In this document: positions 1 to 35,687 of the stretch, piece after piece
Layout: every line of letters begins with the position of its first letter
Position numbering within the stretch: position 1 is the stretch's first letter
Translations under genes and position numbers: made by a program
Assembly (NCBI GenBank): GCA_002868945.1
Contig: PKTX01000038.1
Span: 1 to 35,687, forward strand
Direction: 5' to 3'
Source: Desulfobulbaceae bacterium
GTDB lineage: Bacteria > Desulfobacterota > Desulfobulbia > Desulfobulbales > SURF-16
Length of the DNA stretch: 35,687 nt
The notes under the pieces: generated by a model
Told to the model about the DNA's origin: nothing
The model's input: the letters and a program-made list of their open reading frames with translations, nothing else
The model's database searches: none

Positions 1-378
1 ATAATGCTCGGAGGTAAGCGAAACGAAGTGGAGACTCCGATATCGCATATATGCCTGTGCTTATTTTTCTCGCAGTCCTTGATCTCGAACGAAATGACCC
101 ATTTCTGGACAAACACTATGTTAGGAGCTCAACTTTCCGACTTCTGATATCTCGTTGAGATTATGTAGATTAATAGCAAAATGGCGCCGCTATTTCCAAC
201 ATGCCGGATGTCAGGGGCCGAAATTCAGAAGTCAGAATGACTGATTTTTCAGCTTTTCTTCTGTTTCCTGACTGCTGAATTCTGAATTCTCGTGGAATTA
301 CAAGTTTGAAGCGTTTTTTAAACTCGTTTAATATCGAGTGGTTATCCAACTGAAAAAGTTGAATCAGGAAGAAGAGTC
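1..378. other. Non-coding region with a possible repeat fragment
   Basis: I see no supportable gene here. The first ~46 bases, read on the opposite strand, share two nine-base blocks (CGGAGTCTC and CGCTTACCT), similarly spaced, with the interior of the 178-bp repeat at 2787-2965. This may be the end of a second, inverted copy running off the left edge of the window. The stretch 217-290 is rich in short overlapping repeats built on GAATTC and CAGAAGTCAG. The segment just before 379 has a purine-rich ribosome-binding stretch for the first gene. Confidence 0.4.
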
Positions 379-624
379 ATGTCAGACAAGAACCCGATGC
401 GATTGCAGGAACAAGGAGTCGAAGTCCCCTACGAGCAGCTCGATGCGGAGACCTTGCACAACCTGATCCAGGAGTTTGTCAGCAGAGACGGCAACGATTG
501 GGGCGATGTCAACGGGGCCCTGGAAAATAAAGTCGCGCAGGTCATGCAACAGCTGCGCAATAGGCAGGCCAGAATCGTTTTTGATCTGAAGTCGCAAACG
601 GCCAATATTGTTACCAATCGCTGA
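379..624 (+). CDS. yheU: YheU-family (UPF0270) small protein
   Basis: This 81-residue protein resembles the UPF0270/YheU family of short proteins of unknown function. The family hallmarks visible are V-P-Y-E-Q-L near residue 15, then L-x-N-L-I-Q-E-F-V-S-R-D-G (about 27-38), an acidic G-x-x-x-G-A-L-E-N-K-V-A-Q-V stretch, and an ending with I-V-x-D. It is slightly longer than usual because of an N-terminal extension of about 14 residues. The start is an ATG behind a purine-rich stretch (GGAAGAAGAG). It stands alone, with a strong stem-loop 30 bases past the stop. No biochemical role is known for the family and none is proposed here. Confidence 0.8.
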   Translation: MSDKNPMRLQEQGVEVPYEQLDAETLHNLIQEFVSRDGNDWGDVNGALENKVAQVMQQLRNRQARIVFDLKSQTANIVTNR

Positions 625-653
625 AACTGCAACGGAACCATTTTGCAGCCGTG

Positions 654-687
654 ATCAGCTGACAAAGAGGAAACTTTGTCAGCTGAT
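654..687 (+). terminator. Perfect 14-bp stem-loop after yheU
   Basis: Arms 654-667 and 674-687 are perfectly complementary (ATCAGCTGACAAAG and its reverse complement) around a six-base loop. There is no T-tract on the + strand, so it is either a non-canonical terminator or an mRNA 3'-end stabilising hairpin. Confidence 0.5.
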
Positions 688-862
688 AAGAGTCAAGCAG
701 GCAAAGCATCTCCGGAATTGCAAAATGTGGCAAATATCCCACCGGCGCCACCATCATTATTCCAGCCAGCCCCTTTCTGCATGCGATGAAGGAGAAATAT
801 CGCAAGCAGAGCCGCCAAAGCGATGACGAGGCGATCCGCCCACTGTTGTGACAATATTCGGA

Positions 863-905
863 TTGACAATGTGCGTTTTTGCGTATAGGGTATACCCCTA
901 TATAC
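863..905 (+). promoter_or_regulatory. Promoter and CsoR/RcnR-type operator
   Basis: A consensus -35 TTGACA (863-868) is followed after 17 bases by TAGGGT (886-891) as -10. Overlapping the -10 is an inverted repeat at 883-905 with a G-tract and a C-tract flanked by TATA (GTATAGGG-TATA-CCCC-TATATAC). CsoR/RcnR-family repressors bind G/C-tract sites flanked by AT-rich inverted repeats, so this is the likely autoregulatory operator of the repressor starting at 924. Confidence 0.65.
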
Positions 906-923
906 TACACAAAGGAGACACCC

Positions 924-1202
924 ATGGCGCTATGCGGAACAGACCAGGACAAGGAACGCCTGATCAAACGGCTTAACCGAATAGAAGGACAAGTCAGGGG
1001 GCTATGCGGCATGATTGAAAACGACAGAGACTGCATTGAGGTCCTGCGCCAGGTGGTCTCGGTTTCAGGTGCCATCCGTGGAGTCTGGACGCAAATCGTC
1101 GGAGACCATCTGCGCGGCTGCATTAAAAATGCGGCCCTTCAGCATGGCAATGGTGACCAGCTGATCGATGAGCTCATCGAGCATCTTGGAAAAATCCGCT
1201 AA
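924..1202 (+). CDS. CsoR/RcnR-family metal-sensing repressor
   Basis: This 92-residue all-helical repressor of the CsoR/RcnR/FrmR family (DUF156) releases DNA when it binds its metal. The signature R-L-N-R-I-E-G-Q-V-R-G lies at residues 16-26. The ligand positions are Cys37, His62 and Cys66, matching in spacing the Cys-His-Cys set of copper sensor CsoR; the nickel sensor InrS also has this set. The typical RcnR N-terminal His is absent. I chose ATG 924 because AAAGGAG lies just upstream; an upstream in-frame start at 879 would sit inside the promoter. It precedes a DmeF-like exporter that it probably controls. The metal is uncertain: the ligands suggest Cu(I) or Ni(II), the neighbour suggests Co/Ni. 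Confidence 0.85.
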   Translation: MALCGTDQDKERLIKRLNRIEGQVRGLCGMIENDRDCIEVLRQVVSVSGAIRGVWTQIVGDHLRGCIKNAALQHGNGDQLIDELIEHLGKIR

Positions 1203-1258
1203 GAGCCTGTCGGACTTAGAGATCAACAAAAAAAGAAACAGGAGCATGATCTGCTGCT

Positions 1259-2209
1259 ATGCATGTCGATACCATAAGACAAATCAATCATGAGCATGAC
1301 TTCAATGATGCTGATCTTGACAACGAAAAGAAAACTCTGAAAGTGATTGCCCTTACCGGCATCACCATGTGCGTTGAGATCATCGCCGGCGTCTTGACCG
1401 GCTCCATGGCCCTTCTGGCTGACGGATGGCACATGGGGACCCATGCTTTTGCCTTGGGCATCACCTATTTCGCATATGTGATGGCGAGAAGGTATGCAGG
1501 TTCATCGAAATTTGGCTTCGGAACCGGCAAATTCGGCATCTTATCGGGCTATACCAGCGCATTGTTTTTAGGTGGTACGGCCCTTTATATGATTATCGAG
1601 TCCCTTGGTCGTTTTTTTAAACCAGTGCCCATTGCTTTTGATGAAGCGATTCTTGTCGCTCTGGTCGGACTTGCGGTAAATGTGCTGAGCATCTGGATGC
1701 TGCACGGCAAAGAAACCGATCAGCACGACCACAGCCATGGCCACGATCACGGCCACCATCATGACCACAATCTTCGGGCTGCCTACTTGCATGTTCTCGC
1801 CGATGCCCTGACATCCGTGCTGGCAATTGTGGCGCTTGTCTCGGGGAAATTTTTCGGCTGGTCATTTCTCGACCCGGTTATGGGGATTGTCGGCGGTGTG
1901 CTGATTGCCAGATGGGCATGGGGGCTGCTCCGGAGCAGCGCCTTTATTCTGCTGGACTGCAACAACGATAAAGAGATTCGGGATGCCGTGGTCCATGCCA
2001 TTGAATCAGATGGTGACAGTGTTGTCGGCGATCTTCACATCTGGCCGCTTAATTCAAACGCTCTTGCGGCTGCCATCACAATCGTCGCAAAGGAAAACCG
2101 CAACCCGCCGGATTACTCTTCCCGACTTTCACATATCGCCACGCTCAAACACATGACGATCGAGATTCATACGTGTACCAATCAGTTTTGCGCATGCAGT
2201 CAGAGCTGA
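1259..2209 (+). CDS. dmeF: Cation diffusion facilitator (DmeF-like) metal exporter
   Basis: This 316-residue inner-membrane divalent-metal/proton antiporter belongs to the CDF family. Six membrane segments are visible. The TM2 metal-site motif reads A-D-G-W-H-M-G-T-H (about residues 54-62), which is typical of the DmeF subgroup linked to cobalt and nickel. A cytoplasmic loop near residues 155-171 is extremely His/Asp rich (HDHSHGHDHGHHHDH). TM5 carries H-V-L-A-D-A-L-T, completing the transport site, and a C-terminal cytoplasmic domain follows with G-D-L-H-I-W-P. AGGAG lies about 15 bases before the ATG. It lies 56 bases after the repressor gene and is probably co-transcribed with it. The family is certain; the substrate is inferred. 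Confidence 0.88.
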   Translation: MHVDTIRQINHEHDFNDADLDNEKKTLKVIALTGITMCVEIIAGVLTGSMALLADGWHMGTHAFALGITYFAYVMARRYAGSSKFGFGTGKFGILSGYTSALFLGGTALYMIIESLGRFFKPVPIAFDEAILVALVGLAVNVLSIWMLHGKETDQHDHSHGHDHGHHHDHNLRAAYLHVLADALTSVLAIVALVSGKFFGWSFLDPVMGIVGGVLIARWAWGLLRSSAFILLDCNNDKEIRDAVVHAIESDGDSVVGDLHIWPLNSNALAAAITIVAKENRNPPDYSSRLSHIATLKHMTIEIHTCTNQFCACSQS

Positions 2210-2236
2210 TACCGGTTTTGCCGACAGAAACCGGTA
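2210..2236 (+). terminator. 9-bp stem-loop immediately after the CDF gene
   Basis: TACCGGTTT (2210-2218) pairs perfectly with AAACCGGTA (2228-2236), starting one base after the stop codon. There is no T-tract, so it may be a weak terminator or an mRNA processing site. Confidence 0.35.
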
Positions 2237-2306
2237 AAGGAGCATTGTCACGAATACCTCGCAAGGCACAAGATGCTTTCGGCTTCAACCTGATCAAAGT
2301 TCGCAG

Positions 2307-2759
2307 ATGATTTTTCCGCTCCGACAGACGAGGACAAAACAGTACCTGGCGCTGATGCTGGTGGCGGTCTTTCTCTGCGTGTCACTCCGGCACGCCTCCC
2401 ATGTCCATCATCAACATGGTCCCGCGGCTGCCGAGCTTACTTCCGGCCGCATCTCTTTTGTTGCCGTCTTCTCAGACGGACATCATGGCGACACTGAACC
2501 GCACGGAGAACACAGCCACGATGCGCCGGATAAAACGGCGCACCTCTATAAACACAACAACGGCTGGAAAACTCTGCGCGGCAAGACCGATGCTGATAAT
2601 CAGTTAAAGCTTGCCGCATTCTTCTCCCCCCGGGACATTGCCATTCCCTGTCTCGAAGCCGGCACCGGCCAAGCTCCCTATGTCAAGGACAACAGCGGCA
2701 CATGGACCGGCGGCCCTCCACCCGCCCGCGCCCCTCCCACCATCTCTCGTCTCGCCTGA
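2307..2759 (+). CDS. His-rich exported protein of unknown function
   Basis: This 150-residue protein has an N-terminal signal or anchor segment (about residues 13-28: YLALMLVAVFLCVSL) followed by a His/Asp/Gly-rich stretch (SHVHHQHG and DGHHGDTEPHGEHSH, to about residue 72) that could bind divalent metal in the periplasm. The C-terminus is Pro-rich and ends near R-A-P-P, a tail I associate with small exported metal-resistance proteins. I recognise no named family. Its place between a CDF exporter and a HupE-like protein supports a role in periplasmic metal handling (inference). The start is uncertain: there is no good ribosome-binding site at 2307, and an internal ATG at 2355 is also possible. 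Confidence 0.55.
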   Translation: MIFPLRQTRTKQYLALMLVAVFLCVSLRHASHVHHQHGPAAAELTSGRISFVAVFSDGHHGDTEPHGEHSHDAPDKTAHLYKHNNGWKTLRGKTDADNQLKLAAFFSPRDIAIPCLEAGTGQAPYVKDNSGTWTGGPPPARAPPTISRLA

Positions 2760-2786
2760 TCATTTTCGTTGTACTCATCCAAGCAA

Positions 2787-2965
2787 GATGGTTTCGTAAA
2801 AACTCAATTTCTGGGATGGCTAAGTAAAAAGCGTCAAATGCGAGGCGCGCAAATTTCGAGGAATGAGGCGTACTTGAGTACGCCGCAGTGACGAGATAAT
2901 TCGGAGTCTCGCAAGCTCGCTTACCTGCAGCAACGAAGCAGTTGGCGACTTTTTACGACGCCATC
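2787..2965. repeat. 178-bp TIR-bounded intergenic repeat (MITE-like)
   Basis: Terminal inverted repeats of 19 bases (2787-2805 and 2947-2965) match at 16 of 19 positions; the shared core is TCGTAAAAA with GATGG outermost. The inside carries GGCGTACT-TG-AGTACGCC, a perfect 8-bp inverted repeat at about 2868-2885. There is no coding capacity. From memory, sequences of this type (GATGGTTTCGTAAAAAGTC ends) are dispersed in deltaproteobacterial genomes. It sits between the His-rich gene and the HupE-like gene. Confidence 0.65.
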
Positions 2966-2996
2966 AAGCAACCGTTTTTATAAAAAAAGGATAGCT

Positions 2997-3710
2997 ATGA
3001 AACTGTTCAAGAACTCCCCGGTCAGAAGTGGCCTGGTGTGGTGTTTTGTCCTGTTGTCACTTGTCGCCGTCGGGGCGGTGGAGGCGCTCGCCCACGGTGT
3101 GACAGCAGGCGACAAGGGATATATCCAGGAAATCAGCGGCATCATGACCCTGCCGTTTATCTATCTGGGGGCCAAACACATGGTCACCGGCTATGACCAC
3201 ATCCTCTTTCTCTTCGGGGTTATTTTCTTTCTTTACCGCCTCAAGGACATCGGCATTTACGTCACCCTGTTCGCCGTCGGGCACTCGGTGACACTGCTCG
3301 CCGGGGTTTTGATGGATGTCAGCGTCAGTGCCTACCTCATAGACGCCATCATTGGTCTGTCCATCGTCTACAAGGCACTGGACAACATGGGGGCATACCA
3401 GCGCTGGTTCGGCTTTCAGCCCAACACCAAATTAGCCACGCTGATCTTCGGACTCTTCCACGGATTCGGCCTGGCCACCAAGATTCTGGAATATGAGGTG
3501 GCTGCCGAGGGCCTGCTGGCGAATCTAATCGCCTTCAACGTTGGTGTGGAGCTGGGGCAGCTCATGGCCCTGGGCCTGATCCTCATTGCCATGGGTTACT
3601 GGCGGCGCACCAAGGGTTTCATGCGCCACGCCTATGGCGCCAACGTATGGCTCATGACAGGAGGCTTCCTACTCATGGGATACCAGTTGACCGGCTATTT
3701 CGTCTCCTAA
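2997..3710 (+). CDS. HupE/UreJ-like membrane protein
   Basis: This 237-residue polytopic membrane protein resembles the HupE/UreJ_2 family. It has an N-terminal signal-like segment (about 10-32, ending A-L-A-H-G), then about six further hydrophobic segments. Family hallmarks are G-x-D-H-I-L-F-L-F-G (about 65-74), the F-A-V-G-H-S-V-T-L motif (about 92-100) and L-F-H-G-F-G-L-A (about 153-160). The His residues at H-I-L, G-H-S and F-H-G are the usual candidate metal ligands. Family members are implicated in nickel or cobalt uptake; here it is next to a DmeF-like exporter, so a transition-metal role is likely. The ATG has AAAAAAAGG-ATAGCT upstream. Confidence 0.78.
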   Translation: MKLFKNSPVRSGLVWCFVLLSLVAVGAVEALAHGVTAGDKGYIQEISGIMTLPFIYLGAKHMVTGYDHILFLFGVIFFLYRLKDIGIYVTLFAVGHSVTLLAGVLMDVSVSAYLIDAIIGLSIVYKALDNMGAYQRWFGFQPNTKLATLIFGLFHGFGLATKILEYEVAAEGLLANLIAFNVGVELGQLMALGLILIAMGYWRRTKGFMRHAYGANVWLMTGGFLLMGYQLTGYFVS

Positions 3711-3747
3711 CCCAACAAAAAAATTGTTCAGAAAAGGATATAAAACC

Positions 3748-4359
3748 ATGCAGCATACACCAAACCCAGAAGATCTACCGTCGAGCGCCAAGCTCATCAA
3801 GTCCACCATCGTGGCCGCCGTGGCGGCCGCTTTCCTTCTGATAGTCGCCATTTTACCCGCCGAGTACGGCATCGACCCCACAGGCATGGGCAAGGTTCTG
3901 GGACTGACCACCATGGGGGAGACCAAAACTTCCCTGGCGCAAGAAGCGGCAGTGCGGGACATGGATGAGACCGCCGCCGCAAAAGCCATTCAACCAGTTC
4001 AGGATGTTAAGCCGAAACCGGTGGAGACAGCCACCACGCTGCGAAAGGACAGCCTGGAAATCTCCCTGGCCCCCAATGAGGGTAAGGAAATCAAACTGAC
4101 ATTGAACAAAGGGGAGCGGGCACGCTATGTCTGGCACACTGATGGGGCTGCCGCCAACTTCGATGGTCACTCCGATTCCGTCAAGCACCAGATCAATTAC
4201 CAGAGCTGGCAGAAGGGACGCTCCCAGCGCGAAGAAGGGGAACTTATCGCGGAATTCGACGGGAAACATGGCTGGTTCTGGCGCAACCGCACCTCGCAGC
4301 CCATGAAAATCACCCTGCAGGTGGAAGGGGAATACTCTGCCATCGACGAGGTCCTCTGA
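3748..4359 (+). CDS. Membrane-anchored periplasmic protein of metal-resistance cluster
   Basis: This 203-residue protein has one N-terminal membrane anchor (about 17-38, T-I-V-A-A-V-A-A-A-F-L-L-I-V-A-I-L) followed by P-A-E-Y-G-I-D-P-T-G-M-G, a motif typical of the 'transmembrane anchor protein' commonly found beside CDF and HupE-like genes. The outer part is soluble, with a Lys/Pro/Ala-rich linker and a C-terminal beta-rich domain containing several Trp/His residues (Y-V-W-H-T-D-G; H-G-W-F-W-R-N). I chose ATG 3748 because AAAGGAT lies just upstream; a TTG at 3724 would add eight residues but has no ribosome-binding site. The function is unknown; co-location suggests assistance to metal export. 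Confidence 0.72.
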   Translation: MQHTPNPEDLPSSAKLIKSTIVAAVAAAFLLIVAILPAEYGIDPTGMGKVLGLTTMGETKTSLAQEAAVRDMDETAAAKAIQPVQDVKPKPVETATTLRKDSLEISLAPNEGKEIKLTLNKGERARYVWHTDGAAANFDGHSDSVKHQINYQSWQKGRSQREEGELIAEFDGKHGWFWRNRTSQPMKITLQVEGEYSAIDEVL

Positions 4360-4368
4360 TAAACATCT

Positions 4369-4422
4369 AAAAAGGGGGGGGCAGGCAGGAGATTCACGTC
4401 CAATCTTGCCCTGCCCCCTTTT
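4369..4422 (+). terminator. Rho-independent terminator closing the metal cluster
   Basis: A-rich then G-rich left arm (AAAAGGGGG...CAGG, about 4369-4385) pairs with CCTGCCCCCTTTT (4410-4422), ending in a short T run just after the stop codon of the anchor-protein gene. Confidence 0.75.
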
Positions 4423-4724
4423 GGAGCCCGGATCACGGACAAAGAGGAAGCATTGGCGATAAAAGACGATGAAGAAAGGTGTTTCCAGGATTCCGAAGAT
4501 TCTTGCCTGTTTTGAAACTACATTCGCGGCCTCTAACAGCCCCTCGCCTACCAACTGTTCGCCAGGCAAAAGCTGAAAGCGGACTTTCTCCCCTTTGTTT
4601 TGTCCTGGCATCAAATCTGAAACCACTTGCAGGCCAGGAAAGAGTGCTGTATCACTTAATCCTTTGATATAAAAAGAAAAAGAATTTTATATATCTGGAG
4701 TTTTCACCAGGGGGGAGGGCAACC
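4423..4724. other. Intergenic region before the defence island
   Basis: I see no supportable gene; the one short open frame here (about 4479-4667) has no family resemblance or ribosome-binding site. The last 70 bases are AT-rich (a likely promoter zone around 4665-4700) and end with GGGGGGAG as ribosome-binding site for the gene at 4725. Confidence 0.45.
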
Positions 4725-6521
4725 ATGACCATCCAACGCTATGCAGTAAATCAATACCCGATCCAGACCCTGCTCACCTGGATCAACTCCAATGAAATTG
4801 CCATCCCCGAGATCCAGCGCCCCTTTGTCTGGAGTGCTGCCAAGGTGCGCGACCTCATCGATTCCCTTTATGCCGGGTATCCCATCGGCTATCTCATTGC
4901 CTGGCGCAATCCGGCCATTAAGTTGAAGGATGGTACTTCCTCAGAGGGCAAACGCATTCTTATCGACGGGCAGCAGCGAGTAACCGCCCTTATGGCTGCC
5001 ATTTTGGGAAAACGGGTTATTGATAAGAACTACAGGCAGGTAAAGATCACCATTGCCTTTCACCCGCAACAGAAAAAATTTGAGGTTTCCAACCCGGCCA
5101 TAGCCAAAGACAAGGCATGGATTGCCGACATCTCCGCCATTCTTGCTCCCAACGTGCAGATGCTGGAAGTGGTCAGCGACTATTGCAGCAAAAACGAAGG
5201 AACAAACCAGAATACCATCTTCAGCGCCATCGAACTGCTGCGCGGTATCGTCAATAATCATATCGGCCTGATTGAACTCAATTCTGACCTGGATATTGAA
5301 ACGGTTACCGAGATCTTTATCCGCATCAACTCCCAGGGGGCGGTGCTCAGTCAGGCCGATTTCGCGATGAGCAAAATCGCTGCCAACGAGACCTATGGCG
5401 GCGATAAGCTGCGAAAGTGTATCGACTATTTCTGCCACCTGGCCGTGGCTCCGGAGTTTTATCAGCCCCTGGCAGACCACGATACGGAGTTCGCCTCCAC
5501 CGATTACTTCCAGAAAATGGCCTGGCTCAAGAATGAGAATGACGACCTTTACGACCCTTCTTACACTGATATGCTGCGGGTGGCCTTTACCTCGGAGTTT
5601 CAGCGCGGTCGCCTGGAGGATCTGGTTGCCCTGCTTTCAGGTCGCAATTTTCAGACGAGGGAATACGAGGAGGTCATAGCCGAAGATTCCTTTAAACGTT
5701 TGGAACTGGGTCTGTTTACTTTTATGAACGAGACTAATTTTAAGCGTTTTGTCATGATTCTGCGCTCGGCCGGCTTTGTCGAATCGTCGATGATCCGTTC
5801 CCAAAACGCCATCAACTTTGCCTATATTGTTTATCTGGTGCTTCGAGCGGACAAGATGGATGCCGCCGCAGTTGAGTCTCATGTGCGCCGCTGGTTCGTT
5901 ATGTCGGTCTTGACGGGCCGTTATTCCGCCTCGCCTGAGTCTGCCTTTGATTACGATATCAAACGTATCAAAGAATTTGGTTTTGCCAGGTACCAGGAAG
6001 ACGTGGAGCAGGCCGAACTTTCACCAGCCTTTTGGGAGACCGGATTGCCCCAGCAGATGAATACCTCGGTGGCCAGCAGCCCCTATTTCAAGGTATTTCT
6101 AGCTGCCCAGGTCAAGGCCAATGACAGGGGCTTTCTTTCCCGCGATATCACTGTTCATGACCTGGTAGTCCATAGGGGAGACGTCCACCATCTCTTCCCC
6201 CGCAACCTTCTCAAGGCCCATGGCCTGACCAGGGGCCGCTATAACCAGATCGCCAACTATGCGATGATGCAGAGCGAGGTCAACATCGCAGTAAAGGACC
6301 GAGAGCCGGCTATCTATTTCAGCGAACTGGCAGAGCAGTGCCGGGACGGCAAGATCCGCTACGGCGCCATAACCGACCCGGAGGAACTTAAAGCAAACCT
6401 GGCCATGCACTGTATTCCCGAAAATATGGCGGGAAAAACCGTTGCCGACTATGATGACTTCCTTCAGGAGCGCCGTCGTCTGATGGCCCTGAAAATTCGT
6501 GATTATTTCGAGAAGTTGTAA
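4725..6521 (+). CDS. GmrSD-like DUF262/HNH defence protein
   Basis: This 598-residue protein has an N-terminal DUF262 (ParB/Srx-like NTPase) domain: I-P-x-I-Q-R-P-F-V-W near residue 28, L-Y-x-G-Y-P-I-G-Y-L at about 49-58, and the catalytic-type [12 protein letters not shown] at about 79-90. The C-terminal part has [11 protein letters not shown] (about 485-496), an HNH/DUF1524-like nuclease core, and a downstream N-Y-A segment. This order matches GmrS-GmrD fusions, type IV enzymes that cut modified (for example glucosylated) phage DNA. It sits directly upstream of hsdR and is probably part of the same defence operon. Activity against modified DNA is inferred from the family. Confidence 0.8.
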
Positions 6522-6537
6522 GCAAGGAGTGCTGTCG

Positions 6538-6591
6538 ATGTTTACGCTGCTGCCATTTGAGCTGATTTGCGAGAAGGAACAGAGGAGGTAG
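6538..6591 (+). CDS. Possible 17-codon leader ORF before hsdR
   Basis: A 17-codon ORF (ATG at 6538, TAG at 6589) has AAGGAG eight bases upstream. Its own 3' end contains the AGGAGGT that serves as ribosome-binding site for hsdR, so its translation could couple to or interfere with hsdR initiation. The peptide is not recognisable. It may equally be chance. Confidence 0.25.
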   Translation: MFTLLPFELICEKEQRR

Positions 6592-6595
6592 TCTG

Positions 6596-9500
6596 ATGAT
6601 TTTCAGCGAAGACTCACGGGTTAAAATCCCCTGTATCCTGCATCTGGTGCGGCTCGGCTACCACTACCATTCCCTTAAAAAGGCAACATGGGATGAAAAG
6701 ACCGATATCTTCCCAGACCTGTTTCGTGCCGCCATGGCCCGGATCAATCCCGACTTGGATGCTGACGATATCCAGCGACTGCTGACCGATGTCAAGCTGT
6801 CGCTGGAAAACGAGGACCTCGGCAAGGCCTTCTACGAAAAACTCACGGAACGTTCCGGCACCAGGCTGATCGACTTCGCCGATTTCTCGAACAACAGCTT
6901 TCATGTGGTCACGGAACTGACCTGCAAACACGGCGACGACGAGTTCCGGCCCGACATCACCTTACTTATCAACGGCATGCCGCTGGTTTTTATCGAGGTT
7001 AAAAAGCCGAATAACCGGGAAGGCGTCCTGGCCGAGCGCAACCGCATCATCACGCGCTGCCGCAATCCCCGCTTCCGCCGCTTTATCAACATCACCCAGC
7101 TCATGGTCTTTTCCAACAACATGGAGTACGACGACGGCTCGCCGCAGCCCATCGAAGGGGCCTTCTATGCCAGTCCGTCCTATGAGGAGCCGACATTCAA
7201 CTACTTCCGCGAAGAGGAAGAGCTGAATCTACCTGAATTGCTGGCCGACGAGGACGACGCAATCGAAAACAGGGTACTTCGGGACAACAACCTCAGCGTC
7301 ATCAAACACAGCCCGGAATTTGTCAGCAACAAGTCGCCCCACACGCCGACCAACCGCATCTGCACCTCCCTGTTCAGCCGCGACCGCCTGGCGTTCCTGT
7401 TGCAATACGCCCTTGTCTATGTAAACGAGGCAGATGGCCTACACAAGCACGTCATGCGTTATCCGCAACTCTTCGCCACCAAGGCGATCGAACGCAAACT
7501 CAATGCCAGGGTGCGCAAGGGGATCATCTGGCACACCCAGGGCAGCGGCAAGACCGCGCTGGCCTATTACAACACCCGTTTTCTGACCGACTATTTCCAG
7601 AAACGCGGCATCATTCCAAAGTTCTATTTCATTGTCGATCGCATCGACCTGCTCATCCAGGCGCAGCGGGAATTCTCCGGCCGGGGACTGACGGTCCACA
7701 CCATCGACAACCGTGAGGCCTTTGCCCGCGACATCAACGCTATTCAGGCAATCCACAACGACTCCGGCAGGCCGGAGATCACCGTGGTCAACATTCAGAG
7801 GTTTGCAGGTGACCCAGACGTGGTCCGCACCGAGGATTACGACATCAGCATCCAGCGCATCTACTTCCTCGACGAGGTACACCGCAGCTACAACCCCAAT
7901 GGCAGCTTTCTTGCCAACCTGAGCCAGTCCGACCGGAATGCCATCAAAATCGGCCTCACCGGCACGCCGCTGTTGGGCGACGACTACAACTCCCGCGCCC
8001 TGTTTGGCGATTACATTCACAAGTACTACTACAACGCCTCCATTGCCGACGGTTACACCCTGCGCCTGATCCGCGAGGAGATCGCCACCAACTACCAGCT
8101 CGCCCTGCAGGAGGCCCTTGCCGCTGTAAAGCTCCAACAGGGCGACATCGACCGCACGAAGCTCTACGCCCATCCGCGCTTTGTCGAACCGATGCTCGAC
8201 TACATCATCGACGATTTCGAAAAGAGCCGGGGCGCGCTGAACGATGCCACCATCGGCGCCATGGTGATCTGCGAAAGTGCCAAGCAGGCCAAAAAGATGT
8301 TTGAAATCTTTCAATCGCGTCAGAAACATCAACAGGCTCCACCTGCCGGCGCCATAAGCACGAACCCTGATGCAGCTTTCCCCCTGTCTGCCGATTCAGC
8401 GGCCCCCACCTATGCAGTTTGGCAAAAGCAGGCCAACAAAGTCAAAAGCGCCGCCCTGATCCTGCACGACATCGGCAGCAGGCAGGAGCGCAAAGAGTGG
8501 GTGGAGGATTTCAAAGTGGGCAAAATCGACCTGCTGTTCGTCTTCAACATGCTGCTCACCGGCTTTGACGCCCACCGGCTGAAAAAGCTCTACCTGGGCC
8601 GGGTCATCCGCAAACACAACCTGCTCCAGGCCCTGACCCGGGTCAACCGTCCCCATGGGGGGTTCCGCTACGGCTACGTGGTTGATTTCGCCGATATCAG
8701 CAAGGAGTTCGAAGAAACGAACCAGCGCTATCTGCAAGAGCTCAATGCCGAGCTGGGCGACGAACTGGAACACTACTCCCACCTGTTCAAGTCCGCCGAG
8801 GAGATTCAGGGCGAGATCGAGCAGATCAGGGACATCCTGTTTGACTTCGACACGGAAAATGGTGAGGAGTTCTCCCGCCAGATCAGCAAGATCCAGGACC
8901 GCGCCACCATCCTCGCCCTCAAAAAGGCCCTGACCGATGCCCGCAGCCTCTACAACCTGATCCGCCTGCAGGGGGAATACTCCTTCCTCGACCAGCTCGA
9001 TTTCCAAAAACTCAACCAGCTCTACCGCGAGACCTGCAACCATCTCGACCTGTTGAACCTGAAAGAACGCATTGAATCGAATGCCGACACCACCGGGCTG
9101 CTCAACGTCGCCCTGGAAGAGGTGCTGTTCCTCTTCACCAAGGTCGGCGAAGAGGAACTGGTGCTGGCCGACAGACTGAAGAACACCCTGCGCCAAACCC
9201 GCGAAGCTCTGGCCGACAACTTCGACCAGCAGGACCCCAAGTTTATCACCCTCAAGGAGGAGCTGGAGCGGCTGTTCAAGAAGAAACGCTTAAGCGAAGT
9301 AAGCCAGGAAGAAATGACTGCCAACATCGGCGCGCTGAACGCCATCCATTAGCAGGTCAAGGAGCTGAACCGGCAGAACAATCGTCTCCGCGCCAAATAT
9401 CAGGGTGACGCCAAATATACCCGCATCCACAAACGGCTGCTGGAACGCGGTACGCTGTCGGAAACCAAGCGGAGCCTCTTTGAAGCCCTCTCCGGCATCA

Positions 9501-9718
9501 AACAGCAGGCCGACGATCAGGTGTTGCAAAACACCCAGCTGCTGGCCAACGAAAGCTATTTCGAGCGGATGATGATGCCGCTCGTTATCGACGAGTTCCA
9601 GGGTCGACAGAAGATCAAACTCAACCCGGACGCCTCCCGCACCATCAACAAATTGGTGGTCACCGAATACCGGAATGAATTTGCCTCCGGCAACAGAACA
9701 GGAGCACATACGTGGTAA
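6596..9718 (+). CDS. hsdR: Type I restriction enzyme HsdR with internal TAG
   Basis: This is the restriction subunit, which combines DNA translocation with cleavage. A nuclease core is visible with Asp120 (R-P-D-I), Glu134 and Lys136 (I-E-V-K-K-P). The helicase part has Walker A G-S-G-K-T (316-320), the DEAD-box-like L-D-E-V-H-R-S-Y, the G-L-T-G-T-P motif, and a motif VI-like T-R-V-N-R-P. A TAG codon at 9350-9352 (position 919) interrupts the frame, but the same frame continues for 121 more codons with typical HsdR C-terminal sequence (L-N-R-Q-N-N-R-L-R-A-K-Y, then R-I-H-K-R-L). The full 1040 residues is the normal family length; stopping at 918 would lose the C-terminal domain thought to dock onto HsdM. 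The end overlaps the hsdM start. The ATG has AGGAGGT seven bases upstream. Confidence 0.88.
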
Positions 9719-11346
9719 CCCAGGATTTCCAAAAGAGTACAAGGCAGCTGATTGATAATCTGAAAAGTATCTGTGCCCAATATGGCCTGGGTAACGACGG
9801 CAACGAGTTCAAGATCATCACCCAGGTCTTTCTCTACAAGTTCCTGAACGACAAGTTCGCCTATCAAGCCAAGAAGATCAGCCCCGAGCTGGCCGAGGCC
9901 GAAAATTGGGAACAGGCGATCAGCGCCCTGAGCGGTGATGAGCTGGAAATGCTGCAATACCAGATGGGAGCAAACATCGCCCGCCTCAAACCGGAGCACT
10001 TCATCGCCCACCTGTGGAATCGCCAGAACGCGCCCGAGTTCGCCAAGCTGTTCGACGACACCCTGCGCGACATTGCCGTCAGTAATAACGACATCTTCGC
10101 GGTCAAGACCGACGGCGGCGCCAAGGTCACCCTGTTTGACCGGGTGAGCGAATACATCAGCGATGTCGGCAGGCGCGACGACTTCTGCCGCGCCATCATC
10201 AATAAGATTGGAGATTTCAGCTTCGAGCGCATCTTCACCCAGAAGTTCGATTTCTACGCCACCATTTTTGAATACCTGATCAAGGACTACAACAGCAACA
10301 GCGGCGGCAAGTACGCCGAGTACTACACGCCCCATGCCGTGGCCCGAATCATGGCCGCCATCCTGGTGCCGCAGGAGCAGCAGGGCAAGGTGCACAACGT
10401 CAGCTGCTACGACCCTTCGGCCGGGTCAGGCACGCTGTTGATGAACGTGGCCCACGCCATCGGCGAGAATCGCTGCAGCATCTACACCCAGGACATTTCA
10501 CAGAAATCTTCCAACCTGCTGCGCCTGAACCTGATTTTAAACAACCTGGTCCACTCCATACCCAACATCATCCAGGGCAACACCCTGCTGCTCCCCTACC
10601 ACCGGGACGGCAAGGCGCTGAAGCGGTTCGACTACATCGTCTCCAATCCGCCCTTCAAAATGGATTTCAGCGATGATCGCAACGCGCTGGACAGCAAGGA
10701 GAACAAGGAGCGCTTCTTTGCCGGGGTGCCGAAAGTCCCGGCAAAGGCCAAGGAGAAGATGGCCATCTACCAGCTCTTCCTCCAGCACATCGTCCATTCC
10801 CTGAAACCCGGCGGCAAGGCGGCGGTGGTGGTGCCCACCGGCTTCATCACCGCGCAATCCGGCATTGACAAGAAGATCCGCCAGCACCTGGTGGATGAGA
10901 AGATGCTCGCCGGGGTGGTCTCCATGCCTAGCAACATCTTCGCCACCACCGGCACCAACGTCTCCATCCTCTTCATCGACGACTCCAACAAAAACGGCGT
11001 GGTGCTGATCGATGCCTCCAACCTCGGCACCAAGGTCAAGGACGGCAAGAACCAGAAGACCCTGCTTTCAGAAGAAGAGGAAAACCGCATCATCGCCACC
11101 TTTAACGCCAAGGAGGCGGTGGAGGATTTCTCGGTGGTGGTGGGCTACGACGACATCGCCGCCAAAAACTATTCCCTCAGCGCCGGACAGTATTTCGAGG
11201 TCAGGATTGAGTACGTCGATCTGACACCGGAGGAGTTTGCGACGAAAATGCGGGGTTTTACCGACAACCTGGACAGGCTGTTCAAGGAGTCGGCCGGGCT
11301 GGAGCAGGAGATTCGGCAGCAGTTGACGGGGTTGCGGTATGAGTAA
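9712..11346 (+). CDS. hsdM: Type I DNA adenine methyltransferase HsdM
   Basis: This 544-residue modification subunit transfers methyl from S-adenosylmethionine to adenine N6 as part of the HsdM2S complex. Motif I D-P-S-A-G-S-G (234-240) binds the cofactor and motif IV N-P-P-F (312-315) is catalytic. The N-terminal helical domain has the usual F-L-Y-K-F-L-N-D-K-F. The start is GTG at 9712, overlapping the HsdR end by seven bases, with GGAG at about 9701. Its end overlaps the hsdS start, so the three genes are translationally coupled. The frame is intact with no unusual features. Confidence 0.93.
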   Translation: MVTQDFQKSTRQLIDNLKSICAQYGLGNDGNEFKIITQVFLYKFLNDKFAYQAKKISPELAEAENWEQAISALSGDELEMLQYQMGANIARLKPEHFIAHLWNRQNAPEFAKLFDDTLRDIAVSNNDIFAVKTDGGAKVTLFDRVSEYISDVGRRDDFCRAIINKIGDFSFERIFTQKFDFYATIFEYLIKDYNSNSGGKYAEYYTPHAVARIMAAILVPQEQQGKVHNVSCYDPSAGSGTLLMNVAHAIGENRCSIYTQDISQKSSNLLRLNLILNNLVHSIPNIIQGNTLLLPYHRDGKALKRFDYIVSNPPFKMDFSDDRNALDSKENKERFFAGVPKVPAKAKEKMAIYQLFLQHIVHSLKPGGKAAVVVPTGFITAQSGIDKKIRQHLVDEKMLAGVVSMPSNIFATTGTNVSILFIDDSNKNGVVLIDASNLGTKVKDGKNQKTLLSEEEENRIIATFNAKEAVEDFSVVVGYDDIAAKNYSLSAGQYFEVRIEYVDLTPEEFATKMRGFTDNLDRLFKESAGLEQEIRQQLTGLRYE

Positions 11347-12538
11347 GGTAACAGCCAAGCGTTTGGGCGACCTTATCAATTTCAAGAGAGGGTATGACCT
11401 TCCCGAGAATCAACGCCTACCTGGAGCTTATCCAGTGATTAGCTCCGCAGGTATATCTGGATACCACAACGAATACAAAGTTGAAGGCGAAGGTGTTGTC
11501 ACGGGGCGATATGGAACCCTAGGTGAAATGCATTTTATTAACGGCAAGTATTGGCCTCACAACACTGCTCTTTACGTAACTACGTTCAAAGGCAACAACC
11601 CCAAATATATTTACTACCTTCTGAGTTGTCTTGGGAGAATCCGGACTTCCGACAAAAGTGCTGTGCCCGGTGTAAATCGTAATGAATTACATGAAATGGC
11701 AGTTCCTGTAATTGAGGACAAAGCGCAACAAAAGAAAATCGCCACCGTCCTCTCCGCTCTCGACGCCAAAATCGACTGCAACAACCGCATCAACGCCGAA
11801 CTTACGGCGATGGCCAAGACCCTGTACGACTACTGGTTCGTGCAGTTCGACTTCCCCTTCGACTTCGCCTCAGGTAAACCCGCCCAAAACGGCACGCCCT
11901 ACAAATCCTCCGGCGGCAAAATGGTTTACAACCCCACCCTGAAACGGGAGATCCCGGCGGGGTGGAATGCTGGCATGGCGTCTGATTTGTTCGATTTCAA
12001 TCCGCCCTTGATTTTACCAAAGAACACCGAAGCGAGTTATGTCGGCATGAATTCGCTCCCGTTGACTGGTTTTATGACCAATCCACCAGAACGAAAACTG
12101 TTCAGTGGAGGGATGAAATTTCAGAATGACGATGTAGTGGTCGCCAGAATCACCCCGTGTCTGGAAAATGGCAAGACAGCGCTGATCTCATTATTAGAGG
12201 ATGGTGAAGTTGGATTTGGCTCAACGGAGTTCATCGTACTCCGCGGCAAGAATTACTCCCTTAGCGCATTCGCTTCACAACTGAGTAGATCGGCATCCTT
12301 CAGACAATTTGCCATTTCCAATATGACGGGAACCTCAGGGAGAAAACGTATCGACGCGAGCACATTGGAGACATTTTCCTTGCCATTGCCACCCGAGGAA
12401 CTTTTGCTAAAGTATGAAGAAACGGCTTCCTCATTCTACAAACGGATGACAAATAATACTAAAGAAAATCACTACCTCACCCAACTCCGCGACTGGCTCC
12501 TGCCCATGCTGATGAACGGCCAGGTGACGGTGAAATGA
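11339..12538 (+). CDS. hsdS: Type I specificity subunit HsdS
   Basis: This 399-residue protein has two target-recognition domains that set the DNA sequence recognised by the RM complex. The first domain begins at L-G-D-L-I-N-F-K-R-G-Y-D-L-P and ends in the conserved helix A-Q-Q-K-K-I-A-T-V-L-S-A-L-D-A-K-I (about 127-143). The second domain spans about 205-350 and ends in a second helix plus L-R-D-W-L-L-P-M-L-M-N-G-Q-V. Codon use within the recognition domains is more AT-rich than in the conserved helix, as is common for exchanged HsdS segments. It overlaps hsdM by eight bases and the next gene by four. Confidence 0.9.
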   Translation: MSKVTAKRLGDLINFKRGYDLPENQRLPGAYPVISSAGISGYHNEYKVEGEGVVTGRYGTLGEMHFINGKYWPHNTALYVTTFKGNNPKYIYYLLSCLGRIRTSDKSAVPGVNRNELHEMAVPVIEDKAQQKKIATVLSALDAKIDCNNRINAELTAMAKTLYDYWFVQFDFPFDFASGKPAQNGTPYKSSGGKMVYNPTLKREIPAGWNAGMASDLFDFNPPLILPKNTEASYVGMNSLPLTGFMTNPPERKLFSGGMKFQNDDVVVARITPCLENGKTALISLLEDGEVGFGSTEFIVLRGKNYSLSAFASQLSRSASFRQFAISNMTGTSGRKRIDASTLETFSLPLPPEELLLKYEETASSFYKRMTNNTKENHYLTQLRDWLLPMLMNGQVTVK

Positions 12539-13083
12539 TGAATATCGCATTCCGGCTCTTGCTCACGGTGAATGCCACATCCCTGCTGGTAATTATTTTC
12601 CTTGTGCAAAAGGGGTACACATTAGGGTATTTCTTTCCAGACAACTCCTGGTTAGGTCAGCTTTCGAACGCGGTATCTTATCTGCTGTACTTTTTGGTTC
12701 CTGTGTTCCTTACAGGATTGAGCATTCTACTGAGTTCCCTGCTTGGGAAAGATGCGTTCAAAAAGGGAACCACAGACAGCATTGAGCATGCAAACAATAG
12801 CTTTTTGCCGAGCTATCTTGGCTACTTTTTCGTGGCGCTGAGCATAGAAAACTGGGAAACACTGTGCTTTGTCTACGGTGTGCTATTCATCTTCACCTTT
12901 TTGTCGCAGGCGCTCTACTTCAATCCTCTTTTTTTGGTCTTTGGCTATGAGTTCTACAACATCAGAACCAATAACGGGACAGCTATCTTTCTGATTAGCC
13001 GCCACAAATACAAGAAGCCGGATGAGATTGAAATTTCGACAGCGTGCCGAATTAACAATTACACATTTATAGAACGGGGGTAA
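12535..13083 (+). CDS. kwaA: Four-TM protein, probable KwaA of Kiwa system
   Basis: This 182-residue membrane protein has four hydrophobic stretches (about 5-25, 38-70, 90-104 and 107-137) and a polar C-terminal tail of about 45 residues. Size, topology and pairing with a DUF4868-like partner match KwaA, the membrane component of the Kiwa anti-phage system, in which it is thought to sense phage entry at the membrane. The start overlaps the hsdS stop (ATGATG), so it is translationally coupled to the RM operon. It is more AT-rich than the arsenic genes downstream. I identify it by topology and context, not by confident sequence recall; an unrelated four-TM immunity or effector protein is possible. 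Confidence 0.6.
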   Translation: MMNIAFRLLLTVNATSLLVIIFLVQKGYTLGYFFPDNSWLGQLSNAVSYLLYFLVPVFLTGLSILLSSLLGKDAFKKGTTDSIEHANNSFLPSYLGYFFVALSIENWETLCFVYGVLFIFTFLSQALYFNPLFLVFGYEFYNIRTNNGTAIFLISRHKYKKPDEIEISTACRINNYTFIERG

Positions 13084-13085
13084 AG

Positions 13086-13919
13086 ATGGATCACGTATTG
13101 GCAAAAGTGAAGAGGCTTCGCAAGAACCCGTTTTTTAAGCTGGTCTCAGACCATACGCTCTTCGAAGCCATCGCCATAGATGTTGCTGGCTGTGTGTCGT
13201 ACAACCCAGATCACAACTTGGATGAAGACGCATGGTTCAAAATCGAACAATTTAGTCAGCAACCATTTTGCATTGATCTTTTGCAGGCCGATTTTGATTC
13301 AAAAGACTACGATGACTTAAAGAAGGAACAGTTTCCCAGAATCGCTTACCTGTTTTCAGTACAGGGAGAAGATTTTTACTTCCAAAAAATCACGCCATCG
13401 CTATTTATTCGCAGAAAGACTGTCATCTTCGGCGAAGCCGCCAAAGTTGAAGAATGCGATAACCGCTTAGTGATCAATTCAAGGCCTGACGCGGTATATT
13501 TGCAAGCCTTGGATACACTGGTGTTCCGAAACCTGGCGACTATCTCAAGCATATTTCCCGGAATTGATGAACTCTACAAAGAAGCCACCAAAGAAGAAGT
13601 TGAGCAGTTTTTAGATGAGTCATTTATCGAGATGAGCAATGACTACAATGTAGATAGAGTTTCAAAACCAAACCGAAAACGTATAGCGCTTGCCATGGCA
13701 AGCCTAGCAGCCATGGCAGACGATGACAAATCCAACATGCTTTCTTACATTGATAGCTACTGCAAAGAAAAACTGAAATTCGATAAAGAGAACAGCAAAT
13801 TCGAAATATCAACGGACGATGATCTGAAACTTCTGCTTTACGGCATTGAACAACGTTTTTACACCACCCCATTTGGACAAGAGCGACGACTAGCCAATTC
13901 TGTTCAAGCATTGGATTAG
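13086..13919 (+). CDS. kwaB: DUF4868-like protein, probable KwaB
   Basis: This 277-residue soluble protein is encoded two bases after the membrane-protein gene. Its middle (about 90-170) has the beta-strand plus I-R-R-K-T-V-I-F-G and D-A-V-Y-L-Q-A-L-D-T-L-V-F-R-N-L-A pattern of DUF4868, the KwaB domain that binds DNA and blocks phage replication or transcription. The C-terminal region is helical and charged (D-S-Y-C-K-E-K-L-K-F-D-K-E-N-S-K-F). It ends in TAG followed one codon later by TGA. The family call is moderate; the KwaA-like neighbour supports it. Confidence 0.6.
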   Translation: MDHVLAKVKRLRKNPFFKLVSDHTLFEAIAIDVAGCVSYNPDHNLDEDAWFKIEQFSQQPFCIDLLQADFDSKDYDDLKKEQFPRIAYLFSVQGEDFYFQKITPSLFIRRKTVIFGEAAKVEECDNRLVINSRPDAVYLQALDTLVFRNLATISSIFPGIDELYKEATKEEVEQFLDESFIEMSNDYNVDRVSKPNRKRIALAMASLAAMADDDKSNMLSYIDSYCKEKLKFDKENSKFEISTDDDLKLLLYGIEQRFYTTPFGQERRLANSVQALD

Positions 13920-13932
13920 GGTTGATTCATCC

Positions 13933-14046
13933 ATGAGCAGCAAATCCGCGGGTTCTGCCTAAAAGGACACAAAGCGCGACCCCGATTTCATCAAGACGAA
14001 AATCGCCATGCAGCGTGTTCCGGAGAAAGCAGGCTGGAGTGGACAA
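13933..14046 (+). pseudogene. Remnant of a short hypothetical protein
   Basis: An ATG at 13933 opens a frame interrupted by TAA after nine codons (S-S-K-S-A-G-S-A), then continuing in frame with K-R-D-P-D-F-I-K-T-K-I-A-M-Q-R until TGA at 14044. The D-P-D-F-I-x-x-x-x-A-M-Q-R core recalls short hypothetical proteins with that pattern (from memory, no named family). The trailing part runs into the next remnant in a different frame, so this looks like decayed DNA. Confidence 0.35.
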
Positions 14047-14428
14047 TGAAGGAGCCCTGACTCAAGAAGGCCAGGGTCGTTGGACTCGGTACCGCCTGCC
14101 GATGCCCTCTCACTCCCTATCTGGCAAGGCTGACTCCCTACGTAAACCCGATCACTCCCTACATAACGACGAGTTGTTGGCCATTGCCGCCCCGGCGCTT
14201 CGCCAACAGCGGTTACCCCCCAATGAGATGGAAAAGATCCTGTTGGAATTGTGCAGGGGGCGTTGGCTTACCCGTAATGAGATAGCCGCGCTCGTTCACC
14301 GTAACCCGGAAAGCCTTCGGCAGCGCTATATCAACCCGATGGTAGAACACGGCCTGCTTCGCCTGCGTTAGCCGGAAAAACCGAACCGTACCGATCAAGC
14401 CTACACCACGGTTCTTGACAGTGCCTGA
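14015..14428 (+). pseudogene. C-terminal remnant of AlbA_2/Schlafen-type ATP-binding protein
   Basis: This frame matches only the C-terminal part of large AlbA_2 (Schlafen-like, RecG-related) DNA-binding regulators: T-Q-E-G-Q-G-R-W-T-R-Y-R-L-P, a Ser-Leu-rich linker with repeated S-L-(R/H)-K-P-D, then a winged-helix domain with L-T-R-N-E-I-A-A-L-V-H-R-N-P-E-S-L-R and M-V-E-H-G-L-L-R-L-R. The N-terminal catalytic part is missing, so it is a truncated relic. A TAG at 14369 stands where family members usually have Tyr (L-R-L-R-Y-P), and the frame continues with P-E-K-P-N-R-T-D-Q-A-Y-T-T-V to TGA at 14426. The apparent GTG start at 14015 is arbitrary. Confidence 0.6.
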
Positions 14429-14623
14429 GGCATTTTATCCTTCAACCATGCCCCCGTCCATCACCGTCAACAGGGCCATGGAAGTGCGGGAATCAAATAT
14501 GTACCGGCATACAGCCTTCTTGAATTGCTCTCCCAAGCGCCAGCTAACACTCCGGCCTACCCCTCACCACTCTCCCGAGCACACCCTGGAACGACCCGGG
14601 TCTGCCATGGCGCAAAAAACTCT

Positions 14624-14653
14624 TTGACATGTATCCGTGTATGCGGATACATT
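14624..14653 (+). promoter_or_regulatory. arsR promoter with ArsR-type operator
   Basis: TTGACA (14624-14629) and TACATT (14648-14653) form a promoter with 18-bp spacing. Between and overlapping them lies a perfect inverted repeat TGTATCCG-N6-CGGATACA (14630-14651), a good ArsR/SmtB-family operator. Bound ArsR would block polymerase. The predicted transcription start falls at or next to the arsR ATG (14660), so the mRNA may have almost no leader. Confidence 0.8.
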
Positions 14654-14659
14654 GGCAGA

Positions 14660-15022
14660 ATGAAGACGATCAGCGAACAATTCAAGGCCCTGGGGGATGA
14701 AACCAGGCTGCGGATCATGGCCCTGCTGCTGGACGGCACGGAATATTGTGTCTGCGATCTGATGGCGGCCCTGGACATGCCGCAATCCACGGTGTCCCGC
14801 CACCTGGCCTACCTCAAACACAGCGGCTGGCTTCGGGACCGGCGACAAAACAGGTGGATTTATTACCAACTCAGGGCCGATCAAGCTTCGGCCCTGCAGC
14901 GCGACATCCTAGTCGCCCTGGCCGCTACCCTGCCTGAAATCGACACAGCCCGGCGGGACCGAAAGCAGATGGACAGCCACCTTGCCCACAAGGCAGCAGA
15001 TGCCTGTGACTCCTCGGCGTGA
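14660..15022 (+). CDS. arsR: ArsR-family arsenite-responsive repressor
   Basis: This 120-residue winged-helix repressor dissociates from its operator when As(III) or Sb(III) binds. The E-Y-C-V-C-D-L motif has Cys30 and Cys32 in the classical ELCVCDL position, followed by the recognition helix ([13 protein letters not shown], about 41-53) and beta-hairpin wing ([11 protein letters not shown]). A third Cys near the C-terminus (D-A-C-D-S-S-A) could complete the metalloid site. I chose ATG 14660 from the family N-terminus; there is no clear Shine-Dalgarno and the predicted transcription start is at the ATG. It heads the arsenic detoxification genes. Confidence 0.9.
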
Positions 15023-15047
15023 CACGAGCCCCTTTCAAGGAATCCCC

Positions 15048-16136
15048 ATGACCAGATCAGCAAAAAAACTCTCCTTTCTTGACCGCTTTCTCACCCTCTG
15101 GATCTTCCTGGCCATGTCCATGGGCGTCATGACAGGCTATCTTTTCCCCGGCGTCCAGGACATCATCAATTCTTTTCAGGTGGGCACCACCAATATCCCC
15201 ATTGCCATTGGCCTCATTCTGATGATGTATCCGCCGCTGGCCAAGGTGAAGTATGAAAAACTGCACGAGGTGTTTCGCAACGTCAAGGTGCTGACCCTCT
15301 CCCTTGTCCAGAACTGGCTTGTCGGCCCCATCCTCATGTTCGGTCTGGCCGTGGCCTTTTTGTCCAACCAGCATGAGTACATGGTGGGGCTGATCCTCAT
15401 CGGCCTGGCGCGCTGCATTGCCATGGTCATTGTCTGGAACGAACTGGCCGACGGCGACACCGAGTATTGCGCCGGTCTGGTGGCCTTCAACTCCATCTTC
15501 CAGGTTCTCTTCTTCTCGGTCTATGCCTGGCTCTTCATCACCATCCTGCCCAAATGGTTCGGCATTGAAGGCATGGCAGTGGACATCTCCATGGGCCAGA
15601 TTGCCGAAAGCGTCTTCATCTACCTGGGCATTCCCTTTATCGCCGGCATGCTGACCCGCTTCATCGGCATGAAGACCAAGGGGGAGCAATGGTATCAGGA
15701 AAAACTCATTCCCCGCCTCAGCCCCTTTACCCTGATCTTCCTGCTCTTCACCATCCTGGTGATGTTCTCCCTGAAGGGTGATTATATTGTCCAGCTGCCC
15801 CTGGACGTGGTGCGCATTGCCGTGCCGCTGACCATCTACTTCCTGGTGATGTTTTTGCTTTCCTTTTTCATGTCCAAGAAGCTAGGCGCCACCTACGAGC
15901 AGGCCACCACCCTCTCTTTTACCGCTGCCTCCAACAATTTCGAGCTGGCCATTGCCGTGGCCATTGCCGTGTTCGGCATTGACTCGGGCCAGGCCTTTGC
16001 CGCGGTGATCGGCCCCCTGGTGGAGGTGCCGGTGTTAATCGGCCTGGTCCATGTCGCCCTCTGGTTCAGAAGGAAATATTTCCCTTACAGCAAAGAGACC
16101 CCCACCGGCGTCTGCCATGTTGCCTGCAAATCGTAA
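15048..16136 (+). CDS. acr3: ACR3-family arsenite efflux transporter
   Basis: This 362-residue inner-membrane protein with about ten membrane segments exports As(III). The ACR3 hallmarks are [12 protein letters not shown] at the N-terminus and [16 protein letters not shown] with Cys123, the catalytic Cys required in characterised ACR3 pumps. Later it has [14 protein letters not shown] with the essential Glu. ATG 15048 has AAGGA upstream and follows the arsR stop by 25 bases, so the pair is an operon under the ArsR operator. Length matches the family. Confidence 0.95.
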
Positions 16137-16194
16137 AGAGCGCACCCCGCCATTGCCAAGACTGCGGTGACTAAGGCGCAACAGAGAGTCATTA

Positions 16195-16746
16195 ATGAAA
16201 ATATCAGAAAAACTCTGGCAAGAATATCATGTAAAGCTCCGAGCGTTTGTTCAGAGCAGAGTTCCCGATGATGCTACGAGTGATGATATTCTTCAGGACG
16301 TGTTTTTAAAAATGCACTCCGGTTTGGCTTCCTTGCAGGACGAGACAAAGCTGAAAAGCTGGCTCTACCAAATTGCCCGAAACACTATCATTGATTATTT
16401 CAGGTCGCAGAAGCCTACCGCAGATATTCCCGAGTGGCTTTCGCAACCAGGCCCCGACCCCTCCGAAAAGGTCACTCAAGAGCTGTCGGAATGCCTTCGC
16501 CCCATGATACAACTTCTACCCGATACTTATCAGGAGGCAGTCACTTTGTCAGAATTGGAAGGATTGCGGCAGAAAGAAGTCGCCCAACTACAGGGTATTT
16601 CCCTCTCCGGCGCTAAATCACGGATCCTCCGAGGCCGAGCGCAGCTGAAAGAAATGCTAGCGGAGTGTTGTCGGCTTGAGTTCGACCACAGTGGTCGAAT
16701 TAGTGCGTACGAACGAAAAGACGGAAATTGTGGAGATTGTAGCTGA
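16195..16746 (+). CDS. sigZ: SigZ-like ECF RNA polymerase sigma factor
   Basis: This 183-residue ECF sigma factor has region 2 (D-D-I-L-Q-D-V-F-L-K-M, then L-K-S-W-L-Y-Q-I-A-R-N-T-I-I-D-Y-F-R) and region 4 (L-S-E-L-E-G-L-R-Q-K-E-V-A-Q-L-Q-G-I-S-L-S-G-A-K-S-R-I-L-R-G-R). The C-terminal tail has C-C-R-L-E-F-D and ends G-N-C-G-D-C-S, so Cys residues pair up like a metal or metalloid binding tail; this matches SigZ-type factors. No anti-sigma factor gene is adjacent. Its place between acr3 and arsM suggests it controls arsenic genes, with the Cys tail as a possible sensor (inference). Confidence 0.83.
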   Translation: MKISEKLWQEYHVKLRAFVQSRVPDDATSDDILQDVFLKMHSGLASLQDETKLKSWLYQIARNTIIDYFRSQKPTADIPEWLSQPGPDPSEKVTQELSECLRPMIQLLPDTYQEAVTLSELEGLRQKEVAQLQGISLSGAKSRILRGRAQLKEMLAECCRLEFDHSGRISAYERKDGNCGDCS

Positions 16747-16821
16747 TTATTTGCGTCCTTTTTGATGTTTCCGCGTCTATAAAGGTGAGAGTTTCTTATT
16801 ACCTTTACAGAGGAGGTCTAG

Positions 16822-17622
16822 ATGAAGAAGCAAAAGCACGACGTGATTCGAAGCGCGGTTCGGGAGAATTACGGAAAGATTGCTGTATCAGGGCGCTCCG
16901 GTTGCAGTTGTTCACCCTCATCTTGTTGTGGAACAGCCAATGGTGTAGCGGCAGAGGATATTTCACTTGGCTTAGGCTACTCCAGCGAGGATGTGACTGC
17001 CGTGCCGGAAGGAGCGAATATGGGCCTTGGGTGCGGCAATCCGCAGGCCATCGCTTCCTTGCAGCCCGGAGAAGTTGTGCTTGACTTAGGCAGCGGCGGC
17101 GGCTTCGACTGTTTCCTGGCGGCGCGGGCCGTTGGGGACAAAGGACATGTTATCGGTGTTGACATGACCCCGGAAATGATCACCAAGTCTCGAAAAAATG
17201 CGAATAAATCCGGCTTCGGGAACGTCGATTTTCGACTGGGAGAACTGGAAAATCTTCCTGTGGCCGATGGGATTGTCGATGTCATCATTTCCAATTGCGT
17301 CATCAACCTTTCTCCCGAGAAAGAAAGGGTCTTCAAGGAGTCTTTTCGCGTTTTGAAAACCGGTGGAAGGCTTGCGATTTCCGATGTGGTCGCCACTGCC
17401 GAGATGCCTGACGCCGTCAAGAATGATCTGGCAATGCATACCGGATGTATTTCGGGCGCATCGTACATCCCGGAACTTGAAGCGATGCTGAAGCGAGTCG
17501 GCTTTACGAACATCCAAATCAGGCCGAAAGATGAAAGCAGAGCCTTTATCCGTGACTGGGCACCCGGCAGCAAAATCGAGGACTATGTGGTTTCGGCAAC
17601 TATTGAGGCAATAAAACCATAG
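16822..17622 (+). CDS. arsM: Arsenite S-adenosylmethionine methyltransferase ArsM
   Basis: This 266-residue cytoplasmic enzyme methylates As(III) using S-adenosylmethionine. Motif I is D-L-G-S-G-G-G-F-D (88-96). The three catalytic As-binding cysteines are Cys71 (G-L-G-C-G-N-P), Cys159 (I-S-N-C-V-I-N-L-S) and Cys209 (H-T-G-C-I-S-G-A); the second and third are 50 residues apart, as in characterised ArsM. An extra Cys cluster at 28-36 (G-C-S-C-x4-C-C) sits in the N-terminus. The ATG follows GAGGAGGT. It ends TAG followed one codon later by TAA. Confidence 0.93.
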   Translation: MKKQKHDVIRSAVRENYGKIAVSGRSGCSCSPSSCCGTANGVAAEDISLGLGYSSEDVTAVPEGANMGLGCGNPQAIASLQPGEVVLDLGSGGGFDCFLAARAVGDKGHVIGVDMTPEMITKSRKNANKSGFGNVDFRLGELENLPVADGIVDVIISNCVINLSPEKERVFKESFRVLKTGGRLAISDVVATAEMPDAVKNDLAMHTGCISGASYIPELEAMLKRVGFTNIQIRPKDESRAFIRDWAPGSKIEDYVVSATIEAIKP

Positions 17623-17870
17623 GACTAACAACAGACGGGAATTGGGGGCAGAGTAAATTAAACCGCGGAATCTGCGGATCCTCTTCTTGTCGGTCTCCGC
17701 CGGGCTCTTTGTCACCATCTTGTCCACGGTGTGTTGATGCTGCACCGCCAATGTGCTTTCAGGACTGGCGCGTTGCTTTGCTCCTCGCCGTGACGCAAGT
17801 GACAAAATATGTGCACCTTCAACACAGTAATAAACTTGGAAAATTGAGATAAAGAAAGGAAGCAGCTGCC
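17623..17870. other. Intergenic region between arsM and arsC
   Basis: No gene is supportable in these 248 bases. The segment around 17764-17802 (GCGTTGCTTTGCTCC...CGTGACGC) resembles a widespread bacterial intergenic motif and may be a degraded repeat. The end supplies AAAGGAAG as ribosome-binding site for arsC. Confidence 0.35.
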
Positions 17871-18299
17871 ATGCCGAAAACCAGGATCCTCTTTCTCTGC
17901 ACCGGTAATTCCTGTCGCAGCCAGATGGCCGAGGGCTGGGCCAGACACATAAAGGGCGACGAGATTGACGCCTTTTCCGCCGGCATCGAGAGACACGGCC
18001 TCAACCCGCTGGCCGTCAAGGTCATGGCCGAGGCGGGCGTTGACATCTCCGGCCACGCCTCCAAAACCATCGACGACCTGCCCACCACCCGCTTCGACCT
18101 GGTGATCACGGTCTGCGGCCATGCCGACGAAAATTGCCCCCTCTTCCCCGGCCCGGCCCGGGTCATCCACCACGGCTTTGACGATCCACCCGCCCTGGCC
18201 GCCGACGCCGCCGGCGAAGAAGAGGCCCTGGCCCATTACCGCCGGGTGCGCGACGAGATCCGCGACTATGTCCTGACCCTGCCGCAGGGCACTACCTGA
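17871..18299 (+). CDS. arsC: Thioredoxin-type arsenate reductase ArsC
   Basis: This 142-residue cytoplasmic enzyme of the low-molecular-weight phosphatase fold reduces arsenate to arsenite for export. The P-loop is C-T-G-N-S-C-R-S with nucleophile Cys10 and Arg16, and the relay pair is Cys82 and Cys89 ([10 protein letters not shown]), the same numbering as Staphylococcus aureus ArsC. The F-D-D-P-P motif lies at about 103-107. It has its own ribosome-binding site (AAAGGAAG). It detoxifies cytoplasmic arsenate and is distinct from the respiratory ArrAB encoded 12 kb downstream. Confidence 0.95.
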
Positions 18300-18467
18300 A
18301 AAATTATGGGGTCACGGCTTTTGCAAAGCCTGCGACATTTGTTACGGTAAACACTCCTGTGCCTTCCTCCGGGCGATTTCACGTTTCAAGACCAAAGACA
18401 GACGATGCACTTCGGGCTGGGCAAGAGCACGGCAAAAGCCCCGGAGCAACAAAACCAAGGTCAACGG

Positions 18468-19424
18468 ATGCAAACAAAAAACACTCTCCCGGCAGGCGCC
18501 TTTTCTACAGTGCCGTGGCGCATGGCGACCCTGTTGTGCCTGGCCCTCTTGCTCCTTCTTTCTCAGGCCGGTTGCGACAGAAATGATACGACTGAAGAGC
18601 CGGTCATTCGCCTCGACAAGCTGGTTCCTTTGCCGGAAAGCTCTCCTGCCGTTGCCTCCGACAGCCTGAGAGTCGCCGTGGCCGCCATTATTTCGCCCCA
18701 AGGCACCATTCAGTCCTATCAGCCGTTTATACACTATCTGGAGAAGAAAACGGGCCGCAATATTGTCCTGGTGCAACGCAAAACGTACCAGGAGGTCAAT
18801 GACATGCTGGCTCGGGGTGTTGTCGAGGTAGCCTTTGTCTGCACAGGCGCCTATTGGGAAGGTCGCCGGGCAGGCAGCATGGACCTGCTGGTCGTTCCCC
18901 AGGTCAACGGCAAACTCACCTACCAATCCCTGCTGATCGCGCCACACCACTCCAGGGCAACCGGCATGGAAGGCTTGCGGGACAAGGTGTTCGCCTTTAC
19001 CGATCCTCTGTCAAACAGCGGTTATATGTATCCCCTCTCCGTGCTCCATAAAGCAGGAGAATCACCGGAGACCTTTTTTTCGCGCACGATTTTCACATAC
19101 AGCCATGATCGCTCCATAGTCTCGGTCATCGAAGGCATTGCCGACGGCGCGGCCGTGGACAGCATCATCTACGAATCCCTGATCCAAAAAGATCCGGAAA
19201 TCGGTAAATTGTCGAAAATCATATACCGGTCGCCGGAGTTCGGCATACCGCCGGTTGTCGTGCCCAAACATATCAAGCCGGAAACAGCCGCGCTGCTCAA
19301 AGAACTCTTTCTGGACGCCCATACCGATCCGGACGGCAGCAAGGCCCTGGCGGAGATTGGCGTGGAACGCTTTGTGGAAGCGGACGAGGCCATGTATGAC
19401 CCCTATTCCCTGGACAAAGAGTAA
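18468..19424 (+). CDS. PhnD/AioX-like arsenic oxyanion-binding lipoprotein
   Basis: This 318-residue phosphonate/oxyanion-binding protein (PhnD family) has a lipoprotein signal (hydrophobic about 18-33, lipobox L-S-Q-A-G-C, lipidated Cys36). It should sit in the periplasm anchored to the membrane. Cys125 in E-V-A-F-V-C-T-G-A-Y lies in the region where AioX-type sensors carry their As(III)-binding Cys. The stop overlaps the start of the following histidine kinase, the arrangement of sensory triads ArxX-ArxS-ArxR and ArrS-ArrK-ArrR. ATG 18468 is preferred; an upstream ATG at 18405 would place extra charged residues before the signal. The ligand (arsenate or arsenite) is inferred. Confidence 0.82.
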   Translation: MQTKNTLPAGAFSTVPWRMATLLCLALLLLLSQAGCDRNDTTEEPVIRLDKLVPLPESSPAVASDSLRVAVAAIISPQGTIQSYQPFIHYLEKKTGRNIVLVQRKTYQEVNDMLARGVVEVAFVCTGAYWEGRRAGSMDLLVVPQVNGKLTYQSLLIAPHHSRATGMEGLRDKVFAFTDPLSNSGYMYPLSVLHKAGESPETFFSRTIFTYSHDRSIVSVIEGIADGAAVDSIIYESLIQKDPEIGKLSKIIYRSPEFGIPPVVVPKHIKPETAALLKELFLDAHTDPDGSKALAEIGVERFVEADEAMYDPYSLDKE

Positions 19425-20881
19425 TGACAGACAAGCAGAACAGTTCTTGCCGCATTACCCCTGTAAAAAAACTTCTTTTAAGCGTCCCCTTGCGTGTCAA
19501 GATCCTGGGGCTGGCCATGGGCCTGATCCTGACCCTCAGCCTTGTCACCATCTTCCTTGTCCGGCAAGAACTGAACCGAAGCATCAACGCGGCCCTGCGC
19601 GAAGAAGCCACTCTGGTTGCCGGTGAACTCTCACACCAGGCCCGTGACCTCCTGCTGATCAACGATATCTTTGCCTTAAACAGCCTCTTGAAGAATATGC
19701 AGAACAACAGGCCGGATATCCGCTATATCTTTGTGCATGACAGCCGACAACACGTCCTGGCCCATACCTTTGGCAGCCTTTTTCCCATTGAGCTGCTGTT
19801 GCGACAGCAGCCCTTCCCGGGCGATGAACCCGGACCGATCACCAGGCAGATCGCCACCAGCGAAGGCCTGATCTGGGACAGTCACGCCGAGATTTTCCCC
19901 GGCGGCAACATCTATATCCGGGTGGGGGTCAAGGGGGACAACCTGCGTCGCCAACTCTCCACTCTGACCGGTGCGTTGGTGAACACCACTGCAATTGTGG
20001 CGGCAATCGGTATTGCCCTCTCCCTGTTTCTCTCCTGGCTCATTGCCAAACCGGTAACGCAACTGCTGGCCGCCACCAGGGAAATTCGGCGCGGCAACTA
20101 TGATTTTTCCCTGCCCAGGGAAGCGGATGACGAGATCGGCAAACTGATCGAAGGCTTCGGTGATATGGCGCGCTCCCTTGCCCAGGCGGAAAAGATCCGA
20201 CAGGAAAAGGAAAAGCTGCAAAAGGAGTTTCTGCAAAGACTCATGGCCGGCCAGGAGGGAGAACGCAAGCACATTGCCCGAGAGCTGCACGATCAGACAG
20301 GTCAGGCCCTGGCATCCTGCATGGTGGAGTTGAAGCTTCTCGAACAGGCCGCCGGGAGCGAGGCCCTTCAGCAGGGCATTGCCCGTCTGAAGAAATCCAT
20401 CACCAGCGAACTGGAATCCCTGCACGCCCTGGCCATGGATCTGCGTCCTTCCGTGCTCGACGACCTGGGGCTCATCCCGGCCCTGGAGATGTATATCAGC
20501 CGTTTCCAGAAACGACACCGCATAAAAATCAAACTCCGCCTGCTCGGCCCCCTTGAGGAGAGAATTGACGCCTGCGTGGAGACCTGCATCTACAGAATCA
20601 TCCAGGAATCACTTACCAATATGTCGAAATATGCCGAGGCCAGCGAGGCGGCTCTCTTTTTGGAGAGGAAACAAGAGACCATTCGTGGAGGGATCGAGGA
20701 TAACGGTATCGGCTTTGACCCAGAGGCCATTGATCCAACCAAAAGCATGGGCCTCTATGGCATGCGGGAAAGAATCGAGCTTCTGGGCGGCAAATTCAGT
20801 ATCAGCAGTGACCGGGAAATCGGCACCATGATCTCCTTTGAGTTGCCCATAAAACCGGAGGTGTGCCATGAAAAAAACTAA
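19424..20881 (+). CDS. NarX-type sensor histidine kinase of arsenic triad
   Basis: This 485-residue membrane kinase has TM1 at about 20-42, a periplasmic domain to about 180, TM2 at about 185-207, a HAMP linker (A-K-P-V-T-Q-L-L-A-A-T-R-E-I), a coiled coil, then a HisKA_3 domain with phospho-acceptor His289 (I-A-R-E-L-H-D-Q-T-G-Q-A-L). The HATPase has R-I-I-Q-E-S-L-T-N-M-S-K-Y-A and E-D-N-G-I-G-F. Its start shares one base with the stop of the lipoprotein gene, so the two are tightly coupled, and the lipoprotein presumably docks on its periplasmic domain. It overlaps the regulator gene by 14 bases. Confidence 0.88.
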   Translation: MTDKQNSSCRITPVKKLLLSVPLRVKILGLAMGLILTLSLVTIFLVRQELNRSINAALREEATLVAGELSHQARDLLLINDIFALNSLLKNMQNNRPDIRYIFVHDSRQHVLAHTFGSLFPIELLLRQQPFPGDEPGPITRQIATSEGLIWDSHAEIFPGGNIYIRVGVKGDNLRRQLSTLTGALVNTTAIVAAIGIALSLFLSWLIAKPVTQLLAATREIRRGNYDFSLPREADDEIGKLIEGFGDMARSLAQAEKIRQEKEKLQKEFLQRLMAGQEGERKHIARELHDQTGQALASCMVELKLLEQAAGSEALQQGIARLKKSITSELESLHALAMDLRPSVLDDLGLIPALEMYISRFQKRHRIKIKLRLLGPLEERIDACVETCIYRIIQESLTNMSKYAEASEAALFLERKQETIRGGIEDNGIGFDPEAIDPTKSMGLYGMRERIELLGGKFSISSDREIGTMISFELPIKPEVCHEKN

Positions 20882-21530
20882 GATCATGATCATTGACGAC
20901 CACAAGCTGCTCTCCTCCGGGCTGGCCATGCTGCTTAACGCCCAGGCCGATTACACGGTGACAGCTACACCGGACACCCCGGAGGAGGCGCTCCAACTTC
21001 TCGGCCAAGAGTGTGTGGAGCTGGTGCTACTCGACATTTCCCTGCCTGAAAAAAGCGGTCTGGAACTCCTGCCGGAAATCCTCGCCCTCTGCCCCCAGAC
21101 GCGGGTCATCATGATGACCATGCATGAAGACCAGCACTACCTGAAATCCGCCATCGCTGCCGGCGCCAGGGGCTTTGTCCTGAAAAAAGGAGTGGACATG
21201 GATCTCCTGTACGCCATTAAGGCGGTAATGAAGGGCGAGGTCTATATCCAGCCATCCATGCTCTCCGGCTTTATCACCGATGAGACGGGCGCCGCCACGG
21301 ACGACAAAAACCTTTAGGAGCACGAAAAGCTCTGGCAATTATTAAGCCCCCGCGAGCAGGAAGTTGTCCAGGGAGTTGCCAAGGGCTTTACCAGCAAGGA
21401 AATTGCCGAAAAATACTTCTTAAGTGAGAAAACCGTGGCAACCTACCGTTCCCGGGCCATGACCAAACTCGGCTTTGAAAACAGGGCCGAACTGGTTGAT
21501 TTTATCATCCGGCTGGGCAAGATCGACTGA
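20868..21530 (+). CDS. NarL-type response regulator with internal TAG
   Basis: The receiver domain (D-D-H at the N-terminus, phospho-acceptor Asp56 in L-L-D-I-S-L-P, T-M in strand 4, Lys in V-L-K-K-G) is followed at about residue 150 by TAG (21315-21317), in the linker. The same frame then continues for 70 codons with a complete LuxR-type helix-turn-helix (L-S-P-R-E-Q-E-V-V-Q-G-V-A-K-G, S-E-K-T-V-A-T-Y-R-S-R-A-M-T-K-L-G) and stops at TGA 21528-21530. Total 220 codons is exactly NarL-family length. If TAG stops translation, only a receiver of 149 residues is made and the triad has no DNA-binding output. It is partner of the upstream kinase. Confidence 0.85.
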
Positions 21531-21703
21531 GCCCGCCCTTTTTTCGCTCAACAGCCAGGGAGACGACAAGCACCATCCCTGCCGCCATCCTTGTCAGGAA
21601 AATCCCCGCACCGAAATCAAACTTTTCCCTCTACCCCCATTCCGACATTTCAGTCATAAAGAAAGCAACACCCTTCATTCTCTTCCCTCCCTTGCGGGTG
21701 TTA

Positions 21704-21747
21704 CCCGCGCCATCCCGTTTGAAAGCCAGGATGGCGCGGGCTTTTTC
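21704..21747 (+). terminator. Strong rho-independent terminator with alternative hairpin
   Basis: CCCGCGCCATCC (21704-21715) pairs perfectly with GGATGGCGCGGG (21729-21740), followed by CTTTTTCTT. Just upstream GCGGGT (21694-21699) can pair with ACCCGC (21703-21708), which overlaps the left arm, so the two stems are mutually exclusive. This ends the sensory-triad transcript or attenuates the genes downstream. Confidence 0.85.
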
Positions 21748-21785
21748 TTAACATCTCACAAAGAGAAACCACCTTCTGTCAAAAA

Positions 21786-24395
21786 ATGGCCTCCGAACTT
21801 TTCCAAAGAATCAGGGCAGGATTCAGCCGTTTATTCTTCCCGCAAAAACTGGCGGAATTTCTCTTTTCCAGAACCCTGGCCGTGGCCCTGACGGTTTTTG
21901 TAGCGGTGCTGGCCACCAGCACTCTGCTCTATGAAAAACTTCTGAAACAACAGGCTCAATCCACGGTGGCCGGTATTGCCGAACAGACCTTTACCTCCAT
22001 CAGGGAGCTGATGTTGCACGGACCGAGCCGTGATGAATTGCTGCGCTTCATCGAGGCGACCAGGGGAGCCCATGCCGAATCGCCCTACACCGTGGAAATC
22101 TATCGCAGCGAGGCGGTGATCAGGGAGTATGGTCCCATTGCGCAACCGATTGCGGATCAATATGTCCGGCAGGCCTTTACCACAGCCCGTCCCCTGATCC
22201 TCTCCCACCAGGGTATTAGCCGCCACCTCTACCCTCTGACCGGCAGCCGGTACTGCCTCTCCTGTCACGACAACAAGCCAGGTACCGTCCTGGGCCTGGT
22301 GGAGATCAAACAGCACTTGCCAGGGCTGGCCAGTCGAATGCGCAAACAGTACAGCTGGATTTTTATGGGCTACGGCCTGGCCATTATCGGTGCGGTGACC
22401 CTGATCACCAAAATGGTGGTGGGCCGGGTGGTCAATTCGGTGCACTGGTTCCAGGAAAAAGTGGACGCCATCCAGTCTGTTTCCGAATTGAGCGCCTTTG
22501 GCGAACTCTCCGCCCGGGATCTGCGTTTTTCCGAGCTGGACCAGGCCTTCGCCTCCGTGACCAGCCTAGCCGAACGGCTGCACAGGGTGGCGGTGGACAA
22601 GGAGATCCTTGAGTTTGAGATTGAATTGCTCGACAAATTCATTATCACCTCCAATGTGATCAAGGACTGGCGCACGTTCATCAAGGAACTGCTCATTGAC
22701 ATAAACAATGTTGTCGACACCTATGCCCTGCTTGCCTTCTTCCAAGAAGACGAGGAGACCTACGAACTGGACATCTTCTGGCGCAGTACACCGGCTCCCG
22801 AGCACCAGCGTCAGATGGAGGAGGTTGTCCAGGCCGAGCTCTACCGGCTCTTCCGTCTGCCCGGCGACAGCCCCCAGGTTCACATCATCCATCACGACTG
22901 CCGCTCGGATGTGCCACTGCCCGTGCACCTCTCCCGCCAGAATATCATGCTGCGCACCCGGAACCTTTTTCTCGACGCCCCCAAGGTGGGCGGTATCGTC
23001 GGCATCGGTATCCAGACCACCGTGGCTGAACAGCCTGTCTACGACATTGTTCTCAACAGCGTCCTGGCCACCATGCTCAACCTGGTGGGCTCGGTCAAGG
23101 CCATATCCAAACACACCAGGGAGCTGGAATACTACGCCTCCCGCGACCCCCTCACTCTGCTGCACAACCAGCGCATGTTCTGGGAACTCCTGGGCTACGA
23201 ATGCGGCAGGGCCGAACGCCACGACTATCAATTCGTGCTGCTGGTGATCGACCTGGACAACTTCAAAACCGTCAATGACAGGTACGGCCACGCCTTTGGC
23301 GATCTCTTTCTGCAACAGATCGCCGACACCCTGCGGCACACGGTGCGGGACGGTGATATGGTGGCCCGCTATGGCGGCGACGAATTCTGCGTGCTGCTGC
23401 CGGAAACCACAACGGCAGAGGGCATGGCCACGGCCGACCGCATAGCTCAGGCAATCGCGGCCTTGAAGCTCAGGACCAGGGAGGGGGTCAGCGTCCAGGC
23501 CACCATCTCCATGGGCATGGCCGTATTCCCGGACCATGGCCGTAGCAGCAGAGATCTCTTCCTGGTGGCCGATAATATGATGTATCGCGTCAAAGGAAGC
23601 GGCAAAGGCGCCATTGCCATACCGGAGCAGGAAGAGCTGCCTGAAATATTCAAGGGCGAAAAGGAGATCGACTTTCTCTACCAGGCCCTGGACCGGCAAA
23701 GCGTCACCCCCTTTTTCCAGCCCATCCTCGATCTGGCCAGCGGCCGTATCATCGCCCATGAACTGCTGATGCGCATTCCGGACAACAAAGGCCGTATGCT
23801 GCCTGCCGCCGCCTTTATCAAGGCTGCGGAACGAACCGGGCTCATCCACCAACTTGACCGGATCCTGCTGGAAAAGGCCTGCCAGGCCATGCATGAACAA
23901 GGTTACCAAGGCAGACTATTTGTCAACCTCTCGCCCTTATCCTTTATCAGCCAACATTTCTATGAGACCTTTAACGACACCCTGCGCAGTTACCGCATCA
24001 CCCCGGATCGCATTGTTGTCGAGGTCACTGAGCGAGAGAGCGTCAAAAGCAGGGCCCTGCTCCAGAAATTCCTGCGCCGCATGCAGGGTGACGGCTATCT
24101 CTTTGCCGTGGACGATTTCGGCTCCGGCTACTCCTCCTTCCACTATCTGAAACTCTTTGCCGTGGATTTCATTAAAATAGACGGTGAGTTTATCCGTAAT
24201 TGCCTGACAGACGCCGATTTTCTCGCCTATACCAAGAGCATTGTCACCCTGGCCAGGGAACTGCAGATTCCCACGGTGGCAGAATTCGTCGAAGATGAAG
24301 ATATCCTGAACAAAATAAAAGAGCTGGGGGTCAATTTCGGCCAGGGCTACCATATCGGTCATCCCTCCCCCCGCTTCATGGACAGGATGAGATGA
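21786..24395 (+). CDS. Haem-c sensor GGDEF-EAL cyclic-di-GMP protein
   Basis: This 869-residue inner-membrane signalling protein has TM1 at about 30-48, a periplasmic domain containing C-L-S-C-H (157-161), a c-type haem attachment site, then TM2 at about 191-212, a cytoplasmic helix/GAF-like region (about 250-450), GGDEF (Y-G-G-D-E-F, 529-534) and EAL. The EAL signature reads H-E-L-L with Glu659, then V-N-L-S, V-E-V-T-E-R-E, D-D-F-G-S-G-Y, I-K-I-D and A-E-F-V-E-D, so catalytic residues for phosphodiesterase activity appear present. It should respond to periplasmic redox or haem ligand and set cyclic-di-GMP. The ATG lacks a clear ribosome-binding site. The stop overlaps the next gene by four bases. 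Confidence 0.88.
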   Translation: MASELFQRIRAGFSRLFFPQKLAEFLFSRTLAVALTVFVAVLATSTLLYEKLLKQQAQSTVAGIAEQTFTSIRELMLHGPSRDELLRFIEATRGAHAESPYTVEIYRSEAVIREYGPIAQPIADQYVRQAFTTARPLILSHQGISRHLYPLTGSRYCLSCHDNKPGTVLGLVEIKQHLPGLASRMRKQYSWIFMGYGLAIIGAVTLITKMVVGRVVNSVHWFQEKVDAIQSVSELSAFGELSARDLRFSELDQAFASVTSLAERLHRVAVDKEILEFEIELLDKFIITSNVIKDWRTFIKELLIDINNVVDTYALLAFFQEDEETYELDIFWRSTPAPEHQRQMEEVVQAELYRLFRLPGDSPQVHIIHHDCRSDVPLPVHLSRQNIMLRTRNLFLDAPKVGGIVGIGIQTTVAEQPVYDIVLNSVLATMLNLVGSVKAISKHTRELEYYASRDPLTLLHNQRMFWELLGYECGRAERHDYQFVLLVIDLDNFKTVNDRYGHAFGDLFLQQIADTLRHTVRDGDMVARYGGDEFCVLLPETTTAEGMATADRIAQAIAALKLRTREGVSVQATISMGMAVFPDHGRSSRDLFLVADNMMYRVKGSGKGAIAIPEQEELPEIFKGEKEIDFLYQALDRQSVTPFFQPILDLASGRIIAHELLMRIPDNKGRMLPAAAFIKAAERTGLIHQLDRILLEKACQAMHEQGYQGRLFVNLSPLSFISQHFYETFNDTLRSYRITPDRIVVEVTERESVKSRALLQKFLRRMQGDGYLFAVDDFGSGYSSFHYLKLFAVDFIKIDGEFIRNCLTDADFLAYTKSIVTLARELQIPTVAEFVEDEDILNKIKELGVNFGQGYHIGHPSPRFMDRMR

Positions 24396-25528
24396 AAATT
24401 GCGGAACTTGTCCACGGGCTGCCCCATGGCGCCTTCACCATTCTGGAGTCCATGGCCGACGGTGTCTACGTCACCGATCACAAGCGTCGTATCCTCTACT
24501 GGAATCCAGCCGCAGAACGAATCACCGGCTGGTCTGCCGATCGCGTTGTGGGTCGCCCCTGCTCCGACAACTTCCTCTGCCACGAGGATTCTGCCGGCAC
24601 ACCCCTCTGCGAGGAGGAGCATTGCCCCCTGCACCGGGCCATGCTCACCGGTATTCCCTCCACTGAGCCCATCCAGGTTTTTGCCCATTGCCGTGACGGC
24701 AGCAGGCTGGCAGTGCAGGTCAATGTGGCGCCGGTACGCAACGCCACAGGTGAGGTGATCGGCGGCGTGGAAATTTTTCGCGATGTCTCGCCCCAGATGC
24801 GCGACCTGCAATATGCCCGCGCCATCCAGGCCCAGGCCATGCAGCTGCCCGCCAAGGCCGATCCGCGCCTCAGCTTTGCGGTGCGCTATCAGCCGCACGG
24901 CTTGGTGGGTGGTGATTTCTGCACCGTGGAACGGCTTGACGCCGACCGCTATGTCTTTTTTATCGCCGATGTCATGGGGCACGGCGTACAGGCAGCCCTC
25001 TACACCATGCACCTGCATGCCCTCTGGGAAAGCAATCGCCGCCTGCTGGCCAGACCGGCCTCCTTTTTCGCCACACTCAATCAGAGCCTCTGCCGCCTTT
25101 TCCAAAGAGGGCAACCCTTTGCCCACGGCACCTTCGGCCTTATTGATCTGGCCTCACGCGGGCTTATCCTGGTCAATGCCGGCGGTCCCCCCATGCTGCT
25201 GAGCACCAACAACGATGTTGTTCTGCACCAATTTGACGGCCTGCCGCTGGGCATGGACCCTGAATTTCTCTATGAAACTCAGCTCCTTCCCCTGGCCGAG
25301 GGAGACGGGCTTTTATTCTGCACCGACGGCCTTCTTAAAATACCCGACCGCCACCAAAGGAGTATGGGAGCGCATGGCCTGGCCCGGCTCGTTGAACAAC
25401 GGGGTTTCCCTGCGGATGAAGAGGCCCTCTCAAGCCTGTATCAGGAGATCCTGCAACGTTCCAACCTCATCGCTCTTGGGGATGATTGCACCATACTCGC
25501 CATCAGCTTGCATACGGAGGGGAGGTAG
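24392..25528 (+). CDS. PAS-PP2C (SpoIIE/RsbU-type) phosphatase
   Basis: This 378-residue cytoplasmic protein has an N-terminal PAS domain (I-L-E-S-M-A-D-G-V-Y-V-T-D, then I-L-Y-W-N-P-A-A-E-R-I-T-G-W, then G-G-V-E-I-F-R-D-V) and a C-terminal PP2C-type phosphatase (G-G-D-F at about 172-175, I-A-D-V-M-G-H-G-V-Q-A-A, L-F-C-T-D-G-L, G-D-D-C-T-I-L-A). Such enzymes dephosphorylate anti-sigma antagonists; no partner is encoded nearby. The start overlaps the previous stop (ATGA). The end is TAG, and the following kinase lies in the same frame one codon later, so readthrough would give a fused protein. A ribosome-binding site (GGAGG) for the kinase lies inside the 3' end. Confidence 0.87.
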   Translation: MKIAELVHGLPHGAFTILESMADGVYVTDHKRRILYWNPAAERITGWSADRVVGRPCSDNFLCHEDSAGTPLCEEEHCPLHRAMLTGIPSTEPIQVFAHCRDGSRLAVQVNVAPVRNATGEVIGGVEIFRDVSPQMRDLQYARAIQAQAMQLPAKADPRLSFAVRYQPHGLVGGDFCTVERLDADRYVFFIADVMGHGVQAALYTMHLHALWESNRRLLARPASFFATLNQSLCRLFQRGQPFAHGTFGLIDLASRGLILVNAGGPPMLLSTNNDVVLHQFDGLPLGMDPEFLYETQLLPLAEGDGLLFCTDGLLKIPDRHQRSMGAHGLARLVEQRGFPADEEALSSLYQEILQRSNLIALGDDCTILAISLHTEGR

Positions 25529-25531
25529 GGA

Positions 25532-28507
25532 ATGTCGATTCTATCGGCAGGTCGACGGCCAGGGGAAGGATTCAATCTCAAGTCGTGGATCATGCTGCCG
25601 GTGGCGCTCGCCCTGCTGGGGACCATCGGTCTTGGAATTGTTTTCAAATATCGGCAGAGCACGGAAGGACCGCGCCGGGAGATGGCCTTGATCATGAGCC
25701 AGAGCCGGGCCGCCTGGCGCCAGATCCAGAAAACCGAAGCGGCCATGCTGGAGAGCCATCTGGAATACCTGGCCGCCCATCCTGAACTGATCCAGGCGTA
25801 CAGGGATCGCGACCGTGACCGCCTCATTGACCTGGCCCGTCCGATGGCCGACAGGTTGCGTCGGCGCTTCCGCATCACCCATTTCTATTTCATCGATCCG
25901 AACCAGACCTGCTTTCTGCGGGTCCATCATCCTGCCCGGCAGGGAGACCGGCTCAATCGCCACACCCTGCAGGAGGCGGTTCGCTCAGGCTATGACAGCT
26001 GGGGCCTGGAACTGGGGCCGCTGGGTTCATTCACCCTGCGCTTCGTGCGACCCTGGATCGTGGAAGGCCAACTGCTCGGCTACCTGGAACTGGGCATGGA
26101 GATCGACCACCTCATCCACCGACTGGCTGCGGCTCATGATGTCCAGATCGTGGCACTTGTTTACAAACAATTTGTCCAGCCCGAACTTTTTAAAGAGGGG
26201 CAGGCCATCTTCTCTTTCCCCGGCAGATGGAACGACTATGCCGACTTCGTTATTGTCCAGCAAACCATGGCTGAGCTGCCGTCGGCCCTGGACAGCCGCC
26301 TCCGCCGCGAACTGCTGCCGCCGGCCGGAATGGCACCGGGCCCGACCCGGCAGGCGGGGCAGTGGTGGTGGTGCGGTACCCTTCCCCAACCCGATGCGGA
26401 TGGCCGCAAGGTGGCACACTTGATTCTCCTCCGGGAGGTGAGCCAGAGCGTGGAGCTGGCCCGCCGAGAATTGCTGCTGGAGATAAGCCTGGGATTGTTG
26501 CTTGCCACCGGGGTCCTCCTTTTGCTCTGGCAGGTGACCAACCGGGCCCAGCGGCTGCTTGCCGACAGCTTTGCCACAATGCAAAACCGTGAACAACACC
26601 TGGCCGCCATCCTCGACTCCATCGGCGATGCAGTCATTGTCACCAATGCCGACGGCCGGGTGACGCAGATGAATCCCGTGGCCGAACAGCTGACCGGCTG
26701 GTCGCAGAGCCAGGGGCAGAGACGCCCCCTGCCCGAGGTTTTCCGGATTTTCAACGCCGAAACCGACCAAGAAGCAGAAAACCCGGTGGGACGCGTCCTG
26801 GCAACAGGCAAGCTGGTGGAGCTGGCCAATCACACCCTTCTTAAAAGTCGGGACGGAAACACGCACCAGATCGCCGACACAGCCGCCCCCATCCGCGACC
26901 GGCATGGCGCCACCAGGGGCGTGGTCCTGGTCTTCCGCGACGTGAGCGAAGAGTACCGGGCCAGGATCGAAACAGAGCGAATCCGCGCCAGCCTGGAAAA
27001 CGCCCAAAGACTTGCCCACCTGGGAAACTGGGAATGGGATATACCCAACAACACCCTTTTCTGGTCCAGGGAGATTTATCACATCTTCGGCATCACTCCG
27101 GAAAATTTCGCCGCCAGTTACCAAGCATTCCTGGCCAGGGTCCATCCGGAGGACCGCCAAATGGTCCGCCAGGCGGTTGACAGCGCCCTGTACGACAATC
27201 AGCCTTACTGTATAGAACATCGCCTGATTCACATGGACGGCACGGTGCGTTGGGTCCAGGAGCAGGCCGAGGTTTGCCGTGACGAAAACGGCCACCCCCT
27301 GCGCATGACAGGCACGGTCCAGGACATCACCGAACGCCGGGAAATTGAGAGTCGGGAACGGCAGGCCAACAAGATGCAGGCCATTGGTCTGCTGGCCGGC
27401 GGCATCGCCCACGATTTCAACAACCTCCTGACTCCGATAATGATGCATGCTGAAATGGCCCAGATGGAAGCCGCCCCGCAAGACAACCTTGACCGGCATC
27501 TTGAAGGTATCCAGCAGGCAGCCCGGCGCGCAGCTTCCCTGGTCCGGCAAATCCTCTCCTTCAGCCGCAAGAACAAGGAAGAACTAAAACCGGTTCACCT
27601 TGGCCCTCTTGTCAGGGAGGCAGTCAGGTTCCTGCAGGCCACGGCGCCGGCCCATGTGTCCGTTAGTGAAGATATTAAAACGCAAGATGACAAAGTGACT
27701 GCCGATTCGGCCCAGATCCTGCAAGTTTTGATGAATCTTGGCATCAACGGTATCCAGGCCATTGGCGCCGGAGACGGCACGCTGACCCTCACCCTTGAAC
27801 AAACCGCAGCGCCGGAAAAAGCCGCCTCCTCTCAAAGGGACAGTGCCTGGCGCAAAATCTCGGTACGGGACAACGGCTGCGGCATTGGCCCGGAAGAGCT
27901 GAGCAACATTTTCGACCCCTTTTTCAGCACCAAAAAAAGCGGCGAGGGAACCGGCCTGGGCCTGTCCGTTGTTCATGGCATTATCAGCAGGCATCAGGGT
28001 GTCATCCAGGTGGAAAGCGAGCCTGGCGTGGGGAGCTGTTTTAAGATTTACCTGCCTGCCTGTGTCGGGGAGGCCGAGACCATGGCGACCCAGCCCCCGC
28101 TGCGCCATGGCCGCAACGAACTGATCCTGCTGGTTGACGACGATCCCGCCCTGCAGGAGAGTGTGGCAACCGGCCTGGAACATCTCGGTTATCGAGTCGT
28201 TACGGCGGCAGATGGGCACGAGGCCCTTACCTTCTTGAAAAGCGGCAGGAATGTCGAGGTCGATCTTGTCCTCACCGATTACGACATGCCGGGACTGAAG
28301 GGGACAGAGCTGGCCACGGCCATCCAAAAAATTCGGATCGACCTGCCGGTGGTACTATACACCGGCGCCGGCAGCCCCATTAATACGAAAAGCTTGGAGG
28401 AGTTCAACATTGCCGCTCTTCTCTTCAAGCCGCTGCGCCTCGAATCGCTGGTTCATCAGATACGACACGTCCTTGCCAAAGGAAATGCATCCCTGCTCAA
28501 GCAATAA
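25532..28507 (+). CDS. Hybrid sensor histidine kinase with two PAS domains
   Basis: This 991-residue membrane kinase has TM1 at about 22-38, a large periplasmic domain (about 50-305), TM2 at about 314-331, PAS 1 (about 350-470), PAS 2 with PAC (about 490-610), HisKA with His627 (G-G-I-A-H-D-F-N-N-L-L), HATPase (D-N-G-C-G-I-G, then G-T-G-L-G-L-S-V-V-H-G-I) and a C-terminal receiver with Asp916 (L-T-D-Y-D-M-P-G). The ATG follows GGAGGGGAGG. No obvious dedicated output regulator is adjacent. The ligand is unknown; the location between arsenic triad and arr genes suggests involvement in respiratory or stress control. Confidence 0.9.
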   Translation: MSILSAGRRPGEGFNLKSWIMLPVALALLGTIGLGIVFKYRQSTEGPRREMALIMSQSRAAWRQIQKTEAAMLESHLEYLAAHPELIQAYRDRDRDRLIDLARPMADRLRRRFRITHFYFIDPNQTCFLRVHHPARQGDRLNRHTLQEAVRSGYDSWGLELGPLGSFTLRFVRPWIVEGQLLGYLELGMEIDHLIHRLAAAHDVQIVALVYKQFVQPELFKEGQAIFSFPGRWNDYADFVIVQQTMAELPSALDSRLRRELLPPAGMAPGPTRQAGQWWWCGTLPQPDADGRKVAHLILLREVSQSVELARRELLLEISLGLLLATGVLLLLWQVTNRAQRLLADSFATMQNREQHLAAILDSIGDAVIVTNADGRVTQMNPVAEQLTGWSQSQGQRRPLPEVFRIFNAETDQEAENPVGRVLATGKLVELANHTLLKSRDGNTHQIADTAAPIRDRHGATRGVVLVFRDVSEEYRARIETERIRASLENAQRLAHLGNWEWDIPNNTLFWSREIYHIFGITPENFAASYQAFLARVHPEDRQMVRQAVDSALYDNQPYCIEHRLIHMDGTVRWVQEQAEVCRDENGHPLRMTGTVQDITERREIESRERQANKMQAIGLLAGGIAHDFNNLLTPIMMHAEMAQMEAAPQDNLDRHLEGIQQAARRAASLVRQILSFSRKNKEELKPVHLGPLVREAVRFLQATAPAHVSVSEDIKTQDDKVTADSAQILQVLMNLGINGIQAIGAGDGTLTLTLEQTAAPEKAASSQRDSAWRKISVRDNGCGIGPEELSNIFDPFFSTKKSGEGTGLGLSVVHGIISRHQGVIQVESEPGVGSCFKIYLPACVGEAETMATQPPLRHGRNELILLVDDDPALQESVATGLEHLGYRVVTAADGHEALTFLKSGRNVEVDLVLTDYDMPGLKGTELATAIQKIRIDLPVVLYTGAGSPINTKSLEEFNIAALLFKPLRLESLVHQIRHVLAKGNASLLKQ

Positions 28508-28799
28508 TTCCCAAAACCATGAACCAGAGGGGCTGTACCGTATTGCATGGTAATCGCCGTTACCGACCATTCACCCTGTAGGGAAACGCCCTACAATTCC
28601 TTAAAACAGGTAGTGAAATATCTCGCAAAAAAGTCCAACAAACCCCGCTACCGCAGCCCGCCTTAAAATGGATAATAGGAGGTGTGAGTCGTATATGGGC
28701 TCGCAAGGTTCTCTGCATGGCCGAACTTGATCGTCAAGCACCACAGTCCGGCCACGGCAACAGACCAATGGTAATCTTTTCAGTCGGGTTAAAGCGTTT
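28508..28799. other. Intergenic region before the arr operon
   Basis: This 292-base gap is the probable promoter region of the moaA-arrA genes. I see a perfect hairpin TGTAGGG-AAACG-CCCTACA (28577-28595), possibly an operator or 3' end of the preceding gene, a small inverted repeat GGTAA-N6-TTACC near 28550-28565, and a GGCCG...CGGCC structure at about 28719-28753. No recognisable sigma-70 -35/-10 pair stood out. Confidence 0.4.
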
Positions 28800-29804
28800 G
28801 TGCAATCACTAAACCAAGACCGGAACACCCAATCTATTCTGCGAGACTCCTTCGGCAGACAGATAAACTATCTGCGCCTGGCGGTGACGGATCGCTGCAA
28901 CCTCACCTGTCGATATTGCCGTCCCCGCAACACCGGCAGCCCCAAGGCGGCATTGCTCAGCTATGACGAACTCCTGCGGCTGGTGCGGGTCTTTGCCTCC
29001 CTCGGCATCAGCAAGGTCAGGCTCACCGGCGGTGAGCCGTTCGCCCGCACCGGCTTTATTGGTCTGGTCAAGGAAATCAGCAAAATATCCGGTATCAACA
29101 ACGTCTGCATCACCACCAATGGCACCCTCTGTTTCGATCATATCAAGGAGCTGAAAAAAAACGGCGTCAGCGGCCTGAACTTCAGCCTGGACACCCTGTC
29201 GCCGGAGCGCTTCCGGCAGATTACCGGCGCCGATCTCTTCCATGAAGCCTTTGCCTCGATCATGGAGGCGGTCCTGCAGGGCATCAAGGTCAAGGTCAAT
29301 GTGGTTGTCCTTGACGCCCTTAACACCGACGAACTTCTCCATCTGGCCGGCCTTGCCGAAAACCTGCCCATTGAAGTGCGCTTCATCGAACCCATGCACT
29401 TTAACGGCAGGAAAAATTTTACCACCTCTACCTGGACCATCTCCAGCCTGGCCCGTTTCTTCCGGGAGAAGATCCCCGGCTGCACCGAGGCCCTTTCGGC
29501 CAGTCCGTCAACCGCTCGTCTCTTCACAGCCAGGAATTACCAGGGCCGTATCGGCGTGATCGGCGGCCATTCCCGCACCTTCTGTCACACCTGCAACAAG
29601 GTCCGCGTCACCCCCCTGGGAATGATGAAAACCTGCCTGTACGACAAAGAGGTGCTTGATTTAAAAAAAATGCTGCGCGCCGGTTATGCAGACCAGGCCC
29701 TTGTCAGGGCTATCCATGACACCGTTCAGAAAAAGGCGGCCAGCGGCACGGAAGCCGCCAGCGGGGCAGACGCCACCTGCTCCATGGCACTCATTGGAGG
29801 ATAG
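28800..29804 (+). CDS. moaA: MoaA-like radical SAM cofactor-biosynthesis protein
   Basis: This 334-residue protein carries out the first step of molybdopterin synthesis from GTP. The radical SAM motif C-N-L-T-C-R-Y-C follows R-L-A-V-T-D-R. Later motifs are L-T-G-G-E-P and the C-terminal second cluster F-C-H-T-C-N-K-V-R plus M-K-T-C. It ends in Gly-Gly, a conserved functional tail of MoaA, so TAG here is a true stop. The start is GTG 28800; the ribosome-binding site is weak and an internal start is possible. It lies upstream of MOSC and arrA genes, so it probably boosts cofactor supply for ArrA. It may be a paralogue of a housekeeping MoaA. Confidence 0.9.
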   Translation: MQSLNQDRNTQSILRDSFGRQINYLRLAVTDRCNLTCRYCRPRNTGSPKAALLSYDELLRLVRVFASLGISKVRLTGGEPFARTGFIGLVKEISKISGINNVCITTNGTLCFDHIKELKKNGVSGLNFSLDTLSPERFRQITGADLFHEAFASIMEAVLQGIKVKVNVVVLDALNTDELLHLAGLAENLPIEVRFIEPMHFNGRKNFTTSTWTISSLARFFREKIPGCTEALSASPSTARLFTARNYQGRIGVIGGHSRTFCHTCNKVRVTPLGMMKTCLYDKEVLDLKKMLRAGYADQALVRAIHDTVQKKAASGTEAASGADATCSMALIGG

Positions 29805-29811
29805 AGGATAA

Positions 29812-30312
29812 ATGACAGCAAAAAACGGTTTTATCGAGGCCATCTGCATCAGTGCCAGAAAAGGAGTGCTGAAAAAAGCGGTGGAGCAGGCCCTCTTTGA
29901 AAAAAACTGGGGCATCAGACAAGACGCCCACGCCGGCGTCTGGCACCGACAGGTCTCCCTGCTGGCCGGGGAAAGCATTGATGCGGTGCGCAAGAAAATC
30001 CCGGGTCTCCGGCATGGGGTCTTTGCCGAAAATCTGGTGACCCGCAATGTCGAACTGGCGGAACTGACCATCGGCGACCGGCTCTGCCTGGGCCGGGATG
30101 TAGTCCTGGAAGTGACCCAGATCGGCAAGAAATGTCATAACGACGGCTGCGTTATCAAAAAAAAGACCGGCGATTGCATCATGCCCCGGGAGGGCCTGTT
30201 TTGCAAGGTTGTTAAAGGCGGCGATGTAAAGGTGGGCAACAGCTGTGCCCCCTGCGGTTTCAACGCGGAAAAATGCATTACTAATCCTAAGAAAGGAGGA
30301 GAATGGGAATGA
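29812..30312 (+). CDS. MOSC-domain molybdenum cofactor protein
   Basis: This 166-residue protein has a single MOSC domain (W-H-R-Q-V-S-L-L-A, G-V-F-A-E-N-L-V-T-R, T-I-G-D-R-L-C-L-G). The C-terminus has an unusual Cys set, G-K-K-C-H-N-D-G-C, then a Cys in G-D-C-I-M-P-R-E-G, and C-A-P-C-G-F, typical of MOSC proteins that act in sulfur or metal-cofactor transfer. GAGG-ATAGAGG precedes the ATG. Its last bases overlap the arrA start, so it is coupled to arrA. Its exact reaction is unknown; cofactor maturation for ArrA is inferred. Confidence 0.85.
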   Translation: MTAKNGFIEAICISARKGVLKKAVEQALFEKNWGIRQDAHAGVWHRQVSLLAGESIDAVRKKIPGLRHGVFAENLVTRNVELAELTIGDRLCLGRDVVLEVTQIGKKCHNDGCVIKKKTGDCIMPREGLFCKVVKGGDVKVGNSCAPCGFNAEKCITNPKKGGEWE

Positions 30313-32849
30313 AGATTAAAAGACGTGATTTTTTAAAGTTAAGCGCCGCCGGCGGTGCAGCGGTGGCCCTGACCAAGGGGAAATCCCTGAACGCCTTTGC
30401 CATGTCAAAAAGAGGGGCGATCAAGGGTGAAAGCCCCGGCGAATGGAAGGCCTCCACCTGCCAGGGCTGCACCACCTGGTGCCCGGTTGAAGTCTTTGTC
30501 CAGGACGGCCGGGCTGTCAAGGTGCGGGGTAATCGCTACTCCAAGCAGAATGACGGCAACTGCTGCCCCCGCGGCCATCTGGCCCTCCAGCAGGTCTACG
30601 ATCCGGACCGGATCAAGGTACCGATGAAACGGACCAATCCCAAGAAGGGCCGCGGTGTTGACCCCAAATTCGTGCCCATCTCCTGGGACGAGGCCTTGAA
30701 CACCATTGCCGACCAGATGATGGAGCTGCGCAACAACGATGAGAGCGAAAAATACGCCCTGATGCGCGGGCGCTACACCTATCTGCGCGACGTGCTCTAC
30801 GAGATCATGACCAAGGTCTACGGTTCCCCCAACAATATCTCCCACAGCTCCATGTGCGCCGAGGCCGAAAAATTCGGCGTCTATTACACAGAGGGCCAGT
30901 GGGCCTACCGTGATTACGACCTGGACAAGACCAAATACGTCTTGATCTGGGGCTGTGATCCGGTGGCCAGCAACCGCATGATCCCTGCCACCATCAAACG
31001 CCTGGGCGATGCGGCGGACCGCGGCAGCCTGGCCGTGGTGGACCCCCGCTACACCACCTCGGCGGCCAAGGCCAATGAATGGCTGCCGGTGGATCCGGGC
31101 AGCGACGGCGCCGTGGCCTGCGCCATTGCCCACGTCATGCTCACCGAGGGCCTCTGGTACAAGCCCTTTGTCGGGGATTTCAAGGACGGCAAGAACCGCT
31201 TCCAGGCCGGTCACAATGTCAATGAGACCGATTTTGCCGAAAAGGAGAGTTACGGCATCGTCAAGTGGTGGAACCTGGTGGTCAAGGACATGACCCCTGC
31301 CAAGGCCGCCAAACTGGCCGGGGTTGACGCCGACCAGATCAAACGTATCGCCCGTGGCATGGCCAAGGCCGCTCCCAATGTCTGCGTCTGGATGGGACCC
31401 GGCTGCGCCATGCAGGCCCGCGGCGCCTATAACGGTATGGCGGTCCATGCCCTGGCAGGCCTTACCGGCGGTGTTGACAATGAGGGCGGCTCAATGCAGA
31501 CCGCCAAGATCCCGGTGAACAAGGCCCCCAAGGCCTACAAGGAATACCTGGACGACGTTGCCAAGAAGAAGACCAAGTACAAGAAGATCGACCAGCGCGG
31601 CTACCTCAACTCACCGGCCCTCAAGAAAGGCAAGTCCGGCGGCGGTGTCACCACCAACAACGCCGCCACCGGCATCCTGAACAAGGACCCCATGGAAATC
31701 AAGATGATTGTCGGCTACATGAACAACTTCGTCTTTGCCAACAACGGCACCGAGAAGTGGGAAAAGGCCCTGGAATCGGTGCCCTTCATCGTCCACCTCA
31801 CCTCCCATGCCTCGGAGTTCTCCATGTACTCCGACATCATCCTGCCCTGCCGCATCAACCTCTTTGAGCGCATCGGTTTTGTCAAGACCAAGGCCAATGG
31901 CTACGCCACCTGCTCCCTGAATCTCAACACCGTGGAGCCTGTTTTCCGGGCCCTGAACGAGGAAACGGAATTCCCCTGGCTCATCGGCGAAAAGCTCAAG
32001 GAGCGTGGCTTCCCCAACCTCATCGAGTGTCTGCGTGATGTCTACCCCGACCCGGAAACCGGCAAAAAGGCCACCAACTCAATGGAATTCACTGAGTATG
32101 CCCTCAAGTACTACACCAAGAAGATGTGGGACGGCAAGGAAGACGTGGGCGGCGACAAGATCAACGGCTGGGCCGAGATGAAGAAACGCGGCATGTGGAA
32201 CTCCGACCATTACGAGTATCGCAAACACTGGGGTGGTCATTTCAAAACAGAAACCAAGAAATTCGAGTTCTACTCCGAGACCCTGAAAAAGGCCCTCAGC
32301 GGCCATGCCGAAAAACATAACACCTCGGTGGACAAGGTCCTGGAGGCGTGCAACTACACGGCCCGTGGCGAACTGGCCTTTGTTCCCCATTACGAAGAGC
32401 CCATGCGCCACGGCAGCAGGAGGGAGTACCCCTTTGTCTTTATCGACTATAAGTCCCGCCTCAACCGCGAGGGTCGCAGCGCCAACAACCCCTGGTACTA
32501 CGAGTTCAAGCATGTGGATCCGGGTGACGTGGGCGAGCAGGACACCCTTCGCCTCAACCCCGGTGACGCCAGGAAACTGGGAATCAGGGACGGCGACAGG
32601 GTACGAATCACCTCCACCGGCGGCAGCGGTTACAGCGTTGCCCGTCTCTGGGAAGGGGTCAAGCCCGGCACCGTTTCCAAATCATTCGGCCAGGGCCACT
32701 GGGCCTATGGCCGCACCGCGGCAGCCGAGTTTGGCAAGAAGGAGCGCGGCATCAACAACAACACCATTATTCCTTGGGAACTTGAACGCCTTTCCGGCTC
32801 CAACCCCCGTAACGGCGGCCATACCCTGGTCAAAATTGAAAAAGCTTAA
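30309..32849 (+). CDS. arrA: Respiratory arsenate reductase catalytic subunit ArrA
   Basis: This 846-residue molybdopterin protein of the DMSO-reductase family reduces As(V) to As(III) in the periplasm. The Tat signal K-R-R-D-F-L-K is at residues 5-11. Cys51, Cys54, Cys58 and Cys86 bind [4Fe-4S] (C-x2-C-x3-C-x27-C). Cys183 (S-S-M-C-A-E-A-E-K-F-G) should ligate Mo. Arg155, Lys188 and Tyr200 align exactly by spacing with Shewanella ANA-3 ArrA residues Arg165, Lys198 and Tyr210 around the arsenic site. ATG 30309 is preferred, lying eight bases after GGAGGA; ATG 30303 is only two bases away. Related ArxA (arsenite oxidation) shares much of this, so direction is inferred. Confidence 0.87.
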   Translation: MKIKRRDFLKLSAAGGAAVALTKGKSLNAFAMSKRGAIKGESPGEWKASTCQGCTTWCPVEVFVQDGRAVKVRGNRYSKQNDGNCCPRGHLALQQVYDPDRIKVPMKRTNPKKGRGVDPKFVPISWDEALNTIADQMMELRNNDESEKYALMRGRYTYLRDVLYEIMTKVYGSPNNISHSSMCAEAEKFGVYYTEGQWAYRDYDLDKTKYVLIWGCDPVASNRMIPATIKRLGDAADRGSLAVVDPRYTTSAAKANEWLPVDPGSDGAVACAIAHVMLTEGLWYKPFVGDFKDGKNRFQAGHNVNETDFAEKESYGIVKWWNLVVKDMTPAKAAKLAGVDADQIKRIARGMAKAAPNVCVWMGPGCAMQARGAYNGMAVHALAGLTGGVDNEGGSMQTAKIPVNKAPKAYKEYLDDVAKKKTKYKKIDQRGYLNSPALKKGKSGGGVTTNNAATGILNKDPMEIKMIVGYMNNFVFANNGTEKWEKALESVPFIVHLTSHASEFSMYSDIILPCRINLFERIGFVKTKANGYATCSLNLNTVEPVFRALNEETEFPWLIGEKLKERGFPNLIECLRDVYPDPETGKKATNSMEFTEYALKYYTKKMWDGKEDVGGDKINGWAEMKKRGMWNSDHYEYRKHWGGHFKTETKKFEFYSETLKKALSGHAEKHNTSVDKVLEACNYTARGELAFVPHYEEPMRHGSRREYPFVFIDYKSRLNREGRSANNPWYYEFKHVDPGDVGEQDTLRLNPGDARKLGIRDGDRVRITSTGGSGYSVARLWEGVKPGTVSKSFGQGHWAYGRTAAAEFGKKERGINNNTIIPWELERLSGSNPRNGGHTLVKIEKA

Positions 32850-32878
32850 GTTCCCGAACCAAGAAGGAGGAATAGATA

Positions 32879-33631
32879 ATGACGCAATACGCGATGGTTA
32901 TAGATCTGCATAAATGCATGGGCTGTGGCGCCTGCGCCCTGGCCTGTAAGAGTGAAAACAATACCGCCATGCGGCGCAACGGCCAGACCCACAACTGGGC
33001 CGACTACCAGCATGACATGAGCGGCACCTTCCCCAAGCTTCGCTACACCGCCAGGCCGGTTCTCTGCAACCACTGCAGCAATGCCCCCTGTGTGGAGGCC
33101 TGCCCGGTTGAGCCCAAGGCCATGTTCAAGACCAAGGAAGGCATCACCATGCACAATGACGAGCGTTGCATCGGTTGCCAAGCCTGTCAGGACGCCTGTC
33201 CCTACTCAAGGATGGAGTGCAAAATCGGTGAAACCAGTGTGATCAGCTACAATGAAGAGGGTGAACCGTACGAAACCTTCTATGCCGACAAGACAGCCGC
33301 CATTGCCGGCGGCACCATGTCAGGCGCAGAACTGGCCGCAAAAACAGACAACCCACCCCACCGTACCAAATACAACCATCCCGACTATCAGGATGTGCGC
33401 CGCGACGGCATCACGGAAAAGTGTATTTTCTGTGAACACAGGGTCAAGAAGGGAGAGTTGCCCTACTGCGTGGTCTCCTGCCCGGCCAAGGCCAGGATCT
33501 TCGGAGATATCAACGATCCCAAGAGCGAGGTGAGTGCTCTGCTTAAAAAGCACAAGCCGTCCGTTCTGAAACCCCATGAAGGCACCAAGCCGAACGTCTA
33601 TTACATCAGAGAGTACAGCGTCAAAAAATAG
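32879..33631 (+). CDS. arrB: Arsenate reductase iron-sulfur subunit ArrB
   Basis: This 250-residue electron-transfer subunit has four ferredoxin-type cysteine groups: C-M-G-C-G-A-C-A-L-A-C, C-N-H-C-S-N-A-P-C-V-E-A-C, C-I-G-C-Q-A-C-Q-D-A-C-P-Y-S and C-I-F-C-E-H-R plus C-V-V-S-C. This is the DmsB/ArrB pattern for four [4Fe-4S] clusters. It carries electrons to ArrA. AAGGAGG lies upstream; it follows arrA by 29 bases. No ArrC/NrfD-type membrane subunit follows in the window. It ends with TAG. Confidence 0.92.
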   Translation: MTQYAMVIDLHKCMGCGACALACKSENNTAMRRNGQTHNWADYQHDMSGTFPKLRYTARPVLCNHCSNAPCVEACPVEPKAMFKTKEGITMHNDERCIGCQACQDACPYSRMECKIGETSVISYNEEGEPYETFYADKTAAIAGGTMSGAELAAKTDNPPHRTKYNHPDYQDVRRDGITEKCIFCEHRVKKGELPYCVVSCPAKARIFGDINDPKSEVSALLKKHKPSVLKPHEGTKPNVYYIREYSVKK

Positions 33632-33651
33632 CGCGGCTGCCGGCGTAAATC

Positions 33652-33722
33652 CATGAGAGCCGCGACGACTCTCATGAATTCCCCTTGAAGACCCGAGGCC
33701 GATCAGAGAATCGGTCTCGGGT
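33652..33722 (+). promoter_or_regulatory. Two hairpins between arrB and the chaperone gene
   Basis: Hairpin 1 pairs CATGAGAG (33652-33659) with CTCTCATG (33669-33676). Hairpin 2 has a 13-bp stem, 33691-33703 with 33710-33722, containing one G-U pair and a six-base loop. Neither has a T-tract. They could stabilise the arrAB end of the mRNA or reduce expression of downstream genes. Confidence 0.6.
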
Positions 33723-33749
33723 TCACCAGACAAATGGAGTTGTTTTATC

Positions 33750-34382
33750 ATGGACACGATTACCCGGAAACAGAAGTTGAGCGACAGCTACAAACTCATG
33801 GCCGCCTGCTTTTATGAGCCCGAACCTGCCCTGTTTACCGAAGAGAAGGTGTTCCAGAACCTCTCACGGCTCATTACCGATCTCTGCCCCGAGGCCGAAA
33901 TCAACACCGAGGATATGCAACAGGCCCTGCAGAAGGACAATGATGTGGACCTCCAGGTTGCCCATGCCGAATTGTTCATCGGCCCCTTTGAGCTCAAGGC
34001 ATCACCCTATGGTTCGACCTACCTTGAACAGGGACGGCGGCTCATGGGCGATACCACCATGGAGGTGCTGAAACACTACCGCAAGGCCGGCCTGGAGATT
34101 GATGTGGAACAGCCGCCCGACCATATCGCCATTGAACTTGAGTTTGTCTCCCACCTCTATGGCCTGGAGGCACAGGCTCTTCAGGATAGCGACAAGGAAA
34201 AGGCCTCTGACTTGGCACAACAACGCCAAATCTTCATCCAGACCTATGTACGTCCATGGATGCCGGCCTTTATCAATAATGTACGCAGCGGCACGGAACA
34301 CGCCTTTTACCGCAGCCTGGCAGACTGCTTTGAGAAGTTTGTCCGGCACATGGAAGGACTTGAAAAGCCGCCGGCAAATTGA
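33750..34382 (+). CDS. arrD: TorD/ArrD-type molybdoenzyme chaperone
   Basis: This 210-residue all-helical cytoplasmic chaperone binds the Tat signal of ArrA and helps insert the cofactor before export. The TorD-family pattern is visible: an early L-S-D-S-Y-K-L-M-A-A-C-F-Y-E-P segment, V-A-H-A-E-L-F-I-G-P-F in the middle, P-Y-G-S-T-Y-L, and D-H-I-A-I-E-L-E-F-V-S-H-L at about 126-138, the conserved family motif. It follows arrAB, as expected. The weak ribosome-binding site and upstream hairpins suggest lower expression than ArrAB. Confidence 0.88.
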   Translation: MDTITRKQKLSDSYKLMAACFYEPEPALFTEEKVFQNLSRLITDLCPEAEINTEDMQQALQKDNDVDLQVAHAELFIGPFELKASPYGSTYLEQGRRLMGDTTMEVLKHYRKAGLEIDVEQPPDHIAIELEFVSHLYGLEAQALQDSDKEKASDLAQQRQIFIQTYVRPWMPAFINNVRSGTEHAFYRSLADCFEKFVRHMEGLEKPPAN

Positions 34383-34404
34383 CCATCAGTGGAGATGAGG
34401 ACGC

Positions 34405-35400
34405 ATGCTGACGCAACCTCTTATCAACAGGCTCTGCCGTGATGCAGGGCCGCCTGTCACCCTGGCAAGAGAGCGTTGCCTGCGGTCGCGATTCAACAAA
34501 AATCGCTGCACGCTCTGCTTGCAGGCATGTGCACGCAGAGCCCTGACCTTAGGCGACAATGGTCTTCACCATGATGCGGAAGAATGCACGGGGTGCATGC
34601 AATGCACCGCGGTCTGCCCCAACGACGCGGTTACCGGCTCGCTTGATTTTCCGGCTCTTCTGCACGAAGTGGCGGCCAAGAGTTCCATACTGCTTTCCTG
34701 CCAAAAGGGCCTCCTCGGCCATGATCATATCAGGATCCCCTGTGTGGGCATGTTCTCCGAGGCCATGCTGGCCGCCATCAATGCCGTGACAAGACAGGAG
34801 TGCTTCCTTGACACCAGCGGCTGTGCCGACTGTGTCAACAGTCACTGCCTGCCGGCAATCCGGGAGAAAATGGACAAGCTGGCAAGTCGACTGCAGGACA
34901 AAAGTAAAATCAGAGTGAACTATTATGGCGACCGACATGCTCCTTTGCCCTGTTCCGGTAAGAATGCACGGAGATCAATCCTCAGGCTGTTTCGCAAGAA
35001 CATCACGACCCTGAGCAAAGAGGCGTTCAACCCTGCAGAGCCATGTTCTGCGCGCCAAACAGCGTCACAGGACAAAAAACCACCGCAAACCGCTACGGTA
35101 CTCCTGCATGCTTTATCTCAATTGGATGAAAAAAGAAAAGATGAAGGGGCAACCCTGCTCTCTTACTTTTTTTCAGCCGCAACTACTAACCAGTGCGACC
35201 TTTGCCCATTATGCACGGCCATGTGTCCCACCGGCGCCTTACATAGAAAAAAGCAGGAGGAAAAAAGAACCCTTACCTATACCAGCGCCCGATGCAGCGG
35301 CTGCGGCTTATGTGCCGACTTCTGCAAGAAAAAAGCCCTGACCATTTTCGGCGGATTTTCGGGAGATCCCCATGAAGCACAGCCGTTGGCAGTGGGCTGA
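34405..35400 (+). CDS. Multi-cluster 4Fe-4S ferredoxin protein of arr locus
   Basis: This 331-residue protein has four ferredoxin-like Cys groups: C-T-L-C-L-Q-A-C, C-T-G-C-M-Q-C-T-A-V-C-P, C-D-L-C-P-L-C-T-A-M-C-P and C-S-G-C-G-L-C-A-D-F-C. Between them are C-Q-K-G, a lone Cys (I-P-C-V-G-M-F-S-E-A-M-L) and C-A-D-C-V-N-S-H-C. There is no signal peptide or membrane segment, so it should be cytoplasmic. It lies 22 bases after the chaperone gene. It may pass electrons to or from the arsenate reductase system or support cofactor assembly; I do not recognise a named family. Confidence 0.75.
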   Translation: MLTQPLINRLCRDAGPPVTLARERCLRSRFNKNRCTLCLQACARRALTLGDNGLHHDAEECTGCMQCTAVCPNDAVTGSLDFPALLHEVAAKSSILLSCQKGLLGHDHIRIPCVGMFSEAMLAAINAVTRQECFLDTSGCADCVNSHCLPAIREKMDKLASRLQDKSKIRVNYYGDRHAPLPCSGKNARRSILRLFRKNITTLSKEAFNPAEPCSARQTASQDKKPPQTATVLLHALSQLDEKRKDEGATLLSYFFSAATTNQCDLCPLCTAMCPTGALHRKKQEEKRTLTYTSARCSGCGLCADFCKKKALTIFGGFSGDPHEAQPLAVG

Positions 35401-35529
35401 ATGGTCGTTTTTTATACAACAAGTATGGTCGACAGGTTCTCTTTTTTACAGGCTTGTTGCCAAGTAAACCGGTGTCCTTTTGACACACAAACAAAACCCA
35501 TTGGAGAATGGAGAAAAGGAGACGTTATC

Positions 35530-35687
35530 ATGAAAAAATGTATCTCTACCGCTGCACTTACCGCCGCTGTTGTCATGTTCAGCCAGGTCCAGGCCAGCCA
35601 GGCCGCCACCGTTGAGGAGCGCCTGGAGGCCCTTGAGCAGAAGCTGGAAGGCACCGACGGCGGCAATTTCCTGAAGGCTGCCAAGAA
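35530..35687 (+). CDS. N-terminus of porin-like outer membrane protein (partial)
   Basis: The first 52 residues of a gene cut by the window edge. A signal peptide (M-K-K-C-I-S-T-A-A-L-T-A-A-V-V-M-F, cleavage likely after Q-A-S-Q-A) is followed by V-E-E-R-L-E-A-L-E-Q-K-L, a short coiled coil typical of deltaproteobacterial porins. AAAAGGAG lies nine bases upstream. It may provide an oxyanion pore for arsenate; only the N-terminus is seen, so this is tentative. Confidence 0.6.
   Translation, partial: MKKCISTAALTAAVVMFSQVQASQAATVEERLEALEQKLEGTDGGNFLKAAK

Follow-up and report, generated by a model that had tools for sequence, protein, structure and literature searches.

ArrE of a Desulfobulbaceae arr locus: a soluble polyferredoxin of one family with ArxB2 and a candidate NapF-like maturation protein

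In the arrangement known from Geobacter sp. OR-1, arrAB is described as flanked by arrDE, with arrD coding for a chaperone resembling TorD and arrE for a putative 4Fe-4S protein; the presence of arrDE was required when 370 GTDB genomes were listed (accessible part of PMC11283718). According to the available parts of two further papers (PMC2500031, PMC8076601), arr commonly occurs without arrC, and in Shewanella the electron route to arr is CymA (PMC2500031). For the Arr-like ArrCAB of Desulfurivibrio dismutans, nitrate was proposed as the substrate (PMC12142623, in the part available). The arx clusters carry a ferredoxin gene, arxB2, whose expression was reported and which, in the accessible text of PMC6549141, is presented as apparently arx-specific, with no ARR homologs described and its role called unclear. 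NapF is a cytoplasmic protein with labile [4Fe-4S] clusters, found in complex with NapA in E. coli; NapA of R. sphaeroides depends on it for activity and for Fe-S reconstitution, but its effect in E. coli and W. succinogenes is marginal (PMC10609526, in the part available).

The window, i.e., the whole stretch of DNA analysed, is the complete contig C75 (35,687 bases) of a Desulfobulbaceae genome of 3.7 Mb in 83 contigs. Its final genes form the order moaA, MOSC, arrA, arrB, torD, a gene for a 331-aa ferredoxin, and a truncated short ORF, stopped by the contig end, which reads like the start of a porin gene:

28800..29804, + strand: moaA-like molybdenum-cofactor gene (TIGR02666, 304.9 bits, above the cut-off of 284)
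29812..30312, + strand: MOSC-domain gene (PF03473), present in 28 compared loci (cluster c7)
30303..32849, + strand: arrA, molybdopterin subunit with a Tat signal and an RGRY motif (NF041714, 1129.7 bits, cut-off 1600; TAT_signal)
32879..33631, + strand: arrB, iron-sulfur subunit (NF041715, 239 bits, below the cut-off of 450)
33750..34382, + strand: arrD, chaperone of the TorD/NarJ family (PF02613, 1.8e-29)
34405..35400, + strand: arrE, ATG start, 331-aa polyferredoxin lacking an export signal and homologous to ArxB2; the name follows from its position and description (PMC11283718, accessible part)

The ferredoxin gene starts 22 bases downstream of the end of the TorD-like gene, and the contig end, which is the right edge of the window, follows 287 bases beyond it. 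The match of the arrA product to the NF041714 equivalog extends over its full length with a score under the curated cut-off, and the RGRY motif is present, so the product is called ArrA-type, with arsenate as the likely substrate. Upstream of arr, an arsenic island (14525-24395) comprises, by Pfam, genes for an ArsR-type regulator, an SBF-family transporter (reading like ACR3), a methyltransferase (reading like ArsM), a phosphonate-type binding protein, a histidine kinase, and a GGDEF-EAL protein. Type I restriction-modification genes are located at 6596-12538, with HsdR and an N6 methylase assigned by Pfam and another gene that reads like the specificity subunit.

The 331-aa protein is encoded as a 4Fe-4S protein directly after arrD in an arrAB locus with an (R/K)GRY-type ArrA, which is how arrE is defined in the accessible part of PMC11283718, and by position and description the gene is the arrE of arrABDE clusters. 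Compared by description, it is like ArrE of the Geobacter sp. OR-1 type in its post-arrD position, its putative 4Fe-4S character and the (R/K)GRY ArrA. The marks of an arx cluster, an XGRGWG ArxA and ArxC, are absent here: ArrA has RGRY and the contig has no NrfD gene.

All Pfam matches of ArrE are to ferredoxin-type or related Fe-S domains, the best at residues 34-77 and 261-311, and its AlphaFold model has ferredoxin domains at about 12-79 and 255-329, with pLDDT below 50 at 176-221. The following elements are distinguished within the gene:

34477..34530, + strand: Cys set I (C25, C35, C38, C42), nearly invariant
34585..34617, + strand: Cys set II (C61, C64, C67, C71), a 4Fe-4S motif, nearly invariant
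34642..34938, + strand: middle domain (aa 80-178) with the fifth Cys set (C99, C113, C140, C143; each in 104 of 104 members) and PCxG; predicted fold closest to MvhD-type chains
34969..34980, + strand: internal twin-arginine motif RRSI (aa 189-192; family consensus RRxF) in a linker modelled with low confidence
35194..35226, + strand: Cys set III (C264, C267, C270, C274), CxxCxxCxxxCPTGA, with C267 replaced by His or Leu in five arx members
35293..35325, + strand: Cys set IV (C297, C300, C303, C307), nearly invariant

ArrE contains 25 cysteines, 20 of them nearly invariant among relatives: in 104 aligned members C267 is kept in 99 and each of the other 19 in 103 or 104. A single row (L117), in which seven cysteines are missing through a gap or a frame problem, accounts for what is lost in sets I and II. 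The 104 exclude one arr-type member (L149) and one broken copy (L150); the family rows numbered 92, or 83 after removal of repeats, with L124 and L129 as fragments only. By hydropathy no N-terminal signal and no transmembrane segment is found in ArrE (highest 19-residue mean 1.42; 0.11 for the first 40 residues). The protein is predicted to be cytoplasmic, being soluble and devoid of a signal, while ArrAB acts outside. The description given in the earlier note, a soluble protein with four Cys-rich clusters and extra Cys groups following the chaperone, is thus borne out, with one extra group.

A contig scan with the single sequence gave no relative confirmed by tblastn, whereas the alignment search succeeded; the best 80 of 120 were kept, and the set leans to arr, since the pattern was built from arr-type proteins. 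Even so, the alignment of arr-linked proteins alone retrieved two arx loci, L127 and L128 (tblastn E 7e-13 and 9e-12, calculated against the candidate stretches only), both in the arxXSR / arxB2-A-B-C-D arrangement known from the literature and both with a GRGWG ArxA. Three further arx loci (L180, L181, L183) also have GRGWG. The arxB2 gene lies before arxA in L127, L128, L180, and L181 and is the last gene, after arxD, in L183; all five loci keep the NrfD subunit. ArxB2 is homologous to ArrE over most of its length (23-26% identity to the window protein for L128 and L127), sharing 19 of the 20 conserved cysteines, the internal RR and a TorD in the cluster, and the five arx members form one supported group within the family tree (100/98). 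The two differ at position 267, which is His in four arx members and Leu in one but Cys in the other 99 aligned members. As judged from their sequences, ArrE and ArxB2 are one family, differing at set III. The His or Leu in set III makes an altered cluster in the arsenite-oxidase branch possible.

The family extends to other molybdoenzymes. Some members stand beside TtrA-type enzymes (L145 and L146, whose best NCBIfam match is TtrA, far below the cut-off; L147 and L176 group there in the tree), one beside a DmsA-like enzyme (L148), some in a B-C-A type with NrfD (L175, L177-L179, L182), and some in an A-B-TorD type without NrfD (L184, L185, L187, L188). The catalytic frames of the non-arr groups have a Tat-like N-terminal motif in 10 of the 11 checked, the eleventh (L179) having an uncertain start. 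All 19 non-arr, non-orphan loci contain a catalytic subunit, 18 a TorD and 12 an NrfD, one of the 12 being a 123-aa fragment (L146) that entered because no transmembrane filter was applied (11 with the filter). Orphan copies (L142-L144, L186) have no catalytic subunit, TorD or NrfD beside them. Three of these (L142, L143, and L144, from genomes G046, G024, and G037) adjoin moaA and/or MOSC genes without arrABD. In G024 and G037 no ArrA passes the threshold of 1e-60, and probing with ArxA brought up only a 736-aa and a 745-aa frame (E 7e-47 and 4e-34).

The association with arr is tight. The gene was found at 81 arr and five arx loci, as the search proposed in the earlier note would have it; "arr" among the 81 is the default label for loci fitting no other group, with the catalytic gene seen in 62. 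TorD is present in all 76 of these loci that extend 0.9 kb or more upstream, and ArrA in all 62 that extend 4.5 kb or more. The motif is covered by 64 of 71 catalytic rows (the window and the named loci), 60 having RGRY, two GRGWG and two another sequence (different enzymes, L060 and L084). A search of 97 genomes, own included, gave 18 with an ArrA match, 17 of them relatives; the ferredoxin follows torD at 14 of the 17 relatives' loci (in L036 cut by the contig end) and is missing at L043 and L048, L049 contributing no verdict. Among 257 genomes of the order, own included, the ferredoxin occurs in 56 (E up to 1e-20), ArrA in 56 (E up to 1e-60) and both in 50 (Fisher p 1e-39, not corrected for kinship). 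At 44 of 57 ArrA places (second fragments in G216 and G185 omitted) arrE lies on the same strand, 1512-1861 bases downstream of arrA. Downstream of arrE, Nitrospirota loci, including L067, L082, and L087, have a recurrent gene run (clusters c12, c17, c10, c14).

The exceptions are few. Among the six genomes with ArrA only, the matches in G177 and G217 begin at contig base 1, G226 has stops, G189 has only a 155-aa frame, and in G112 the contig of an arrC locus is broken off before arrD. The sixth, G027 (L043), is 95% complete and has arrABD without arrE, no arrE match in the genome and no NrfD gene in the stretch read, which is clearly a real absence of arrE. The six ferredoxin-only genomes comprise G132 with a broken copy containing stops, the orphan-bearing G024 and G037, G205 with one member in another cluster and another on a separate contig, and G194 and G211.

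The linker holds the nearly invariant internal twin-arginine motif. Among the 104 aligned members R190 is present in all and R189 in 102, with Lys in the other two; residue 192, usually Phe in the family, is Ile in the window protein. In the stretch from Cys 143 to Cys 264, conservation exceeds 85% at positions 189, 190, and 192 alone, and the rest of the linker is weakly conserved (median top-residue fraction 0.23).

A comparable motif occurs in NapF. The E. coli protein (164 aa) has SRRGIL at residues 6-11, and R-x-x-[FL]-[LF] precedes the PPW block in 21 of 26 NapF-like frames, with a twin Arg in 11 of the 26, the pattern being loose and counted without a chance control; the 26 are the readable frames from 30 loci, and a few of them are under the family cut-off. 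No mention of an RR motif of NapF was found in the open-licence literature. ArrE shares with NapF a cytoplasmic location (predicted for ArrE), several [4Fe-4S] clusters, a gene that accompanies that of a Tat-exported molybdoenzyme (PMC10609526, accessible part), and the R-x-x-F-L-like motif, but NapF is about half its size and has the motif near the N-terminus, whereas that of ArrE lies in the middle, and NapF is encoded with NapD, while ArrE is paired with TorD. Tested with the NapF model (TIGR00402), ArrE scores 34.2 bits over aa 262-312 only, below the cut-off of 102.2.

By analogy with NapF, ArrE is rather probably a maturation ferredoxin for the Tat-exported ArrA/ArrB. It would act in the cytoplasm on apo-ArrA, and perhaps on ArrB, by handing over Fe-S clusters or loading them reductively, with ArrD protecting the Tat signal in the meantime. 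The internal RRxF may dock ArrE to a reader of the motif, be it ArrD, the catalytic subunit or TatBC, and through this docking only the loaded enzyme would be exported; a separate quinol dehydrogenase would then pass electrons for arsenate to ArrB. Such a role is favoured by the tight arrA-B-D-E order with its near-constant TorD pairing, by the occurrence of the family in three or more molybdoenzyme cluster types besides arr and arx, where just 12 of the 19 non-arr loci have NrfD but 18 have TorD, and by the conservation of the cysteines and RR in 104 members within an otherwise variable linker. The lower average hydropathy behind RR than in ArrA signals, the similar motif of NapF, and the cytoplasmic NapA-binding character of NapF also speak for it. 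Against it count the arrABD locus without arrE in G027, the orphan copies in G046, G024, and G037, which a dedicated helper of ArrA does not explain, the marginal effect of NapF in two of the species mentioned above, the use of NapD rather than TorD by Nap, the ArrE score far under the NapF cut-off with no homology found past the ferredoxin motifs, and the fact that no functional experiment on ArrE or ArxB2 was found in the open-licence literature. An assembly role had been offered in the earlier note as one option, and it gains support here.

The proposal may be widened, tentatively and with less chance of being right than wrong, to a general class of molybdoenzyme maturases. ArrE/ArxB2 would then be a cytoplasmic protein with five centres, and its internal pseudo-Tat signal would occupy the partner that reads the signal peptide of the catalytic subunit, export being licensed only after Fe-S loading, and NapF would present the same docking motif near its N-terminus.

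The fifth Cys set of the middle domain is likely a metal site. This domain was modelled separately (pLDDT 89.6), because a fold search with the whole model aligned mainly the two ferredoxin domains. The four top VIA rows are 5odc_D, 5odh_D, 8rvu_F, and 7bkb_F, chains of Hdr complexes which we take to be of the MvhD type, with Z of 5.5-5.9 and rmsd of 3.4-3.5 over 87 residues, against 4.1 for the next row; a family not listed by VIA is not thereby shown to be absent. In Foldseek the first, third, and fifth places go to MvhD-type chains (E 0.03-0.07, probability 0.97-0.99; no E below 0.001), while ranks 2 and 4 are an unrelated synthase (probability 0.35). The likeness to MvhD-type chains lies in the predicted fold of aa 80-178, with a Cys-x-Gly aligned in a weak local match, but no significant sequence similarity accompanies it: the Pfam listings of 14 members, taken to an E of 1, contain no MvhD/FlpD match, hhalign of the middle-domain profile against the genome's own protein read as MvhD gives a probability of 0.4%, and the profile has no significant match among PDB sequences. 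An MvhD-like fold of the middle domain is therefore a lead with middling support from modelling.

MvhD transfers electrons. With five Cys sets suggestive of an electron wire and a middle domain modelled closest to MvhD-type chains of Hdr complexes, ArrE might be a cytoplasmic electron carrier, passing low-potential electrons through its clusters and the MvhD-like domain so that the molybdenum centre becomes active or the enzyme is linked to a donor in the cytoplasm, without delivering any cluster. This is unlikely: ArrA has a Tat signal, so a steady supply of cytoplasmic electrons is not expected after export, and the likeness to MvhD is structural only, with the modest Z values and a Foldseek E of 0.03 or worse. 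The electron role, the other option in the earlier note, thus ranks below maturation.

The internal RR could also be a true Tat signal, by which ArrE or its second half would be exported together with ArrAB. The motif is nearly invariant and resembles the SRRxFLK consensus (PMC3712460, in the part available), yet some 190 residues precede it, and it is usually not followed by the hydrophobic stretch typical of Tat signals. The median hydropathy downstream of RR is 0.66 (n=104) against 1.37 for ArrA signals (n=79), i.e., lower on average with overlapping ranges. Export of ArrE by this route is very unlikely.

The earlier note had placed the ferredoxin in the position of a missing ArrC membrane subunit. 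It was right that no NrfD/ArrC gene is visible: none is present among the window ORFs or elsewhere on the contig, and the five NrfD matches of the genome are all on other contigs. Its caveat that an arrC might lie just past the edge, which is the contig end, finds little support in relatives: of their arr loci, 45 extend 5 kb or more to either side, and none of these has an NrfD gene on the same strand within 7 kb. Such a gene occurs at one of the 81 arr loci, L051 of G011, a genome of the same family. There genes for a triheme protein, a Tat-type Fe-S protein, and an NrfD protein directly follow arrE on the same strand (L051 / L223, 985-3472), possibly as a quinol module for ArrAB. The arrABD genes of G011 are on another contig, the end of which overlaps the start of the arrE contig by 18 residues of arrE, from which we infer a joint locus of arrABD, arrE, and the NrfD module.

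Loci with arrC exist in the order as well. L219, L220, and L048 have the arrangement arrC-arrA-arrB, with an ArrA about 52-53% identical to that of the window, and represent a second arr type. Both L219 and L220 are cut before the arrE position, and L048, the only arrC locus of the order readable through torD, has no adjacent arrE.

That ArrE substitutes for ArrC as the electron path to ArrB is highly improbable. The idea would suit the lack of NrfD on the window contig and, as far as readable, at 80 of the 81 arrE-bearing arr loci, and in its favour stands L048; this point is qualified, as the genome of L048 (G046) has an orphan arrE elsewhere. Against it, ArrE is soluble, with no NrfD domain match and no transmembrane segment where an NrfD/ArrC subunit has about 8 helices, and so offers no membrane part for quinone; NrfD stands alongside family members at 12 of the 19 non-arr loci (one a fragment), in arx and at the G011 arr locus; and arr without arrC is usual in the sources cited at the outset (PMC2500031, PMC8076601, accessible parts).

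Electrons must hence reach ArrB by a route other than ArrE, as the earlier note had suggested with a CymA-like cytochrome elsewhere, and the candidates are quinol dehydrogenases of the NapC/NrfH or NrfD type encoded elsewhere in the genome. There are six matches to PF03264 (NapC/NrfH/CymA family) in it, and C25 carries two of these, one beside napA (1534 bits) and one beside a multi-haem protein that reads as NrfA. Of the five NrfD matches, one setting is beside a TtrA-like enzyme and two further settings are on C69; the others read as parts of dsr and hydrogenase clusters.

A redox or metalloid sensor regulating the arr locus, to which the many cysteines and the upstream genes for a phosphonate-type binding protein and a histidine kinase might point, is scarcely credible, as no DNA-binding or signalling domain is among the matches shown and the gene order links arrE to a chaperone and structural genes.

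ArrE is a member of a named but uncharacterised family and probably does not take the place of a missing membrane subunit. The NapF-like role is proposed because arrE pairs with the gene of a chaperone type that takes care of such enzymes ahead of export, and does so whether or not a membrane subunit is encoded alongside. Two loose annotations, ArxB2 (PMC6549141) and arrE (PMC11283718), as given in the accessible parts of these papers, are joined in one family that has further members next to other molybdoenzymes, an internal twin-arginine motif that hardly varies, and probably a fifth metal site, and with this comes a maturation hypothesis that is testable because a conserved look-alike of an export signal sits in the middle of ArrE. 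For annotation it follows that ArrE in arsenate-respiring genomes should not be read as the electron-input subunit.
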